Shown piece by piece: positions 1 to 64,000 of a DNA stretch of 64,000 bases; the first letter of the stretch is position 1; every line of letters begins with the position of its first letter. Under the pieces are notes generated by a model that saw only the letters and a list, made by a program, of their open reading frames with translations, made no database searches and had not been told where the DNA came from. Source of the DNA: Chryseobacterium sp. LJ668 (GTDB lineage: Bacteria > Bacteroidota > Bacteroidia > Flavobacteriales > Weeksellaceae); NCBI RefSeq assembly GCF_019613955.1, contig NZ_CP080443.1, forward strand, positions 248,001 to 312,000, read 5' to 3'. The translations under genes were made by a program, and so were the position numbers.

Positions 1-51
1 TATAGCAACAAATATACGAAATTTTGCAATAAAACGTAATAATTTTACACC

Positions 52-1194
52 ATGGAAAGAGCGATAGTGCATATGGATTTGGATACGTTTTTTGTCTCCT
101 GTGAACGGTTAAAAAACTCCGAACTTGAGAAAAAGCCTGTGATCATAGGAGGTGGAGACCGTGGTGTGGTAGCATCCTGCTCTTATGAAACAAGGTTTTT
201 CGGCGTACGAAGTGCCATGCCTATCAAAATGGCATTAAGATTATGTCCTGAAGCACGAGTTATCAAGGGAGATATGGATATGTACTCCAAAATGTCACAT
301 ATGGTCACAGATGTGATTCAGGAAAAAGTACCTGTTTTGGAAAAAGCAAGCATCGATGAATTTTATCTGGATTTGTCAGGAATGGATAAATTCTTCGGAT
401 GTTACCAGTGGACGAATGAAATCGTCGATGCGGTCACCAAAAATACCGGCTTACCGATAAGCTTTGCTTTATCAACCAATAAGACCGTAGCGAAAATCGG
501 CACCGGAGAATCAAAACCAACCGGCAGATTTGAAATTCAGGAACAGAATATCAAACCTTTTTTAAATCCTCTTTCGGTCAAAAAAATTCCTATGGTCGGT
601 AATGTAACCTTTCAGCTTTTATCAAGACTTGGGGTAAGAACCATTCAGACTTTATCAGAAACACCCATTGAAGTTTTACATCAACTCATCGGTAAAAACG
701 GAAGCGAACTTTGGAAAAAAGCCAATGGAATCGATGATACTCCGATCGTTCCGTACTCTGAAAGAAAATCAATTTCCACAGAAAATACTTTTTCTCAGGA
801 TACGATTGATGTTCAGAATCTGAAAAGCATCTTATCAGGAATGGTTGAGCAATTGGCTTTCCAATTGCGTCAGGAAAAATGGCTGACTTCAACGATCTCG
901 GTTAAGATCAGGTATTCCAATTTTGATACTGAGACCAGGCAGTGTAGAATTCCTTATACCTCAGCAGACCATACTTTGCTCAAATATGTATTGGAACTCT
1001 TTAAAAAAGTGTACACCCGAAGAATGCGAATACGACTCATAGGCGTAAAATTCACAGGACTGGTTCATGGATGTCATCAGATGGATCTTTTTGAAGATAC
1101 CGAAGAACTGATTTCTTTATATCAAACCATGGATAAAATCAAAAACCGGTTTGGAACCGGGAGTGTGGGCAGAGCGTCCGGACTCTTAAGATAA
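52..1194 (+). CDS. dinB: DNA polymerase IV (Y-family translesion polymerase)
   Basis: This is a Y-family DNA polymerase that copies past damaged template bases. The N-terminus reads MERAIVHMDLDTFF, placing the first metal-binding Asp at residue 9 and the steric-gate Phe at 13-14. The second catalytic block SIDEFYLDLSG puts Asp102 and Glu103 in the expected place. The length of 380 residues covers palm, fingers, thumb and little-finger domains, and the C-terminus RFGTGSVGRASGL is typical of the Bacteroidota branch. The gene lies 9 bp before a dnaE-type polymerase gene, so the two are probably one transcript acting together in damage tolerance. The promoter and any LexA-type repressor would lie left of the window. 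Confidence 0.95.
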   Translation: MERAIVHMDLDTFFVSCERLKNSELEKKPVIIGGGDRGVVASCSYETRFFGVRSAMPIKMALRLCPEARVIKGDMDMYSKMSHMVTDVIQEKVPVLEKASIDEFYLDLSGMDKFFGCYQWTNEIVDAVTKNTGLPISFALSTNKTVAKIGTGESKPTGRFEIQEQNIKPFLNPLSVKKIPMVGNVTFQLLSRLGVRTIQTLSETPIEVLHQLIGKNGSELWKKANGIDDTPIVPYSERKSISTENTFSQDTIDVQNLKSILSGMVEQLAFQLRQEKWLTSTISVKIRYSNFDTETRQCRIPYTSADHTLLKYVLELFKKVYTRRMRIRLIGVKFTGLVHGCHQMDLFEDTEELISLYQTMDKIKNRFGTGSVGRASGLLR

Positions 1195-1203
1195 TTAAAG
1201 ATT

Positions 1204-4200
1204 ATGTTTCTCAACTGTCACTCTTTTCACAGCCTTCGATACGGAACCATTTCTCTTCAGGATCTGGTTCAGCAGGCTGTCGATCATCAAATAAAAACTT
1301 TAGCGCTAACGGATATCAACACTATCACAGGAATTTACGATTTTTTCAAGCTATGCAATGACCATGACATTAAACCTATTGTAGGAATGGAAATCAGAGT
1401 CGAAAGTGAACTCTATTTTATCTGTCTGGCTAAAAACCAAAAAAGTGTCGGGGAGATTAACCGCTTATTGACCGCTTACAATTGTGACGGAAGTGAAATT
1501 CCAAAACATAATCCAAGCCTTGAAAATACCATTGTCATTTATCCCTTACATAACATTCCTGAAGTTTTGCAGGAACACGAGTATATTGGAATCAGACCCG
1601 AAGAATTGAACCATCTCGTAAAGCCTGATTTCAAAAAGCTGATAGATAAAATGGTCATCTTACAGCCTGTCACATTCACAACCAAACTGGATTATAATCT
1701 CCACAAAATCTTAAGAGCGATTGACAATAACACGCTCATCAGCAAATTGACTGATAACGATAATTGCAGAGACACCGAAACATTTGTCAATAAAAAAGAT
1801 CTGTTGGATCAATACCGCCATTATCCACAAATCATACAGAATACAGCGGATATTATTGATCAGTGTAGTTTTGATTATGATTTTTCAACTCCTAAAAACA
1901 AGCAGTATTTCACAGACAGCCGGGAGAATGATTTTAAGCTGTTGACCCAACTTGCTTACGAAGGTTTGGAAACGAGATATGGAAACGATCATCCCGAAGC
2001 TAAGGCCAGAGTTGAAAAAGAACTGGGAGTGATCGACCAATTAAAATTCAGCGGTTACTTTTTGATCACCTGGGATATTATTCAATACAGCAACAGGATG
2101 GGATTTATGCATGTGGGAAGAGGAAGCGGTGCCAACTCCATTGTCAGTTACTGTTTGGGAATTACAGACATCTGCCCTTTGGAACTGGATCTTTATTTCG
2201 AAAGATTCCTGAACCTCAATAGGAAAACCCCACCTGATTTTGATATTGACTGGAGCTGGCAGACTAGAGATACCATCCTTGAATATATTTTTACTAAATA
2301 TGGTAAAGAGCATGTTGCATTTTGCGGAACCAATGTAGAATTTAAGTACCGGTCCATTTTCAGGGAGGTTGGAAAAGCATTTGGCTTACCGAAGGAGGAA
2401 TTGGATGTTTTGGCGACCAAACCGATGAATGAGCATGATAACAATTCCGTTTTTAAATTGGTGCACAAATACGGGAAGCTTTTGGAAAAGTTTCCGAATC
2501 AGAGAAGCATGCACTCCTGCGGAATTTTAATTTCAGAGGAACCTATCACGAATTTCACAGCATTGGAAATGCCACCAAAAGGTTTTCCGATCGTCCAGTT
2601 CGATATGCATACGGCTGAAGATATCGGATTTGAAAAATTTGATATTCTATCCCAACGAGGACTCGGTACGATAAAAGATACCGTAGAACTCATCAAAGAA
2701 AAAAGAGGGATTACGGTGAACATTAAGGATACCACGATTTCAAAAAATGAAGAGAAATGCAATAGTTACCTCAGTATTGGAAAAACCATCGGCTGTTTTT
2801 ATATTGAGAGTCCCGCGATGCGGGGATTGCTCCGACGATTAAAATGTGAAGACTATAAAACACTGGTGGCAGCATCATCCATTATCCGTCCGGGAGTTGC
2901 GCAAAGTGGAATGATGAAGGAATATATTTTCCGACATAATAATCCGACAAAGTTCGAATACTTTCACGATGTATTTAAAGAAGAGCTGGGTGAAACCTAT
3001 GGGATCATGGTGTATCAGGAAGATGTTATCAAAATTGCCTTGCATTTCGGAGGATTGTCAGCAGCAGACGGTGATGTTTTAAGAAGAGCGATGAGTGGAA
3101 AAGGAAGATCACTATCCGCATTGCAGAAAGTCAAAGACCATTTCTTTGAATCCTGTAGAGAATTGGGACATCCTGAACAATTGTCAAAAGAAGTCTATCG
3201 TCAGATTGAATCTTTTGCAGGATATTCCTTCTGTAAGGCGCACTCGGCGTCTTATGCGGTAGAAAGTTACCAGAGTTTGTATCTGAAAGTATACTACCCT
3301 ATTGAGTTTATGGTGTGTGCCATTAACAATGGAGGTGGATTTTACAGGACTGAGGTATATGTCCATGAAGCGAAAATGTCAGGGGCAGCGATCAAGAATC
3401 CATGTGTCAACCTCAGCGAGTATCAGACGACCGTATATGGGACTGATGTTTATTTAGGTTTAATGCATATAGAGAAAGTAGAAGGAAAAATCGCTATGAT
3501 GATTCCCGAAGAAAGAAGAAATAACGGGGAATATACGTCGCTGGAAAACTTTGTCAAAAGAATACCGATTGGAATTGAAACCCTGCAGATTCTTATTTTT
3601 ATAGGAGCGTTTAGGTTTACCGGAAAACAGAAACATGAGCTTCTGATTCAGGCAAGATTTCTTTTTGGGAATGATCAGTCAGCATTTAGACATCCCACCT
3701 TACTGGATGAACCACAAAGAGAATATAAGCTTCCGTCCATTATCAGAAATCCTTTTGAAGATGCTTTTGATGAAATTGAGATCTTAGGATTTTCTGTATC
3801 ATACAGTCCTTTTGATCTGTTGCAGACCAAGTATCGAGGCAGTGTAATGGCTAAAGACTTAGTTAAGTATCATAAAAAGCAGATCAAAATGCTCGCTTAC
3901 CTTATTTCTAGGAAACATGTCCCTACGAAAAGAGGAGCCATGTTTTTCGGAACCTGGATCGACGCAGAGGGAGAGTATTTTGACACTGCACATTTCCCGA
4001 ACTGCCTTGAAGATTATCCTTTTCAGGGTGGAGGCTGCTATCTATTACTAGGAACCGTTGAAGTGGATTTTCATTTTCCAACGATCACCATTCATAAAAT
4101 GGCCAAAATGCCCTTTATTCCTGATCCCAGGTATTCGATGGACAAAGAAAAATCTTTAGAAGCAGCCAGAACACTGCATGAAGATGTCAGCATGACACAG

Positions 4201-4257
4201 AGAAAACCTTATCCGCAGGAACATGAAATCGGATTGCCAAGGCAGAAAATGATCTAA
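1204..4257 (+). CDS. dnaE: DNA polymerase III alpha subunit, short DnaE type
   Basis: This is a C-family DNA polymerase of 1017 residues, clearly shorter than the usual replicative DnaE of about 1150. The N-terminal PHP domain begins NCHSFHSLRYG and continues with LALTDINTITG. The polymerase active site PDFDIDW lies near residue 344. A second palm block, GRGSGANSIVSYCLG, lies just upstream. The C-terminal OB-fold region is present, but no extended tail follows it. Pairing with dinB 9 bp upstream argues for an accessory, error-prone ImuC/DnaE2-like role rather than chromosome replication, which would use another dnaE outside the window. That role is inferred from gene order and length, not from a diagnostic residue. 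Confidence 0.92.
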   Translation: MFLNCHSFHSLRYGTISLQDLVQQAVDHQIKTLALTDINTITGIYDFFKLCNDHDIKPIVGMEIRVESELYFICLAKNQKSVGEINRLLTAYNCDGSEIPKHNPSLENTIVIYPLHNIPEVLQEHEYIGIRPEELNHLVKPDFKKLIDKMVILQPVTFTTKLDYNLHKILRAIDNNTLISKLTDNDNCRDTETFVNKKDLLDQYRHYPQIIQNTADIIDQCSFDYDFSTPKNKQYFTDSRENDFKLLTQLAYEGLETRYGNDHPEAKARVEKELGVIDQLKFSGYFLITWDIIQYSNRMGFMHVGRGSGANSIVSYCLGITDICPLELDLYFERFLNLNRKTPPDFDIDWSWQTRDTILEYIFTKYGKEHVAFCGTNVEFKYRSIFREVGKAFGLPKEELDVLATKPMNEHDNNSVFKLVHKYGKLLEKFPNQRSMHSCGILISEEPITNFTALEMPPKGFPIVQFDMHTAEDIGFEKFDILSQRGLGTIKDTVELIKEKRGITVNIKDTTISKNEEKCNSYLSIGKTIGCFYIESPAMRGLLRRLKCEDYKTLVAASSIIRPGVAQSGMMKEYIFRHNNPTKFEYFHDVFKEELGETYGIMVYQEDVIKIALHFGGLSAADGDVLRRAMSGKGRSLSALQKVKDHFFESCRELGHPEQLSKEVYRQIESFAGYSFCKAHSASYAVESYQSLYLKVYYPIEFMVCAINNGGGFYRTEVYVHEAKMSGAAIKNPCVNLSEYQTTVYGTDVYLGLMHIEKVEGKIAMMIPEERRNNGEYTSLENFVKRIPIGIETLQILIFIGAFRFTGKQKHELLIQARFLFGNDQSAFRHPTLLDEPQREYKLPSIIRNPFEDAFDEIEILGFSVSYSPFDLLQTKYRGSVMAKDLVKYHKKQIKMLAYLISRKHVPTKRGAMFFGTWIDAEGEYFDTAHFPNCLEDYPFQGGGCYLLLGTVEVDFHFPTITIHKMAKMPFIPDPRYSMDKEKSLEAARTLHEDVSMTQRKPYPQEHEIGLPRQKMI

Positions 4258-4290
4258 AATAAATACTTACTAAAAACAATAATCTCTTAC

Positions 4291-4566
4291 ATGAAACTCA
4301 AAGCTACCATCGTTGATGAAACAAGTCTTGATCACAATTCTGTCATCGTTAGTTTCGAGGGTGACAAAAACAAAAAGCATTTTGAGATCAAATGTTCTTT
4401 CAATCCTTATGTCCACAAAATGAGGAAGTGGGACAGCTGGGAACTGACGATTACATGGGATAGCGAAATTTATAAAGATGAGAAGACTGGTGAGAAATCA
4501 TATTTTACCCATCTTCTTTGTGATAAGGCTATAGAGATTAATTCTCCTTATGGTAAGAAGGATTAA
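4291..4566 (+). CDS. small conserved hypothetical protein behind the polymerase cassette
   Basis: This gene encodes a 91-residue acidic soluble protein with no signal peptide or membrane segment. It starts 33 bp after dnaE on the same strand, so it could be the last gene of the dinB-dnaE transcript. The sequence is rich in aromatic and charged residues (HKMRKWDSWELTITWDSEIY) and looks like a beta-rich domain. I do not recognise a family. The open frame, the spacing and the end of the operon-like run just after it support a real gene, but a role in DNA damage tolerance is only a guess from position. Confidence 0.6.
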   Translation: MKLKATIVDETSLDHNSVIVSFEGDKNKKHFEIKCSFNPYVHKMRKWDSWELTITWDSEIYKDEKTGEKSYFTHLLCDKAIEINSPYGKKD

Positions 4567-4675
4567 AATTTAGACCGCAATTAAAATAAACTTAATCATT
4601 TTAACATTTGGTGAAATTTTTAAAAGATAAAATAAAAAATATGGTTTCCCATTAAACTATAAGAAGATAATATTT

Positions 4676-4683
4676 TATTTTTG
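4676..4683 (+). promoter_or_regulatory. putative -7 promoter element of the Avs-like gene
   Basis: The octamer TATTTTTG fits the Bacteroidota sigma-A -7 consensus TAnnTTTG. It lies 33 bp before the ATG at 4716 in a very AT-rich spacer of about 150 bp. No convincing -33 TTTG partner is seen. Confidence 0.4.
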
Positions 4684-4715
4684 TGAATACACCTTCTGGT
4701 GACTGATACCCTAAA

Positions 4716-7700
4716 ATGAAAACACAATACAACCTGCCAACCCTAAATAAGATCACTGAAGAATTAGATAACTTAATTGTAAAGAGAACTGGAGGAGCCA
4801 TTAATTTTCGTGGAATGCACTTTCAGATTCTCTACTCCTCGTATTTAATACTCAAAGAACTTGATCAAAACTCTGATGAAAAATCTATCAGAATGGAAGG
4901 AATTGAAGATATTGACTTAAGTACTTCTCAAAACATTTTAATAGACAACGAATATATTCAGGTAAAATCTTCAATTAATAAAATGGATGCCGGTAGTTTT
5001 TGGAACTTGGGAGTTCTTCAAAATTTTGCAGAAACCTATATGATAAATCCTGAAAGTCAATTTAAATTGGTGTATAACATGGAAATTTCGAAAGGAAATC
5101 TACATGATCTTATTCACAATAGGGATATATCTGAATTTTGGATAACTAAATTACAAACACTAAATAAGAATATAATATACGAGGACTTTTTGCTGAGAAT
5201 ATCTTACGAGCACAAAACCTCTAATGATCTTTTTAATGAAATTCTAGTACTATTATTTAAAAATTGGCAAATAAATAAGGGAACAGAATTTCAATTCTTA
5301 AGATCTTTATTTTACAATGTATTTATATGGTCACAAAACAGATCAACTGTAACCAATAATGATATTAATATTCTTTTTCAAGATATAAAAGATTCTTATT
5401 CTAAGGCTGCTGTAAACAGTGCTGTGCAAAATAATTGGATTTCAAAAGTCTCTTATGCTATAATGGGAAACTATAGTTCTCATGACTTTTACGATGGGAA
5501 AGCTGCAAGACCTGTACATATAGGTTTAGGATTGCCTGTACAGCGAAGAATATGGCAGAAAACAATATATGAAAGTTTAATAAATGCAGATGTTACTGTC
5601 ATTAAGTCTTCTAGTGGTCAGGGAAAATCTACTCTAGCATGGCAAACAGGTTTAAACTTGCAAGAAAAAAACAATTATACAATATACGAACTTCGTAATT
5701 GTGCTAATGTGAATGAGGCTGACTCAGTAGCAGAATTTCTGCTGACAAGAGTAATAATTGGCGAGAAACCTCTGTTAGTTATTGACGGTCTAAATAGTTT
5801 AGTTGAATCTTGGTTTGAAATTGTCACTAGAACCAGGGATTATCCAGTTAAGTATCTTCTTACAGCAAGGCAAGAAGATTGGTACAGGTTCGGGGCTGAT
5901 CTTTCACAGGTAAAATTAATGATTGTTGATATATCATTGTCAATGAGCGAAGCAGGAGCTATTTTTGAAGAATTTAAAAGAAAACAAAAAATTCATCTTG
6001 ACATCAGCAAATGGCAACCGGTATGGGAGCAGGTTCGTCAAAAAGGATTGTTAATAGAATACACCTACTTACTTACAAGAGGTGAAATGATTCAAGAAAG
6101 ACTTTCTGCACAATTAAAATATTTATCCAATTCTAAATCTTCAGGGGCAAAGTTGGAGATGCTAAGAATGATTTCACTTGCAGATTGTCTAAACATAAGG
6201 TTAAAAACCATAAATTTAATAAATTACATCAAAGCTGAGATAGGTTTCGATCAGGACAGAGGTGAATTATTGAATGAGCTTGAAAAGGAATATTTTTTAA
6301 ATTTCGGAGGTGATTTTGTTGAAGGATTGCATCCGGTACGATCTCAGCACCTGAACGATTTATTACATAAAAACTTACCTATAGAAGATTCTCTTAGAAA
6401 TCTTTTTAAAATTATAACTGACGAGTACAAGCAGCATTTCTTCAGTAATATACCTATACTTGTAACGGAACAAAATAAAGCTTCATTATATAATACATTG
6501 GCAGATGCAATTTCTGAAGATTCCTTTGATAATATAGTGCTCGCTTTAGATGGTATTATGCATGCTGAGCCAAAAAGATATTGGGATGAAAACAAGTTAA
6601 AATTTGATGAAGCATACAAATCAGGTGGTATAGATCTATTCGCCATAACTTCTACCCCATTTACAGAGCTTAATACTTTAACTGATATGGCAGAAATATT
6701 AGGAGATCAGGGGGGTAATTTTAGAAATCTTGCTACATTAAAAGATGAATTATCTAACTTCCAATTTGAAAATTCAGATGTAATTATTTTTGCGAAAGCA
6801 CTCAATTCAAATTTGCAGAAGCGACTACTTTCCATCGATTCATATAAGGGTTTAGGATTTTTAATAAAATGGTATAATTCTTTACAATTACCCTTAAGCC
6901 TTCCGCTAATTAAACCTGAAATTGACGAACTTACTAAAATGGATTTCCAGGAGGCAAAAGAATTTATGTTGTTTTTTCAACTTAGCAATCCACTTCCATA
7001 TAAAGATTTTATTGAAGAAAATATAGATAAAATTAAAAGCTATCTAAAAGTTAATACAGATTCTTTAAATATAGAAGAGAAGGATAATGAAATACACATA
7101 GAATATCTTTTAGAAGATAAGAATGCAAAGCTGGCAAACAATTTAAGTGTTTCAAAAATTGACGACATACATTGCTTTTTACCATTTTACAAAAAATATT
7201 GTACCGAAGCTTTAATGTTACCTTTCCCATCCGAAGAAATGATTTCAATGGTTAAGCAAGATTCAATTAAAAGATTAAGTCCAGAAATAATTGGTAATTC
7301 TTTTGAAATTCATCTTAATCAGATTTGGAATAGCGAAATAAGCAAAATATATCAAGAATCATCTTCATATCATTGGCAGGAAAAGATCCTAGGTATTCGA
7401 AAAGTAGCATTAGAATGGTCAAAAAGCATAACACGTATTATTGATGCATTGCTTGAAGGAAATGAAAAGAAAAAGAAAACATATATAGAAGAATTAGATA
7501 GAAATAGAACACTTTTAAATAATTCAATTATTAGCAGGAAAAAATATCCTCGCTTTGATAATTACAGTGAGCAAGAAATTGTAGTTATTGATGAGAAAGA
7601 GATTAATTTATGGATTTCATCACTTATAAATATTAATAATCAAATCTATAAGATTTTCATTCCTGATGTTGAACATGAGAGAAATCTTGCTCTAATAAAT

Positions 7701-8624
7701 TTTAAAAGTATTTACTTCAATCTTCAAAATATGCAAAATGCATTCAGAGTTATAGAGAAAAAGTCAGTGGCTTATTTTGATTCTGAGAATATTTGTGCAG
7801 AAGAAAATAAACATTACGATAGATTATATGCCACTATTTTATATTACTTATCTCAAATTCCGTTAGAAAATAAAACGGTTGTTTCAGTTGGCAGAAAGGC
7901 TGTCGAAGAGTGGTGGTTACATGCCAAGAGCGCAACAATAGATGATCTTAACTTGTCCTTAAAAATTATTGAACGGACTTCTGATTATAAATTTGTATAT
8001 CCTGAAAAAATAACCGAAACTCCTACCTTAACATACCTGACAGTTGGAATCTTGGATTTTGACTTTTCAGACACAACCAATTTTCAGCACTTGTTATTTA
8101 ATTTGGGACTTTTACGAGATATCCACTACGATTTCATTACTATCATTAATGTAAAAGATAATATAGCATTGAACGGTTTTAGACTAAAAAAAGACTTGAT
8201 CAATGTTCTTGACAATTTGATTGATGGTACAGAGGATATTGACATGACTTATTTAGCGCCGCTACCAATTGCCGTTGACGAAGAAACAATTAAGAATTTA
8301 CCTGGAATTTATCTTTCAGAAAAATCTATAAATAATGACCTAGATAAAAAGTTTGAAATTTTAATTGATCTCTGGAAGCTGTCAGAATGTAGAAATTATT
8401 TAAATATAGATTCCGCTATCGAAATGGCATGGTTAAAAAAACTTCAATTAGATTCAAAAATTAAATCAAAACTTAGTACAATTAAAGCTCCTTCAAACCG
8501 TTTTTCAGATTTTGTTCTTAATGGGCTAGAACCAAATTGTATCTATTCGAAGGAAGATATTACTGTAGAGATATACGAACAAATTGCAATACACAGTGTC
8601 TCAAGCGAAAACAAAGATATTTGA
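4716..8624 (+). CDS. Avs-like STAND NTPase with N-terminal Cap4/DUF4297-type nuclease domain
   Basis: This 1302-residue protein has three parts. Residues 25-125 resemble a Cap4/DUF4297 PD-(D/E)xK nuclease: a GG...FRGMHFQ start, then MEGIEDIDL (Glu61, Asp65, Asp67), then EYIQVKSS with the Q-x-K pair at 82-84. Residues 270-470 are a P-loop NTPase with Walker A SSSGQGKST (298-306), Walker B LLVIDGL (353-359) and a following LLTAR strand. The remaining 800 or so residues are mostly helical-looking and match no motif I know, which suits a sensor region. This order is that of antiviral STAND (Avs) proteins, in which target recognition by the C-terminus triggers the nuclease. The gene has its own promoter-like element and a broken ParB-like gene follows it. 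It is more AT-rich than the dnaE gene before it, which suggests transfer. Antiphage function is inferred from architecture. Confidence 0.72.
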   Translation: MKTQYNLPTLNKITEELDNLIVKRTGGAINFRGMHFQILYSSYLILKELDQNSDEKSIRMEGIEDIDLSTSQNILIDNEYIQVKSSINKMDAGSFWNLGVLQNFAETYMINPESQFKLVYNMEISKGNLHDLIHNRDISEFWITKLQTLNKNIIYEDFLLRISYEHKTSNDLFNEILVLLFKNWQINKGTEFQFLRSLFYNVFIWSQNRSTVTNNDINILFQDIKDSYSKAAVNSAVQNNWISKVSYAIMGNYSSHDFYDGKAARPVHIGLGLPVQRRIWQKTIYESLINADVTVIKSSSGQGKSTLAWQTGLNLQEKNNYTIYELRNCANVNEADSVAEFLLTRVIIGEKPLLVIDGLNSLVESWFEIVTRTRDYPVKYLLTARQEDWYRFGADLSQVKLMIVDISLSMSEAGAIFEEFKRKQKIHLDISKWQPVWEQVRQKGLLIEYTYLLTRGEMIQERLSAQLKYLSNSKSSGAKLEMLRMISLADCLNIRLKTINLINYIKAEIGFDQDRGELLNELEKEYFLNFGGDFVEGLHPVRSQHLNDLLHKNLPIEDSLRNLFKIITDEYKQHFFSNIPILVTEQNKASLYNTLADAISEDSFDNIVLALDGIMHAEPKRYWDENKLKFDEAYKSGGIDLFAITSTPFTELNTLTDMAEILGDQGGNFRNLATLKDELSNFQFENSDVIIFAKALNSNLQKRLLSIDSYKGLGFLIKWYNSLQLPLSLPLIKPEIDELTKMDFQEAKEFMLFFQLSNPLPYKDFIEENIDKIKSYLKVNTDSLNIEEKDNEIHIEYLLEDKNAKLANNLSVSKIDDIHCFLPFYKKYCTEALMLPFPSEEMISMVKQDSIKRLSPEIIGNSFEIHLNQIWNSEISKIYQESSSYHWQEKILGIRKVALEWSKSITRIIDALLEGNEKKKKTYIEELDRNRTLLNNSIISRKKYPRFDNYSEQEIVVIDEKEINLWISSLININNQIYKIFIPDVEHERNLALINFKSIYFNLQNMQNAFRVIEKKSVAYFDSENICAEENKHYDRLYATILYYLSQIPLENKTVVSVGRKAVEEWWLHAKSATIDDLNLSLKIIERTSDYKFVYPEKITETPTLTYLTVGILDFDFSDTTNFQHLLFNLGLLRDIHYDFITIINVKDNIALNGFRLKKDLINVLDNLIDGTEDIDMTYLAPLPIAVDEETIKNLPGIYLSEKSINNDLDKKFEILIDLWKLSECRNYLNIDSAIEMAWLKKLQLDSKIKSKLSTIKAPSNRFSDFVLNGLEPNCIYSKEDITVEIYEQIAIHSVSSENKDI

Positions 8625-8681
8625 AAAATATCTCGTCTATAACCATTGCATCTTATAGATTTTTAATATTAAATTTGAGTT

Positions 8682-9126
8682 ATGAAAAAATTTATTCCTG
8701 AATTTAATGATAAAACAATTGATAAAATAAAGCTACTTATACCCGAACCCTACTGGGCAGTTGGAGATAATTTGTCTTTTAATCTGTCAAAAGATATATT
8801 ACCTGAAGAAGGAAGGTTTGAATTTTTTTTTTATCAAAACAGCTTCCCTTGTTTATCATAGTGAATTTGGTGAAGTAGATATCAATAAACTGTTCACCTC
8901 AGATGACAAAAATAATAAAAGGATTTCACGAATTATTTATCACTGGGAAAATGGACAATACCTTGATCCTCCTAAAATACATCTAAAGCCAAATACTAAG
9001 ATTATTCATTTTGAAGATGGAAGACATAGAGCCAAATTAGCATATATCTTAGGTTTTGATCAAATTCCAGTAGCACTTCATGTCGATGACATTGAAAATA
9101 TCAGATCAATTATAAAGTTAGATTAA
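8682..9126 (+). pseudogene. ParB/sulfiredoxin-fold protein, frameshifted in a T10 run
   Basis: A frame opens at ATG 8682 (MKKFIPEFNDKTIDKIK) and runs into TAG near 8861. The neighbouring frame carries the rest of a coherent protein to the stop at 9126. The two join inside a run of ten T at 8823-8832. Removing one T would restore about 147 residues. The distal part contains FEDGRHRAKLAYILGF, the DGRHR...A...LG pattern of the ParB N-terminal/sulfiredoxin fold, which occurs in DNA-binding and nuclease proteins. It follows the Avs-like gene by 57 bp on the same strand, so an accessory role is possible. It may be a true pseudogene, a phase-variable gene or a sequencing error in the homopolymer. 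The reading from TTG 8761 alone would miss the conserved N-terminal part. Confidence 0.6.
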
Positions 9127-9414
9127 TTTGAATATTAATATCATGTCTAATCTAAGATGATAATCTGTATTTGATATACAAATATTGAAAATAATCCTTC
9201 TCCATAATTCTTTTAGATTATTGTCTTTATCCACCCGTGAGTTTTCTATGAAACCAACTATATCTAGGTAGCTCGCCTGTTCTGATCTGGACACCTCTTC
9301 ATTTTTACCGGTCATTGTCATTGCTGAGGAGAAGTGGATTCGACCAGTACCAACTCTATCAAACAGTTTAGTGAAAACTGTTTGATAATTACTGCTTAGA
9401 GACTGCACATGCAT
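9118..9414 (-). pseudogene. HipA-type serine/threonine kinase relic
   Basis: The reverse frame holds the middle-to-C-terminal core of a HipA toxin kinase. It has a FDRV block, then GRIHFSSAMTMTG, then ASYLDIVGFIE, then LWRRIIFNICISNTDYHLR. In the family this last block reads NTDDHLRNHGF, so one conserved Asp has become Tyr and the sequence after HLR is unrelated. The piece covers under a quarter of a normal HipA of about 400 residues, and no intact HipB is nearby. It converges on the ParB-like gene with a 9-bp overlap. It is best read as the wreck of a toxin-antitoxin module. Confidence 0.6.
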
Positions 9415-9655
9415 AGAAAAGATTGATTTACTATAAATAAGTCTTTATGCAAGCTCACTTAAATAACATGCTAAGTTTTTCCATTACGGTGCGCTAATAA
9501 TTCCTTTTCTTGTCTAAGAAGGCTTATGGCTATTAAATTTTCTATAGGAGATCCTTCTCCAATCACCTCTCAAGCGAAGATGAAATTCTGACAATTTCTA
9601 TCATATGTGATATTTGCAATAAGTATGTAAAAATTTACAACGGTAGATATTTTCA
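9415..9655. other. non-coding gap between HipA relic and small ORF
   Basis: No intact gene is present. A reverse-strand open stretch around 9480-9570 reads like a protein tail (GSPIENLIAISLLRQEKELL) but has no start and no family I recognise. It may be more debris of the same element as the HipA relic. Confidence 0.4.
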
Positions 9656-9868
9656 ATGAACCAACTTTACGACATACAAATATCTGAAGAGAAGGATGAT
9701 GAAAAACTCCGAATTAGGATTGAAATAAAAAGATTTTATTTCAATCCTAATTCGGAGTTAATGGGAAAAATAACGAGTAAGAATACAATCAAAGTAATGC
9801 AATCACAAATTGTACATATATCTGATTTTCACAATAGTTATCACAGTAAACTAATATTTAAGAAATAA
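9656..9868 (+). CDS. doubtful 70-residue ORF spanning a long hairpin
   Basis: An ATG-started frame of 70 residues (MNQLYDIQISEEKDDEK...) runs through the perfect inverted repeat at 9705-9759, so two stretches of the protein are encoded by complementary arms. No family is recognised, no operon partner is present, and the porin operon starts 42 bp later. The frame may be accidental, with the hairpin being the real feature. It is listed because nothing else explains this stretch. Confidence 0.2.
   Translation: MNQLYDIQISEEKDDEKLRIRIEIKRFYFNPNSELMGKITSKNTIKVMQSQIVHISDFHNSYHSKLIFKK
9705..9759. repeat. perfect 26-bp inverted repeat with 3-nt loop
   Basis: The arms 9705-9730 and 9734-9759 are exact reverse complements, separated by the loop AGA. 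The left arm begins AACTCCGAATTAGG and the right arm ends in its complement. The stem is far longer than an ordinary terminator needs. It lies between the decayed defence patch and the porin operon, so it could insulate the two, or mark the end of a lost mobile element. Confidence 0.85.
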
Positions 9869-9909
9869 AATTTAATCTGCTCAATAGAGCGAATCCTTTA
9901 AAACAAGAT

Positions 9910-11088
9910 ATGTTTTATAAAATATATAAAATGAGTGACTTTTCATTGCTAAAAAAATACACGTTGCTTAGTTTAATGTTAATCAGCATCTTGTCAACTG
10001 CGCAAATACGGGATTCTACACAAATCAAAAAGGTGGAAGATGGTATTAAATATCCTCAACTTCAGATCAAAGGTCTTTTTCAGGCACGTTATCTGGTTGG
10101 TATGAATAAAGATGTTGATGTAAATGGTCTTCATCACGCTGACGGATCAGGAACCAGCAACAATTTTATGGTTAAATACATGAGGGTTCAGGTGCGTGCC
10201 CAGATCAGCAAACGTACGGAAGTGGTGGTCCTTGCTAACCTTGCTGATTTTAAAAATGATCCGAAATCCAGAGTTCTGGAAAATGCATATCTAAAATATA
10301 CTTTCAATAAGAAATTAGCGATTACTGTCGGACAGTACAGACCTTGGTTCGGTATTGAAGAAACGTATCCTATTGATATTATTAAGTCACTGGATTGGTC
10401 AAACCAATATACAGAATTCGGTAAATTAGGATGGACAAGTTTTCAAATTGGATTGTCTGCAACCGGACAGCTTGAAATAGGTGAAATTCCTTTTCAGTAT
10501 GCAGTGTCAATTGTCAATGGAAACGGGAAAAATCAAGTGAGTGACAACGATAACGGAAAGCAGTATTCTACTCGATTGGTTTTTGGTCTTTCTAAAAAAT
10601 ACAGTATTAATCTTGGTATAAATGGTGGTATAGGCGAAGTTCTCAGCAAAAAGATCTATGCTGTAGGAATTGATGTAAGTTCTCTCGTACATTTTGATTC
10701 AAAATGGAGTCTGGATATGCAGCTTGAAGCTAAACAGGCAACGAACCATCTTCTTTATTTTGCTGTTGCTCCTGAACAGAGGACAGGAAGTCCGGATCAA
10801 TACCTGATTCGTGGCGCTTACTTTCTCCCGAACTTAAGATATGAGGTCAATCACAGGAATCTGAGTGCCTTTGAATTATCTTGTCGTTATGAATATCTGG
10901 ATACCAACTTTAGATCAAACTCAAATCCCAGACAAACCATTACACCCATGTTTGGCCTCGAATTTTTGAAAAATTATGGAGCTAGAATTCAGCTAGGGGT
11001 GCAGTTCGACCGGTATAAAAACAGCATAGCCAATACAACGCAATATAACAACAATCTATTTATTATTCAGGTACAAAGTAGATTTTAA
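9910..11088 (+). CDS. OprO/OprP-like outer-membrane porin
   Basis: This 392-residue protein has a signal peptide (LLKKYTLLSLMLISILSTAQ) followed by a beta-barrel pattern and ends in the aromatic residue typical of outer-membrane proteins (IIQVQSRF). The repeated strands, for example YMRVQVRAQISKRTEVVVLANLADF, then LENAYLKYTF, then ITVGQYRPWFGIEE, are those of the phosphate-selective porin O/P family. It begins an operon with a DASS transporter (17 bp gap) and succinate dehydrogenase/fumarate reductase subunits. Passage of dicarboxylates across the outer membrane is therefore more likely than phosphate, but this rests on context. An internal ATG at 9931 gives a tidier signal peptide and may be the true start. 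Confidence 0.8.
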   Translation: MFYKIYKMSDFSLLKKYTLLSLMLISILSTAQIRDSTQIKKVEDGIKYPQLQIKGLFQARYLVGMNKDVDVNGLHHADGSGTSNNFMVKYMRVQVRAQISKRTEVVVLANLADFKNDPKSRVLENAYLKYTFNKKLAITVGQYRPWFGIEETYPIDIIKSLDWSNQYTEFGKLGWTSFQIGLSATGQLEIGEIPFQYAVSIVNGNGKNQVSDNDNGKQYSTRLVFGLSKKYSINLGINGGIGEVLSKKIYAVGIDVSSLVHFDSKWSLDMQLEAKQATNHLLYFAVAPEQRTGSPDQYLIRGAYFLPNLRYEVNHRNLSAFELSCRYEYLDTNFRSNSNPRQTITPMFGLEFLKNYGARIQLGVQFDRYKNSIANTTQYNNNLFIIQVQSRF

Positions 11089-11105
11089 ACATTAAAAAAA
11101 CTATT

Positions 11106-12536
11106 ATGAAAGAAATAAACTTTAAAGGCTTAGCAATTACGTTTGCTGTTGCTCTGATTCTATGGTTTATTCCGGCACCTGAAGGAGTAACAGAAAATGC
11201 CTGGCATCTGTTCGCTATTTTTGCAGCGACTATATTGGGAATCATACTAAAAGCTGCTCCTATGGGAACTATGTGCATGATGGCTCTTGGAGTAACCGCA
11301 CTCAGTCAGGTTCTAGCACCGGGAGACGCGGGAAAATCAATCACAAAAGCACTTTCAGGTTTTGGAGATAAAGTAATCTGGCTTATTGGTATTTCATTCT
11401 TTATTGCGAGAGGGTTTATCAAAACCGGGTTAGGGAACAGAATAGCTTTTTTATTCATAAGAATATTTGGGAAAAGTTCTTTAGGTTTGGCGTATGGATT
11501 AGGTCTGGCAGACGTTTGTTTGGCACCTGCTATTCCCAGTAATACCGCTAGAGGTGGTGGGATTATCTTTCCGATTATGAAATCTATGGCGATGAGTTTC
11601 GATTCCGTACCTGAAAAACCTGAAACGCACAGAAAGCTCGGTTCCTTCCTAACATTAAACAGTTATTACATGAATCTGATTGCCTCGTCTATGTTCTTAA
11701 CAGGAACAGCGAGTAACCCCATGTGTCAGAAGTTTGCCGCAGGATTTGGAATTAACATCAGCTGGATGTCATGGGCAGCTGCAGGTTTCTTGCCGGGATT
11801 GGTTGCATTCTTGGTAGTGCCTCTGGTTTTATATAAATTATATCCGCCTGAACTAAAGAAAACCGATGGTGCTCCTCAAATGGCTGCACAAAAATTAAAA
11901 GAAATGGGACCCATTTCCAAGAATGAATGGCTGATGTTATTGGCATTCTTTATTTTACTGGGTCTGTGGATTTTTGGCAGTGCATTATCGATCGATGCCA
12001 CAACAACAGCTTTTATTGGTTTAACTTTACTCCTGCTGACTTCTGTATTAACCTGGGAGGATGTAAAATCCGAAAAAGGGGCATGGGATACCATTGTATG
12101 GTTTGCGGTACTGGTCATGATGGCAAGTTCATTGAATGAACTTGGTTTTATTGGATGGTTCAGTGATCTCATTAAAGTTAAAATTGGTGACATGACCTGG
12201 ACCGTTGCCTTTCCTGTGATTATCTTGGTCTATTTCTTCAGTCACTATATTTTTGCAAGTGCGACCGCCCATGTTGCCGCTATGTATGCAGCTCTACTGG
12301 GGGTTGGTATTGCAGTTGGAATTCCTCCGATGTTACTGGCAATGATGCTGGGTTTTCTAGGTTCTATTTTTGGAGTACTGACGCACTACGGTCATGGTCC
12401 GGCTCCGGTATTTTTCGGAAGCGGATATGTTGACTTGAAATCTTGGTGGATTCACGGATTGGAAATAGGGATCGTACTGCTGATTATCTATATGGGAGTC
12501 GGTGGACTTTGGATGAAAATCTTGGGATATTATTAA
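11106..12536 (+). CDS. DASS-family anion (dicarboxylate) permease, CitT-like
   Basis: This is a 476-residue inner-membrane protein with about 12 hydrophobic segments. It is a member of the divalent anion:sodium symporter family (SLC13/CitT type). Family blocks include APAIPSNTARGGGIIFPI near residues 138-155 and the second SNT-like repeat region FGVLTHYGHGPAPVFFGSGY near 422-441. The closest functional types carry 2-oxoglutarate/malate, citrate/succinate or tartrate/succinate. It lies between a porin and succinate dehydrogenase/fumarate reductase genes with gaps of 17 and 16 bp, which strongly suggests a C4-dicarboxylate substrate such as succinate, fumarate or malate. Exchange versus sodium symport cannot be decided from sequence. 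Confidence 0.88.
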   Translation: MKEINFKGLAITFAVALILWFIPAPEGVTENAWHLFAIFAATILGIILKAAPMGTMCMMALGVTALSQVLAPGDAGKSITKALSGFGDKVIWLIGISFFIARGFIKTGLGNRIAFLFIRIFGKSSLGLAYGLGLADVCLAPAIPSNTARGGGIIFPIMKSMAMSFDSVPEKPETHRKLGSFLTLNSYYMNLIASSMFLTGTASNPMCQKFAAGFGINISWMSWAAAGFLPGLVAFLVVPLVLYKLYPPELKKTDGAPQMAAQKLKEMGPISKNEWLMLLAFFILLGLWIFGSALSIDATTTAFIGLTLLLLTSVLTWEDVKSEKGAWDTIVWFAVLVMMASSLNELGFIGWFSDLIKVKIGDMTWTVAFPVIILVYFFSHYIFASATAHVAAMYAALLGVGIAVGIPPMLLAMMLGFLGSIFGVLTHYGHGPAPVFFGSGYVDLKSWWIHGLEIGIVLLIIYMGVGGLWMKILGYY

Positions 12537-12552
12537 TCAGTAAATACTAAAT

Positions 12553-13209
12553 ATGCTTTCAACATTATCAAGAAAAATACTGATGTGTCTTACAGGACTT
12601 TTCCTCTGCTTTTTCCTGCTGATTCATTTCTTAGGAAATCTTCAGCTTTTTTTATCGCAGGAGCAGGCGCATCTGCAATTTAATGCCTACTCGCATTTTT
12701 TATCTGGAAATATTGCTATTAAAATTGTTTCCTATGTATTATATGCAAGTATTATTCTGCATGCAATTGATGGTCTAATCATCACGCTGAAAAATAAAAA
12801 GACAGGAGGGAATTATCAATATGAGAAACGAGAAGAAAATAGCAAATGGTACTCCAGAAATATGGGGATCCTGGGAACGTTGATTTTAATTTTTCTGGTG
12901 ATCCATTTTCAGAATTTCTGGTATGTCTATAAATTTGGAAGTCTGCCATTGGATCAAGATGGAAACAAAGACCTTTACATATTAGTAGTGGCCGTTTTTA
13001 AAGAATGGTGGTATGTCATTATTTACGTTCTTTCAATGGTCGCATTATGCTACCATATGATTCATGGAATTTACAGTGCTACCAGAACATTGGGATTATT
13101 TCATCCGAAATTTGTCAAATGGTTTAAAATTATTGGAACTGCTTATTCAGTTGTCATCAGTATAGGATTTGCCCTAATGCCTGTTTATATATTTTTCACC
13201 GCCAATTAA
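12553..13209 (+). CDS. sdhC: succinate dehydrogenase/fumarate reductase cytochrome b subunit
   Basis: This 218-residue membrane anchor has five hydrophobic helices, as in the b558-type cytochrome b subunits of Bacteroidota and Bacillus. Histidines suited to haem binding lie in the helices, for example LLIHFLGN near residue 25, IILHAIDGL near 70, LVIHFQNFW near 118 and CYHMIHGIY near 170. It anchors the flavoprotein and iron-sulfur subunits encoded directly downstream and passes electrons to or from menaquinone. The gene starts 16 bp after the dicarboxylate permease and ends 11 bp before sdhA. Confidence 0.93.
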   Translation: MLSTLSRKILMCLTGLFLCFFLLIHFLGNLQLFLSQEQAHLQFNAYSHFLSGNIAIKIVSYVLYASIILHAIDGLIITLKNKKTGGNYQYEKREENSKWYSRNMGILGTLILIFLVIHFQNFWYVYKFGSLPLDQDGNKDLYILVVAVFKEWWYVIIYVLSMVALCYHMIHGIYSATRTLGLFHPKFVKWFKIIGTAYSVVISIGFALMPVYIFFTAN

Positions 13210-13220
13210 ATTGAGAAACT

Positions 13221-15137
13221 ATGATTTTAGATTCAAAAATACCGGAAGGACCATTAGAACAAAAATGGGAAAATTATAAAAAAAGTGCAAAGCTCGTCAA
13301 TCCTGCCAATCGAAAAAAACTGGATGTAATTGTTGTAGGAACAGGACTGGCGGGAAGTTCTCTCGCCGCTTCATTGGGTGAAATGGGCTATAATGTAAAA
13401 TCATTCTGTTTTCAGGACAGCCCGAGACGAGCGCATTCCGTAGCGGCACAAGGAGGTGTCAACGCAGCCAAAAATTATAAAAACGATGGGGATAGTGTTT
13501 ATAGAATGTTTGTTGACACCTTGAAAGGCGGCGATTTCAGAGCGCGTGAGGCCAATGTTTACCGAATGGCAGAATGTTCATTGAACCTCATCGATCAGGC
13601 TGTTGCACAGGGTGTTCCGTTCGGGAGAGAATATGGTGGGTATCTGAACAACCGGAGCTTCGGAGGGGTTCAGGTAAGTCGTACTTTTTATGCGAGAGGA
13701 CAAACCGGACAACAATTGCTTTTAGGTGCTTATCAAGCTTTGATGCGACAGGTCGGGAAGAAAAGTGTTCAGTTATTTTCAAGGCACGAAATGCTTGATA
13801 TGGTAATCATCGACGGAAAAGCTAGAGGAATCATAGTCCGGAATTTAGACACAGGAGAAATTGAAAGACATGCAGCCCACGCCGTTATTCTAGCAACGGG
13901 TGGATACGGAAAAATTTATTATTTATCTACTCTGGCGATGGGTTGTAACGGATCTGCGATCTGGAGGGCACATAAGAAAGGAGCACTAATGGCAGCCCCA
14001 AGCTGGATTCAGGTACACCCGACTTCACTACCACAATCTGGAGATTATCAGTCGAAGTTGACTTTAATGTCAGAATCTTTACGAAATGACGGTCGGATCT
14101 GGGTTCCTTTAAAAGAAAATGAAAACAGAAAAGCCAATGACATTCCTGAAAATGAAAGAGATTATTATCTGGAGAGACGATATCCTACTTTCGGAAATCT
14201 GGCACCAAGAGATATTTCATCAAGGGCAGCGAAAGAAAGAATCGATGCTGGTTTCGGAATCGGACCATTGAAAAATGCAGTCTATCTGGATTTCTCAAAA
14301 GCACTTAAGGAACAGGGAGAAGAAAAAATCCAGGAGAAATACGGAAATCTATTTAATATGTATCTTAAAATCACTGGTTATAATGCGTATGAGGAACCGA
14401 TGATGATCTCACCTTCCGCACACTTTTCGATGGGTGGTCTTTGGGTAGATTATGAATTGATGACCACCATTCCGGGGTTATTTGCTTTAGGAGAAGCTAA
14501 TTTTGCAGACCACGGAGCCAATCGACTGGGTGCAAACTCTCTGCTTCAGGCCTCTGTTGACGGATATTTTATCGCACCTTATACGATTGCCAATTACTTA
14601 TCTCAGGAAATTCATACCGGAAAAATTTCGACGGATGGTATTGAATTTGAGAACGCGGAATCTCAGGTAAAACAACAGATTGAAAATTTTATTCAAATTA
14701 ATGGAACAAAAACCGTTGATTATTTTCATAAAACCTTAGGGAAACTGCTTTATGATTACTGTGGATTGGCAAGAAATGCAGAAGGTCTGAAATTCGCCAT
14801 CGAGGAGATCCGAAAACTGAAAGAGGAATTTTATAAAGACGTCAAAGTTTCCGGGCAAGCCGATACAATGAACAGTGAACTGGAAAAAGCAGGTCGCGTG
14901 GCCGATTATTTTGAAATTGGTGAACTGATGTGCTATGATGCCTTAACAAGAAACGAATCCTGCGGCGCCCATTTTCGAGAAGAATATCAAACTCCAGAAG
15001 GCGAAGCATTGAGGAACGATGCTGAATTTCAATTCATCTCAGCCTGGGCTTGGACGGGTGATAATAACGAGCCTGAACTTATCAAAGAACCTTTAGTTTT
15101 CGAAGAGATACAACCCACTGTAAGAAGTTATAAATAG
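13221..15137 (+). CDS. sdhA: succinate dehydrogenase/fumarate reductase flavoprotein subunit
   Basis: This 638-residue catalytic subunit interconverts succinate and fumarate. The FAD-binding fold is at [19 protein letters not shown] (residues 36-54). The block [17 protein letters not shown] carries the His that binds FAD covalently. Substrate-site residues appear in [16 protein letters not shown] and in the [13 protein letters not shown] stretch. Length and order match the Bacteroidota enzymes that work with a single b-type membrane subunit. Whether the physiological direction is succinate oxidation or fumarate reduction is not visible. Its operon with a porin and dicarboxylate carrier may mean it serves imported dicarboxylates. 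Confidence 0.95.
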
Positions 15138-15148
15138 AATAGAGAATT

Positions 15149-15898
15149 ATGGATTTACATCTTAAAATATGGAGACAGAAAGATCATCAGAGCGAAGGGA
15201 AACTGGTGAACTATGATTTAACAGAATTAAATCCTCACATGTCTTTCCTTGAAATGCTGGACACTTTAAATGAAAAATTGATTCTTAAAGGAGAAGAACC
15301 TGTAGAATTTGACCACGACTGCCGTGAAGGAATCTGCGGGCAATGCGGCTTTATGATCAACGGCCGTGCGCACGGACCTCTTGCAAAAACTACAATATGT
15401 CAGCTTCATCTGCGATCCTTTAAAGATGGAGAAAGAATTGTAATTGAACCTTTCCGAGCCTTAGGATTTCCACTAAAAAGAGATTTAAAAGTAGACCGTT
15501 CTGCGTTTGATAGGATTATATCATCAGGAGGTTTTGTGTCAATAAACACGGGCCAGGCTCCAGATGCCACCGCTGTTGCAGTTACTCATGAAACAGCAGA
15601 AGAAGCCTTTGATTCGGCCGCTTGCATTGGGTGTGGTGCCTGTGTTGCTGCCTGTAAAAACGGAAGTGCAAGTCTTTTTACTTCAGCTAAAATAATGCAT
15701 ATGGCATTACTTCCACAAGGAAAAGAAGAAAGAAAAAACCGAGTCTTAAATATGGTAAAACAAATGGATTCCGAACATTTCGGTCATTGTTCCTTCACTG
15801 AAGCTTGCGAAGTTGAATGCCCGCAAGGAATTTCTGTTTTGAATATTGCCCGAATGAATTATGAATATGGCAGAGCATTATTTCTGAGGAAGAAATAA
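15149..15898 (+). CDS. sdhB: succinate dehydrogenase/fumarate reductase iron-sulfur subunit
   Basis: This 249-residue electron-transfer subunit carries three iron-sulfur clusters. The [2Fe-2S] ligands are in CREGICGQCGF (near residue 58). The 4Fe and 3Fe clusters are in CIGCGACVAACKNGS (near 160) and in FTEACEVECPQGI (near 222). It starts 11 bp after sdhA and closes the five-gene operon. No strong terminator follows; only a weak CCACA/TGTGG stem is seen near 15927-15952. Confidence 0.95.
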   Translation: MDLHLKIWRQKDHQSEGKLVNYDLTELNPHMSFLEMLDTLNEKLILKGEEPVEFDHDCREGICGQCGFMINGRAHGPLAKTTICQLHLRSFKDGERIVIEPFRALGFPLKRDLKVDRSAFDRIISSGGFVSINTGQAPDATAVAVTHETAEEAFDSAACIGCGACVAACKNGSASLFTSAKIMHMALLPQGKEERKNRVLNMVKQMDSEHFGHCSFTEACEVECPQGISVLNIARMNYEYGRALFLRKK

Positions 15899-16199
15899 TT
15901 TTTAATTTAGCTCTCTACTTCTTTACCACATACAATTTTTTTAGTTTGTGGAGCTTTATTTTCATAGTGTTATAAGAAATTTAATGTCAATAATAAAAGA
16001 TCACAGGTTAGAACGACTATTTTTTAAATAATCATTTAACTCAATTTGATCTTGTTACGTTTTTTTCTGTTCATATTTTTATTTATCATTGATTTTTCTT
16101 GTGAGTTCTGTTCTGGTAGACTATTGCTGATTGAGAGCTTAATTTTTCTTTCGATTACAGCTAAATCATTTTATGAATCAACAATAGATCTTCTTTCGG
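15899..16199. other. gap after the sdh operon
   Basis: No gene is seen. A weak hairpin (CCACA to TGTGG around a T run, about 15927-15952) could end the sdh transcript. The rest is AT-rich sequence that leads into the relic of a conjugative element. Confidence 0.35.
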
Positions 16200-16538
16200 T
16201 CAAGTGTTTTTGATGATCTCACTTAGAATTGGAATATCATTACGTAATTCTTTTATTTTTTTCTCTTCTTGTTTGATGAGTTCAGGAATTTTTTCTAAGG
16301 CATTGAGAAAATTCATTGATGCTAATTTTGAGTCGGAGGCCATAATACCATTATTGTAAGTATATTTTATATTTCCCTCTCCGGTAATGAAAAAGCGGTT
16401 GATTTTGATATCCATTCCTGCCTTTTCTGAAAGTTCTGAAAGGAGTAACAAATCACCTCTTTTCTGGTTTCTATTTCTTAACTCACCCTTAATCATAGAC
16501 ATAAATCTCACTACCTCGATAATACAAGAGTTCGACAT
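16200..16538 (-). pseudogene. C-terminal fragment of ICE-type DNA methylase/helicase
   Basis: The reverse frame of 112 residues contains IKGELRNRNQKRGDLL, then INRFFITGEGNIKYTYNNG, then SKLASMNFLNALEKIPELI. From memory of the family, this is the tail region of the very large N6-methylase/SNF2-helicase proteins of Bacteroidota conjugative transposons, which are about 1800-2000 residues long. Here only the tail remains, and its frame opens inside another relic. The start of the same type of protein lies in ruins on the same strand at 22905-23435. The two may be the ends of one gene that was split or largely deleted. Confidence 0.5.
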
Positions 16539-16815
16539 TCATTTCCGTCAAAACACATCTTTTTAGGAAATATTGAACTAATTATTTCTCTTTCTGTCCT
16601 GATATCACCTTCCCGATATATTATATCTACGGGAAAACCACTAATAAAATGGCATCCAAAAGATTTGAGAAAGTTCGAGAATTCGGTCTTCCACTTGCCA
16701 CTGTGAGTTCGGCTTCATGCTTATTGACCACACCTTCTCATTCACTTTTATCTCCGTGTATTCTTTTAGATCAAGGTCCTCTGACAACAATACTCGCTCG
16801 CCTTTGATAATTTTT
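16530..16815 (-). pseudogene. serine recombinase C-terminal relic
   Basis: Reading the reverse strand from 16815, two frames together give a block like RVLLSEDLDLKEYTEIK, then VDIIYREGDIRTEREIISS, then IFPKKMCFDGNECRT. This is the pattern at the C-terminus of large serine site-specific recombinases of Bacteroidota (ARELLL...ID..DY..IK, then a ...GSI(F/Y)PEKL.FDG..YRT.R block). Frame changes are needed to read it and the catalytic N-terminal domain is absent, so it is a dead fragment. Confidence 0.4.
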
Positions 16816-17216
16816 GATTGACTTTGTTAATTTGCTTCGCGTTTTGTTTACTGCATTTTCAACCTGCTTTAACTTTTTGTGATACAAGTCGGCCAAGAAA
16901 CTTATAGTGGCGTATGGAGTGTGGGTGCTTCTTTATCCACAAGTTCAATAATAATTAGTCTGAAAGGGAAGTCTTAAGTTTAGCTATGGACTTGGAATTT
17001 AAAAATGCTTTAAGGAGATGTAGATATATTTGTAGTGTCGGTTTTGTACTATCATTTACCACTGAACCACTATATCTTTGAGGTTCAGATATGTTGTATG
17101 CAATTTTGACATGAGAATGTAGTTAGATCAAACAGTAATTTCAGAAAAAAGAATAACTCTAAGGAAATTATTCAAGAGCATCATAATAATATATAGATAT
17201 TAAATAATAAGGAGAG
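16816..17216. other. decayed stretch before the acetyltransferase gene
   Basis: No intact gene is present. A reverse-strand open stretch around 16970-17100 reads TKPTLQIYLHLLKAF and similar, which looks like old coding sequence of unknown family. The last 60 bp are AT-rich. AAGGAGAG directly before the ATG at 17217 is an unusually good Shine-Dalgarno sequence for this phylum. Confidence 0.35.
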
Positions 17217-17660
17217 ATGAATATTAATTACAAACAAATTGGCCCCGACGATATTGATGATTTAGAGGCGTTACTTAAGGTGTATGTCGATGTTTTTGAA
17301 ATGGAAAATTTTATTATCCCAGATAAATTGCATTTGCATTCACTTATTTCAGATAATCGGATAGTCTTTCAGGTTGCTCTGGCTAATAATATGCTAATAG
17401 GTGGACTGTCCGCCTATATTTTACCATCTATCTATTCGAATATTTGTGAAGTTTATATTTATGATTTAGCAGTAAAAACAACGTTTCAAAGAAGGGGAAT
17501 TGGGTGTGGCTTAATCAGTTCGCTAAAAGAATATTGCGTAGACAAAGGATACAGGTCACTATTTGTGCAAGCAGATATTGTAGATAAACATGCAATTAAT
17601 TTTTATAAAGCTACGGGCGGTAAGGAGGAAAATGTTGTCCACTTTACATACCAAATTTGA
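17217..17660 (+). CDS. GNAT acetyltransferase related to aminoglycoside 3-N-acetyltransferase AAC(3)-I
   Basis: This 147-residue GNAT-fold protein matches the AAC(3)-I pattern along its length. It has GGLSAYILP near residue 62, then EVYIYDLAVKTTFQRRGIG near 77-95 (the acetyl-CoA-binding R-R-G-x-G loop), then SLFVQADIVDKHAINFY, and ends EENVVHFTY. AAC(3)-I enzymes acetylate the 3-amino group of gentamicin-type aminoglycosides using acetyl-CoA. The gene stands alone among relics of a conjugative element, with a clear ribosome-binding sequence, which fits a transferred resistance gene. Substrate is inferred from the family pattern; a different small-molecule substrate is possible. Confidence 0.72.
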   Translation: MNINYKQIGPDDIDDLEALLKVYVDVFEMENFIIPDKLHLHSLISDNRIVFQVALANNMLIGGLSAYILPSIYSNICEVYIYDLAVKTTFQRRGIGCGLISSLKEYCVDKGYRSLFVQADIVDKHAINFYKATGGKEENVVHFTYQI

Positions 17661-17894
17661 TCTGCTATCTGAATTTTATAGGAAATAAAATTAATCCGAT
17701 ATAAATTACTAAATAAAAATTGACCCGCTGTTTTATCCACATTTTCGAAGCCATTGCGATAAGTTTGTTGTGATAGCATCTAAAGACTATTTATTCAATT
17801 GTGAGTAAAAAAGTACAATTGTACCAGTGAATTTACCAAAGAAACTGGTAATTTTAGGCATGAGAGGAATACAAACATAAAGTATCTTTAAGAG

Positions 17895-18638
17895 ATGACC
17901 TATTTAGAAATTAAACCCCACATTTTACTTCAAAACTATATTGATTCATACTGGTGCGTAAAAACTGGACTGATCCACCAACCGATGATGATTAAATTAC
18001 TACCGGACGGATGTATAGATATTATATTGAATTTAGGAGCCGATATTCTTTCTGAAAATGGTAATTATGTGATGAAAAGTGGAACAGCCACCCTTGTTGG
18101 TACGATGACCGTTTTTAAGAATACATTTATACAAAATGATACTCATCTTATAGGAATCCGATTTAAGCCATTAGGCTTTTCTGCTTTTTATATATATGAT
18201 TCTTTACATGCAATCACTAACAAAAGTATTGAATTTGAGAAAAAATTACTCCCTAATATTTTTCCAAACAATTTAGAAGCTAAAGATATTTTAGACGGAT
18301 ATTTTCTTGAAAAACTGAATCAAAAATATAATCCTCTACGAAACATTTTAAGTAATATAAATAATTATAAAGGATTAATCACTGTCGATCAACTTGCAAA
18401 AGATAATTGCATTTCAAATAGGCAACTCGAAAGAAATTTTAAACACTTTATCGGTACTAGCCCAAAAGAATACCTAAATTTTGTTAGATATCAGCTCGCA
18501 TTAAAAATGATAAAGCAAAGAGCTGGCAACAGAAGTTTACTGGATATCGCGTTTGAAACCGGTTTTTATGATCACTCACATCTTACAAATCAAGTAAAAA
18601 AACGTACTGGACTACCTCCGTCTCAATTTACGGCATAA
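17895..18638 (+). CDS. AraC-family transcriptional regulator
   Basis: This 247-residue protein has a C-terminal double helix-turn-helix of the AraC type (about residues 150-247). Characteristic blocks are QLAKDNCISNRQLERNFKHFIGTSPKEYLNFVR and LLDIAFETGFYDHSHLTNQVKKRTGLPPSQF. The N-terminal 140 residues look like the DUF6597-type ligand-sensing domain common in Bacteroidota (SYWCVKTG..., LPDGCIDIILNLG). Two VOC-family genes follow on the same strand after 126 bp and have their own promoter-like motif, so it may regulate them. The inducer is unknown. Confidence 0.88.
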   Translation: MTYLEIKPHILLQNYIDSYWCVKTGLIHQPMMIKLLPDGCIDIILNLGADILSENGNYVMKSGTATLVGTMTVFKNTFIQNDTHLIGIRFKPLGFSAFYIYDSLHAITNKSIEFEKKLLPNIFPNNLEAKDILDGYFLEKLNQKYNPLRNILSNINNYKGLITVDQLAKDNCISNRQLERNFKHFIGTSPKEYLNFVRYQLALKMIKQRAGNRSLLDIAFETGFYDHSHLTNQVKKRTGLPPSQFTA

Positions 18639-18724
18639 AATATTTACTACTTATGATACGTCACTAATTTTAAGTAAGCAAAATAGTGTCGTTTTTTTCC
18701 AAAGTAGAGCTAAAATTTCTTCGT

Positions 18725-18732
18725 TACTTTTG
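18725..18732 (+). promoter_or_regulatory. putative -7 promoter element of the VOC gene pair
   Basis: TACTTTTG matches TAnnTTTG and lies 33 bp before the ATG at 18765, the same spacing as at two other genes in this window. No clear -33 box was found. Confidence 0.4.
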
Positions 18733-18764
18733 CCTTAAATAGTTGGTTTTTTTATAAAATTTAC

Positions 18765-19205
18765 ATGAAACAAAGAGCAAGCATCATAATGATTGGAGTT
18801 GATAATCTGGAGGCAATGAAACAATTTTATATAGAAAAATTTGAATGGCAAATTGAAGCTCAAGCTAGCGATATTATTTTTTTTAAGCTAAACGGCTTTC
18901 TATTTGGACTTTATGGGAGAAAGAACTTAGCTAATTTTGTAGGTACGACAGGAGAAAGAAGTGGTTTCAAACCCTATCTATTAGCTTACATGGTGAGTTC
19001 AAAACTAATCGTAAAACAGCTGTATAAACAGCTTAAGACAAGAGGAGTACAAATTATTGGAGAACCCGAAGAATCATCTTTTGGAGGTTATTATTTCTTG
19101 ATCGCTGATGTTGAGGAAAATGTTTGGGAAATAGCTTACAATCCATTTATTAAACTTGATAAAAAAGGCAATGTAGTCGCACATCAAAATATTGATAAAC
19201 TTTAA
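18765..19205 (+). CDS. VOC-family (glyoxalase/bleomycin resistance fold) protein
   Basis: This 146-residue protein has the vicinal-oxygen-chelate layout: IIMIGVDNLEAMKQFYIEKFEWQIEA at the start and EEPEESSFGGYYFLIADVEENVWEIAYNPF in the second half. Such proteins are metal-dependent lyases, dioxygenases or drug-binding proteins. The usual metal ligand in the first strand is not obvious (V-D-N in place of a His/Gln), so it may bind rather than transform its ligand. A second VOC gene follows after 18 bp, and an AraC regulator lies upstream. Confidence 0.82.
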   Translation: MKQRASIIMIGVDNLEAMKQFYIEKFEWQIEAQASDIIFFKLNGFLFGLYGRKNLANFVGTTGERSGFKPYLLAYMVSSKLIVKQLYKQLKTRGVQIIGEPEESSFGGYYFLIADVEENVWEIAYNPFIKLDKKGNVVAHQNIDKL

Positions 19206-19223
19206 ACATTAAACATTAAAATA

Positions 19224-19616
19224 ATGATACAATTTTCTTATACTATCCTTTACGTAAACGACGTAAATAAGTCAGTTTCTTTTTATGCAACGGCATTTGG
19301 CTTCAATAAAAAATTTGTAACGCCTGATAACCAATATGGCGAGGTTGCTACCGGACCAACTACGCTCTCATTTGCGACGACTGCACTTGCAAATTCTAAC
19401 CTTAAAGACGGTTTTTTAAATGCTGATCTAGAGAATAAACCTTTCGGAATTGAAATTGGTTTCACAACCGATGATGTGAAAGCTTCTTTAGAAAAGGCTG
19501 TTATGGCAGGAGCAGTAGTAGTTTCCAGCCCTATAACAAAACCATGGGGTCAAGTTGTAGCATACGTTAGAGATATTGATGGTTTCCTAATAGAAATTTG
19601 TACTCCAATGGTGTAA
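19224..19616 (+). CDS. second VOC-family protein
   Basis: This 130-residue VOC protein has the opening block YTILYVNDVNKSVSFYATAFGF and the closing block WGQVVAYVRDIDGFLIEICTP, with a Glu in the usual metal-ligand place near the end. It lies 18 bp behind the first VOC gene and is probably co-transcribed. The pair differ clearly in sequence, so this is not a recent duplication. The substrate is unknown. Confidence 0.85.
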   Translation: MIQFSYTILYVNDVNKSVSFYATAFGFNKKFVTPDNQYGEVATGPTTLSFATTALANSNLKDGFLNADLENKPFGIEIGFTTDDVKASLEKAVMAGAVVVSSPITKPWGQVVAYVRDIDGFLIEICTPMV

Positions 19617-20386
19617 CCTAGTGTAAGTCCTCCTAATTCGCACTACTTTGCAAATTTTTTAATCAGGCGGCCAAAAATTTACACCAGCCGTGACGCCTTG
19701 CATCTTAATGCTTTGATGTTCATCAAGTTTTATAGCGGCAGGCGTTGATCTAAAAAATGGTTGCAGAAGTTGTCATTATCCAACCGCTGCAAATTATCCT
19801 TAGGCTAAATCCGCGATATCAGAAGACAAAGCTTATCGATATACAAAATAAGGAGACATAACCGGGTGTGCTTCAGGATAACTACTACTCACAAGAAGAA
19901 GTTCAAATTGTATTGATATCTTTATTGCCTATCAGCCTGTAAGGTTGTTATCTCGACAGCATATCATTAACAGCAATGCCATCTGCGTAATTACAATTAT
20001 ATCGGTAGGAACAGTTGTGCCATTGTATGTAAAATATTCAATATTATTATAGCCTTCTGTGTCAGTGCGCTTAACGGAATCTGATCTGACATCGTCCATT
20101 GTATAAGCTTTTCTCCTTAAGAGGTTTGAACCTTCATGCTTAAAATAATGAACAGCCCGCATGTCTTCCGCTTATGCCGGAAATCCATCTTATTCTAAGC
20201 TTACACCAGTATTAAAATATGGTTGTAAATAGTGAGATGCCGTAAGTCCAAGTATATATCTGCCTTTTGCGCTGTCAACAAATCCAAAGAGTATGTCGCC
20301 TTAGAAAAAGCTTTTACAACTACTTCCTCAGTGATATAATTAGTGTGAACAGTTACCTTTGGCTAAATTGTAACATATGTTGATTA
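19617..20386. other. 770-bp decayed stretch without an intact gene
   Basis: No convincing gene is present. Reverse-strand open pieces exist, the longest being 76 codons at 19932-20162. Another piece around 20170-20310 reads like GDILFGFVDSAKGRYILGL, but frames are broken and no family is recognised. It looks like eroded coding DNA of a mobile element. No repeat or RNA signature was seen. Confidence 0.4.
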
Positions 20387-21157
20387 TTACTTGTTATGTC
20401 TTAATAAATTATCAAACTCTGATCTGTCATGATAGCAATAAACAAGAATTTCAGGATTCTTTGATATGAAATTTTTTATTCTTTTTAGCGTGTTTATTCT
20501 TTCTGAATCATTGTCAGCTCTAAGTTGTGCAAGCTGATTAACTGGATGTAAATTATTATATAATTCCTCTCTTAAATAATAAGCATCTCCAATATAAAAC
20601 AGCCACGTATCATTATACTTTATTGCTATACCACAGTGTCCGATAGTATGCCCAAATAATGGAATTAAAAACACTGAAAAACTTTTTCCTAATGTAACCT
20701 CTCTGGCTTCAAATTCAAACCAGGTTTTCTTTGATTTTGAGTAGGTGTAAATATTAAGTTCATTTAAAATTTGCCATTTTAAATACCGGGGATTTCCTTG
20801 CTTAAAATTCTCGTATTCTTCATAACTGACATGGACTTTTGAATTAGGAAAATCTGCTAAAGCTCCAATATGATCTGGATCTAAGTGTGAAATCACACAA
20901 TGTTTGACTTTGTTAGGATCAAGACCAAGTTTCTTAATTTGTTTAAAAGCAGTTAGATCTTCATCAAACATGAATCCGGCTGCTTCGATTAACTCATCGC
21001 CAAGACGCTCTGATGGATTTTTTGTGTCAAGCATTCCGATACCTACATCAATCATTATTAAATCACCTTCATTTTCTATCAGTAGGCAATGACCTATAAC
21101 ATCGTCATTAATTGGATTTACAATTTTAAGACAGTTGAGATGATGCAAATTTTTCAT
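20387..21157 (-). CDS. metallo-beta-lactamase-fold hydrolase
   Basis: This 256-residue protein (start chosen at MKNLHHLNCLKIVNP, 21157) has the MBL fold. The metal motif reads HCVISHLDPDHIGALADF, and later ligands lie in the FGHTIGHCGI block and near YIGDAYYL. The classical HxHxDH is HxDxDH here, a variant seen in some lactonase-like families. The frame extends 37 codons further upstream to 21268, but that leader is hydrophobic and unlike the family start. A quorum-quenching lactonase or general ester hydrolase is possible. It stands alone between relics. Confidence 0.8.
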   Translation of the reverse strand: MKNLHHLNCLKIVNPINDDVIGHCLLIENEGDLIMIDVGIGMLDTKNPSERLGDELIEAAGFMFDEDLTAFKQIKKLGLDPNKVKHCVISHLDPDHIGALADFPNSKVHVSYEEYENFKQGNPRYLKWQILNELNIYTYSKSKKTWFEFEAREVTLGKSFSVFLIPLFGHTIGHCGIAIKYNDTWLFYIGDAYYLREELYNNLHPVNQLAQLRADNDSERINTLKRIKNFISKNPEILVYCYHDRSEFDNLLRHNK

Positions 21158-21823
21158 TACTAACTTAAGGTTAACATTTAAAAGGAGAAAATGTCCTTTC
21201 ATAATTTGTTCAAAAATAATATGCATATACAACAATTGATTGTAAAATCCCGACAGCGTAGGTCTCATCGGAAAAACTATTTTATACCTATGTCTGATTT
21301 TTACAATTATTCACTTGCATTATTTCAATTTTGAAAAAAAAGATAATACATGAAAGACATCGTATCAAGCTTATTGATTGGCATGAAGCAAAAAAAATTT
21401 ATTGTAAAAGCAGCTGTTGGTCCTAAGTTTATCAAAATCAATGTTTATAAATATGAATGGTTGAGTGTTTCGTATTCAAAAGGTTTATTCGCAGATCATC
21501 GATGCAGAAAAGTTTATATGAATTAATGCTTTCAAGAAAAGTTTAGATTTGGAGAATGAAGGTGCCAAGGCTTACAAAATTAAAGAAAATACGTCTTTAT
21601 TTATTTGCAATTATTATGTTGATTATCATACTGTTAACAACTGGTTTAAAATTTTTTATCATCAATGGAAAAACTTTAATAGAACTTGCAAGCTAATTTG
21701 TTTATCTGTTTTTAAATTAATGCTTAACTAAAATTTTCTGAACAAAAGTGTGTTGTTTTGAATAAATTTTTAGTCATACCACATTTTATAATTAATTTTG
21801 ATTTATAAAAACTTTAGAAAATT
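21158..21823. other. gap without a clear gene
   Basis: Only short frames are present, such as 60 codons at 21549-21731 on the plus strand, none with recognisable features. Sequence around 21349-21530 has the look of eroded coding DNA. The final 100 bp are AT-rich and probably hold the promoter of the AraC gene that follows. Confidence 0.35.
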
Positions 21824-22627
21824 GTGAAATATCAAGTTTATAATCCACCTCCAATATTAAAAGAATATGTACGTTATTTTTGGAGTATCGATCATGAAGA
21901 TGACGGTGGTGTAGAGAAGATAATAAAAATCTTTGCAGACCGATTTCCTAGATTAATTTTCCAAAATCTCGATGGCCACATTCCCACAAAATCTGATAGC
22001 GGAATTGTCCTACCTAATTCCTTTTTAAGCGGAATTATTACAAAACAAACTAAATATCACGTTAAAGGGTCTTATTCTCACATAGGAGTGAGTTTCTATC
22101 CCCATGCGATTAAATCGCTATTTGGAATAGATGCACAGGAATTGACTGATTCCTTACCTGATATTACAAATTTCAGTTCTCAAGAGTTAAATGAAAAATT
22201 ATATGATGTATCTACGCATGAGGAAAAGATAGAAATATTAGTCCAATATTTAACCCTCAAGTTTTTTAATTTTCCAACCAAAACTGAGGAAATTAAACAG
22301 ATTATTCACTCAGGTATGGATTACTCCACAACTGTAAAAAAAATGGTAACTGAACATAGGATATCGGAAAGAAAATTGGAAAGAATGTTTAAAACATCGA
22401 TAGGGGTATCCCCTAAAAAGTTTTTAAGAATATTAAGATTTGAGAAAGCAATTAATTTGCTGAATAGCGATAAAAAGAACTGTATTGCTGAAATAGCTTA
22501 TGAGTTAGATTATGTTGATCAATCACATTTTACAAAGGAGTTTAAAGATTTTTCTGGATTTACACCTAAAGATTTTCAAAATAAAAAAAAATTTGGACAG
22601 GAAAGTTCATCATTTTTGATAAAATAA
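21824..22627 (+). CDS. AraC-family transcriptional regulator (second copy type)
   Basis: This 267-residue protein has the same two-part build as the regulator at 17895: a DUF6597-like N-terminal half (EYVRYFWSIDHEDDG..., GSYSHIGVSFYPHAIKSLF) and a C-terminal AraC HTH region. The HTH region includes HRISERKLERMFKTSIGVSPKKFLRILRF and CIAEIAYELDYVDQSHFTKEFKDFSGFTPKDF. It starts with GTG, reading VKYQVYNPPPILKEYV. No target gene is adjacent; the next genes run on the opposite strand. It may be cargo of the ICE remnant. Confidence 0.86.
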   Translation: MKYQVYNPPPILKEYVRYFWSIDHEDDGGVEKIIKIFADRFPRLIFQNLDGHIPTKSDSGIVLPNSFLSGIITKQTKYHVKGSYSHIGVSFYPHAIKSLFGIDAQELTDSLPDITNFSSQELNEKLYDVSTHEEKIEILVQYLTLKFFNFPTKTEEIKQIIHSGMDYSTTVKKMVTEHRISERKLERMFKTSIGVSPKKFLRILRFEKAINLLNSDKKNCIAEIAYELDYVDQSHFTKEFKDFSGFTPKDFQNKKKFGQESSSFLIK

Positions 22628-22904
22628 CTACTGCAAAAATTGATATTCCTGATATTATTGATGACATCTTGATGCTGCAGGCTTTTTTTGTGCATCATCG
22701 GATATGCCGAGGGAGCAAAACTCTCAAAAACATTTGGGGATGGCAGGTAATCTCTCGGGCATTAGGTATATCATTGTTTTTATGGCTCCTGTAATCTTCT
22801 TCCTGCCTCTGTCATCATTCGCTGAGTAAACACAGCTGCCTAACGTGGCTACCTTTCGTGTACGCATTTTGAAAAGATTTGTGGGCAAAGGAGACAGTAC
22901 GCCC
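22628..22904. other. short decayed stretch between the AraC gene and the methylase relic
   Basis: No gene is seen. Reverse-strand pieces such as SANDDRGRKKITGAIKTM suggest old coding sequence, but no family is recognised. Confidence 0.3.
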
Positions 22905-23435
22905 TTATTTAACTATTAGGCTTCTCCTGAAACTAATCAGATTTCTTATACGAATCGCAAGCTTATTATTTTGAGAAAATGGATCAGAGTTACTAATAAA
23001 AGACTTGATAAAGGCACCGGTTCCAGCGGAGGGTTCAAGAAAGTTCTTAATAAATATTCCCTGATTATTAATTACTTCTGTAATAGTATCTATTAACATT
23101 GGTGGTGTATAAAAAGCTGTCAAAACAGAACTTCAGATACTGTCAAGCTAACGAATATATTCTTTTTCATTGATTGAATTTTCTCACAGAATCTTGTGGA
23201 GCTCTTGAGTGAGAGGGAGAAAAGGAAGGTCTGATTTCGTCCAGTATTTTTCAACACCGGAACCTTGAACAGGATTGAGCACAAATTTCAATCCTCCGAA
23301 ACCGGAGTATCTCTGCATTTGCGCAATTTCTGCTGCACTTGCTTTGCGTTTTTGTTTTTCCAGGGCAAATACAATTCGCAGAGCATCTAGATTCTCACGC
23401 AAATGCTGATTCCTATTGAACCCCATGTTCCTCAA
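22905..23435 (-). pseudogene. N-terminal relic of ICE-type DNA methylase/helicase with in-frame stops
   Basis: The reverse strand starts GFNRNQHLRENLDALRIVFALEK, then QRYSGFGGLKFVLNP, then LTQELHKIL. After this the same frame meets TGA, TAG and TGA within 20 codons and resumes as SSVLTAFYTPPM...FLEPSAGTGAF. This is the start of the large N6-adenine methylase/SNF2-helicase protein of Bacteroidota conjugative transposons, including the methylase AdoMet motif (EPSAGTGAF). Homology ends near 22960. It begins directly after the DUF1896 gene, the normal order in such elements. With three stops and most of the protein missing it is dead. Confidence 0.8.
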
Positions 23436-23436
23436 T

Positions 23437-23850
23437 CTAAATTTGAATACGTCCGGTCAGTTCAGTATACAATACATCATAGTCCAAACTGTCCTCAAAC
23501 TCTTTTGTAAGATGATATCCTGAAAATACAGAGTCACATTCTGTCAACATCTTCAACGCCAAAGGTCGAATCTCTTCGTCAGCTAAGACAAGACTGAATT
23601 CATTGCAAATCACTTTAAAGATCAGATCGTATCTTGAAAAAGTTAATTCTTCAAACAATATTGATTCTGCGATCTCAGTGCAGTATGAAACAGAATGACC
23701 TTCTTTGAAGGCATTTTCATAGGCACTCTCCGCAAGCTGTGATCGTAGCAAGATGAATTTTTGATCGTTTCTTTTATCAGGAAAGCTTACAGACAGAAGC
23801 TCTGTCAATCGTAAACTGAAATACGACAAATCTGGTTTTTGTTGGTTCAT
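23437..23850 (-). CDS. DUF1896 family protein of conjugative elements
   Basis: This 137-residue protein matches the DUF1896 pattern: DLSYFSLRLTELLSVSFPD at the start, then SYCTEIAESILFEELTFSRYDLIFKVICNEF, then YDVLYTELTG at the end. The family is found almost only in Bacteroidota conjugative transposons, between topB and the large methylase/helicase gene, as here. Its function is unknown. The frame is intact although the gene behind it is ruined. Confidence 0.85.
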   Translation of the reverse strand: MNQQKPDLSYFSLRLTELLSVSFPDKRNDQKFILLRSQLAESAYENAFKEGHSVSYCTEIAESILFEELTFSRYDLIFKVICNEFSLVLADEEIRPLALKMLTECDSVFSGYHLTKEFEDSLDYDVLYTELTGRIQI

Positions 23851-23899
23851 AACAGTAGTTTGTAAAATTGGAGAGTTGTGTTACTTTTTTGGTTCGAGC

Positions 23900-25990
23900 T
23901 TATTTGCGTTTCATTTTTCGATCTGGAAATTCGAATCCTGTCGAATAGTCATCTTGCAGAACCAGTGATGCATCGAACTTTTTCCCTGATTTACTTGTCA
24001 TGTTTTTCAGGAGCGAAGTTTTACCTTTTTCAAGTAATGAGCTGATGTCAGCTAGCTCTAAGTGAACACCACAAATATTTCTGAATTGTATCCACAAACA
24101 TTTCTCATCAGGACATTTGACCACTTTATCCTTAATAATCAATATTTGATTCTTGCATTTAGGACAGTTCAGAACGGGTTGTTTTTCGCTGGGAATATCG
24201 AGTGATAAAAGTTCGGCAGTAATTTGGGATGTATACTCTTTAATTTTATTAAGAAAGTCATCTTCATCTGATTCTCCTTGCTCAATTTGGTGGAGCGCCA
24301 TCTCCCACTCTGCAGTCATTTGTACATTGGCTATCTTTTTATCTTTCACGAGTTCAAAAACCTGCAATCCTTTTTGAGTCGGAATCAGTAATTTGTTCTT
24401 TCGTTCGACATAATTTCTCTTAAGCAAGGTTTCAATAATAGAAGCTCTCGTTGCCGGTGTACCGATTCCTATATTCTGAATTGCTTTTTGTTCTTCTCTA
24501 TCTTTAATCAGTTTACCTGCATTTTCCATAGCAGATAATACATCAGCCTCGGTATACAGTTTAAGAGGTTGCGTTACTTTATCTAAAATTTCTGACTTTG
24601 AGATCTTAAGTTCATCTCCTATTTTGAGTTCAGGAAAATCAGCTAGTGATTCCATATTCTCATCAAGATCAGATAAAATTCCTTTTATCGCCCGCCATCC
24701 TTGCTGAAGTATTTTCGTCCCTTTTGATTTGAATTCATAATCATTCACTTTAAGCGTGATATGGGTAATCTCTTTAGAACAGGGTTCAGATAATGATTCT
24801 AAAAGCGAGAAAGCAATCATATCATACACTGCATTTTCTTTTGCAGATACTGTTGAAGGAATCTTGCCGGTAATTATTAATGCATGGTGATCAGTGACTT
24901 TAAGATCATTCACTATCTGCTTGTTAAAATTTCCAAATTGCAGGTTTGAGAATGCTTTTTTAAATTTTTCGTGACTGTTAAGGCATCTTACAAGCTCTGG
25001 AATTTCAGTCCATAGATCCTCGGGAATATATCGACTGCCTGTTCTGGGATACGTGATGAATTTCTTTTCATACAGACTTTGTGCAATTTGTAAGGTCTCA
25101 TCTGCAGAAAACCCAAGCTTTCGGTTGGCTTCTTTTTGCAAAGCCGTGAGATCAAAAAGCAAAGGAGCGGACTCTGAAACCATTTTTACCTGCACATCGG
25201 TAACCTGAGCTTTTCCTTCGCGCTCGATGAATCTAAGGATCTGTTCAGCTGATCTCTTTTCATCCCATTGATCAGATGACTGACTCGTGAAGTCGATGTA
25301 GCCTTTTCGATGCTTTAATTGAATCTGCCAATATTTTGTAGAATTAAAGTTCTGATTTTCCTGAAACCTTCTGCAGATCAAAGCCAATGTGGGAGTTTGC
25401 ACTCTTCCTAAAGAATAGACTTCATTACCTGCAGAAATACTGAGTGCCTGAGAAGCATTGATCCCTACCAACCAGTCCGCTTCGCTTCTTGCTTTCCCTG
25501 CGTAATACAATCCATTAAAATCTGATCCTGCCTTTAATTGTTTAAATCCATCTGCGATCGCTTTTTCAGTCAGTGAACTGATCCAAAGCCTTTCAAAAGG
25601 TTTTTTGCATTTCAAAAAATCATAAATGTAACGGAAAATCAATTCTCCTTCCCTGCCGGCATCGGTCGCTACAATAATGCTACTGCATTGATCGAAAACC
25701 TCATTGATGATTTTTAGTTGTTTTACAGCCAACGGATCAGGATGGTATGATTTCCCTTTCTTCATATTCTTTTGGGTCAACTGGAAGGGATTAGGAATGA
25801 TCGGAAGAGATTCCTTTTGAAAAGATGGAATGTTGTAATCTTCCGGCATCGCCAGTGAGACCAGATGACCGAGAGCCCAGGTTACACAATATCCGTTTCC
25901 GATCAGATATCCTTTTTTTTGCTCAGAAATCTGAAGAAGCTGGGCAATTTCTCTTGCAACACTGGGTTTTTCTGCAATGATTGCTTTCAT
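23900..25990 (-). CDS. topB: type IA DNA topoisomerase III
   Basis: This 696-residue type IA topoisomerase has a toprim domain at the N-terminus (MKAIIAEKPSVAREIA with Glu7; ATDAGREGELIFRY with the acidic pair near residue 110). The active-site Tyr314 is in KKFITYPRTGSRYIP. A zinc-finger-like C-terminus carries CPKC...CPDEKC. It cuts one strand and passes another to relax or decatenate DNA. This version belongs to the set carried by conjugative transposons, shown by its neighbours DUF1896 and DUF3945. The frame is intact, so it may still be active although other element genes are dead. Confidence 0.93.
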   Translation of the reverse strand: MKAIIAEKPSVAREIAQLLQISEQKKGYLIGNGYCVTWALGHLVSLAMPEDYNIPSFQKESLPIIPNPFQLTQKNMKKGKSYHPDPLAVKQLKIINEVFDQCSSIIVATDAGREGELIFRYIYDFLKCKKPFERLWISSLTEKAIADGFKQLKAGSDFNGLYYAGKARSEADWLVGINASQALSISAGNEVYSLGRVQTPTLALICRRFQENQNFNSTKYWQIQLKHRKGYIDFTSQSSDQWDEKRSAEQILRFIEREGKAQVTDVQVKMVSESAPLLFDLTALQKEANRKLGFSADETLQIAQSLYEKKFITYPRTGSRYIPEDLWTEIPELVRCLNSHEKFKKAFSNLQFGNFNKQIVNDLKVTDHHALIITGKIPSTVSAKENAVYDMIAFSLLESLSEPCSKEITHITLKVNDYEFKSKGTKILQQGWRAIKGILSDLDENMESLADFPELKIGDELKISKSEILDKVTQPLKLYTEADVLSAMENAGKLIKDREEQKAIQNIGIGTPATRASIIETLLKRNYVERKNKLLIPTQKGLQVFELVKDKKIANVQMTAEWEMALHQIEQGESDEDDFLNKIKEYTSQITAELLSLDIPSEKQPVLNCPKCKNQILIIKDKVVKCPDEKCLWIQFRNICGVHLELADISSLLEKGKTSLLKNMTSKSGKKFDASLVLQDDYSTGFEFPDRKMKRK

Positions 25991-26068
25991 GATTAATGGT
26001 ATATTTTAGTTAATGCAAATGGATTGATGGATTGATTGAAGGTTGGAATGCTTAAAAAGTTTAAATTC

Positions 26069-27517
26069 CTATACTCTTCGTCCTTTTGATCTCGTAGGTT
26101 TATTCTGCTGATCTTCCTGTTGCTTATTCGCAGGTTCTTTCTGTTTTGGCTGAAGCGGCTCTTTTATATTTTTGGTAGCTTCATTGGTTTTACCGTCAGA
26201 GTTAACAGCAGTCTGTGTCTTGTGATCTTCCGACGGCTGCACTTTTTCTTTCAATTGGTTTGGATTGTTAAATGAAAATTCTGTCTTTGAAGTTTCTTTA
26301 TTAAAGGTGATATACCCTTGATATTCTTTTCCTTTACTGTCTGTCAATCCACTCACATAGATTGTTTCTCCAGCTTTGAACTTATTGTACTGATCAGCTT
26401 CGAGCTCTTTTCCTCTGAAAATCTTTGGAGCTGCAGTGTTGGTATTTTGAGATTGAGACTGGATATTCTTTTCAGATTGACGTTGATGTTGGGTTTTGTC
26501 AAACAGAAATTCTACATACCGCTTGTCTGCATTGAACTGTACCGTCGCATTAAAAGGTTCTCCTTTTTTTGATATCATTCCTTCAATATGCAGAGGTTTT
26601 CCGTCCTGTAAAGTTTGTTTTTGTTGATCGTCAAGTTTTACTCCTTTCAGTTCATCAGGAATTTTAATGTATTGCGTTTTTAAGGCGATCAGTTCATTCG
26701 TCAATCGGTCAACACTGATAATGGATGGAATGGGTTCACCGGTCTTGAAATTTTTCAATTCCACGACTCTACCCATGTTTCCTGTGGTTAACAAGTTTTT
26801 CTTGTCTTCCTCTGTAAATTGGTGTCCGAAAAATGGGAAATTAAGTTGGGGTTCTTTTCTGATACCATGAATGGCCATCATTACTTTTCCTTCTTCATTT
26901 TGTTGTAGAGAAAGCCTCGCATCCAATTTCGTAATGGCTCCTTCAAAGTTGATACTGATCGAAATTAAATCATTGGTTTTATAGCCTTTTAATAGTGAAT
27001 CTAAAATATTTAATTTCTCCAGTCTCTCTTTATTGAGACCTAGATTGGACATCGTATCCCAATCAATCTGCTCAGGTTTGAATCTGTAATCATTGTTTTC
27101 TGTGTTTGGCTCTTTTGCTTCCATGTCGATTTTATTTTTTGTTGTTTCTGTGTCATTTAATTTTACTTCTGCACTTTCCAGCGCAGCCTTGCTTTCATCA
27201 GTCGGATGATCAACATATTTTTGAATTTCTTTTGCTTTTTCCTGTGCTTCTACCGCCGGAACTTTAAAAAAAGAGAATTGACTTGGATTTTTCAACTGGC
27301 TGAAAAAATTGGAGAAGAAGTTGGAAAACAGATCACCGGATTTATCAACCCTCATGAACTGGTTTTGATTTCTTTTATTGGGCTCAACAGTTTTTAATCT
27401 ACCTTTTTCATCAATACCGGTAACGGCTTGGATTTTCATTTTTTTCTTATCAAGTACGAGTAATATATCTGATAGCTCTTCTAACTCAGGAATTTTGCTT
27501 GAATTGGTTTCACTCAT
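26069..27517 (-). CDS. DUF3945 domain protein of conjugative elements
   Basis: This 482-residue soluble, charged protein has repeated DUF3945-type units. Examples are FFGHQFTEEDKKNLLTTGNMGRVVEL with NFKTGEPIPSIISVDRLTNE, then GVKLDDQQKQTLQDGKPLHIEGM, then FRGKELEADQYNKFKAGETIYVSGL. Each unit follows the pattern of an instruction-like (L)-(D/E)-x-x-Q/N...L-x-x-G-x-x-x-x-(V/I) block. The last 80 residues are low-complexity Gln/Lys/Glu. The family accompanies topB in Bacteroidota conjugative transposons and its role is unknown. It lies 78 bp upstream of topB on the same strand. Confidence 0.85.
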   Translation of the reverse strand: MSETNSSKIPELEELSDILLVLDKKKMKIQAVTGIDEKGRLKTVEPNKRNQNQFMRVDKSGDLFSNFFSNFFSQLKNPSQFSFFKVPAVEAQEKAKEIQKYVDHPTDESKAALESAEVKLNDTETTKNKIDMEAKEPNTENNDYRFKPEQIDWDTMSNLGLNKERLEKLNILDSLLKGYKTNDLISISINFEGAITKLDARLSLQQNEEGKVMMAIHGIRKEPQLNFPFFGHQFTEEDKKNLLTTGNMGRVVELKNFKTGEPIPSIISVDRLTNELIALKTQYIKIPDELKGVKLDDQQKQTLQDGKPLHIEGMISKKGEPFNATVQFNADKRYVEFLFDKTQHQRQSEKNIQSQSQNTNTAAPKIFRGKELEADQYNKFKAGETIYVSGLTDSKGKEYQGYITFNKETSKTEFSFNNPNQLKEKVQPSEDHKTQTAVNSDGKTNEATKNIKEPLQPKQKEPANKQQEDQQNKPTRSKGRRV

Positions 27518-27594
27518 AATAATTGTTGTTTTAATTGTGACCTTAAAATTATCTGGCTTTTGAAACAGTTTACATTATCTAGTAATCTGAGGAA

Positions 27595-27909
27595 TTACTT
27601 GTCATTGCCTTTCTCTGTAATCCTGACAGCACTATGAAAATTATTACGGATAAACTGATCGACATCAGATCTCTTGTAGTATAATTTACCACTGATAGTG
27701 TAGTACGGTAGCTTTTTATCTGATCGGTATCGCTGCAGCGATCTTGAACTGATCTTAAGGAGCTGTAGGACGTCCTGATTATCCAGCAATTGTTCTCCGT
27801 CAATCTCTGTGTTTTGTAACTGCTTCTTGACAATAGACTCTTTAAGGATGTCAAACCGTTCCATGATTCTTTCCATCCAAGCTGTAAATTCTGTTCTTTC
27901 TATATGCAT
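27595..27909 (-). CDS. helix-turn-helix DNA-binding protein (excisionase-like)
   Basis: This 104-residue protein has a MerR/excisionase-like HTH in its second half: DNQDVLQLLKISSRSLQRYRSDKKLPYYTISGKLYYKRSDVDQFI. The first 45 residues look like a helical coiled region. Such proteins are the usual first gene upstream of DUF3945-topB in conjugative elements and may control excision or transfer genes. It lies 77 bp upstream of the DUF3945 gene. Confidence 0.85.
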   Translation of the reverse strand: MHIERTEFTAWMERIMERFDILKESIVKKQLQNTEIDGEQLLDNQDVLQLLKISSRSLQRYRSDKKLPYYTISGKLYYKRSDVDQFIRNNFHSAVRITEKGNDK

Positions 27910-28014
27910 CTTTTTGAAATTTTTAATTGTAAATCTTCTTTGGTGATTAGGGATAATGTAACCCCTATTAATCTATTTTGTTAAAGCAAAGTTTCTAAAC
28001 ATTGGGTATAAAAA

Positions 28015-28051
28015 ATCACTACCTTTTCGGAGTACCGAAGGAATTAGTGAT
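28015..28051. repeat. imperfect inverted repeat upstream of the HTH gene
   Basis: ATCACTA...TTTTCGG and CCGAAGG...TTAGTGAT face each other around the loop AGTA, with a few mismatches. It lies about 105 bp upstream of the HTH gene start, in a 266-bp gap between divergent genes. It could be an operator for the HTH protein, or a structural site of the element. Confidence 0.5.
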
Positions 28052-28175
28052 AATAGCAGATTTTTAAATCCTGAATGGACTTCAACTAGTATACAAAATC
28101 AGGCATGATGAGTTGATCGAATAACAAAGTGGAATATCTGGATATATAAAATAAATTGAACTAAAAGTAAAATCA

Positions 28176-29237
28176 ATGGATGAAATTTTTGACGTTATAG
28201 TGATTGGTGGAGGTCAAAGTGCTTTAGCTTGCGGATACTATCTGAGGAGAGCTAAACTAAATTATCTTATATTGGATAAACAATATGGACCCGGAGGTGC
28301 ATGGCTTCACACTTGGGACAGTCTTACTCTTTTTTCACCTGCTGAATACAGTTCATTGCCAGGTTGGGCTATGCCAAAATCTGAGCATAAGTTTCCGCTA
28401 AGACATGAGGTGATTGACTATTTACGTCTTTATGAACTTCACTATCAACTGAATGTTAGAAGAGGAATTGAAGTCAGTACAATCATAAAAGAAGAAAATA
28501 TTTTTACAGTTCATTCAAAGAATGGTAATTTCAATGCCAAAACAGTTATTTCTGCGACAGGAACTTGGGGGCATCCTTTAATTCCAGATTTAGAAGGCCG
28601 CAAAAATTTTCAAGGAATACAGATTCATTCTCAAATTTATAAAAACCCCGAAGATTTTACTGGAATGAAAACTTTGGTTATCGGTGAGGGTAATTCGGGT
28701 GCTCAGATTGTTGCAGAACTTTCAAAAGTTACGAACGTAAAATGGTCAACAAAACATGAACCACGATTTCTTCCTGAAAATGTCGATGGGTATTATTTAT
28801 TTAATGTGGCTTCAGCAAAATATAAGGCGGAGAAAGAAGGAAAACCATTTGACGCATCTAAGTATAACTTGGGAAACATTGTGTTGGTTCCTCCTGTGAA
28901 GGAAGCTCGAGACAGAGGTGCTCTGATTTCGGAAGGAATATTCCATAAACTGTATGATAAAGGGGTGATTTGGGATCATGGAGAAAAAGAAGAATTTGAT
29001 GCTTTAATATGGTGTACGGGTTTCGGCTATGATACTTCCTTTTTAAAATCAATCATTCAAGTTGATGAAAAAGGTATTACTGAAACTAGAGATAGTAAAT
29101 CATTAGAAGTGGAAGGTTTGTGGTTAGTGGGCTATGGTAATTGGACAGGCTATGCATCTGCAACATTGATCGGTCTGAACAGGACAGCCAAACAAACCAT
29201 TATCGAGATTGAAGAATTCTTAACTAAAAATAAATAA
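28176..29237 (+). CDS. flavin-containing monooxygenase-like FAD/NAD(P) protein
   Basis: This 353-residue flavoprotein has two Rossmann motifs: VIVIGGGQSALACGYYLRRA for FAD near residue 7 and TLVIGEGNSGAQIVAELS for NAD(P) near residue 165. It belongs with the CzcO/ArsO/YhdX-like monooxygenases that oxidise small substrates using NADPH and oxygen. Blocks such as LFSPAEYSSLPGWAMP and TGTWGHPLIPDLEG fit that group. No arsenic genes are near, so the substrate is not indicated. A truncated metallophosphoesterase start follows 1 bp later, showing that the original operon was cut. Confidence 0.82.
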   Translation: MDEIFDVIVIGGGQSALACGYYLRRAKLNYLILDKQYGPGGAWLHTWDSLTLFSPAEYSSLPGWAMPKSEHKFPLRHEVIDYLRLYELHYQLNVRRGIEVSTIIKEENIFTVHSKNGNFNAKTVISATGTWGHPLIPDLEGRKNFQGIQIHSQIYKNPEDFTGMKTLVIGEGNSGAQIVAELSKVTNVKWSTKHEPRFLPENVDGYYLFNVASAKYKAEKEGKPFDASKYNLGNIVLVPPVKEARDRGALISEGIFHKLYDKGVIWDHGEKEEFDALIWCTGFGYDTSFLKSIIQVDEKGITETRDSKSLEVEGLWLVGYGNWTGYASATLIGLNRTAKQTIIEIEEFLTKNK

Positions 29238-29238
29238 T

Positions 29239-29283
29239 ATGAAAATTGTTTTATTCAGCGACATTCATGCTACTCTGATTTAA
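29239..29283 (+). pseudogene. 14-codon stump of a metallophosphoesterase gene
   Basis: Directly after the monooxygenase stop, ATG 29239 opens MKIVLFSDIHATL and then a stop. This is the start of calcineurin-like phosphoesterases (MKI..SDIH.N), whose Asp and His bind the metals. The rest of the gene is missing, so a junction of an insertion or deletion lies at about 29280. Confidence 0.6.
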
Positions 29284-29409
29284 GCTTCCCATCAACATAT
29301 TTTTAACACATTTGTCCATCTAATGTGTAATGTATTAATTCGTTTCTCGTTAACTTTGATTTTAAAACTAAACCGATAATTTTTTAAAGGTTTCTTTCCG
29401 ATGCTTCTG

Positions 29410-29760
29410 CTATTTTTTTTTGTTCATAGCACTGACTATCTTAGTTGCATCAGCATTAATATCATTCAATGTTTTTTTTCTCCCTTCTTTAATCCAATCG
29501 AATAATTCTTGCCTGGAAAAATAAAGACGATTCCCTTGTTTGTAGAAAGGAACTTCTCGTTTGCATATTTTTGTATATAATGTTGCCAAGGAGAAATTCA
29601 ATAATTCCGATGCATTTTTAGCATTCATGAAATCATTCTCAGAAACTTCCATTTGAGATCCCTTAGACAAAAGATCTTCTATCTTATCTAGCCTTTCATC
29701 AATTTTTTTCATAAAATATGGTAATTGATCAAACGTGTAATTTTTCATATTTTTTTTCAA
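29410..29760 (-). CDS. helix-turn-helix (excisionase-like) protein
   Basis: This 116-residue protein carries a MerR-type HTH: NDFMNAKNASELLNFSLATLYTKICKREVPFYKQGNRLYFSRQELFDWI (about residues 42-90). The N-terminal part is helical. It follows the integrase gene by about 100 bp on the same strand and is a likely recombination directionality factor (excisionase) or regulator for it. Confidence 0.82.
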   Translation of the reverse strand: MKKNMKNYTFDQLPYFMKKIDERLDKIEDLLSKGSQMEVSENDFMNAKNASELLNFSLATLYTKICKREVPFYKQGNRLYFSRQELFDWIKEGRKKTLNDINADATKIVSAMNKKK

Positions 29761-29862
29761 TAGTATTTATAATCTCGGATTTTAACCTAAAACTGGTTAG
29801 ACGAGGACAGAGTTGACACTCATTGACCTATCCTGTTTCTGCTCCTTTTAATATTAAATAAT

Positions 29863-31014
29863 TTATGATTCTCGAAATTGAATGGAATTAATACTTTCTC
29901 CGATGTTGAAAACACTAAGTTTGATTTTTTCTGAAGCTTCTTTTTTAAGGCTATCCACCACTTTTGCATATATTTCTGTTGTCTGAATATTTTTATGGCC
30001 CAATAGTTTTGAAACAGTATATATTGATGTTCCTGCTGACAGTTGTAGCGTAGCAAATGTATGTCGAAAACCGTGAAATGTGAAATGTTTTTCTACACCA
30101 GCATTAGAAAGCCATTTTTTTAGTTCTTTTACTACATGATCATACTTTAAACCCTCGAAGACTCTTGAATTAGGATCACCAGGTGGGCCTAATAACTGAA
30201 CGGTTTGATCCGAAACAGGATAATACTCCGCACTATCAGTCTTTTGCTGACTATACAAAATGTAATAATTCCCCTCACAACCTTGGATTTCCTTCCATAG
30301 AAGTGTTTGAACATCAGAATATCGAAATCCTGTCATTGCTGAAAATAGACCAGCTTTTTTAATAATTATTGAATCACAATGCGCAGAAGCCATATTTTGT
30401 AGCTCATGCATAAATAAAAATTCACGATGTGTATCTTCTGGCGTTATGCTATCAACAATTCTTCCCAGATCTACGGGCAGATATCTCTTTTTATATGCTT
30501 CTTTTAGAGTACTTTTAAACTTAGCAAAATAACTGACAGCAGTATTGGTTTTTATCTTTCTTTGGGCACGCCCTATTCCGGGTGAAGAAAGTAGAAAATC
30601 CGCATATTCTTCGCAAAATGTTTCATTCAAGTGGGTAAATGGAAATACTTCACCAGCAAATTCTTTAAAATAATTAACTGACATACGCCAATTAGCATTA
30701 CCGTCTCTCTTAAGAGCTTCTTCTTCAAAAAAATCAATAAAGTTGGATTTCAGTTTTGAATCAGAAAGAAAATCAAATCTCCTATTCTGTACGTCCAACT
30801 GACGTTTTGCTCTTATATATTCACCTAAGCTTAAAGTCTCTTTATTATGATCTTTTTCTAAAATATTTTTAGGACGTGTGTAAACAGCAATTTTTAGATA
30901 ATACTTTCTCTGCAGCTTACCGGTAGCAGGGTTTGGAATGGGTGGATATATGTCTAAATACAAACTATGTCTTCCCCCACTTATTGCTTTTTTTCTTAAT
31001 GTGACTTTCGACAT
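29863..31014 (-). CDS. tyrosine recombinase / integrase
   Basis: This 383-residue phage-type integrase has a SAM-like N-terminal core-binding domain (about residues 90-190) and the catalytic domain after it. The catalytic set is complete: Arg231 in MTGFRYSD, His314 and Arg317 in FHGFRHTFA, His340 in LLGHKNIQ and Tyr349 in TTEIYAKV. It lies with an HTH gene on each side and near the 3' end of mnmE, so it is probably the enzyme that inserted the element there. The frame is intact. Confidence 0.93.
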   Translation of the reverse strand: MSKVTLRKKAISGGRHSLYLDIYPPIPNPATGKLQRKYYLKIAVYTRPKNILEKDHNKETLSLGEYIRAKRQLDVQNRRFDFLSDSKLKSNFIDFFEEEALKRDGNANWRMSVNYFKEFAGEVFPFTHLNETFCEEYADFLLSSPGIGRAQRKIKTNTAVSYFAKFKSTLKEAYKKRYLPVDLGRIVDSITPEDTHREFLFMHELQNMASAHCDSIIIKKAGLFSAMTGFRYSDVQTLLWKEIQGCEGNYYILYSQQKTDSAEYYPVSDQTVQLLGPPGDPNSRVFEGLKYDHVVKELKKWLSNAGVEKHFTFHGFRHTFATLQLSAGTSIYTVSKLLGHKNIQTTEIYAKVVDSLKKEASEKIKLSVFNIGESINSIQFRES

Positions 31015-31121
31015 AAGACTAAATTTGGAATTAAAATAGAAATTTGATACAATTTTTGTTCAGGATTTACCATTGTTGGAATACAATGGCACTACCTGCT
31101 ACTTCAAATATTTTGTTTCCG

Positions 31122-31706
31122 TTAATATCGTATGTCAAATCGCTTAAGTATAGGATCAATTGTTTGTTTTTTAATATAAACATACTTGCCTTCCTTATAT
31201 TTAGCGATATTATTTTTGCTGACAATATTTCGTAATGTTACCTCAGCAAGACTATATTTAGCTAAAATCTGGCCCACTGTATAGCAATCTTTAAGCGGTG
31301 GTCGTTTATCTTGGTTTGGTAAAGGTTGTTGTGTATTGACTTCTCTAATGGGGTTTAAGAACATCCCATCAAGATCTTTTTTGAGAACTCTTGTTTTTCT
31401 AGTTGACAAATTGATAGCATTGAGCCTACCTAATTTTATCATATTGTGCACTGTTCTGCGGTCACATTTCAACAATGTAGCAACATCATTGACAGTTAGA
31501 TACTCAAAAGTTTTTACGTGTATTTGAGGTCTTTCTCTTATTATTTTGGTTTTAGCATCGCTTTCCTCAATTTTTTGTTTTTTGATTCTTGCTTTATATG
31601 CTCTTTTAGCACAGTTGTCACTGCAATGCTTGGTAACTGTAGTTTTTGCAATAAATTCATGCCCACAATGCTGGCATATTCTGGTAATCTTAATGTTTGA
31701 ACTCAT
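31122..31706 (-). CDS. zinc-finger plus double HTH DNA-binding protein
   Basis: This 194-residue protein starts with a Cys4-type zinc knuckle (CQHCGHEFIAKTTVTKHCSDNC, residues 12-33). It then has two excisionase-type HTH segments: EYLTVNDVATLLKCDRRTVHNMIKLGRL and DCYTVGQILAKYSLAEVTLRNIVSKNNI. It is encoded just upstream of the integrase on the same strand. A set of 10-bp tandem repeats lies 25 bp before its start and may be its binding site. It probably controls integration, excision or its own expression. Confidence 0.8.
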   Translation of the reverse strand: MSSNIKITRICQHCGHEFIAKTTVTKHCSDNCAKRAYKARIKKQKIEESDAKTKIIRERPQIHVKTFEYLTVNDVATLLKCDRRTVHNMIKLGRLNAINLSTRKTRVLKKDLDGMFLNPIREVNTQQPLPNQDKRPPLKDCYTVGQILAKYSLAEVTLRNIVSKNNIAKYKEGKYVYIKKQTIDPILKRFDIRY

Positions 31707-31730
31707 AATATTAATTTTATAGTCGATTAA

Positions 31731-31780
31731 GACACATTAAGGTACATTAAGATACAATTAGGTACGTTAAGATACATTAA
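31731..31780. repeat. five tandem 10-bp repeats upstream of the integrase module
   Basis: Five head-to-tail units read GACACATTAA, GGTACATTAA, GATACAATTA, GGTACGTTAA and GATACATTAA (consensus GRTACATTAA). The 10-bp period equals one helical turn, so bound proteins would sit on one face. The array lies between the zinc-finger/HTH gene and the mnmE end, where integrase arm sites or an autoregulatory operator would be expected. Confidence 0.8.
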
Positions 31781-31955
31781 GCGAAGTAATCTCCCCTTGT
31801 TTAAAAAAAATTAATTATTATGAATATGAGGGACAAATAAGGGACAAATTTTACAAATACAGATCAAAACCAAATTAATTGAAAAGAAATTAATTTCAAT
31901 TAACCAGCTCAAAATCAGATAGTTTATTTGTTTTAGTTTGTTTGAATTTGTGCGC

Positions 31956-31973
31956 TTATTTGCCGATACAAAA
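31956..31973 (-). other. candidate attachment site at the mnmE 3' end
   Basis: This is the last 18 bp of mnmE, encoding FCIGK and the stop. The homologous 18 bp of thdF/mnmE in enterobacteria is the attachment site of SGI1-type islands. An integrase module lies directly beyond. I did not find a second copy of this sequence in the window, so the distal attachment site is unproven. Confidence 0.4.
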
Positions 31974-33341
31974 TTTAGAAAAAATATTCCCAAGCACTTC
32001 GTCATTCGTTACTTCACCGGAAATTTCACCAAGATATTCCAATGCATTTCTTAGTTCGTATGCCAATAATTCTGTTGAAATCTGTGATAAAATGGCTTCT
32101 TTTACCTTACTTACGGCATCTGAAGAATTTTTTAATGCTTCGAAATGACGCTGATTGGTGATAACCACATTACTTTCCTCAGATTGCAGCTGCTCAACAT
32201 AGGAAGATAATTCATCTTTTAAATCCTGCATATTCTGGTTCTCAACGGCCGAAATGGTTATAAAATCAAAATCACTCAATATTTCTTTCCTGAAAATGCT
32301 TTCTACAGATTCATATTGATGGGGTAAAACTTCATCAATTTTTGTGGCACAAATGATGAGCTTCAGATCATCTCGTATCAAAGATTTTATCATCAGAATG
32401 TCATCAGAAAAATCTTCGGTTGCTGCATCTGCTAAATAAACAAGTATATTGGCATTTTCTACTTTTTCTCTGGCTTTTTTAACGCCGATTGCCTCAATTT
32501 CATCAATTGTGTCGCGCAGTCCCGCTGTATCAATCAATCGGAATGCATGTCCCTTGATATGAAGAATTTCTTCAATCGTATCTCTTGTTGTACCGGCAAT
32601 ATTACTTACAATCGCTCTTTCCTCTTTCAATAAAGCATTCAGTAAAGTAGATTTTCCTGCATTTGGCTTCCCGATGATAGCGACCGCAGTTCCGTTTTTA
32701 ATAGCATTTCCGTACTGGAAACTGTCAATTAGGGAGTTTAATTTGGTTTCAATTTTGTCAAGCAGCAGATTTAAAGCAGATCTGTCCGCAAATTCTACGT
32801 CTTCTTCTGCGAAATCCAATTCCAGCTCAATCAACGAGACAAAATTTAACAAATCAGTTCTCAAAAATGAAATTTCATTGGTAATTCCGCCTTTCAACTG
32901 ATTCAAGGCAACTTTTCTGGATGCTTCATTATCAGAAGCAATTAGATCTGCAATCGATTCTGCCTGACTCAAATCGATTCTGCCATTCATAAAAGCACGC
33001 ATGGTAAATTCACCTGCTTTTGCCATTCTTGCTCCATTTTTAATCAAAACTTCAAGTATCTTTTTAGCAATATGTGGTGAGCCGTGAAAAGAAATTTCCA
33101 CAGAATCTTCTGCTGTAAAAGTTTTCGGAGCTTTAAAAACAGAAATCATCACCTCATCAATCACCTCATCTTCATCTTTTATAAATCCGTAATGAACGGT
33201 ATGAGACTGGACTTTTTCCAAATTTTTACCATCAAAAATTTTAGCAGCTACAGGAATTGCATCATCGCCCGAAATCCTGATAATTCCGATGGCACCAATT
33301 CCGTTTGCAGTTGCCAATGCGCAGATTGTGTCGTGATTCAT
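31956..33341 (-). CDS. mnmE: tRNA uridine-5-carboxymethylaminomethyl GTPase MnmE
   Basis: This 461-residue GTPase modifies the wobble uridine of tRNAs together with MnmG. The N-terminal tetrahydrofolate-binding domain (TICALATANGIGAIGIIRISG) comes first. The G domain has GKPNAGKS (224-231), TTRDT (251-255) and DTAGL (271-275). The C-terminal FCIGK holds the essential Cys. The gene is complete to its last codon despite the integrase module next to it, as expected when an element restores the target's 3' end. Confidence 0.96.
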   Translation of the reverse strand: MNHDTICALATANGIGAIGIIRISGDDAIPVAAKIFDGKNLEKVQSHTVHYGFIKDEDEVIDEVMISVFKAPKTFTAEDSVEISFHGSPHIAKKILEVLIKNGARMAKAGEFTMRAFMNGRIDLSQAESIADLIASDNEASRKVALNQLKGGITNEISFLRTDLLNFVSLIELELDFAEEDVEFADRSALNLLLDKIETKLNSLIDSFQYGNAIKNGTAVAIIGKPNAGKSTLLNALLKEERAIVSNIAGTTRDTIEEILHIKGHAFRLIDTAGLRDTIDEIEAIGVKKAREKVENANILVYLADAATEDFSDDILMIKSLIRDDLKLIICATKIDEVLPHQYESVESIFRKEILSDFDFITISAVENQNMQDLKDELSSYVEQLQSEESNVVITNQRHFEALKNSSDAVSKVKEAILSQISTELLAYELRNALEYLGEISGEVTNDEVLGNIFSKFCIGK

Positions 33342-33407
33342 TTTGCAAAGATAGCGGTTTTAGGGTAAATTCTAGGAGAGTGGAAACTGCTTTCTGGTAT
33401 TTGATTT

Positions 33408-33452
33408 TTATTCTTTAGGCGCGGCGGCTTCGCCGCCGCGCCTAAAGAATAA
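33408..33452. repeat. GC-rich perfect palindrome (21-bp arms)
   Basis: Arms 33408-33428 and 33432-33452 are exact complements around the loop TTC. The core GGCGCGGCGGC stands out sharply in AT-rich DNA. It lies between mnmE and its upstream neighbour, both on the minus strand. It may be a copy of a REP-like dispersed palindrome or an extra-strong transcription barrier. Confidence 0.85.
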
Positions 33453-33536
33453 CTAAAATATTACTATTATAATTTAGAAAGATTGAGAATAACATAAGTT
33501 AGATTAGCATAATACAAATTATCCTAATTAAAAAAA

Positions 33537-33557
33537 ACCTACATCAAAGGATATAGG
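33537..33557 (-). terminator. terminator behind the aminopeptidase gene
   Basis: On the minus strand a stem of about eight pairs with one mismatch (TAGG...CCTA) is followed by a run of T. It lies about 30 bp past the stop codon at 33586. Confidence 0.6.
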
Positions 33558-33585
33558 CTTCTTTATCATATATATATATATCCTT

Positions 33586-35355
33586 TTACAAAGGCTGCAC
33601 CAGTTCCAAAAACCAGTCTTTAACTTCACCTTCCAAATGCGGAGCAATTTTTTCTTCACAAGTTCTGTGATAATCATTCAGCCATTGAATTTCCTCAACT
33701 GACAAAATCTCTTTAACAATTGTATCTTTAAAGAACGGACAGAATGTCAATGTTTCAAACTCGTAAAAAGTTCCTGAACCTGTAGTTTCAAATTCTTTTA
33801 CTGCGATAAGATTCTCATGACGAATTCCGTACTCTCCCTCTACATAAAAACCCGGTTCGTTTGAACAAACCATTCCTACAAGCAGTTCCTGAGGATTGAG
33901 ATCTTTTCTGATATTCTGCGGACCTTCATGTACATTCATAAAGCTTCCTACACCATGACCCGTACCGTGTTGATAATCTTTACCATTCATCCATAATGGA
34001 AGTCTTGCAATAGTATCTAATTGAACTCCTTTTGTTCCCTTTGGAAATTTCACCATTGATAAACGGATCATGCCCTGCAGAACTAAAGTAGAATTTATTT
34101 TAAACTCTTCAGAAACCGCTCCTAAAGCTAAAGTCCTGGTAATATCCGTTGTTCCTTCAAGATATTGTCCTCCAGAATCGACCAAAATGCTTGCATCATT
34201 CGTCACTTCATTACTTCCTTCAGATTTTGCAGAATAGTGAATCACTGCACCATTCTTTTTATAACCTATGATGCTTCCAAAACTTTCTCCGACAAAATTT
34301 TCTCCTTCAGCACGGAAGCTTTTCAGTTTTTGACCGATAGAATATTCATTCATAGAATGTTTTCCTGCATTTTGGGTAAGCCAATAAAGAAATTTTACCA
34401 TTGCAACGCCATCTCTCACCATTACTTTTCTGAAACCTTCCAATTCCGTTTCATTTTTCTGAGCTTTCATCAAATTTCCCGGAATTGCAGCTTTTACAAA
34501 CTGATTTCCAATTTTCAAAGCTTCAAAAATAGACTGATTGCTATTCGGAGAAATTAAAACTTTTTCGTTTCTTATGCTGCTAAGATGTCTGTAAAACTCT
34601 TCATAGGGCATCATTTTTATCCAAGAGTCGGTCATTTGCTTTCTTGCGTCAACATTCATCTTATCAAGGTCAGTAAACAAAAATGCGTCATTTTTTGTAA
34701 TAATGATATATCCTAAAAAAACCGGATTGCTTTCCACGTCACTACCTCTCAAATTCAATGTCCATGCAACATCATCAAGACTTGAAATGATATGAACGGT
34801 TACTTCCTGCTCCTCCATTTTCTGGCGAATGGCTGCAAGTTTATCATTAACAGATTTTCCAGCTCTTTCAACCGGATGAACATAAATTGGATTATTAGAC
34901 ACCTCTCCCCTTTCCTTCCAAACTTCCTTAAGCAAAGGGCAATCCACTAATGTTATATTCTTTGAATGTAATTTTTCAAAAAGCATTTCCCAGTTTGCAT
35001 GAGAAGTCGCCAAGGCATTTACACCTACTTTTCCGCCGGCAGGAATTTCAGAAATCATCCAGTCGATATAATTCGGAGTTCCTTCCATACCATCTTTAAA
35101 AAGATCAATTCCCGAACCCTCCAGTTCTGTAGGAGCTTGTGTAAAATATCTTCCGTCAGTCCAAAGTCCTGCCTTATCTTTTGTAACTACCACAAAACCG
35201 GCAGATCCTGTAAAACCCGACAACCAAGCTCTTTCTTGCCATTCTGATGGTAAATATTCGCTCATGTGCGGATCGGCAGAGTATATGATAAATGCATCAA
35301 TATTATTTTTTTGCATCTCCTCACGAAGTGCAGCTACTTTTTCCTTTGAAGTCAT
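33586..35355 (-). CDS. aminopeptidase P family protein (Xaa-Pro aminopeptidase)
   Basis: This 589-residue cytosolic metallopeptidase removes N-terminal residues before proline. It has the long form with two creatinase N-terminal-like domains, then the pita-bread catalytic domain. Metal ligands are visible in ILVDSGGQYLEGTTDITRT (two Asp), GHGVGSFMNVHE (His), NEPGFYVEGEYGIRHEN (Glu) and FETLTFCPF (Glu). A terminator follows and no co-transcribed partner is seen. Length and C-terminal extension (WLNDYHRTCEEKIAPHL) match the eukaryote-like APP1 type common in Bacteroidota. Confidence 0.93.
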   Translation of the reverse strand: MTSKEKVAALREEMQKNNIDAFIIYSADPHMSEYLPSEWQERAWLSGFTGSAGFVVVTKDKAGLWTDGRYFTQAPTELEGSGIDLFKDGMEGTPNYIDWMISEIPAGGKVGVNALATSHANWEMLFEKLHSKNITLVDCPLLKEVWKERGEVSNNPIYVHPVERAGKSVNDKLAAIRQKMEEQEVTVHIISSLDDVAWTLNLRGSDVESNPVFLGYIIITKNDAFLFTDLDKMNVDARKQMTDSWIKMMPYEEFYRHLSSIRNEKVLISPNSNQSIFEALKIGNQFVKAAIPGNLMKAQKNETELEGFRKVMVRDGVAMVKFLYWLTQNAGKHSMNEYSIGQKLKSFRAEGENFVGESFGSIIGYKKNGAVIHYSAKSEGSNEVTNDASILVDSGGQYLEGTTDITRTLALGAVSEEFKINSTLVLQGMIRLSMVKFPKGTKGVQLDTIARLPLWMNGKDYQHGTGHGVGSFMNVHEGPQNIRKDLNPQELLVGMVCSNEPGFYVEGEYGIRHENLIAVKEFETTGSGTFYEFETLTFCPFFKDTIVKEILSVEEIQWLNDYHRTCEEKIAPHLEGEVKDWFLELVQPL

Positions 35356-35433
35356 TATATAATTTTTAATACGTGAAGGTAAGAATTTTTATAAAAAACC
35401 GCGGTATTGATTCCGCTGAATTATGTAAGAAAT

Positions 35434-36078
35434 CTAAATCAGTGCATTGATTTCTTTAATATCTGCGTTTTTATGATCGTGATAAACCGTAAAATGAAAA
35501 TCGTTTAATTTTTTTAAAATTTCTAATAGATTTTGCTTTTCTTGATTGGACAACTTTGCTGAAAGAACTCTTGAAGTGAAAGTAACATCCTGTACAGATT
35601 TACTGAAAACATCTCTTCCTAAAACAGTTACCTTCAAGCGTTTTGATCTTTTGTCATCGGTATCCTGAAATTCGTCGATAAGACCATTTTTAATCAATCT
35701 CTTTATAATTTCGAGACCTGTCTGTTTTTCATGGGCATTTTTTTCCACCAATTGCATTTTAGTGAGAGAATCATAGTCCATCAAACGATAAAGATAAGTA
35801 AACTCTTCATTGGCAAGCATGGGAAAATCATTCAGTCCGCGGCGAACCATCTGCTTTGAAAATCTACCAAGAAGAATAATTTGCTTGCAAATTTCGTTTT
35901 CAAGATCAAAAACCTTGTGCTGATGTTTAAGAAATAAATTTGTCGGATTTTCTTTCTGGTACGCCTTCTCATTCATCCAGACCCGGAAATCGTCGATAGA
36001 CTGTCCATTTTTATAGTGCGTAGACTGCTCAAACTCCTGAACTTCTGCGACCAGTTTGATGAAAAAATTAGTATCCAT
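35434..36078 (-). CDS. MarR-like winged-helix transcriptional regulator
   Basis: This 214-residue protein has a central winged-helix region: YRLMDYDSLTKMQLVEKNAHEKQTGLEIIKRLIKNGLIDEFQDTDDKRSKRLKVTVLGRDVF. The wing RSKRLK precedes the dimer helix, as in MarR proteins. It is longer than the usual 140-150 residues, with an extra N-terminal helical part. It lies 11 bp behind the SDR gene on the same strand, the last of a run starting with a TetR gene at 39185. Its ligand is unknown. Confidence 0.8.
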   Translation of the reverse strand: MDTNFFIKLVAEVQEFEQSTHYKNGQSIDDFRVWMNEKAYQKENPTNLFLKHQHKVFDLENEICKQIILLGRFSKQMVRRGLNDFPMLANEEFTYLYRLMDYDSLTKMQLVEKNAHEKQTGLEIIKRLIKNGLIDEFQDTDDKRSKRLKVTVLGRDVFSKSVQDVTFTSRVLSAKLSNQEKQNLLEILKKLNDFHFTVYHDHKNADIKEINALI

Positions 36079-36088
36079 GTTTGCGAAT

Positions 36089-36787
36089 TTACAATTTCAG
36101 AGAGCTCATTCCACCATCAATCCCAATAATCTGACCGGTCATCCAGCTGCTGCCGGGAGATAAGAGAAATCCCACTATTTCTGCCATTTCTTTTGGGTCT
36201 CCTATTCTTTTGAGAGGGTGTCTTTCTGCTGCAGAAGTTTTTTTAGTTTCGGTAGAAAGAAGACCCTGCGCCAATGACGTATCTGTAAGCGAGGGAGCAA
36301 TCGCATTACATCGTATATTCTGAGAAGAATATTCTGCTGCAAAGCTTTTTACCAAACCTTCAACAGCTGATTTGGCTGCTGCTACAGAAGCGTGAAAGGG
36401 CATCCCTATTTTCGCAGCAACTGTACTGAACAAAACGATACTCGAATCGTGTGATTTTTTAAGATTGGGAAGTAAAAACTGGATCGTTTTGATTGCTCCC
36501 AAAACATTAATTTCAAAGTCATTTTTAAAATCGTCTAATGTCAGACGATTAAAGGGTTTTAGATTAATGCTTCCCGGAAAATAGACCAGACCATGAATCT
36601 CTTCAGGAAATTCAATGCTTGAAAAATCGTCTTTTAAAGTATCAAATTCATAATGCTTTGTGTTTTCGTTATGACTGAAGTCAAATTTTGACCGTGAAAG
36701 TGATGTGATATTGTATTTACCGGAAAGCAGCTTCAGCGTTTCGTTGCCAATGCCTTTCCCGGTTCCTACTAAAACTATATTTTTCAT
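36089..36787 (-). CDS. SDR-family oxidoreductase-like protein lacking the catalytic Tyr
   Basis: This 232-residue short-chain dehydrogenase fold protein has the dinucleotide loop GTGKGIG (residues 8-14) and the SDR end block WMTGQIIGIDGGMSSL. The active-site segment reads HASVAAAKSAVEGL, where the canonical YxxxK would need Tyr at the Val. The Lys is present and an upstream Ser (FSTVAA) is present, but the Tyr is absent. It may be a non-standard reductase or a cofactor-binding regulator. It overlaps the TIGR03643 gene by 4 bp, so the two are translationally coupled. Confidence 0.85.
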   Translation of the reverse strand: MKNIVLVGTGKGIGNETLKLLSGKYNITSLSRSKFDFSHNENTKHYEFDTLKDDFSSIEFPEEIHGLVYFPGSINLKPFNRLTLDDFKNDFEINVLGAIKTIQFLLPNLKKSHDSSIVLFSTVAAKIGMPFHASVAAAKSAVEGLVKSFAAEYSSQNIRCNAIAPSLTDTSLAQGLLSTETKKTSAAERHPLKRIGDPKEMAEIVGFLLSPGSSWMTGQIIGIDGGMSSLKL

Positions 36788-37050
36788 CTTTTTGATATTT
36801 TATTATTACTGATAGTCCGTTGTCTGCTGCACCGGAATCTACCTTCCAGAAAATTTCTTTTTACTAAATGTTTTGTAGTTCTTCCTTGCACTCTTTTTCG
36901 CCACATTCTGAAACTTGAAGATTTCATCTCAGCTCTCATCAATTCAATTACTTCCTTTTCAGATAATCCAAATTGCCAAAATATTGCTTCAAAGGGAGTT
37001 CTGTCTTCCCAAGCCATTTCTATGATTCTGTCAGTCGGGTTTTCAGTCAT
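36784..37050 (-). CDS. TIGR03643 family protein
   Basis: This 88-residue basic protein opens with IIEMAWEDRTPFEAIFWQFGLSEKEVIELMRAEMK, then SSSFRMWRKRVQGR. This is the TIGR03643 signature and resembles a sigma-factor-like HTH. Its function is unknown. It lies between a DUF2256 gene (11 bp upstream) and the SDR gene (4-bp overlap). The same small families occur together near photolyase/cryptochrome genes in other bacteria, but no photolyase is in this window. Confidence 0.85.
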   Translation of the reverse strand: MTENPTDRIIEMAWEDRTPFEAIFWQFGLSEKEVIELMRAEMKSSSFRMWRKRVQGRTTKHLVKRNFLEGRFRCSRQRTISNNKISKR

Positions 37051-37061
37051 TTTGTTGATCT

Positions 37062-37217
37062 CTACATTAAACTTTTACTTCTTCTGCACTTCTCACTGCA
37101 GTATTTTACATCATCCCAGTTCTTCTCCCATTTTTTTCGCCATGAGAAAGGAAGCTTACAAACCTGACAGATCTTGTGTGGCAGATCTGATTTCGATATC
37201 TTTTTTGAAGTTTTCAA
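37062..37217 (-). CDS. DUF2256 family zinc-binding small protein
   Basis: This 51-residue gene is readable in a frame offset from the end of the ABC1 kinase gene. It reads [20 protein letters not shown] followed by [12 protein letters not shown], the DUF2256 pattern with two CxxC-like pairs for zinc. The only usable start in frame is TTG at 37217, inside the kinase gene, so the two genes overlap by 62 bp. It ends 12 bp before the TIGR03643 start. The family match is strong even though the gene is short. The exact start is uncertain. Confidence 0.75.
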
Positions 37218-38514
37218 AATTTTTAATTTTTACATTTTTTGCCTTCAGATCGTGCATCATATTGTACAACCCGAAAAATGTACGATTCATATAAATAAAA
37301 TGCCTGGAACCCCTGTTGGTATTCATCGTTCTTATTTCGCTGACCTTTGCATATCGCTGACCTAAATCTGCAATTTCCTGGAAAAAACTTTCGTCAGAAA
37401 AATCAAATTCAACTGCATTAAAAGGTCTGGTAAAGAGCTCAAGCATCTCAAAAAATAATTTTGTAAAAAAAACTTTTTCTTCTGGTGAATCATCATTCGT
37501 AAGAATTTCTAATTCGTATAATTTTTTCTCGAAAAAGTCTGGATTGCGGAGGTTTTTCTGATCGGCTAACTCGAAATAAGGAATGTAAAAATCTTCAGGT
37601 ATTTCTTTGATACAACCAAAATCAATGACTAACAGCTCATTCTCATCAGAAACAAGAAAATTCCCGGGATGCGGATCGGCATGGAGTTTTCTGAGGATAT
37701 GAAGCTGATACATATAAAAATCCCACAAAGTCTGCCCCAATAAATCAAGTGTTTGCTGACTGTTGTTTTTTGCTGAAAATTCTGAAAAATGCAACCCATT
37801 CATCCAATCCATAGAAAGTATTTTCTCGCTGGATAATTCAGGATAATAATTCGGAAACTTTAAGTTGGGGAGATGCTCACAAGATTTTGAAAATATTTGG
37901 CTGCGTTTAAGTTCCAAAATATAATCTGTTTCTTCGAAAAGTTTTTCTTCAACCTCCTCAAAATATTTTTCTGAACCTTCTTTTTTGATATTAAACATTC
38001 TCATGGCAATAGGTTTCACCATTTTCAGATCTGTCGAAATGCTTTCTCTCACTCCGGGATACTGAATTTTGACGGCAAGTTCTTTCCCGTCTTTTTTAGC
38101 TTTATGCACCTGTCCTATGCTTGCCGCATTGACAGATTCTACTGAAAAATCATCAAAAATTTCTTCAGGATTTTTACCAAAATATTTTCTGAACGTCTTC
38201 TTTACCAACGCTCCAGACAAAGGCGGAACTGAGAACTGTGACAGGGAGAATTTTTCAACGTATGCAGCAGGAAGCATGTTTTTTTCCATGCTCAGCATCT
38301 GTGCTACCTTCAAGGCAGAACCTTTCAATTCTTTTAAACTGTCATAGATATCTTCAGCATTATTTTTATTTAAGGTTTCTTTAGCTTCAGCTTCATCTTT
38401 GGTTATTTTATCACCATAATATTTCAGGTAATTCATCCCTACTTTAGCTCCGGCTTTCAGAAGATTACCCGCCCGTTCTACTTTCCCTGTGGGGATTTTA
38501 TCTAGTGTCTTCAT
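37156..38514 (-). CDS. ABC1/UbiB-like atypical kinase
   Basis: This 452-residue member of the UbiB/COQ8/AarF family has [29 protein letters not shown] (Ala-rich loop and nucleotide Lys), then [12 protein letters not shown] (catalytic Asp), then [15 protein letters not shown] (metal Asp). The N-terminal regulatory motif, usually KxGQ, reads [10 protein letters not shown] here, with Ala for Gly. Family members support quinone biosynthesis or lipid homeostasis through ATP-dependent steps. The gene follows a TetR gene by 14 bp and leads the small genes downstream. Its partner pathway here is not evident. Confidence 0.9.
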
Positions 38515-38528
38515 TATTTAAATTTAAA

Positions 38529-39185
38529 TTAAGAAGTCTGGAATTTTTCTTTCCATAAAAATTTACTCAGGTCAAAAACTTTGTCGATCAAAGGATTTTC
38601 TATAATTTCAAAACCTGTATCTATGGATTTTTCTATATACAGATCGGTTTTTTCAAAAGCTGCAGACTGATCCTGAACCCAGAAATCAAGGATCGATAAA
38701 AAATGTTTCCATAAAACTTCTTCTCTTGATTTTTCACCTATATTTTTCAGACGTGGTGACGCTTTTTCCAAAATCTTCCACTCTTCGAAACGAATATTTC
38801 TTACAAATTCTATATGTTTATTCTTCAGGGCATTGAGATTTCTGAACTTTGATTTCGGATCCGTTTTCAAAAGTGTGATCACAAGTGATCTGTTCATGTT
38901 AAAGTTTTCAAATAAAATATAATAGAAATTCAGCAGTTTTTCTTTTGCTGTAAAATATTCAAAGCCTTCGATCTGGTAGCTCAGTTCTAAAGATTTATTG
39001 AAAAAATAAACCATATATTCTTTCTCTAACGTTTCAAATCCAGAAAAAAACTGATAGAATTCAGATTCAGAATATCCATTATCTTTTGCAAAAACATATA
39101 CATTGATTGGTCTTTTTCCGTTGGTAAGGACATAATCTAAGTACTTGTCCATAATGCTTTCTTTATTTAGTTCTTGATGTTCCAT
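38529..39185 (-). CDS. TetR-family transcriptional regulator
   Basis: This 218-residue protein has an N-terminal HTH (SIMDKYLDYVLTNGKRPINVYVFAKDNGYSESEFYQFFSGFETLE), which is an unusual TetR HTH, and a helical TetR-like C-terminal domain. It is the first gene of a minus-strand run: TetR, ABC1 kinase, DUF2256, TIGR03643, SDR and MarR. It probably regulates that run. The upstream gap to the divergent DUF6526 gene is 111 bp. Confidence 0.8.
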   Translation of the reverse strand: MEHQELNKESIMDKYLDYVLTNGKRPINVYVFAKDNGYSESEFYQFFSGFETLEKEYMVYFFNKSLELSYQIEGFEYFTAKEKLLNFYYILFENFNMNRSLVITLLKTDPKSKFRNLNALKNKHIEFVRNIRFEEWKILEKASPRLKNIGEKSREEVLWKHFLSILDFWVQDQSAAFEKTDLYIEKSIDTGFEIIENPLIDKVFDLSKFLWKEKFQTS

Positions 39186-39263
39186 TTCTTTTTTAAGGCT
39201 AATTTAGTAAAACATTTTACCTTTAAATAAAAATTAATAAAGTTTTTGACTATATACATTATA

Positions 39264-39271
39264 TAATTTTG
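39264..39271 (+). promoter_or_regulatory. putative -7 promoter element of the DUF6526 gene
   Basis: TAATTTTG fits TAnnTTTG, with a TTTG at 39245-39248 as a possible -33 box (15-bp spacer, a little short). The start codon is 26 bp downstream. Confidence 0.4.
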
Positions 39272-39296
39272 GAAAGATTATTGCTATAAATTAGGA

Positions 39297-39734
39297 ATGA
39301 AAACGCAGAATTACCAAAATCACAGGAAGTTTTACCCCCCGCATCATTTTATTTATCTTCCGTTGCTTCTGGTTTTAGAAGGATATGGAATTTATAAAAT
39401 TTATAATGACTCAGTACATCAACTAACATGGATTTTATTTTCTGTCATTATTTTTTTGCTTTTATACCTGGCAATTATGCTGAGACAAAATTATGCACTT
39501 GGTTTGCAAAACCGTCTCGTAAGGCTAGAATTTAAACAGCGATACTTTGAAATTTTTAGTAAAAGATCAGACGAAGTATGTGAGAAACTTAATTTCGGAC
39601 AGATTGCAGCACTTAGATTTGCTTATGATGATGAGTTTAAAGAACTTTTATACAAAGCACTGAATGAAAATATTTCAGGGGATGAGATTAAAAAGTCAAT
39701 TAAAAATTGGCGTCCGGATCATCAAAGAATTTAA
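39297..39734 (+). CDS. DUF6526 family membrane protein
   Basis: This 145-residue protein has two transmembrane helices (about residues 17-33 and 44-62), then a cytoplasmic helical part with RLVRLEFKQRYFEI and CEKLNFGQIAALRFAYDDEFKELL. This layout is the DUF6526 pattern of Bacteroidota. Its function is unknown. It starts a plus-strand run with a small lipoprotein and topoisomerase IB, but these need not be related. Confidence 0.8.
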   Translation: MKTQNYQNHRKFYPPHHFIYLPLLLVLEGYGIYKIYNDSVHQLTWILFSVIIFLLLYLAIMLRQNYALGLQNRLVRLEFKQRYFEIFSKRSDEVCEKLNFGQIAALRFAYDDEFKELLYKALNENISGDEIKKSIKNWRPDHQRI

Positions 39735-39756
39735 TAATCACTAAAAATATACTATT

Positions 39757-39924
39757 ATGAAAAAATTGTCTCTATACAGCATGAGTATTTTTACCATACT
39801 GTTATTAACGAGTTGTGAAGCAGTAGAAACAATCTTCAAAGCCGGTATGTGGTGGGGAATAATTGTTGTTGTTGGCATCGTAGCCTTACTATTATGGCTT
39901 TTTTCTAGGGGTAAGAACTCTTAA
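39757..39924 (+). CDS. small membrane lipoprotein
   Basis: This 55-residue protein has a lipobox-like start (ILLLTSCEAVE, Cys at residue 20) and a C-terminal transmembrane helix (WWGIIVVVGIVALLLWLF). Short proteins of this type are widespread in Bacteroidota and are sometimes mislabelled phosphatidate cytidylyltransferase; 55 residues cannot be that enzyme. It lies 22 bp after DUF6526 and 10 bp before topoisomerase IB. Confidence 0.8.
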   Translation: MKKLSLYSMSIFTILLLTSCEAVETIFKAGMWWGIIVVVGIVALLLWLFSRGKNS

Positions 39925-39934
39925 CCAAATATTT

Positions 39935-41038
39935 ATGGATCAATCAGACCAGGAGATTATTTCTCACCTAAAGCCGTCGAAGATTGTTAAGATTATGAAG
40001 GATCCGGTAGCTTCTGCAAAGGCAGTAAATCTCATTTACACTTCCGATGCAGAGACAGCCGGTATTATACGCAGAAAAAGAGGTAAAAAATATCTGTATT
40101 TCAAAGACGGGGAAAAAATCAAAAACAAAGAAGAAATTAAACGGATCAACAGTCTGGTTATTCCTCCGGCATGGGAAAACGTCTGGATCTGTGCCTTGGA
40201 TAATGGTCATCTTCAGGCGACAGGCTATGACGCATTACAAAGAAAACAATATCGATATCACCCGCTTTGGAGTGCATTAAGAAATCATACCAAATTTTAT
40301 AGAATGCTTAAATTTGGCTATTCCTTGCCACAAATTCGTCTTCAGCTGGAGAAAGATTTAGCTTTAAAAAATTTCGAAAAAAGAAAAATAATGGCATTGA
40401 TCGTCAGTCTGATGCAGCGTACTAATATCAGAATCGGAAACAGCGTTTACGAAAAATTATATGGTTCTTTTGGTCTAACTACTTTGAAAGGAAAACACGT
40501 AAAAGTAGAAGGACAAAAAATTAATTTCACATTTAAAGGCAAAAAAGGAGTAATGCATGATGTTGATCTTAACAGTAAAAGATTGGCAAAATTAATTACG
40601 AAATGCAAAGAAATTCCAGGGAAAGAACTATTCCAGTTTTATGATGATGAGGGAAACCGGCATGCTGTAGATTCTGGAATGGTCAATGAATATATCAAAG
40701 AATTAAGTGGTGAAGACTTTACCGCAAAAGATTTCAGAACATGGTCAGGAACAGTCAATGCGTTGATTGCTTTTAAGGAAATCGGTTATGCCGAAAACAG
40801 TACCCAATATAAGAAAAAAGTAAAAGAAGCCTTGGAAATTGTGGCTTCACATCTTGGCAATACAAGTACTGTCTGCCGAAAATATTATGTTCATCCTTTA
40901 GTGATCAATTTATACGAAAATAACTCTATCAAAAAATATCTTGATGCACTTGAAGTCATTGAGGAAAACGATGGAAAAGCAGGACTTACGCATGAGGAGA
41001 AACTGGTTTTAAAAATTCTGGAAAACGAGAAAATGTGA
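39935..41038 (+). CDS. DNA topoisomerase IB
   Basis: This 367-residue poxvirus/bacterial-type IB topoisomerase has an N-terminal domain (VIPPAWENVWICALDNGHLQATGYD) and a catalytic domain. The domain contains LMQRTNIRIGN, then GSFGLTTLKGKHV, then DFRTWSGTVNAL. The active-site Tyr lies in TSTVCRKYYVHP (Tyr317 or Tyr318). It relaxes supercoils through a 3'-phosphotyrosine link. The enzyme is common in soil bacteria and has no fixed partner genes. Confidence 0.93.
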   Translation: MDQSDQEIISHLKPSKIVKIMKDPVASAKAVNLIYTSDAETAGIIRRKRGKKYLYFKDGEKIKNKEEIKRINSLVIPPAWENVWICALDNGHLQATGYDALQRKQYRYHPLWSALRNHTKFYRMLKFGYSLPQIRLQLEKDLALKNFEKRKIMALIVSLMQRTNIRIGNSVYEKLYGSFGLTTLKGKHVKVEGQKINFTFKGKKGVMHDVDLNSKRLAKLITKCKEIPGKELFQFYDDEGNRHAVDSGMVNEYIKELSGEDFTAKDFRTWSGTVNALIAFKEIGYAENSTQYKKKVKEALEIVASHLGNTSTVCRKYYVHPLVINLYENNSIKKYLDALEVIEENDGKAGLTHEEKLVLKILENEKM

Positions 41039-41151
41039 GACGGTGAAGTGTGAATGTCCAATTCGCTGCACACATCAATTGATTAATTCTCGTATATTCA
41101 TTATTCACTTGCAAGCAGAATTCAAATTCTTTACATAAATTTTAAAAGTTG

Positions 41152-41159
41152 TAAATTTG
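41152..41159 (+). promoter_or_regulatory. putative -7 promoter element of pruA
   Basis: TAAATTTG matches TAnnTTTG and lies 33 bp before the pruA ATG, as for two other genes here. The gap back to the topoisomerase gene is about 150 bp. Confidence 0.45.
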
Positions 41160-41191
41160 TAAAAAGCAAAAATCAAACAATACAACATACT

Positions 41192-42817
41192 ATGTCAAAA
41201 GCAATTTCGCAAGTACCATTTGCAGTAAACGAACCGGTAAATTCTTACGAGCCTGGTTCTCCGGAAGTAAAATCTCTGATCGCTCAATACAAAAAAATGT
41301 GGGCACAGAAGATAGAAATTCCAATGGTTATCAATGGTAAAGAAGTAAAAACTGACGATAAAGTTCAGCTTCAGTCTCCTCAGGATCATGCTCACGATTT
41401 CGGGTTTTATCACAGAGGTACGATGCAGCATGTAGATGATGCCATCAACGCTGCTTTAGCTGCCAAAAAAAAATGGAACGACTTGGGCTGGGAACACCGC
41501 GCAGCCATTTTCTTAAAAGCTGCTGATCTTTTGGCAGGACCTTACAGAGATGTTATCAACGCTGCAACCATGATCGGACAGTCTAAAAATGTTCATCAGG
41601 CAGAAATTGATGCAGCTTGTGAATTCATTGATTTCTTAAGATTCAACGTAGAATTCATGACAGAAATGTATTCTGAGCAGCCGGTTTCTGACACAGGAAT
41701 CTGGAATCGTGTGGAATACAGACCATTAGAAGGATTTGTTTTTGCAGTAACTCCATTCAACTTTACAGCGATTTCAGGAAATTTGCCGGCTTGTATGGCA
41801 ATGCTTGGAAATGTTGTGGTTTGGAAGCCTTCAGACAAGCAAATCTACTCTGCAAAAGTAATCATGGATGTTCTAACTGAGGCTGGTCTTCCTGCTGGTG
41901 TAATCAATATGATTTTCACAGACGGAAAAGAAACTGCCGAGAAAGTTCTGGCGCACAGAGATTTTGCCGGACTTCATTTTACAGGCTCTACAAAGGTTTT
42001 CCAGGGAATGTGGAAAATGATTGGTGACAATATTCACAACTACAGAACATATCCAAGAATCGTTGGAGAAACCGGTGGAAAAGATTTCGTTATTGCTCAT
42101 CCTTCTGCAAATGTTGAAGCGGTAGCCACAGGTTTGGTAAGAGGTTCTTTCGAATATCAGGGTCAGAAATGTTCTGCTGCGTCAAGAGCATATATTCCAA
42201 GATCACTTTGGGAAGATGTGAAAAAAGTAATGGAAACTCAGATCAATTCAATTAAAATGGGTTCACCTGAGGATCCTTCTAACTTTGTCAATGCTGTAAT
42301 CGATAAAAATTCGTTCGAAAAATGCAAAGGTTACATTGAAAGAGCTGAGGCATCAAGCAATGCTAATGTAATTATAGGTGGCAAATGTGACGATTCTAAA
42401 GGTTGGTTTGTAAGTCCTACTGTAATTGAAACTACAGATCCTCAATACGAAAGTATGGTGGAAGAAATCTTCGGACCTATTTTGTCTGTTTATGTCTATG
42501 AAGATCAGGACTGGACAGAAACTCTTAAAATCGTAGATTCTTCGTCACCTTACTCATTAACGGGTTCTGTGTTTTCACAAGACAGATATGCAACTGATGA
42601 AGCTTTCAAAGCTTTAGAAAACGCATCGGGAAACTTCTACATTAATGATAAACCAACAGGTGCAGTTGTAGGGCAACAGCCTTTCGGTGGTGGCAGAGCT
42701 TCAGGAACAAACGACAAAGCAGGTTCTAAAATGAATCTTTTGAGATGGACTTCTGTGAGAAGTATCAAAGAAACTTTTGTTTCTCCAAAAGACTATAAAT
42801 ATCCATATTTGGGATAA
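41192..42817 (+). CDS. pruA: L-glutamate gamma-semialdehyde dehydrogenase
   Basis: This 541-residue aldehyde dehydrogenase oxidises 1-pyrroline-5-carboxylate/glutamate semialdehyde to glutamate in proline breakdown. The NAD-site block FTGSTKVFQGMWKMIG, the catalytic Glu region RIVGETGGKDFV and the catalytic Cys in YQGQKCSAASRAYIP are present. The start AISQVPFAVNEPVNSYEPGSPE is that of the single-domain PruA type. No proline dehydrogenase gene is adjacent. A strong terminator follows. Confidence 0.95.
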   Translation: MSKAISQVPFAVNEPVNSYEPGSPEVKSLIAQYKKMWAQKIEIPMVINGKEVKTDDKVQLQSPQDHAHDFGFYHRGTMQHVDDAINAALAAKKKWNDLGWEHRAAIFLKAADLLAGPYRDVINAATMIGQSKNVHQAEIDAACEFIDFLRFNVEFMTEMYSEQPVSDTGIWNRVEYRPLEGFVFAVTPFNFTAISGNLPACMAMLGNVVVWKPSDKQIYSAKVIMDVLTEAGLPAGVINMIFTDGKETAEKVLAHRDFAGLHFTGSTKVFQGMWKMIGDNIHNYRTYPRIVGETGGKDFVIAHPSANVEAVATGLVRGSFEYQGQKCSAASRAYIPRSLWEDVKKVMETQINSIKMGSPEDPSNFVNAVIDKNSFEKCKGYIERAEASSNANVIIGGKCDDSKGWFVSPTVIETTDPQYESMVEEIFGPILSVYVYEDQDWTETLKIVDSSSPYSLTGSVFSQDRYATDEAFKALENASGNFYINDKPTGAVVGQQPFGGGRASGTNDKAGSKMNLLRWTSVRSIKETFVSPKDYKYPYLG

Positions 42818-42854
42818 TTAGCAATAATCGTTATTGTTTATTTTTAAAATACAG

Positions 42855-42882
42855 CCCTGAATTTTTTTTTCAGGGTTTTTTT
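42855..42882 (+). terminator. intrinsic terminator after pruA
   Basis: The stem CCCTGAA/TTCAGGG around a T7 loop is followed by eight T. It lies about 40 bp after the pruA stop. Confidence 0.8.
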
Positions 42883-42993
42883 TGTTTAAAATTTAACAGA
42901 AAATTAATATCTATCACCTTTTATTCGTTATAAAACAAAACTTTTCGGAATAATTATTGAATGCTTATCACCGACACCATAAAAAATTATATT

Positions 42994-43206
42994 ATGAAAA
43001 AGTTATTGTTATTAACCTTAGGAATTGGATTTATTGCAGCAAGCTGCGGTACTAAAGAAAAACAGATGTCGTCCAGTAACACAGATTCTACAGCGACAGA
43101 TACGGCGATGCCGGCTGCACCACCTGTAGCTGACACGATGACAACGACAACCGTACCGATGGACTCTATGAAAGTAGATTCTGCAGCGTCACCTGCTACC
43201 AGATAA
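42994..43206 (+). CDS. small secreted lipoprotein, Thr/Ser/Pro-rich
   Basis: This 70-residue protein (start MKKLLLLTLGIGF at 42994, chosen over an ATG 11 codons upstream because it begins the signal peptide) has the lipobox IAASC. The mature part is low-complexity, rich in Thr, Ser, Asp, Pro and Met, and has no fold I recognise. It is probably an outer-membrane-anchored surface or periplasmic protein. It has its own terminator. Confidence 0.75.
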   Translation: MKKLLLLTLGIGFIAASCGTKEKQMSSSNTDSTATDTAMPAAPPVADTMTTTTVPMDSMKVDSAASPATR

Positions 43207-43226
43207 AAATCTGATCTAAAAATGGC

Positions 43227-43260
43227 AAAATCCGCAGATGAAAGTTCTGCGGATTTTTTT
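43227..43260 (+). terminator. intrinsic terminator after the small lipoprotein
   Basis: The stem AAAATCCGCAGA/TCTGCGGATTTT with a 7-nt loop is followed by T residues. It lies 21 bp after the stop at 43206. Confidence 0.85.
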
Positions 43261-43293
43261 TATATTTGAAAATATAATATTAAAAAATATACT

Positions 43294-43557
43294 ATGAAAA
43301 AATTGTGGATAGGAGCTATTCTAAGCGTTTTATTTTTAGGAAATTGCGCTCAGAAAAAAGAAAATAGAGAAGAATTTAAAGAAGAGCATAATAAAGATGC
43401 GATGCGAAATGATCTTGGAGATTCTGCAGTAGCAAATTCTGAACAAAATCCTGTAAAGTCAGATGCTGAAAATCTGGCAAAAGATACTCTTGTGAAGCCC
43501 ACAGATTATGAAAGCAAAGAATCACGTCCGAATACTAAAGTAGGAGGTTCGAGATAA
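43294..43557 (+). CDS. small lipoprotein, charged
   Basis: This 87-residue protein has the signal peptide MKKLWIGAILSVLFLGNCAQ, with lipobox Cys at residue 18. The mature part is highly charged (KKENREEFKEEHNKDAMRND) and ends in a short basic tail. No family is recognised. It resembles the preceding lipoprotein in build, though not in sequence, and each has its own terminator, so both are single-gene units. Confidence 0.72.
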   Translation: MKKLWIGAILSVLFLGNCAQKKENREEFKEEHNKDAMRNDLGDSAVANSEQNPVKSDAENLAKDTLVKPTDYESKESRPNTKVGGSR

Positions 43558-43563
43558 AATACT

Positions 43564-43590
43564 TCCACAGAAATTTCTGTGGATTTTTTC
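43564..43590 (+). terminator. intrinsic terminator after the second lipoprotein
   Basis: The palindrome TCCACAGAAATTTCTGTGGA (43564-43583) is followed by six T. It lies 7 bp past the stop. Confidence 0.85.
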
Positions 43591-43670
43591 TTTAGTAAAA
43601 ATATTTTAATTATATCTCGTTAATGATTTCCATTTGTAACAATTATAAAGGCTTATGTTTCTATAATTAT

Positions 43671-43678
43671 TACATTTG
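43671..43678 (+). promoter_or_regulatory. putative -7 promoter element of the thioredoxin-like gene
   Basis: TACATTTG matches TAnnTTTG, 18 bp before the start codon at 43696. The -33 box is unclear. Confidence 0.4.
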
Positions 43679-43695
43679 TATTCAATTAAAAATTC

Positions 43696-44856
43696 ATGAA
43701 AAAAACAGCAATATTATCATTACTATTCTTTGCAGCAATTGCATTCGGACAAGGGATTAAATTTGAAGAGGGTAATTTTAAAAGCCTTTTAGCAAAGGCC
43801 AAAAAAGAAAACAAACTGATTTTTGTAGATGCCTACGCGGTTTGGTGCGGACCCTGTAAACTGATGGTGAAAAATGTTTTTCCTTTAAAACCTGTTGGCG
43901 ACCATTACAATGCTCGTTTTATCAATGCAAAAATTGACATGGAAAAAGGCGAAGGGATTGATTTAGCTAAAAAATATAACGTAAAAGCTTTCCCTACATA
44001 TTTATTCATCAACGGAGATGGTGAAGAGGTGCATAGAACGTTAGGATATGTTGAAGAAAAAGACTTTATCCAGTTTGCAAAAGATGCGGAAGATCCGAGT
44101 AAAACGCTTCCCGCTCTAAAACAGAAATTTGAAAAAGGAGAAAATAATCCCGAATTTCTGAAAAACCTTGCAGGTCTTACGATGTACAATGATGCAGACT
44201 TCACAGGAAGAGTTTTGGATCGTTACTTTAATTCAAAAAATGAATTTGATCAGGAAGATATCCAAATGCTTTTTTCAGGAATACAAAACGTAGAAAGCCC
44301 TTTGTATAAAACTTTTCAGACCAGAAAAGCGGATATTACCAAATTGCTTCCTGTTGAAAAGTATGAAGCGTTTGATAAAAATTTAAAATTAAATACGATT
44401 TTTAAAAATTCATATAACGTCGAGAACAAAACGTGGAATGACAATTATTTTCTTACGGAAGCTCAGAAATTTTTAAGCAAAGAAGAAGCTGAAAAAATGC
44501 TTATGAGAGCAAAAGCAAGCAGAGCATTGAGAAATAAAGATTTTGCAACCTATGAAAAACTGAGCTTAGAATTGTATAAAGACTATTCTGCTGCAGGATC
44601 TGAAGAGCTCAACTCATTAGCATGGAATTTCTTTGAAAACGTCATTACCAAATCATCTCTTGAGACTGCTGTAAAATGGGCTCAGGAATCTGTAAAGAAA
44701 AAAGAAGAATATGCAAATACAGATACACTGGCAAACCTTTACAACAAAATAGGTGACAAGAAAAATGCTAAAATCTGGGCAGAAAAATCTATCGCTTTAG
44801 GAAAAGCAGCAGGTCAGGACACAACCGATACTGAAAAAATATTAAAAGGTCTTTAA
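43696..44856 (+). CDS. secreted thioredoxin-family protein with helical C-terminal domain
   Basis: This 386-residue protein has a signal peptide (MKKTAILSLLFFAAIAFGQ) and then a thioredoxin domain with VWCGPCKLM (the redox CxxC pair near residue 51) and VKAFPTYLFINGDGEE (the cis-Pro). The remaining 230 residues are helical and end in a tetratricopeptide-like region (ANTDTLANLYNKIGDKKNAKIWAEKSI). It is likely a periplasmic thiol-disulfide reductase or chaperone with a protein-binding tail. It stands alone, with a promoter motif before it and a palindromic terminator after it. Confidence 0.88.
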   Translation: MKKTAILSLLFFAAIAFGQGIKFEEGNFKSLLAKAKKENKLIFVDAYAVWCGPCKLMVKNVFPLKPVGDHYNARFINAKIDMEKGEGIDLAKKYNVKAFPTYLFINGDGEEVHRTLGYVEEKDFIQFAKDAEDPSKTLPALKQKFEKGENNPEFLKNLAGLTMYNDADFTGRVLDRYFNSKNEFDQEDIQMLFSGIQNVESPLYKTFQTRKADITKLLPVEKYEAFDKNLKLNTIFKNSYNVENKTWNDNYFLTEAQKFLSKEEAEKMLMRAKASRALRNKDFATYEKLSLELYKDYSAAGSEELNSLAWNFFENVITKSSLETAVKWAQESVKKKEEYANTDTLANLYNKIGDKKNAKIWAEKSIALGKAAGQDTTDTEKILKGL

Positions 44857-44881
44857 TCTTAGACATAAATTTCAATCATAA

Positions 44882-44920
44882 AAAGGCGGCCGCTGAAAAT
44901 AATTTTCAGCGGCCGCCTTT
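44882..44920. terminator. bidirectional palindromic terminator
   Basis: Arms 44882-44900 and 44902-44920 are exact complements around one base. The stem holds GGCGGCCGCTG with A and T flanks on each side. It lies between the convergent thioredoxin-like and fabH genes and would serve both. Confidence 0.88.
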
Positions 44921-44947
44921 CTTTCGTTATTATTTGACTTCGAGAAT

Positions 44948-45970
44948 TTAATATTCAAATAAAATACTTCCCCATGTAAAGCCGCTTCCGAAAGCCGAAA
45001 GAAGAACCAGATCACCCCTTTTGACTTTTCCAAGCTCAATCGCCTCGCTTAAAGCAATTGGAATAGAAGCAGCCGTTGTATTGCCGTATTTCTGGATGTT
45101 GTTGTGAACTTTTTCATCAGGTAAGCCAAATTTCTGCTGTACAAACTGGGCAATTCTTAAATTCGCCTGATGAGGAATAAACATATCCAAATCATCAACC
45201 GTTTTTCCTGCTTTATCTAACGCTTCTTTCATCGTTTCAGGAAATCTTGTCACTGCATGTTTAAAAACAAAATTTCCATTCATAATCGGGTACACTTCTT
45301 TATCGGTTACATTTTCGGGCTCTTTTCTCATCCTATCGCTCCATCCGTACTTCGATCCCGGGAATTGTGTGCACAATTCGTCTGCATATTTTCCTTCAGA
45401 ATGCATATTCATCGCTAAAATATCGCCCGCGTTTCCATCTTCGGTTGCAGAAAGCACGATTGCTCCTGCCCCATCTCCGAAAATTACCGAAACACCTCTT
45501 CCTTCATCCGAAAAATCGAGTCCGAAAGAATGAACTTCTGCTCCTACAACTAAAATATTTTTATACGTTCCCGACTTAATAAAAGCATTGGCAACACTCA
45601 TCGCATAAACAAATCCCGAACACTGATTTCTCACATCCAAAGCTCCGATTGTATCGCAGCCCAGCATATCCTGAAGCAAAACACCACATCCCGGAAAATA
45701 ATAATCCGGTGAAAGCGTAGCAAAAATAATATAGTCAATATCTTTTACGGTTAAACCAGCGTGCTGAATTGCTTTTTCCGAAGCTTTAAAACCTAAATAA
45801 GCTGTCGTTTCCTGAGAATCATTTCTGTTGGCTCTGTGTCTGCGTTCTTTGATGCCTGTTCGCTCCGTAATCCATTCATCATTGGTGGTCATTAATTTTG
45901 CTAAATCATCATTGGTGACAACATGATCCGGAACATGAAAACCTATCCCTTTTATTGTACTTTTAATCAT
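44948..45970 (-). CDS. fabH: beta-ketoacyl-ACP synthase III
   Basis: This 340-residue KAS III condenses an acyl-CoA with malonyl-ACP to start fatty acid synthesis. The catalytic triad is visible: Cys117 in VRNQCSGFVYAMS, His267 in FIPHQANLRI and Asn297 in KYGNTTAAS. It is isolated from the plsX/rpmF cluster where fabH often lies. It may therefore be a second paralogue, perhaps for branched or special acyl primers. The promoter is in the 76-bp gap to corA, which runs the other way. Confidence 0.93.
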   Translation of the reverse strand: MIKSTIKGIGFHVPDHVVTNDDLAKLMTTNDEWITERTGIKERRHRANRNDSQETTAYLGFKASEKAIQHAGLTVKDIDYIIFATLSPDYYFPGCGVLLQDMLGCDTIGALDVRNQCSGFVYAMSVANAFIKSGTYKNILVVGAEVHSFGLDFSDEGRGVSVIFGDGAGAIVLSATEDGNAGDILAMNMHSEGKYADELCTQFPGSKYGWSDRMRKEPENVTDKEVYPIMNGNFVFKHAVTRFPETMKEALDKAGKTVDDLDMFIPHQANLRIAQFVQQKFGLPDEKVHNNIQKYGNTTAASIPIALSEAIELGKVKRGDLVLLSAFGSGFTWGSILFEY

Positions 45971-46046
45971 ATAGTTTGTTTAATTTTGGTAAAGATAAAA
46001 CTTTATCTTACACATCGTTTTTTTAAATAAATAGTATTTTTACGGG

Positions 46047-46946
46047 ATGCCTATCAACACAATTTACAGAGATCCGGGATGCGAATGGATAGACGTGGAA
46101 GCACCTACGGACGAAGATATGAAATATCTTCACGAGAGATATGAGATCAACAATCTTCTTTTGGAAGACACTTTAGACCCTAATCACCTGCCGAAATATG
46201 AGGAAGACGGAAATATAAAATTCTTTCTTCTCCGCGAAAGTACTGAGCTTGAGCGTAAAAACCTCAACACCATCAGTGATATCAGCACCAAAATCGGAAT
46301 CTTCCTTCTGGATAAAACGATTATAACGATACACCGGATGAAGGCAAAAAGTATCACCGAAACCAAAAAAGACATTACCTCAAATTCAGAAAACATACAT
46401 TCTCATAAAATAGCACTGATGATTTCTTTGGTGATTATGAAAACTTTTGATGATGAGGCGATTAGCCTGTTTGAAACAATGGACAATATCGAAAACGAAA
46501 TTTTCCTTAAAAATACCAATCACACCAATCAGATCCGAAGATTGTATAAATTAAAACGAAAATCCGGACTCAACTCGAGAGTGTTGACGATCTCAAATGA
46601 CGCCATTGATAAGTTTAAATTATTGAATTTACAGGATTCTGAAGTAGTAGATTTAAAAGACAAGCAAAAAGATGTGGTTGCAGATTTTGATCACTTAAAT
46701 ATTCAGATTACCAACTTGATTTCGATGTTCCTGGCGTTATCTGATCAGAAAGCCAATCAGGTAATGAAAGTTTTGGCGATTTATTCGGTGTATTTTTTAC
46801 CGATCACCTTTATTGCCGGTCTGTACGGGATGAATTTTGACAATATGCCCGAACTTCGTACACAACACGGCTATTTTTACACGTTAGGATTAATGGGTGT
46901 GATTGTGATCTGTACATTTATTTATGCGAGGAAAAAACAGTGGTAA
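46047..46946 (+). CDS. corA: CorA-family magnesium/cobalt transporter
   Basis: This 299-residue protein has a soluble N-terminal funnel domain and two C-terminal transmembrane helices (about residues 240-258 and 272-292). The selectivity motif GMN is in GLYGMNFDNMPELR. It forms a pentameric channel for divalent metal, usually Mg. It is divergent from fabH and followed 48 bp later by a patatin gene on the same strand. Confidence 0.92.
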   Translation: MPINTIYRDPGCEWIDVEAPTDEDMKYLHERYEINNLLLEDTLDPNHLPKYEEDGNIKFFLLRESTELERKNLNTISDISTKIGIFLLDKTIITIHRMKAKSITETKKDITSNSENIHSHKIALMISLVIMKTFDDEAISLFETMDNIENEIFLKNTNHTNQIRRLYKLKRKSGLNSRVLTISNDAIDKFKLLNLQDSEVVDLKDKQKDVVADFDHLNIQITNLISMFLALSDQKANQVMKVLAIYSVYFLPITFIAGLYGMNFDNMPELRTQHGYFYTLGLMGVIVICTFIYARKKQW

Positions 46947-46994
46947 TTTCAGTTGAATTAAAAAGTTTTTTGTTAAACGCACCAAACCAAAATC

Positions 46995-48581
46995 ATGAAA
47001 ACCGAAATCCTTCAAAAAATCCTTGGGGACGACGTACTTTCTCAGGAATCTAAAGAAAAGCTCTCTGCGCTGCATGAAAATATTTCCAAAAAAGAATTTT
47101 CAGACATTCTCGATGCTGAAGGCAATCAGTATATCGAGTTTGTGCAGGAAGGCGGCGGCGTTTGGGGAAGTGCTTTGGTGGGCTACATGTACGCGCTCGA
47201 AATCTTCGGAATCCGGTTTCTGAAAATTGCAGGAACCAGTGCAGGAGCCATCAACACCATGCTTATTGCAGCCTGCAAAACTAAAGAAGAAGCCAAGGGT
47301 GAAGTGATCAAAGACATCCTTTTCAATTGGGATTTTTCAGATTTCATCGATGGAAAACCATATGTGAGAAGCACGATTCATGCGATGCTCAACAATAAAA
47401 ATTTCATTAAAATCAATAGTATTCTTTTAGCAATTACCCTGATTATTCTAATCGCTATCCCTTTTGTAATTGAAACGGAAAGATCCTGGCAGGCAAAACT
47501 TTGGTTTCTTGTCCCTATTATTCCTTTAATAATCATTTTTTTTATCGTCAGGAAATTTTACAATGACTTCAAAAAAAGCAATAGCGGACTCAATCCCGGA
47601 ACTATTTTTCTTAAGCAGATGACCGCTGTGATGAATGGATTTGGCATTAAAACGGTTGCCGAACTCAATGAGAAATTCATCCAGAAAGAATATAAAATGA
47701 ATCTCAATTACCGTTACGGAAACGGTCTGGAGTTCTACACGAATGCCCTCAACGGAATTGAAGATATCAAGATGAATAATCTGGAACACATCGATGAAAC
47801 CCGTTACCGTATATTTTTTGAGAGTGCCGAAAACAATGATTATTACAAAAACAATCCGTTTTATCAGCTTCAGACAGAATACATTGTCATTACAGCCGAT
47901 ATCAATGCCAAAATAAAAGTCGAACTTCCGACGATGGCCAATCTTTATTGGTCTGAAGAAGAATTGAAACACATCAGTCCGGCTGAGTTTGTGCGGGCTT
48001 CGATGTCTGTACCTTTCTTTTTTGAGCCTATGCAGAAGCTCATCAACAAAGATGACGAATCTGTGCAGTACGCCTGGAAATTTTGGATGAATATACAAAA
48101 AGAAGACATTTACCCGGTCGGAATTTTCATCGACGGCGGTACGCTTTCCAATTTCCCGATTGATCTTTTTCACATGAATGATATTTTTTACCCGAGACTT
48201 CCCTTGTTCGGTGTACAGCTCACCAGCGACTCTGAAATTTTGGGCGAAAAAGGAAAGACGAGTGAACAAATCCTGAAAACTCCCCTATCCTACGCCGGAA
48301 ATATCATCGGAACTTTAAAAGGTTTCAACGACAAAACTTTCCTGACCAAATATTCATTCTACAATCTTTACAGCATCAAAACCGTCAATTGCGGAACGAG
48401 CAGCTGGCTCAATTTCTTCATGAAAAGGGAAGAAAAAGAACAGCTTTTCAACGCCGGATTTCTCGCCGCCCTTGATTTTCTTAACCAATTTGATTGGTCA
48501 CAGTACAAATGTGAAAGAATGATGGTCGCCATGAAGGAGAAAAAGATTTTGAAAGAGGAGGATACGAAGACGGTGGGGTGA
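46995..48581 (+). CDS. patatin-like phospholipase with internal membrane helices
   Basis: This 528-residue protein has the patatin oxyanion block EGGGVWGSA (52-60), nucleophile Ser82 in GTSAG, and catalytic Asp380 in FIDGG. Between them, residues 141-159 and 169-185 are two strongly hydrophobic helices, so the lipase domain seems to be interrupted by a membrane hairpin. It probably hydrolyses membrane phospholipid acyl chains. It lies 48 bp behind corA and could share its transcript. Confidence 0.88.
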   Translation: MKTEILQKILGDDVLSQESKEKLSALHENISKKEFSDILDAEGNQYIEFVQEGGGVWGSALVGYMYALEIFGIRFLKIAGTSAGAINTMLIAACKTKEEAKGEVIKDILFNWDFSDFIDGKPYVRSTIHAMLNNKNFIKINSILLAITLIILIAIPFVIETERSWQAKLWFLVPIIPLIIIFFIVRKFYNDFKKSNSGLNPGTIFLKQMTAVMNGFGIKTVAELNEKFIQKEYKMNLNYRYGNGLEFYTNALNGIEDIKMNNLEHIDETRYRIFFESAENNDYYKNNPFYQLQTEYIVITADINAKIKVELPTMANLYWSEEELKHISPAEFVRASMSVPFFFEPMQKLINKDDESVQYAWKFWMNIQKEDIYPVGIFIDGGTLSNFPIDLFHMNDIFYPRLPLFGVQLTSDSEILGEKGKTSEQILKTPLSYAGNIIGTLKGFNDKTFLTKYSFYNLYSIKTVNCGTSSWLNFFMKREEKEQLFNAGFLAALDFLNQFDWSQYKCERMMVAMKEKKILKEEDTKTVG

Positions 48582-48680
48582 TTGGGTTGGAGTGTTTAAG
48601 TGTTTGAGTGTACGTTAATAAAAGTGCAGTTTTTGACTTTAACTTTACAATTTTTATTATTTTTGAATTTACTTATCTCT

Positions 48681-49178
48681 ATGAAATACATCTGCCAATG
48701 CTGCGGCGAAGAAAAAGAAGATTGGCCGGCAATAGCTTACAGTTCTCCTCATCCTTATATGAATCTTTCTGATGAAGAACTGGAAAATTCTGAAATTACA
48801 TCAGACATATGTATTATCAGGTACTCAGATGAAACATGTTACTTTATCCGAGTTGTTCTTGTGCAGGAAGTCAATGAAAGCTGTCAGGATTTGGAATATG
48901 GAGTTTGGGTTTCTTTGAGTGAGAAAAGTTTTAATGAATATGTTGAAAATTACGATAATAAAGATTTTGAAACTGTTTATTTCGGATGGCTTTGTAATAA
49001 TTTTCCCGATTATGATTTTGAAGATTCTATTCCGACCAATGTTGAGGTTAATAATAAAGTAGGAAGACCATTTATCTTTCCTAATGAAAGTCATGAACAT
49101 CCTTTTGTTCATGATTTTTATAATGGAATTTCAAAAGAAGAAGCGGAGAGAAGAATTAAATTGGTAATAAATTGGTAA
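48681..49178 (+). CDS. DUF2199 family protein
   Basis: This 165-residue protein starts MKYICQCCGEEKEDWPAIAYSSP, with a Cys pair typical of DUF2199, and contains CIIRYSDETCYFIRVVL and the block DFETVYFGWLCNN. The start at 48681 is preferred over an upstream ATG at 48600 because the family begins with the Cys motif. Its function is unknown. It is followed closely by two small unrelated hypothetical genes. Confidence 0.82.
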   Translation: MKYICQCCGEEKEDWPAIAYSSPHPYMNLSDEELENSEITSDICIIRYSDETCYFIRVVLVQEVNESCQDLEYGVWVSLSEKSFNEYVENYDNKDFETVYFGWLCNNFPDYDFEDSIPTNVEVNNKVGRPFIFPNESHEHPFVHDFYNGISKEEAERRIKLVINW

Positions 49179-49185
49179 TTTCATC

Positions 49186-49506
49186 ATGGAAATTTTTGGA
49201 GAATTTGAAATACATGATACATTTAAAATTACCAATCACGGAATTGTTTTAGCTGGCAAAATTATTTCTGAAAATAAACCTGTCACAATTAATATCAATG
49301 ATAAAATTTCTTTTCGGTATGATGAGAAGGAGGTTATTAGAAATATTAAAGGTCATGAACGTGGATTTGGCAGAAATATACAAATTGAATTGTCACATCT
49401 ACAAAATGTTGCTATTCTAATAGAATGCGAGAGCGATTTAGAAATTGAATATTTAAAAAATTGGATACCAAATAGAACTATAGCCACATTGCTAACGAAA
49501 GATTAA
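49186..49506 (+). CDS. hypothetical protein, possibly beta-rich
   Basis: This 106-residue soluble protein of unknown family starts 8 bp after the DUF2199 gene. Short strand-like blocks (EFEIHDTFKITNHGIVLAGKI, NINDKISFRYDEKEV) suggest a translation-factor-like beta barrel, for example a domain-2 fold. No catalytic motif is seen. The tight spacing suggests co-transcription with DUF2199. Confidence 0.6.
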   Translation: MEIFGEFEIHDTFKITNHGIVLAGKIISENKPVTININDKISFRYDEKEVIRNIKGHERGFGRNIQIELSHLQNVAILIECESDLEIEYLKNWIPNRTIATLLTKD

Positions 49507-49548
49507 AAAATATTATCTATTGTTATATTAAAATTAATCAAACATTTC

Positions 49549-49917
49549 ATGACCACAAAAATAGACCTCAGAGAATCTCTCAATATACCTAATTCAGAAA
49601 CAACCACTCCAGCAGAAATATTTCAAAACCAAATTCTGCGTCCCATTTTAAAATTACAGAATGATCTTTATTTGTCATTGTTTACGAACTATTCACTCCG
49701 ACAGAAAGCAGATTTTAGCTCGTTATCAGCTTTTAAAAAGCAAATGTTTATTGAGCAGAGCGTGCAGAAAGACTCGGTCTTGAAAAATATTTTCATCGGG
49801 ATGACTATAGGGATGTTTACTTTGGAGGAATTGGATGTATATCAATCTGACAGTAAAGTTTTTAACAAAAGAATCATTTCTATGCTGATCGAAAGATTGA
49901 AAAGTCAGATGAATTAA
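49549..49917 (+). CDS. hypothetical protein, helical
   Basis: This 122-residue helical soluble protein has NSETTTPAEIFQNQILRPIL, then FKKQMFIEQSVQKDSVLKN, then a short membrane-like stretch IFIGMTIGMFTLEEL. I recall similar short proteins in Chryseobacterium, some mislabelled glyoxalase, but no family can be named. It is the last of three short plus-strand genes. Confidence 0.65.
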   Translation: MTTKIDLRESLNIPNSETTTPAEIFQNQILRPILKLQNDLYLSLFTNYSLRQKADFSSLSAFKKQMFIEQSVQKDSVLKNIFIGMTIGMFTLEELDVYQSDSKVFNKRIISMLIERLKSQMN

Positions 49918-49952
49918 TAAAAAAGGCTAATCGTTATTATTGAAAATAAACT

Positions 49953-49979
49953 TTGAGATCCTCCTTTGTCGGAATGACA
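49953..49979. repeat. interspersed repeat fragment of the GTCATTCCGAC type
   Basis: The reverse strand reads TGTCATTCCGACAAAGGAGG and continues ATCTCAA. I recall this motif as a dispersed intergenic repeat in Bacteroidota genomes. It touches the end of the tag gene. No second copy was seen here. Confidence 0.45.
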
Positions 49980-49980
49980 A

Positions 49981-50532
49981 TCAGCCTCTTCTCCACATCG
50001 GATCACACTTCAAAATCTCTTCATTCACCACACAATCCTCCGCATGTGCACCTTTCAGAAAACCGATGCTCATCAGAAACTCATTCACGATTTCTCCACC
50101 TGTAAATTTGAAAGTTTTTTTGAAAATTTTCATCCATTCCTGTAAATCTTTTGGATGATGATGTTCCAGCCATTTTTCAAACGAACCGAATTCTTTTTGC
50201 AATTCGATAATGGTTTTTGCATTTTCGATAGCAGCGTTTACTTTCAGTTTATTTCTGATAATTCCTGGATCAGAAAGCAATCTCTCACGGTCTTCTTCGG
50301 TATAAGCAGCTACTTTTTCAATATTAAATTGATCATACGCTTTTCTGAAACCTTCTTCTTTTTTCAAGATTGTTTCCCAGCTTAGGCCTGCCTGATTGAT
50401 TTCCATAATGAGTCTTCCAAACAGTTCATTGTCATCATGAATCGGGAAACCATAATGGTTGTCGTGGTATTTTTTGTGTAGCTCCTTTCGGCTTTCGGGC
50501 TGCATGGTTTCGATTGCTGAACAATAACTCAT
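49981..50532 (-). CDS. tag: DNA-3-methyladenine glycosylase I
   Basis: This 183-residue base-excision enzyme removes 3-methyladenine from DNA. Family blocks include YHDNHYGFPIHDDNELFGRLIMEINQAGLSWETILKKEEGFRKAYDQF and SDPGIIRNKLKVNAAIENAKTI, and a C-terminal Cys/His region (HAEDCVVNEEIL). The length equals the E. coli enzyme. It stands alone on the minus strand. Confidence 0.92.
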   Translation of the reverse strand: MSYCSAIETMQPESRKELHKKYHDNHYGFPIHDDNELFGRLIMEINQAGLSWETILKKEEGFRKAYDQFNIEKVAAYTEEDRERLLSDPGIIRNKLKVNAAIENAKTIIELQKEFGSFEKWLEHHHPKDLQEWMKIFKKTFKFTGGEIVNEFLMSIGFLKGAHAEDCVVNEEILKCDPMWRRG

Positions 50533-50667
50533 TAGGTAGGTATTTTAATTTTTACAAATATAAGATGAGTTTGTGAAAAGTGATTGTCAGTAATGTTGAA
50601 AATATATAGTTATTTCTTTGGTTACAAGTTCTTATCTTTACTTTTAAAGTAATGTATTCTAATTTTT

Positions 50668-51276
50668 ATGTCACGCTTATATTTGTTTTTCGCTCTTTTA
50701 CTTCAATTTTGTTTCTTATTTGGACAAGACTCATTAAAATATGATAAAATTTTAAAAATTGAAAATCTTAAATTTAAAAATAACGAAATTCGTGTTTATA
50801 AAAAATATCAAACATCAACAGGCTTAGAGCTTTTTAGATTTTATCAGGATGAAAAAGAAGATTGGAAAGCAGAGTTTTTTGAAACTGTTGCTTACGGAAA
50901 TAATAATGACATTAAAATAAGAACAAGGAAATCAAAATTAAATTCTTTTAAAAATTTTGAATTGATCTGGGCTAAAATTTTAGATACCAATGTTATGTAT
51001 CTTCCAAAATGGGAAACTTTTCAATATAAATTAAAAAAAATCAACAAAAACTATCTGATTGAAGATGGTGAAATATATTCTTCAACCACTATTATATCTA
51101 CTCTTGATGGCGAATCATTTTACGTAAAAATTAAAAACAGTAGCGGAGAAAATGAAATAAATTATTCTAATCCTGAATCATATCTAAAAAAATATCCAGA
51201 CGTAGACGAATTAATTTCATTTCAAGAATTGTTACATCTTATCAGAAATGAATTTAAAATTTTCATAGAAAATTAA
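50668..51276 (+). CDS. secreted hypothetical protein
   Basis: This 202-residue protein has a signal peptide (MSRLYLFFALLLQFCFLFGQ). The mature part is very Lys/Asn/Phe-rich and predicted mostly beta and coil, without a recognised domain. Its DNA is more AT-rich than its neighbours. It stands alone, followed by a terminator shared with the efflux operon that converges on it. Confidence 0.6.
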   Translation: MSRLYLFFALLLQFCFLFGQDSLKYDKILKIENLKFKNNEIRVYKKYQTSTGLELFRFYQDEKEDWKAEFFETVAYGNNNDIKIRTRKSKLNSFKNFELIWAKILDTNVMYLPKWETFQYKLKKINKNYLIEDGEIYSSTTIISTLDGESFYVKIKNSSGENEINYSNPESYLKKYPDVDELISFQELLHLIRNEFKIFIEN

Positions 51277-51311
51277 AGCTATTCAAATATATTTTTCCTT
51301 AATGCAAATAA

Positions 51312-51336
51312 AAACCTCCAAAAATTTCAGAGGTTT
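51312..51336. terminator. bidirectional terminator
   Basis: The stem AAACCTC/GAGGTTT lies between the convergent hypothetical gene and the efflux operon, with A and T runs on both sides. Confidence 0.7.
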
Positions 51337-51342
51337 ATATTT

Positions 51343-52920
51343 TTAGTGCATTGCTTCACTCAGGTCTATTTTTTCTTTGCTTTTCCGCTCTTTAATAAAT
51401 AAAATAAACGGAATACAAATTAAGAAAACGACTCCCAGGTAGAGAAAAACATCCATATAAGAAAGTACGGTCGCCTGTTTGGTAACGGTCATATCGAGGA
51501 CTTTGTATGCTGCATTCATGGCATTATCAGGTGTCATTCCTTTCGCAATAAAATTCGCTTTCAGACCTGCCAATCGCTGCTGAACATCAAAGCTGTCGCT
51601 GTCGAGATGGGAAATTAAATTCACCCTGTATTTCTGACCGGCATTAGCAATAAATGTTGTGATCGCTGCAATTCCGAAAGAACCTCCAAGCTGTCTCATC
51701 ATCCCTGTAAATGCTGCTCCCTGACCAATCTCCTGACCTTTTAAGGTACTTAAAGATAAAGATGTAATCGGGATAAACAATAATCCCAATCCCATTCCGC
51801 GTACAATCAGCATCCAGAAAAAAGCCTGCTTGCTGGTATCCGGTGTAAGAATCTTGTATCCCCAAAAACTATATATAAAGAAAATGAGTAATCCTAAAGA
51901 AACTAAAATCTGCTGTTTCACCCCTTTTGTCAGTAATTTACCTATGATTGGCATCATGAACGCGGTCGTTAATGCTGCAGGAATCATTAAGGCTCCGGAC
52001 TGAAGCGCCGTCCATCCCAAAACACTTTGAGTATAGAGCGGAACAATAAATGTAGAGCCATACAAGCCAAATCCTAAAACAAAAGACATCACCGTTCCTA
52101 TTCTTAGGTTTCCGTTTTTCAGAACCCGCAGCTCTACGATGGGATATTTACAGGTCAGTTCACGCCACAGGAATAAGATAAATCCTAAAACGGCTGTTGT
52201 GGTAAAGGTGACGATCATTCCGCTTTCAAACCAGTCTTCTTCGTGACCTCTTTCTAAAATAAACTGTAAAGAACCTACCGTTAATGCCAAAAGCATAATT
52301 CCTAGCCAATCAACATCTGAAGCTTTGCGTTTTTCAGAAAATTTCGGGCTTTTGACAAACTGTAATGTCATCAACGTAGCTGCAATTCCAAGTGGGATAT
52401 TGATATAAAAAATGTATGGCCAACTGAAATTATCTACAATATATCCTCCCAAAGGCGGACCTAAAGTAGGACCTATGATAACTCCCAATCCATAAATAGC
52501 CTGAGCCATACTTCGTTTTTCAACAGGATAAGATTCTGTAATGATAGTTTGTGAGGTTACTAATAATGCGCCACCGCCAATTCCCTGACAGAGCCTGAAA
52601 AACACTAGTTCCCAAATATTATCGGCATTTCCGCAGAGAAATGAGAAAACGGTAAAAATAATAATCGAAGCTGCGAAGTAATTTCTTCGCCCGAATTGCT
52701 GAGAAAGCCAGCTGGTCATCGGTACAATGATAACATTACCAATGGCATACGCCGTAATGACCCACCCTACTTCAGAAAGTGTAGCTCCCAGATTCCCTTT
52801 CATCTCGTTGAGGGCAACGTTTACAATCGTGGAATCCACAATTTCAAGCAGAGCACAAAGAATCGCTGTGATCGTGATAATCACTCTTCGGGCCCCATAT
52901 TCTACTAATGAATCTTGCAT
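51343..52920 (-). CDS. DHA2-family multidrug efflux permease, EmrB-like
   Basis: This 525-residue major facilitator has about 14 membrane helices. Motifs of the DHA2 family are visible: LEIVDSTIVNVALNEM in helix 1 (motif D1), WLSQQFGRRNYF (motif A) and GLGVIIGPTLGPPLGGYI (motif C). It exports drugs using the proton gradient. It is the last gene of TetR, TolC-like, EmrA-like and EmrB-like, so it pumps substrates across the whole envelope. The substrate range is unknown. Confidence 0.92.
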   Translation of the reverse strand: MQDSLVEYGARRVIITITAILCALLEIVDSTIVNVALNEMKGNLGATLSEVGWVITAYAIGNVIIVPMTSWLSQQFGRRNYFAASIIIFTVFSFLCGNADNIWELVFFRLCQGIGGGALLVTSQTIITESYPVEKRSMAQAIYGLGVIIGPTLGPPLGGYIVDNFSWPYIFYINIPLGIAATLMTLQFVKSPKFSEKRKASDVDWLGIMLLALTVGSLQFILERGHEEDWFESGMIVTFTTTAVLGFILFLWRELTCKYPIVELRVLKNGNLRIGTVMSFVLGFGLYGSTFIVPLYTQSVLGWTALQSGALMIPAALTTAFMMPIIGKLLTKGVKQQILVSLGLLIFFIYSFWGYKILTPDTSKQAFFWMLIVRGMGLGLLFIPITSLSLSTLKGQEIGQGAAFTGMMRQLGGSFGIAAITTFIANAGQKYRVNLISHLDSDSFDVQQRLAGLKANFIAKGMTPDNAMNAAYKVLDMTVTKQATVLSYMDVFLYLGVVFLICIPFILFIKERKSKEKIDLSEAMH

Positions 52921-53037
52921 TTTAATTTATTTAAAGATTAAAAAATTAAAGGATTAAAGATTATCTGCCCGCATAATAATTAATGTTTATCATCTCGGTG
53001 CAATCTTTTAAATGTTTGAATCTTTTAACTATTTAAT

Positions 53038-54141
53038 CTACATTAAAGAAACCTCTGCTTTTACATTCATTCCGGTTCTTAATTTTTTTGCAATACTAGG
53101 ATCAAGCTTTACAAAATCGATTTTTACCGGAAGTCTCTGTACTACTTTTACGAAGTTTCCGCTAGCGTTATCCGGGGGCAGAATAGAAAATGTAGAACCT
53201 GTTGCCGGAGAAAATGAGCTTACAACCCCTTCAAAATCTGTATCAGGGAAAGCATCGATCTCTATTTTTACTTTTTGTCCCTCAACCATTTTAGCTACCT
53301 GAGTTTCTTTAAAATTGGCAATTACCCATTTCTGATCATTTTTAACCAAGCTGAACAACTGAGAACCTGCCTGTAAAAACTGTCCCGCCTGAATCGGAAT
53401 TTTTCCTACAAAACCGTCTTCCGGAGCTGTAATTACTGTATAAGAAAGATTGAGTCTTGCGCTCTCAACATCCACCTGTCTCTGTTTTGCAACCGATCCT
53501 GCAACACCGATCTGCTGAGAGCTTGCGTCAGTTTGAGAAGAAGCAATACTTGTTTGCTGCGCAATCTGATTTCTCGTATCAACCAAAACCTGCAGTTGCT
53601 TATCTGCAGACTGTTTTGCTGCCAAAGCCTGTTCGTATTGCTGTTCTGTAATTGAATGATCCTTTACAAGCACAGAATATCTTTTTAAATCCTGAGAAGT
53701 CTTCCAGACATTGACTTTTGCCGCCTCGATCTGTGCATTTGCAGTTGCTACTGCAGCCTGCGAACTGCTAATATTCTTTGAAGTTGCGTTAGTAGAAGAC
53801 TGCGCAGATGAGATATTGCTTTTTGCAGTTGATAAAGCCGCCTGAGCCTGTTCCAATGCCATTCTCTGATCTTTACTGTCTAAAATGACTAAAGTATCTC
53901 CTTTTTTTACAAATTGATTATCTTTTACTTTGATCTCTGCAACATAGCCTGAAATTTTAGATATCACAGGATTCATATTCGATGCGATCTGTGCATCATC
54001 GGTTTCTTCATGAATCTGCCCGTAAGAATAGGTTTTGTATCCGTAAATCCCTCCTACAATAATAATGACTGATAAAATGATAGGGAAAACTAAACTTTTT
54101 TTCTTTTTAGGTTCGGCTGCTGGTGTATTGTTATTTTCCAT
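53038..54141 (-). CDS. HlyD/EmrA-type membrane fusion protein
   Basis: This 367-residue periplasmic adaptor has a single N-terminal membrane helix (about residues 15-31), a lipoyl half-motif KDNQFVKKGDTLVILDSKD, and a long coiled-coil hairpin rich in Ala/Gln/Ser (about 85-215). The second lipoyl half is VGKIPIQAGQFLQAGSQLFSLV. It bridges the EmrB-like pump and the TolC-like channel encoded on either side. The gap to the pump gene is about 120 bp. Confidence 0.92.
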   Translation of the reverse strand: MENNNTPAAEPKKKKSLVFPIILSVIIIVGGIYGYKTYSYGQIHEETDDAQIASNMNPVISKISGYVAEIKVKDNQFVKKGDTLVILDSKDQRMALEQAQAALSTAKSNISSAQSSTNATSKNISSSQAAVATANAQIEAAKVNVWKTSQDLKRYSVLVKDHSITEQQYEQALAAKQSADKQLQVLVDTRNQIAQQTSIASSQTDASSQQIGVAGSVAKQRQVDVESARLNLSYTVITAPEDGFVGKIPIQAGQFLQAGSQLFSLVKNDQKWVIANFKETQVAKMVEGQKVKIEIDAFPDTDFEGVVSSFSPATGSTFSILPPDNASGNFVKVVQRLPVKIDFVKLDPSIAKKLRTGMNVKAEVSLM

Positions 54142-54158
54142 TTTGGATATATTCTGTT

Positions 54159-55472
54159 TTATTTAATTGTTAAAGTTCCTGTGGTTTGTAATAGTTTTCT
54201 GTAAGCAAGCACTGCATCAGCTTTTGCATTAATAACTCCTACGTTGGCTGCAATTTGTGCAGCATCCGCGTCTAAAAGCTCTGTCATGGTTGCGAGACCA
54301 TTGTCATATTTATTTTTGGTAATTCTATAATTTTCGTTAGCCTGCACTGCTGCTTTTTCGAAAACGGCAATTCTCTTTTTAGAATAATCTGAGTTCTGAT
54401 ATTCTCTGTTGACCTCTAGTTTAATATTGTCATTCAAAAGCTCGTTGGTTGCAGATAACTGCATTTCTCTAGCTTTTGATTGCTTTAAAGCTGAATTTTC
54501 TTTCCAGAGATTTGATAAATTGTAAGAAATCCCAACTCCGACATTTACCGCGTTGTATATGGTTAAAAATTTTGGAATATCTGCTGCCACATACCCTCCC
54601 GTAAATGCAATTGAAGGTAAATTTTCTGCTTTTGCTGATCTTGTTCCCAGCTCCGCTGCTTTTCTCTGCTGATCCAAAGACTTTAAATCATTACGGTTTT
54701 CATACGCTTCGTTGACATAAAAGCTGACCGGTTTTAAGTCTGAAGCTTCATCAATATAATTCTGATCCACTTCGATTTCAGTGGTTTCAGGAAGGCCTAA
54801 AAGTAAATCCATATTGATATTGGCAATGCTGTAATTATTTTGAGCTTCCAATAACTGCAGTTCAATATTTGAAGTCTGGAGATTGGCTTTTAAACGGTCG
54901 TTTCTTGCAATTACACCGTTATTTTCAAGCTTAAGAAAAGTTTCATCTCTTTTTGCTGAAGCGGAAAGATTTTCTTGCAAAACTTTAATCGACTGATTGG
55001 CTTTAAACAGATTATTGTAAGCCTGAGCTACATTGTAAGCAATTGCTACCTTGTCATTTTCACTGCTTAATTTTGAAGCTTCAACCAAATATTTTGCAGA
55101 CTGAATTCCGTATTTTATTCTTCCACCGCTGTAAATAGGAACAGTAAGATTAGCAGAACCATAAGCCACCTGATGCACTTCCGGGCCTCCCGCCGCAGAC
55201 ACGCCCGGAATTTTCAGATCTATTGTAGGTTTTAACGGGAGATACAGATAACTTGCAGAAACGCTAAGATCCGGAAGCTGCCTGTTTTTCGCTGCCAGAA
55301 GATCAGCAGTTGCCTCTTCTATTTTGGCGGCATCTATTTTTAAACTTTTGCTGTTCTCGATTCCCAACTGAACCGCCTCATCGAGGGTGATTTGTTTTTT
55401 TTCCTGAGCATTGGCATTTGCAATTCCTATAAAGAAAGAAATTGCAATAACTGATTTATTTATTCTCTTCAT
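54159..55472 (-). CDS. TolC-like outer-membrane efflux protein
   Basis: This 437-residue protein has a signal peptide (ISFFIGIANANAQ) and the duplicated coiled-coil layout of outer-membrane efflux proteins: ITLDEAVQLGIENS at the start, LLAAKNRQLPDLSVSASYLY near residue 55, and a second copy NYRITKNKYDNGLATMTELLDADAAQ near 380. It forms the trimeric exit duct of the efflux system. It overlaps the TetR gene upstream by 17 bp. Confidence 0.92.
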   Translation of the reverse strand: MKRINKSVIAISFFIGIANANAQEKKQITLDEAVQLGIENSKSLKIDAAKIEEATADLLAAKNRQLPDLSVSASYLYLPLKPTIDLKIPGVSAAGGPEVHQVAYGSANLTVPIYSGGRIKYGIQSAKYLVEASKLSSENDKVAIAYNVAQAYNNLFKANQSIKVLQENLSASAKRDETFLKLENNGVIARNDRLKANLQTSNIELQLLEAQNNYSIANINMDLLLGLPETTEIEVDQNYIDEASDLKPVSFYVNEAYENRNDLKSLDQQRKAAELGTRSAKAENLPSIAFTGGYVAADIPKFLTIYNAVNVGVGISYNLSNLWKENSALKQSKAREMQLSATNELLNDNIKLEVNREYQNSDYSKKRIAVFEKAAVQANENYRITKNKYDNGLATMTELLDADAAQIAANVGVINAKADAVLAYRKLLQTTGTLTIK

Positions 55473-56082
55473 AACCTAAAAGGTCTTTTAATATATGCTT
55501 GATATGTTGTATAAGTTCGGTGAAGTAGCGTTCTTCAAAAACATTCTCATCTTCATTATTTTTCAAAAATTCTTTATACATTCCTGTGGCATTTGATGCA
55601 TAGAACAACGTTCCGCTTACTGTAGAATGCAATAAATATATGGGTGGGTTTTTAGTAAAAATTCCTTTCTCAAGACCGCTTTCTAGAATTTTAGAATACA
55701 TGGTAATAAAACTCATTTTTGTTTGCTTCAGAAACTCAACAATCTGCGGATTCTCTGTGTATAGCTGCTCTCGTTGCATAATTCTGTAGAAACATTTGTT
55801 ATGTCTTACTCTTCCTGCAAACTGATCAACTATTTTTTCTATTTTTTCCCATTCGTTCAGGTCTGTTCTCTCTACCAAATCCTTAGAAAAAGACTGTCCT
55901 TCATTCATTCTGTATTCAACGAGCTTCTCGTACAATTTTTCTTTAGAACCGAAATAATAAGAAATCATAGAAATATTCACATTTGCAGCTTTCGAAATTT
56001 CTCTTGTAGAAGTTCCGGGAAATCCTTTTTCGGCAAAAAGTTTTTCAGCAGCAAATAATATATTTTCTTCTTTAGAAATCAT
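55456..56082 (-). CDS. TetR-family regulator of the efflux operon
   Basis: This 208-residue protein (start MISKEENILFAAEKLF at 56082, since the earlier ATG at 56112 adds a non-family leader) has a classical TetR HTH: KGFPGTSTREISKAANVNISMISYYFGSKEKLYEKLVEY. It is the first gene of the efflux operon and probably represses it until a drug binds its C-terminal domain. A palindrome upstream (56126-56141) is a likely operator. Confidence 0.9.
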   Translation of the reverse strand: MISKEENILFAAEKLFAEKGFPGTSTREISKAANVNISMISYYFGSKEKLYEKLVEYRMNEGQSFSKDLVERTDLNEWEKIEKIVDQFAGRVRHNKCFYRIMQREQLYTENPQIVEFLKQTKMSFITMYSKILESGLEKGIFTKNPPIYLLHSTVSGTLFYASNATGMYKEFLKNNEDENVFEERYFTELIQHIKHILKDLLGYEENK

Positions 56083-56125
56083 ATGTTCATTTTTCAAGGT
56101 GCAAATATACACAAGTTTTTAATAA

Positions 56126-56141
56126 AATCAAACGATTGATT
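56126..56141. promoter_or_regulatory. candidate TetR operator
   Basis: AATCAA and TTGATT are inverted around ACGA, 44 bp upstream of the TetR start, with further TTGAT-like half-sites just beyond. The size and place fit autorepression by the TetR protein. Confidence 0.5.
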
Positions 56142-56224
56142 GATTTTTTGATTTATTTTCTCCCTTTGTGGATGTAACCAGCTGAAATTATTTAAATTTG
56201 ATTTCTATAAATACAAAAACATAA

Positions 56225-56429
56225 AAAATTATTTCAATCTTAGCGATTGGTATAGTTTTTTTAAAATTTTGCGCAAGAAACTCCAAAAGGCGGCGGCTGT
56301 TCTGGAAAAGATAAAAAAGAATGCTCTACAGCAGACAAAAAAGCAAATCAGGAATATCACAAAGACTGTGATAAAAAAGATAACACCGGACGAGATCAGA
56401 AAGTTGATAAGACCTGGAAGAAAAGATAA
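56225..56429 (+). pseudogene. relic of a small secreted Cys/Lys-rich protein
   Basis: One frame from 56225 reads like a signal peptide (KIISILAIGIVFLKF). The neighbouring frame goes on FAQETPKGGGCSGKDKKECS and runs to TAA 56427-56429. Dropping one A from the run at 56263-56266 joins them as ...VFLNFAQETPKG..., a typical flavobacterial signal cleavage. There is no ATG at the expected start, so two lesions mark it as dead. A 66-codon reading in a third frame over the same DNA is less plausible. Confidence 0.4.
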
Positions 56430-56556
56430 TCCTTTTTTTCCATTCTGTAGAAATGCAATTAAAGCTTAATATCATCGAAATTTCTATGGAAACAAATAAA
56501 TCTAAATGATAATTTAAACTATAATCAAAAACTATGACAGACCAATCGGAGCTTTT

Positions 56557-57675
56557 TTATGTTGATTTATGAATATATCTCGAAAGCTTAATTCCCAAAT
56601 CTGTCCAGACAATCTTAGGATTTCCGTTTCTGGTTAAATGATGATCTGCTGTGTTGATTTCATCTAAAATGCTGACAATATTGGCACCGCTGATAAATTT
56701 AGAAAATCCTACCCAGTTGAATCCATTGGCATCTATCTTTTTATACACCAGTTCTTCAGACTGGTAATTTTGCAACAATGCTAATCTGAAAATTTCTGAA
56801 GAATAATTGAGAAAATTCTTTTGTTTTTCACGGTTCCAGCCTGCAATTTCTCTGGCCCAGAGAATGATATTTTTAAGAAATTCGGGTTTCTTTTTTACCT
56901 GAAATGCATCACGAACCCATTGTACAAAAAGTCTTTCAAACTCAGGATTTTTGATTTCGGCATTAAGAAGCTTTATTGCTTCATTCAAATTTCCTTGCGC
57001 TTCGTGTGCCGCCAAATTTGCCTGATCTTCTGATGCTGCAAATTGAGTCATCAAATGATTTTTTAAATCTTCATCAGCAATTCTCGGTACTTCAATAATC
57101 TGTGTTCTGGAAATAATGGTCGGAAGAATGTCGTCTCCACTTTCTGCCGTTAAAAGAATGATGGTTTTTGCAGGTGGCTCTTCAAGAAACTTAAGAAATT
57201 TATTGGATGCCGCAACATTCATTTTATCAGCCCGCCAGACAATGAGAATTTTGGTACCGCCTTCAAAACTTTTAAGGGCAAATTTTTGATTCTGATCATC
57301 AATTTCATCCGCTGAAATAAACAGCTGCTTGTTTTCAGAATCCAGAAAAGCTGTCCAGTCGTCGTAACTTGCATACGGAGACTCCAGCATCATTTCCCGG
57401 AACTGTTCAAATTTATTTTTACTTAGAGAATTTTTGTTGTCGGTAAAGACAGGAAAAGAAAAATGAAGATCTAAATGATTCAAGTGCTGAACTTTTGAAG
57501 CCGCATGTTCGTTTTCACCTTTTAAAATTTCTTTCGCGTACGCTAAAACCAATGGCATCGTACCGTAACCTTCTTTTCCGATGAAAAGCTGGGCGTGGCT
57601 CACTCTGTTTTCGGAGATACTATCCTGAAGAAGTTTTTTTAGATTTTCTTGTCCGGCGATGTTTTCCCAATTCAT
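56557..57675 (-). CDS. holB: DNA polymerase III delta' subunit (clamp loader)
   Basis: This 372-residue clamp-loader subunit starts MNWENIAGQENLKKLLQDSISENRVSHAQLFIGKEGYGTMPLVLAYAKEIL, with a degenerate P-loop as in delta'. It has the SRC-like block in FLKFLEEPPAKTIILLTAES followed by ILPTIISRTQIIEVP. The sensor-type PTIISR motif and the C-terminal helical collar are present. It helps load the sliding clamp during replication. It is divergent from an outer-membrane protein gene. Confidence 0.9.
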   Translation of the reverse strand: MNWENIAGQENLKKLLQDSISENRVSHAQLFIGKEGYGTMPLVLAYAKEILKGENEHAASKVQHLNHLDLHFSFPVFTDNKNSLSKNKFEQFREMMLESPYASYDDWTAFLDSENKQLFISADEIDDQNQKFALKSFEGGTKILIVWRADKMNVAASNKFLKFLEEPPAKTIILLTAESGDDILPTIISRTQIIEVPRIADEDLKNHLMTQFAASEDQANLAAHEAQGNLNEAIKLLNAEIKNPEFERLFVQWVRDAFQVKKKPEFLKNIILWAREIAGWNREKQKNFLNYSSEIFRLALLQNYQSEELVYKKIDANGFNWVGFSKFISGANIVSILDEINTADHHLTRNGNPKIVWTDLGIKLSRYIHKST

Positions 57676-57880
57676 GTTTCAAAGATAAAAGAATTTTGCT
57701 AAAATGTGAATTGGAGAATTGTCAATTTTTCTTCGCAGGTGAATTGTAAATTTAATTGATAGCAAAGCTAATTCACGATTGATAATTCACCGTAAAAACC
57801 CCTTAACAAACTTTAACCTCAGTAAATTTTTACAATTCATTAATATTTAAGATATTTGCGCATTATTTTAAAAATCTAGA
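57676..57880. other. intergenic gap between divergent genes
   Basis: This 205-bp AT-rich spacer is divergent between the clamp-loader and outer-membrane protein genes and must hold both promoters. Short repeated pieces (AATTCAC in several copies and its complement GTGAATT) occur around 57708-57792. No gene is seen. Confidence 0.4.
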
Positions 57881-59173
57881 ATGAAAAAAATTTTTGTACT
57901 ATCATTCATTTCGGTTGGGTATTTCCTTAACGCGCAGAGTTTGAGCAATTCACCCTATGCAACTTACGGAATTGGGGATGTAAAATATGATAATACGATT
58001 GAAAATACCTCAATGGGAGGTATTTCTACCGCTTACATAAGTGACTTTAGCAGTAACTTCAACTTCGGAAACCCTGCTAATAACAGCAATTTTGACTTAA
58101 CGAGCATCAAGCTTGAAGCTACAAACGAAAACAATTACTTCAAAACCGACTATAATAATACAAAGTCTACCAAACATTCTACGTATTTATCTAATATCTC
58201 ATTGGCTTTTCCTATTAACTCGAAAATAAAAATGGGACTTTTGTATCAGCCGTACAGTTCAAAGAGCTACGATATTGTTAACACTAGAACGGTAAGAGAT
58301 CCAAAAACGGGTCAAGAAAGTATTTACGGAAATCGTTTCACAGGGAGCGGAACTCTAAATACTGCGCAAGCAGCATTATCCTATAAAATAAATTCAGAAT
58401 TTGCTGTGGGTGTACGTGCCAATTTATATTTTGGAAATTTGTACGATACCAATGAATTTACAACTTCTACCTCAGAATTAATCAACGGATACGAAACTAA
58501 AAACAAGATTAAGAATTTAAATTTCACTTTAGGAACCAGCTATCAAAAACTGAATACCAGTACAGATAAAAAATTTACATTAGGTGCCACGGCGACTTTT
58601 GGTAATACAAGCAATATGGTTTCTGAATATGTGAACAGCACTTATTATTACACCGAAGGAGACGTAAAAGCCGGGCAAAGCATTATCGAATCAAAAAGTA
58701 CGAGCTCAAAAAATCTATTACCGTTGCAGGCATCTTTAGGAGTAGGTTATGGTAGCGAAAATCAATGGTTTTTATCTGCTCAGCTCGATTATAAAAAAGG
58801 AGAAACAATAAGCTACTTCGGGAATACTTTCGATTTTAAAGACTCTTACAGAGTTTCTGCCGGAGGTTGGTATCTTCCTAATTACAATAATTTCAGAAGT
58901 TATTTTTCGCGGGTAGTATACCGTTACGGTGCTTTCTATGAAAAAGGAAATCTCGAAATTGCAGGAAACAACATCAATAAATTTGGGGTTTCTGCAGGGG
59001 TTTTACTTCCATTTAAAACCAGCAGCATTACAAGAATGAGCGGTCTTGAAATTGGCGTTGAACTTGGAAAAAGAGGAACCCTCAAAGATAATCTGATTAA
59101 TCAAAATTTTGTAAATCTAAGAGTAGGATTCAATTTTGCGGATAAGTGGTTTAGAAAATCGCTTTATAACTAA
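57881..59173 (+). CDS. outer-membrane beta-barrel protein, FadL/OmpP1-like
   Basis: This 430-residue protein has a signal peptide (MKKIFVLSFISVGYFLNAQ), a start block SLSNSPYATYGIGD and a series of amphipathic strands, ending in an aromatic residue pattern (FNFADKWFRKSLYN). It looks like the flavobacterial OmpP1/FadL-related putative outer-membrane proteins found upstream of lptC. The stop codon overlaps the lptC start (TAATG), so the two are translationally coupled. A role in envelope lipid traffic is a guess from this pairing. Confidence 0.78.
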   Translation: MKKIFVLSFISVGYFLNAQSLSNSPYATYGIGDVKYDNTIENTSMGGISTAYISDFSSNFNFGNPANNSNFDLTSIKLEATNENNYFKTDYNNTKSTKHSTYLSNISLAFPINSKIKMGLLYQPYSSKSYDIVNTRTVRDPKTGQESIYGNRFTGSGTLNTAQAALSYKINSEFAVGVRANLYFGNLYDTNEFTTSTSELINGYETKNKIKNLNFTLGTSYQKLNTSTDKKFTLGATATFGNTSNMVSEYVNSTYYYTEGDVKAGQSIIESKSTSSKNLLPLQASLGVGYGSENQWFLSAQLDYKKGETISYFGNTFDFKDSYRVSAGGWYLPNYNNFRSYFSRVVYRYGAFYEKGNLEIAGNNINKFGVSAGVLLPFKTSSITRMSGLEIGVELGKRGTLKDNLINQNFVNLRVGFNFADKWFRKSLYN

Positions 59174-59769
59174 TGAATTTGATTTCAAACATATCATATA
59201 AAAATATAGCATACCTTTTTAGTTGTGCTATATTTTTTGTGTTTACATCCTGTGAAGAAGATCTTACGAAACAAAACGGAAATCGAAGTAAAAATTTCCC
59301 TTCACAAATTATCAATAATGCGAAAATCATCAGACGAGACTCAGGTTTTGTAACAATGAAAGCGACGGCTCCAATTATTGAACAATATCAACTGATCGAT
59401 AGCCCATACACGATTGCAAGAAGAGGCATGAAAATAGAATTTTTCGATAAAAAAAATCCTAAAAAGCCCGGAAATATTACTGCAAAATATGCAAAAATAT
59501 ATGAATATAAGCAGTTCTACGAAGCAAAAGGAGATGTAAGGATACTCACAAGCGATGGACAGCGATTTGCTACTCAGAGCGTTTACTGGGATCAAAAAAA
59601 GAACAGAATTTATACAAGAGATACTGTCTATACAACGACTGCAGACGGATCTGTTTTGGTTGGTGCCAACGGAATGACAGCAAAAGATGATTTCTCAGAA
59701 TATACTTTTTACAACAATTCCGGGGATCTTGATATCAGCAAGACCAAAATCGCAGAGTCTAAAAAATAA
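59173..59769 (+). CDS. lptC: LPS export ABC transporter periplasmic protein LptC
   Basis: This 198-residue protein has an N-terminal membrane anchor (about residues 10-27, ending FTSCEED) followed by a beta-jellyroll repeat. The repeat includes GMKIEFFDKKNPKKPGNITAKYAKIYEYKQFYEAKGDVRIL, then SDGQRFATQSVYWDQKKNRIYTRDTVYTTTADGSVLVGANGMTA. This is the LptC/OstA-like pattern. It carries lipopolysaccharide from the inner membrane LptBFG complex towards LptA. The Cys near residue 27 may make it a lipoprotein. Confidence 0.88.
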   Translation: MNLISNISYKNIAYLFSCAIFFVFTSCEEDLTKQNGNRSKNFPSQIINNAKIIRRDSGFVTMKATAPIIEQYQLIDSPYTIARRGMKIEFFDKKNPKKPGNITAKYAKIYEYKQFYEAKGDVRILTSDGQRFATQSVYWDQKKNRIYTRDTVYTTTADGSVLVGANGMTAKDDFSEYTFYNNSGDLDISKTKIAESKK

Positions 59770-59771
59770 CT

Positions 59772-60824
59772 ATGATAATGAGTTTTCAAGCAATCGGGTT
59801 GATGTCCGGAACCAGCCTAGACGGTTTGGATATCTGTTTTGCAAAGTTTGAAAAACAACAAGCAGCCTGGAAATTTGAAATTTTAAAAGCCGAAACAATT
59901 CCTTATTTTAAAGATCTTGAAGATCGGCTACGAAATTCCATTCATTTATCTGCCCAAGAACTTCTCGAGCTTCATTCTGAATATGGATTCTACTTAGGAA
60001 AATCTGTTAAAAATTTCATTCAAAAAAATAATATTGAAAACATTGATGTCATCGCATCGCACGGTCATACTGTTTTCCATCAGCCTCAAAAAAAATTCAG
60101 CTTACAAATTGGTGACGGTAGAGCCATCAAAATTGAAACTCGTTTACCTGTGGTTTATGATTTTCGTTCACAAGACGTCTTACTGGGAGGAAACGGTGCT
60201 CCACTGGTTCCGGTTGGGGATGAATTTCTGTTTTCAGAATACGATGCATGTTTGAATCTCGGAGGATTTTCTAATATTTCATTAAAATTAAAAGACAGAA
60301 GAATCGCTTTTGATATTGCTCCGGTGAATATCATATTAAATAAATTAGCCCAAAACTTCAATCAAGATTTTGACAGAAACGGAGATTTAGCCAGACAAGG
60401 AAAATTGAATGGGGAATTATTGCAAAAACTAAATTTACTAGAATTTTACAGTCAATCTCATCCGAAATCCTTGGGAATTGAATGGTGCAACGAAAATATA
60501 TTTCCTTTATTTAGAAGTTTTGATGCAAAAGATATTTTAGCAACATTTACCGAGCATGCAGCTGAACAGATATCAAAAGTTTTTAACGTACATCAATTAA
60601 AAAAAATACTTTTTACCGGTGGTGGAACTTATAATTCTTATTTGATTGAAAAAATAAAGGAAAAAACAAAATCAGAAATCATTATTCCTGAAAAGGAAAT
60701 AATCGATTTTAAAGAAGCTTTAATTTTTGCTTTTATGGGCGTTCTAAAAATCACTGGTGAAATTAATGTTCTCTCTTCCGCCACCGGAAGCAGCCATGAC
60801 CACAGCTCAGGAATTATTGCATAA
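59772..60824 (+). CDS. anmK: anhydro-N-acetylmuramic acid kinase
   Basis: This 350-residue kinase recycles cell-wall anhydro-MurNAc to MurNAc-6-phosphate. The signature GLMSGTSLDGLDICFAKF is at residues 9-26, and NLGGFSNISL near 164 and FTGGGTYNSYL near 284 are family blocks of the ASKHA fold. It starts 2 bp after lptC. The first ATG (MIMSF) or the third codon ATG may be used. Confidence 0.94.
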   Translation: MIMSFQAIGLMSGTSLDGLDICFAKFEKQQAAWKFEILKAETIPYFKDLEDRLRNSIHLSAQELLELHSEYGFYLGKSVKNFIQKNNIENIDVIASHGHTVFHQPQKKFSLQIGDGRAIKIETRLPVVYDFRSQDVLLGGNGAPLVPVGDEFLFSEYDACLNLGGFSNISLKLKDRRIAFDIAPVNIILNKLAQNFNQDFDRNGDLARQGKLNGELLQKLNLLEFYSQSHPKSLGIEWCNENIFPLFRSFDAKDILATFTEHAAEQISKVFNVHQLKKILFTGGGTYNSYLIEKIKEKTKSEIIIPEKEIIDFKEALIFAFMGVLKITGEINVLSSATGSSHDHSSGIIA

Positions 60825-60826
60825 AA

Positions 60827-60848
60827 AAACCTTCATTTCTGAAGGTTT
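60827..60848. terminator. bidirectional terminator between anmK and the SRPBCC gene
   Basis: The stem AAACCTTCA/TGAAGGTTT around TTTC lies between convergent genes, with A and T runs on the two sides. Confidence 0.8.
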
Positions 60849-60852
60849 GATC

Positions 60853-61242
60853 TTATTTATAAGCTTCAATCTTATCGGTCAAAGTATTGATGAAATTCTG
60901 AAGCGGTTTTTCAACCATCATTTTGATAAAAGGATTAAATTTTCCTTCAAAAAGCATCTGAACTTCTGTCTGATTCTCGCTAAGAGGCTTCATCGTTGCG
61001 GTAAGAGCGAAATCTAAACTCGAGCTTGCAGATGTCAAAACTGCTTTTTCTTCGGTTACTTCATCGATCTTTAAGGCGATTTCGGGCATACCCTGAAGTC
61101 CGAATTTGAACCCATCTTCTCTGCTTTCAAACTTCTGAAGACCGTCTGGCATAAAATCTTTGTAGTTTTCAGGTTTTTTTAACAACTCAGATAACTCTTT
61201 AGATGATTTATTGACAACAATTTTTCGTCCTTCTAAATTCAT
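60853..61242 (-). CDS. SRPBCC-like (START-fold) protein
   Basis: This 129-residue soluble protein starts MNLEGRKIVVNKSSKELSELLKKPENYKDFMPDGLQKFE and ends VEKPLQNFINTLTDKIEAYK. The pattern of strands and the long C-terminal helix fits the SRPBCC/START-like fold of flavobacterial proteins that often lie near pyrE. The ligand is unknown. It is divergent from the NUDIX gene with a 29-bp gap. Confidence 0.78.
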   Translation of the reverse strand: MNLEGRKIVVNKSSKELSELLKKPENYKDFMPDGLQKFESREDGFKFGLQGMPEIALKIDEVTEEKAVLTSASSSLDFALTATMKPLSENQTEVQMLFEGKFNPFIKMMVEKPLQNFINTLTDKIEAYK

Positions 61243-61271
61243 TTTTTTATTTTTGTATTAAATTCTTACAA

Positions 61272-61883
61272 ATGTATAAAGTTTTTGTGAACGAAAAAAA
61301 ATTATTACTGTCTAAGCAGTCTGAAGCCTTAGAAAAAACTCTGAAATATGACAGTTTCACAACTTTAGAGATTGCACTTGATCTCCTTCAAAACACTTCG
61401 GTAAAAGAGCTGAATGTTTACGGAGAAGAGATTGATGAGATTTGGGAAGAATTTAAAAAACTTTTCAGAATTATTGAAGCAGCAGGTGGTATCGTCAACA
61501 GACCCGACGGAGATATTCTTTTCATTAAAAGACTAGGAAAATGGGATTTGCCGAAGGGTAAAATGGAAAAGGGTGAATCTCGCGAGGAATCTGCCGTAAG
61601 AGAAATCGAAGAGGAAACAAACTTAAGAAATGTTGAACTTTTAGATTTCATCAATACGACTTACCACATTTACGTCGAAAGAAATGGTGATAAGGTGCTG
61701 AAATACACGCATTGGTTTGAAATGAATTTTGATGGTGAAGATACCTCCAGACCACAACTGGAAGAAGGTATCACAGAGGTCGCATGGAAAAATACCGCGC
61801 AAATCGAAAGTGAAGTTTTTCCGAGTACTTTTAAAAACATCAAACTGATTATCAAAGAATTTTGGGAGACGAAATCTAAATAA
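61272..61883 (+). CDS. NUDIX hydrolase
   Basis: This 203-residue protein has the full NUDIX box in GKMEKGESREESAVREIEEETNL (about residues 97-119), which binds metal and cleaves nucleoside diphosphates linked to another group. The 70-residue N-terminal part (FVNEKKLLLSKQSEALEK) is an extra domain common in Bacteroidota. The gene overlaps the convergent murF by 8 bp. The substrate cannot be told from the sequence. Confidence 0.9.
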   Translation: MYKVFVNEKKLLLSKQSEALEKTLKYDSFTTLEIALDLLQNTSVKELNVYGEEIDEIWEEFKKLFRIIEAAGGIVNRPDGDILFIKRLGKWDLPKGKMEKGESREESAVREIEEETNLRNVELLDFINTTYHIYVERNGDKVLKYTHWFEMNFDGEDTSRPQLEEGITEVAWKNTAQIESEVFPSTFKNIKLIIKEFWETKSK

Positions 61884-63147
61884 AATCAATTGCTTTTTCT
61901 AGAGAAATTCCTCTTGAAGCCTTCAACAAAACATTTTCTGACTGAATTTTGTTTGAACTAAGGTATTGGATCAACTCAGCAGTATTTTCAAAGGATTTTG
62001 ATGAATCATTTACTGTCTTAAAGTGTTTTCCCACGGTAATAATTTCATTAAAACCTAAATCGTGGGCAGTTTTCAGAATGTTCTGATGTTCCGCAACACT
62101 GTCGTCCCCCAACTCCAGCATATCACCGATAACAATAGTTTTCGTTCCTTCAAATGTAATAAAATTATACAGAGAAGCCGTCATCGAACTTGGGTTTGCA
62201 TTGTAGGTATCCAAAACTAAAGTTCTACCTTCTTTTTTTACAATCTGCGAACGCATATTAGTGGGCGTATAATTTTGTATTGCTTCTTTTATTTGATTAA
62301 AATCTACATCGAAATGAAGTCCGAGGCTCGCGGCAGCACAAAGATTCGTAAAATTATAATCTCCTGTAAGCTGAGATAATGCTTTCATATTTTTATAATC
62401 TAGCCCTACAAAATGTTCATCTGAAAAAATTTCAAAAAAATAATCTGATGTACGTTTTCCGAAAGTAATTTTAGAATTATAATCAGTCGTTTTTTCCACC
62501 TGAATCTGATCATTTTCATTAATCAAAATTGTCTGGCGATTGTTTTTGAGGTAATTATACAATTCAGATTTACCTTTGATCACCCCTTCAAAACCACCGA
62601 AACCTTCTAAATGAGCTTTTCCGAAGTTGGTTATATAACCTAAGTTGGGTTTAGCTAAAGTACAAAGCAACTCAATTTCTCTCTGATGATTGGCGCCCAT
62701 TTCGATAACCGCCATTTCATGTTCTGGCTTTATTGATAAGATGGTAAGCGGAACCCCAATATGGTTATTTAAATTACCATACGTGTACTGAACATTATAT
62801 TTTTGAGACAATACCGCATGAATCAGTTCTTTCGTTGTCGTTTTGCCATTACTTCCTGTAAGACCTATAATCGGGAGCTTAAGTTGATTTCTGTGGTGAA
62901 TCGCAAGATTCTGCAGAAACTCTAAAGTTGACGGAACATAGAATACATTTTGATCTTTATTTTCAAAAGTGTCATCTTCAACAATTACTGCCAAAGCACC
63001 ATCACTGATCGCTTTTTCTGCTAAAGTAGCTGCATTGAAATTAGCTCCGGAAAAGGCAAAGAAAATATCATTGAGATTAATTTTTCTACTATCAATTGTT
63101 ACTTTTTCAGCTTGTAAAAATAAAGGATAAAACTGTTCTATGTTCAT
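61876..63147 (-). CDS. murF: UDP-N-acetylmuramoyl-tripeptide--D-alanyl-D-alanine ligase
   Basis: This 423-residue Mur ligase adds D-Ala-D-Ala to the peptidoglycan precursor. The ATP loop GLTGSNGKTTTKE lies near residues 95-107. Further blocks are YTYGNLNNHIGVPLTIL, AVIEMGANHQREIE and VLDTYNANPSSMTASL. It lies downstream of gldJ on the same strand, with a terminator between them. The gldJ-murF order is conserved in flavobacteria. Confidence 0.95.
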   Translation of the reverse strand: MNIEQFYPLFLQAEKVTIDSRKINLNDIFFAFSGANFNAATLAEKAISDGALAVIVEDDTFENKDQNVFYVPSTLEFLQNLAIHHRNQLKLPIIGLTGSNGKTTTKELIHAVLSQKYNVQYTYGNLNNHIGVPLTILSIKPEHEMAVIEMGANHQREIELLCTLAKPNLGYITNFGKAHLEGFGGFEGVIKGKSELYNYLKNNRQTILINENDQIQVEKTTDYNSKITFGKRTSDYFFEIFSDEHFVGLDYKNMKALSQLTGDYNFTNLCAAASLGLHFDVDFNQIKEAIQNYTPTNMRSQIVKKEGRTLVLDTYNANPSSMTASLYNFITFEGTKTIVIGDMLELGDDSVAEHQNILKTAHDLGFNEIITVGKHFKTVNDSSKSFENTAELIQYLSSNKIQSENVLLKASRGISLEKAIDFI

Positions 63148-63160
63148 TCGTCAAAAATAA

Positions 63161-63191
63161 AAAAACCTCCCGAAAGTTCAGGAGGTTTTTT
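63161..63191 (-). terminator. intrinsic terminator between gldJ and murF
   Basis: The stem AAAAACCTCC/GGAGGTTTTT with a 10-nt loop lies between the gldJ stop and the murF start. On the minus strand the hairpin ends gldJ transcription, so murF needs its own promoter or readthrough. Confidence 0.8.
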
Positions 63192-63208
63192 ACAAGTATT
63201 TTGAAATA

Positions 63209-64000
63209 TTATCTTCTTGTTCTAGATTTATCGTTCACTCTAGCATCTTGCGCTACACGGAAACCGATCCAACCATAACCAGAAGCCTGGTTTTTGTATC
63301 TTCTCTGTCCCGGATCCAGCCAATATGCAGAATCTTGCCAAGAACCACCTTTGATCACTCTGATATCATTGGTCATTGCGGATGTTCTTTCTTTTGTATC
63401 TTTCTGCAATACTACTTTTCCGTTTCCGTCAACTACGAATCTTGTTGTAGGAGCGTTGTACATATTGTAAGAAGCCGAAGAGTCACTAGCATTTCTATAA
63501 TTCAGTGAAGACATTCTATCACCATCTCTATAGTTTCTGTAATCAGCAATTGTTTCTCTTTCGAACTGACCTGGAAGGTTTTTGTAAACCAATCTTCCGT
63601 CAGCTAATGTGTCATATTTAATAGTACCTTCGTCTACCATTTTGTAAGTTCCGTCTCCGTTTCTTACGATAGCTTGAGGCATATTTCCTCTGTAGTAGTT
63701 AAAATCGTTTGCATCTTCATCAATGATTGGTCTGTAAACATCAGCTGTCCATTCAGAAACGTTTCCAAACATACCATACACACCGATATCATTTGATGGG
63801 AACTGTCTTACATCTGAAGTCTGTGCTGCACCGTCATTTTTCCAACCAGGTAGTCCAGAATAATCACCTCTACCTTGTTTGAAGTTAGCCAAGATCATCC
63901 CTCTATCTTTACCCTTAGTACCTCTAAGTCTATCGATTTGCGGTTTCTTCTCTGTATAACTGTTATACTCTCTATTTTTCTCCATTCCAAGAGCAGCATA
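63209..64000 (-). CDS. gldJ: gliding motility lipoprotein GldJ, C-terminal part (runs off the window)
   Basis: This is the 3' part of a gliding-motility gene, open to the window edge; about 263 residues are visible. The FGE-sulfatase-like domain is clear: GVYGMFGNVSEWTADVYRPI, then VIKGGSWQDSAYWLDPGQRRYK, then GWIGFRVAQDA. GldJ is an outer-membrane lipoprotein needed for gliding and type IX secretion. The position next to murF, as in other flavobacteria, supports GldJ rather than the related GldK. The 5' end with the lipobox is beyond the window. Confidence 0.88.
   Translation of the reverse strand, partial: YAALGMEKNREYNSYTEKKPQIDRLRGTKGKDRGMILANFKQGRGDYSGLPGWKNDGAAQTSDVRQFPSNDIGVYGMFGNVSEWTADVYRPIIDEDANDFNYYRGNMPQAIVRNGDGTYKMVDEGTIKYDTLADGRLVYKNLPGQFERETIADYRNYRDGDRMSSLNYRNASDSSASYNMYNAPTTRFVVDGNGKVVLQKDTKERTSAMTNDIRVIKGGSWQDSAYWLDPGQRRYKNQASGYGWIGFRVAQDARVNDKSRTRR

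Follow-up and report, generated by a model that had tools for sequence, protein, structure and literature searches.

A STAND protein with a Cap4-type nuclease and an unrecognised C-terminal region in Chryseobacterium sp. LJ668, very probably a bacterial immune protein

Bacterial STAND proteins are the counterparts of animal and plant NLRs. Nucleases like those of HerA-DUF4297, Cap4, LmuA and Hachiman work together with partners such as HerA or a SAVED domain. For Avs proteins, the portions of a review on Avs3 (PMC12198126) and of a paper on Avs5 (PMC12931631) covered here describe recognition of a trigger by the C-terminal part, followed by assembly of the STAND module, by which the nuclease domains are brought together; the Avs5 proteins of the latter paper carry an nSTAND3 NTPase and a Sir2 NADase effector. 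Here we analysed a window, i.e. the whole stretch of 64,000 nt from Chryseobacterium sp. LJ668, in which one gene encodes a STAND protein with a Cap4-type nuclease. The overall build of this protein is already known, and the protein and its sensor are unrecognised by the defence catalogue searched. It is very probably a bacterial immune protein, which would sense phage infection by its large unmatched region and then cut DNA. The gene, its parts and two neighbouring features lie in the window as follows.

4716..8624, + strand: whole gene, with Cap4-type nuclease, STAND NTPase and predicted C-terminal sensor; intact ORF of 1302 aa with an ATG start
4676..4683, + strand: candidate -7 promoter element TATTTTTG of the gene, TAnnTTTG pattern
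4716..5411, + strand: Cap4/DUF4297-type PD-(D/E)xK nuclease domain, residues 1-232
4896..4967, + strand: candidate catalytic residues E61, E64, D65, D67, Q82 and K84 (span 61-84), invariant in 71/71
5412..6005, + strand: STAND NTPase core, residues 233-430
5610..5633, + strand: Walker A SSGQGKST, residues 299-306, all eight invariant, seven of them counted at 71/71
5772..5792, + strand: Walker B, residues 353-359, with D357 and G358 invariant
6006..6395, + strand: helical arm or winged-helix-like part, residues 431-560, with GLHPVRS (G537, H539, R542 and S543 invariant)
6396..8621, + strand: predicted sensor, residues 561-1302, mostly helices, plus strands around 783-833 and 1106-1185
9118..9414, - strand: HipA_C fragment, a 98-aa ORF, neighbouring cargo outside the system (PF07804, E 2.7e-15, positions 63-140 of 213)

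The ORF is exactly that of the original prediction, which had described an Avs-type defence protein with a nuclease pattern (E61, D65/D67, Q82-x-K84) joined to a P-loop NTPase. The order of effector and then NTPase was seen, and the region after both is large and more variable, with sensing as its predicted role. In Pfam, nSTAND_NTPase5 (PF25199) matched residues 257-394 (E 4.8e-9; 36.6 bits, above the cut-off of 34) and Cap4_nuclease (PF14130) matched residues 25-96 (E 1.2e-5; 26.0 bits, just below the cut-off of 26.2), as had been expected of the two domains. Conservation was determined from 71 homologues, hand-picked for spread from 120 listed: no substitution occurs in 71/71 at E61, D65, D67, Q82 or K84, in Walker A or at D357 in Walker B, and all of these stand within the positions that had been named. 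At least 185 homologues were found at E<=0.001 among 7994 scored candidates, and query coverage was >90% in all but four of the 120 homologues among the matches listed; hence, the observation is beyond chance. The P-loop NTPase of the STAND superfamily is seen in the PF25199 score, the invariant Walker residues and the fold match to Avs5, and the Cap4/DUF4297 kind in the PD-(D/E)xK fold together with the candidate catalytic residues. The nSTAND5 NTPase stands after the nuclease, and no SAVED family was found in Pfam at E<=1, a search that such a fold could escape.

Predicted models show the nuclease and NTPase folds, with uncertain packing of the domains (pTM 0.48). In VIA, the nuclease matched HerA-DUF4297, Cap4, LmuA and a Hachiman chain in structure, and the NTPase matched EfAvs5; Avs3 aligned over residues 25-650 (514 residues), with an rmsd of 13.6 across both domains, and Avs4 and Avs5 chains were among the Foldseek matches (E 1.3e-8 to 7e-6). 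These comparisons bear out the Avs-type build that had been suggested. Residues 431-560 are the best-conserved region of the protein (mean pairwise identity 0.556, 71 rows); we infer the winged-helix name for this part, and GLHPVRS at the end of the arm, with H539 and R542 invariant, could correspond to the histidine motif by which STAND winged-helix domains sense the nucleotide.

The original prediction had also left some 800 residues, or two-thirds of the protein, unrecognised. An unrecognised C-terminal region does exist, of a smaller size: about 742 residues (561-1302), i.e. 57% of the protein. Its mean identity is 0.341, versus 0.429-0.556 elsewhere in the protein (71 rows); within it, residues 781-900 are the most conserved, and 721-780 and 1191-1302 are variable. 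Pfam gave no repeat family at E<=1 and nothing convincing in this region, only DUF5741 at E 0.052, below its cut-off. The AF2 model of residues 480-1302 (pLDDT 88.3, pTM 0.79) had no Foldseek match at E<=0.001 and nothing significant in VIA, the model being of >400 residues, a size at which a domain match may escape.

A second clade consists of STAND proteins of 1329-1352 residues in six genomes (G141, G283, G281, G217, G185 and G243), which are homologous over the whole length. The NTPase is common to both clades (profile E 5e-56 to 5e-49; HHalign E 3e-49), and with hmmsearch neither the nuclease part nor the C-terminal region matched the 1329-1352-residue proteins at E<=1. Profile-profile comparison between the clades gave E 5.7e-9 for the nuclease part, and the C-terminal regions, 14% identical over 647 columns, aligned with a probability of 96.3 and E 1.7e-9; among the controls of the C-terminal profile, one reversed and 16 shuffled, probabilities were 0.1 to 1.8 and 0/17 came near. 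From these matches in the nuclease and C-terminal parts it follows that the C-terminal scaffold is old and common to the two clades.

The distribution of the gene is sparse and patchy. It is the sole match in its own 3.47-Mb genome, and a match of any kind was found in 17/296 genomes of the bacterial family. Full-length close homologues are in 8/296, counting the source genome, and distant ones in six of the 296, G281 carrying both kinds; three genomes (G194, G214, G241) hold fragments only, and G019 one marginal match. Across the phylum, the C-terminal profile was found in 3/395 genomes, source genome included. Matches were seen in 11 of 72,556 plasmid records, one of them at >=80% of the query (Hymenobacter, 32.7% identity over 99%). 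Phage records gave one partial distant match (38% of the query, 22.8% identity), and IMG/VR two matching contigs of putative phage nature.

To the left of the gene lie dinB-like and dnaE-like polymerase genes (Pfam IMS, DNA_pol3_alpha) and a 91-aa ORF; to the right, in order, a split small ORF, the HipA_C fragment, a Porin_O_P gene and a sodium:sulfate symporter gene. The left block is present at 80-90% DNA identity in nine other genomes examined and gives way to different genes at 4565-4572 in eight of them and at 4262 in the ninth; the porin segment occurs in 7/15 other genomes searched, located elsewhere. Due to these two facts, 4570-9800 looks like an inserted segment. Its G+C is 0.303 (gene 0.306; window 0.353; 1-4566 0.391), and 9/301 sliding stretches of the same length are as low. 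A toxin-antitoxin relic had been predicted next door; a relic does adjoin, and it is a fragment of HipA, since the 98-aa ORF covers only part of the HipA_C profile. No intact known defence gene adjoins the STAND gene within the window. The pattern TAnnTTTG, which we take to be the -7 element of Bacteroidota promoters, lies 40-56 bases 5' of the start in 6/7 loci compared, and at -97 of an assumed start in the seventh (G261), against a background of 56 sites on one strand of the 64-kb window. Its presence upstream in the compared loci suggests that the STAND gene has its own promoter.

Other features of the surroundings were also observed. A ten-T run (8823-8832) within 8682-9126 is the meeting point of two ORF pieces that are in different frames, and homologues in G124 and G283 are open frames of 165 codons; the break is a frameshift, a slippage site or a sequencing error. 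An inverted repeat lies at 9705-9759, where about 55 bases match the opposite strand at 95%, with no other copy listed in the genome. The dinB-dnaE cassette (52-4566), preceded by genes for a divergent HTH regulator and a 2OG-oxygenase, has four near-full-length copies in the source genome (the others at G000:C1:1178643, 1408554 and 2599032), and occurs with varying neighbours in many relatives (loci L040, L041, L055, L051). Such a cassette is found at a distance of 0.1-3 kb from three of the six STAND genes of the distant clade, and the copy in L051 has IetAS next to it. A rough binomial estimate for 4/14 STAND loci at the cassette is 2.6e-5 if a 4.6-Mb genome is assumed to contain three cassettes. 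Possibly, the cassette marks a hotspot for defence genes.

Around the gene's relatives, ORFs of >=120 aa within 9 kb were scanned (68 proteins from six related loci; E<=1e-20 for systems; G227 omitted from the count, its neighbouring ORFs being as in G290), and the control was 70 proteins from 10/13 self-chosen dnaE2-cassette loci (without L045, L050 and L055). A known two-gene system was present with both of its genes in 5/6 related loci versus 1/10 controls (IetAS in L051), with a one-sided Fisher p of 0.0076, or 0.017 when G290 and G266 count as a single island, on small counts from related loci. Gabija stands beside the gene in G281 (GajA E 5.6e-281, GajB 6.5e-248) and near it in G261, and Septu in G290, G266 and G199; G288 has weak matches only (E 7e-10 and 1e-5), with an LmuA-like protein (E 7e-10) and a REase/STAND-like protein. 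In the controls, a single-gene mad3 match (E 4.8e-26) on an ABC-transporter-like ATPase of L042 was excluded as a system. Moreover, the distant-clade loci of G217 and G185 are near GajA/GajB genes, and the IMG/VR locus L060 (a 30% relative) adjoins an HsdM methylase gene. The contig of L059 is 96% identical to the G261 island (L032/L033) over 12.7 kb, after which SduA of Shedu replaces Gabija.

Further large proteins stand beside relatives of the gene. In L059, a 1526-aa protein with weak PDC-M54A and LmuA matches adjoins. L028 holds a 1080-aa Cap4-type protein (4606-7848) and a 1296-aa protein with AAA_16 and nSTAND5 signal (10417-14307), and L023 a 1130-aa nSTAND5 protein without Cap4 match (4401-7793), none of the three with a strong PADLOC match. 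In L037, a 1264-aa protein (14515-18309) directly after a distant STAND gene was matched neither in Pfam at E<=0.01 nor in PADLOC at E<=0.001.

Since the build and the residue conservation fit the reported Avs proteins, we propose an Avs-like sequence of events. At rest, the STAND module would keep the protein inactive. Upon infection, the C-terminal region (561-1302) would bind a phage-made protein, an assignment made by analogy because this region has no recognised repeat family and no significant structural match. The NTPase would then take up ATP and drive oligomerisation, pairing the N-terminal Cap4-type nuclease domains, and the paired nucleases would cleave double-stranded DNA of phage and host, so that infection ends and the cell is lost, an abortive outcome. 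We consider it probable that the gene encodes such an immune protein, acting against phage as a one-gene system and built like an Avs protein (NLR-like), with a phage protein as trigger, followed by oligomerisation, dsDNA cleavage and cell loss.

The same machine might instead be triggered by foreign DNA entering the cell, by a product of plasmid transfer or by a host process that infection disturbs, and so defend against mobile elements in general. A resolvase-family gene lies beside the STAND gene in G290 (Pfam), and by likeness of ORF starts in G227 and G261; genes that we read as resembling conjugative-transfer genes adjoin it in G675; and the Hymenobacter homologue is plasmid-borne. The NLR-related bNACHT25 senses phage via DnaJ, according to the part of PMC12169576 covered. 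However, the neighbours in relatives are anti-phage (Gabija, Septu, Shedu), and Avs1-4 sense phage proteins in the covered part of PMC12931631, and we regard this trigger as unlikely. The protein could also be one half of a modular pair, a regulator or accessory of downstream defence genes, given that the next gene, a defence or nuclease/STAND gene, follows about 280-400 bases downstream on the same strand in 5/6 loci (G281, G290, G266, G199 and G288). But the partner varies between loci (Gabija, two Septu kinds, a REase/STAND-like gene), the window lacks one, and the STAND gene has its own promoter-like element and its own effector, which together look like independent systems in a defence island; a pair is therefore rather improbable. 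That the protein has no part in immunity, and is a regulator or a housekeeping NTPase whose N-terminus resembles a nuclease, seems highly improbable against the conservation of the candidate nuclease residues, a rare, patchy distribution that reaches fragments only in three genomes, and the defence neighbours.

Within the anti-phage reading, a more specific proposal for the C-terminal 742 residues is tentative, and we hold it somewhat less likely than its opposite. They may be a phage-pattern sensor of a new kind, in which a helical scaffold bears a conserved alpha/beta core (781-900) and variable surfaces (721-780 and 1191-1302), and whose target would be a phage component other than the terminase and portal that Avs1-4 recognise; the proteins would then make up an Avs-like type centred on Bacteroidota and divided into two clades of deep divergence.

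Compared with known systems, the chain of Avs3 (AVAST type 3, PDB 8dgc) has 2028 residues versus 1302 here, and the 71-row profile found no Avs chain at E<=10 among PDB sequences. In Avs5 (SIR2-STAND; EfAvs5 9jap, AVAST5 filament 9nc9) the effector is a Sir2 NADase instead of a Cap4-type nuclease, and the NTPase, in the covered part of PMC12931631, is nSTAND3 instead of nSTAND5. Human SAMD9 (9zjs, 9zjw, 9zjr) aligns only in the NTPase and arm (rmsd ~10, 12% identity), with no nuclease correspondence seen. The nucleases of HerA-DUF4297 (DUF4297, 9c1m), Cap4 (6wam, 6vm6, 6vm5), LmuA (9ux7, 9nxx, 9hr5) and Hachiman (8zue, a chain that we read as HamA) are alike, whereas in the present protein the nuclease shares one chain with a STAND NTPase. 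In literature on STAND, Avs and Cap4/DUF4297 proteins and on Chryseobacterium antiphage defence, represented mostly by titles and abstract openings, no description of the family was recognised. PADLOC 2.0.0, which presumably contains Avs models, gave no model at E<=1 for the 1302-aa protein, and no match at E<=0.001 for the single diverged relative tested (L040). Since this library recognised neither, immunity of such a type in Bacteroidota may be undercounted. By analogy, we propose that the protein, very probably anti-phage, works like Avs3, and its sequence gave no match that would place it in Avs1-5; with a known nuclease and switch, and a sensor without a match among solved structures, it offers a direct route to a new trigger.
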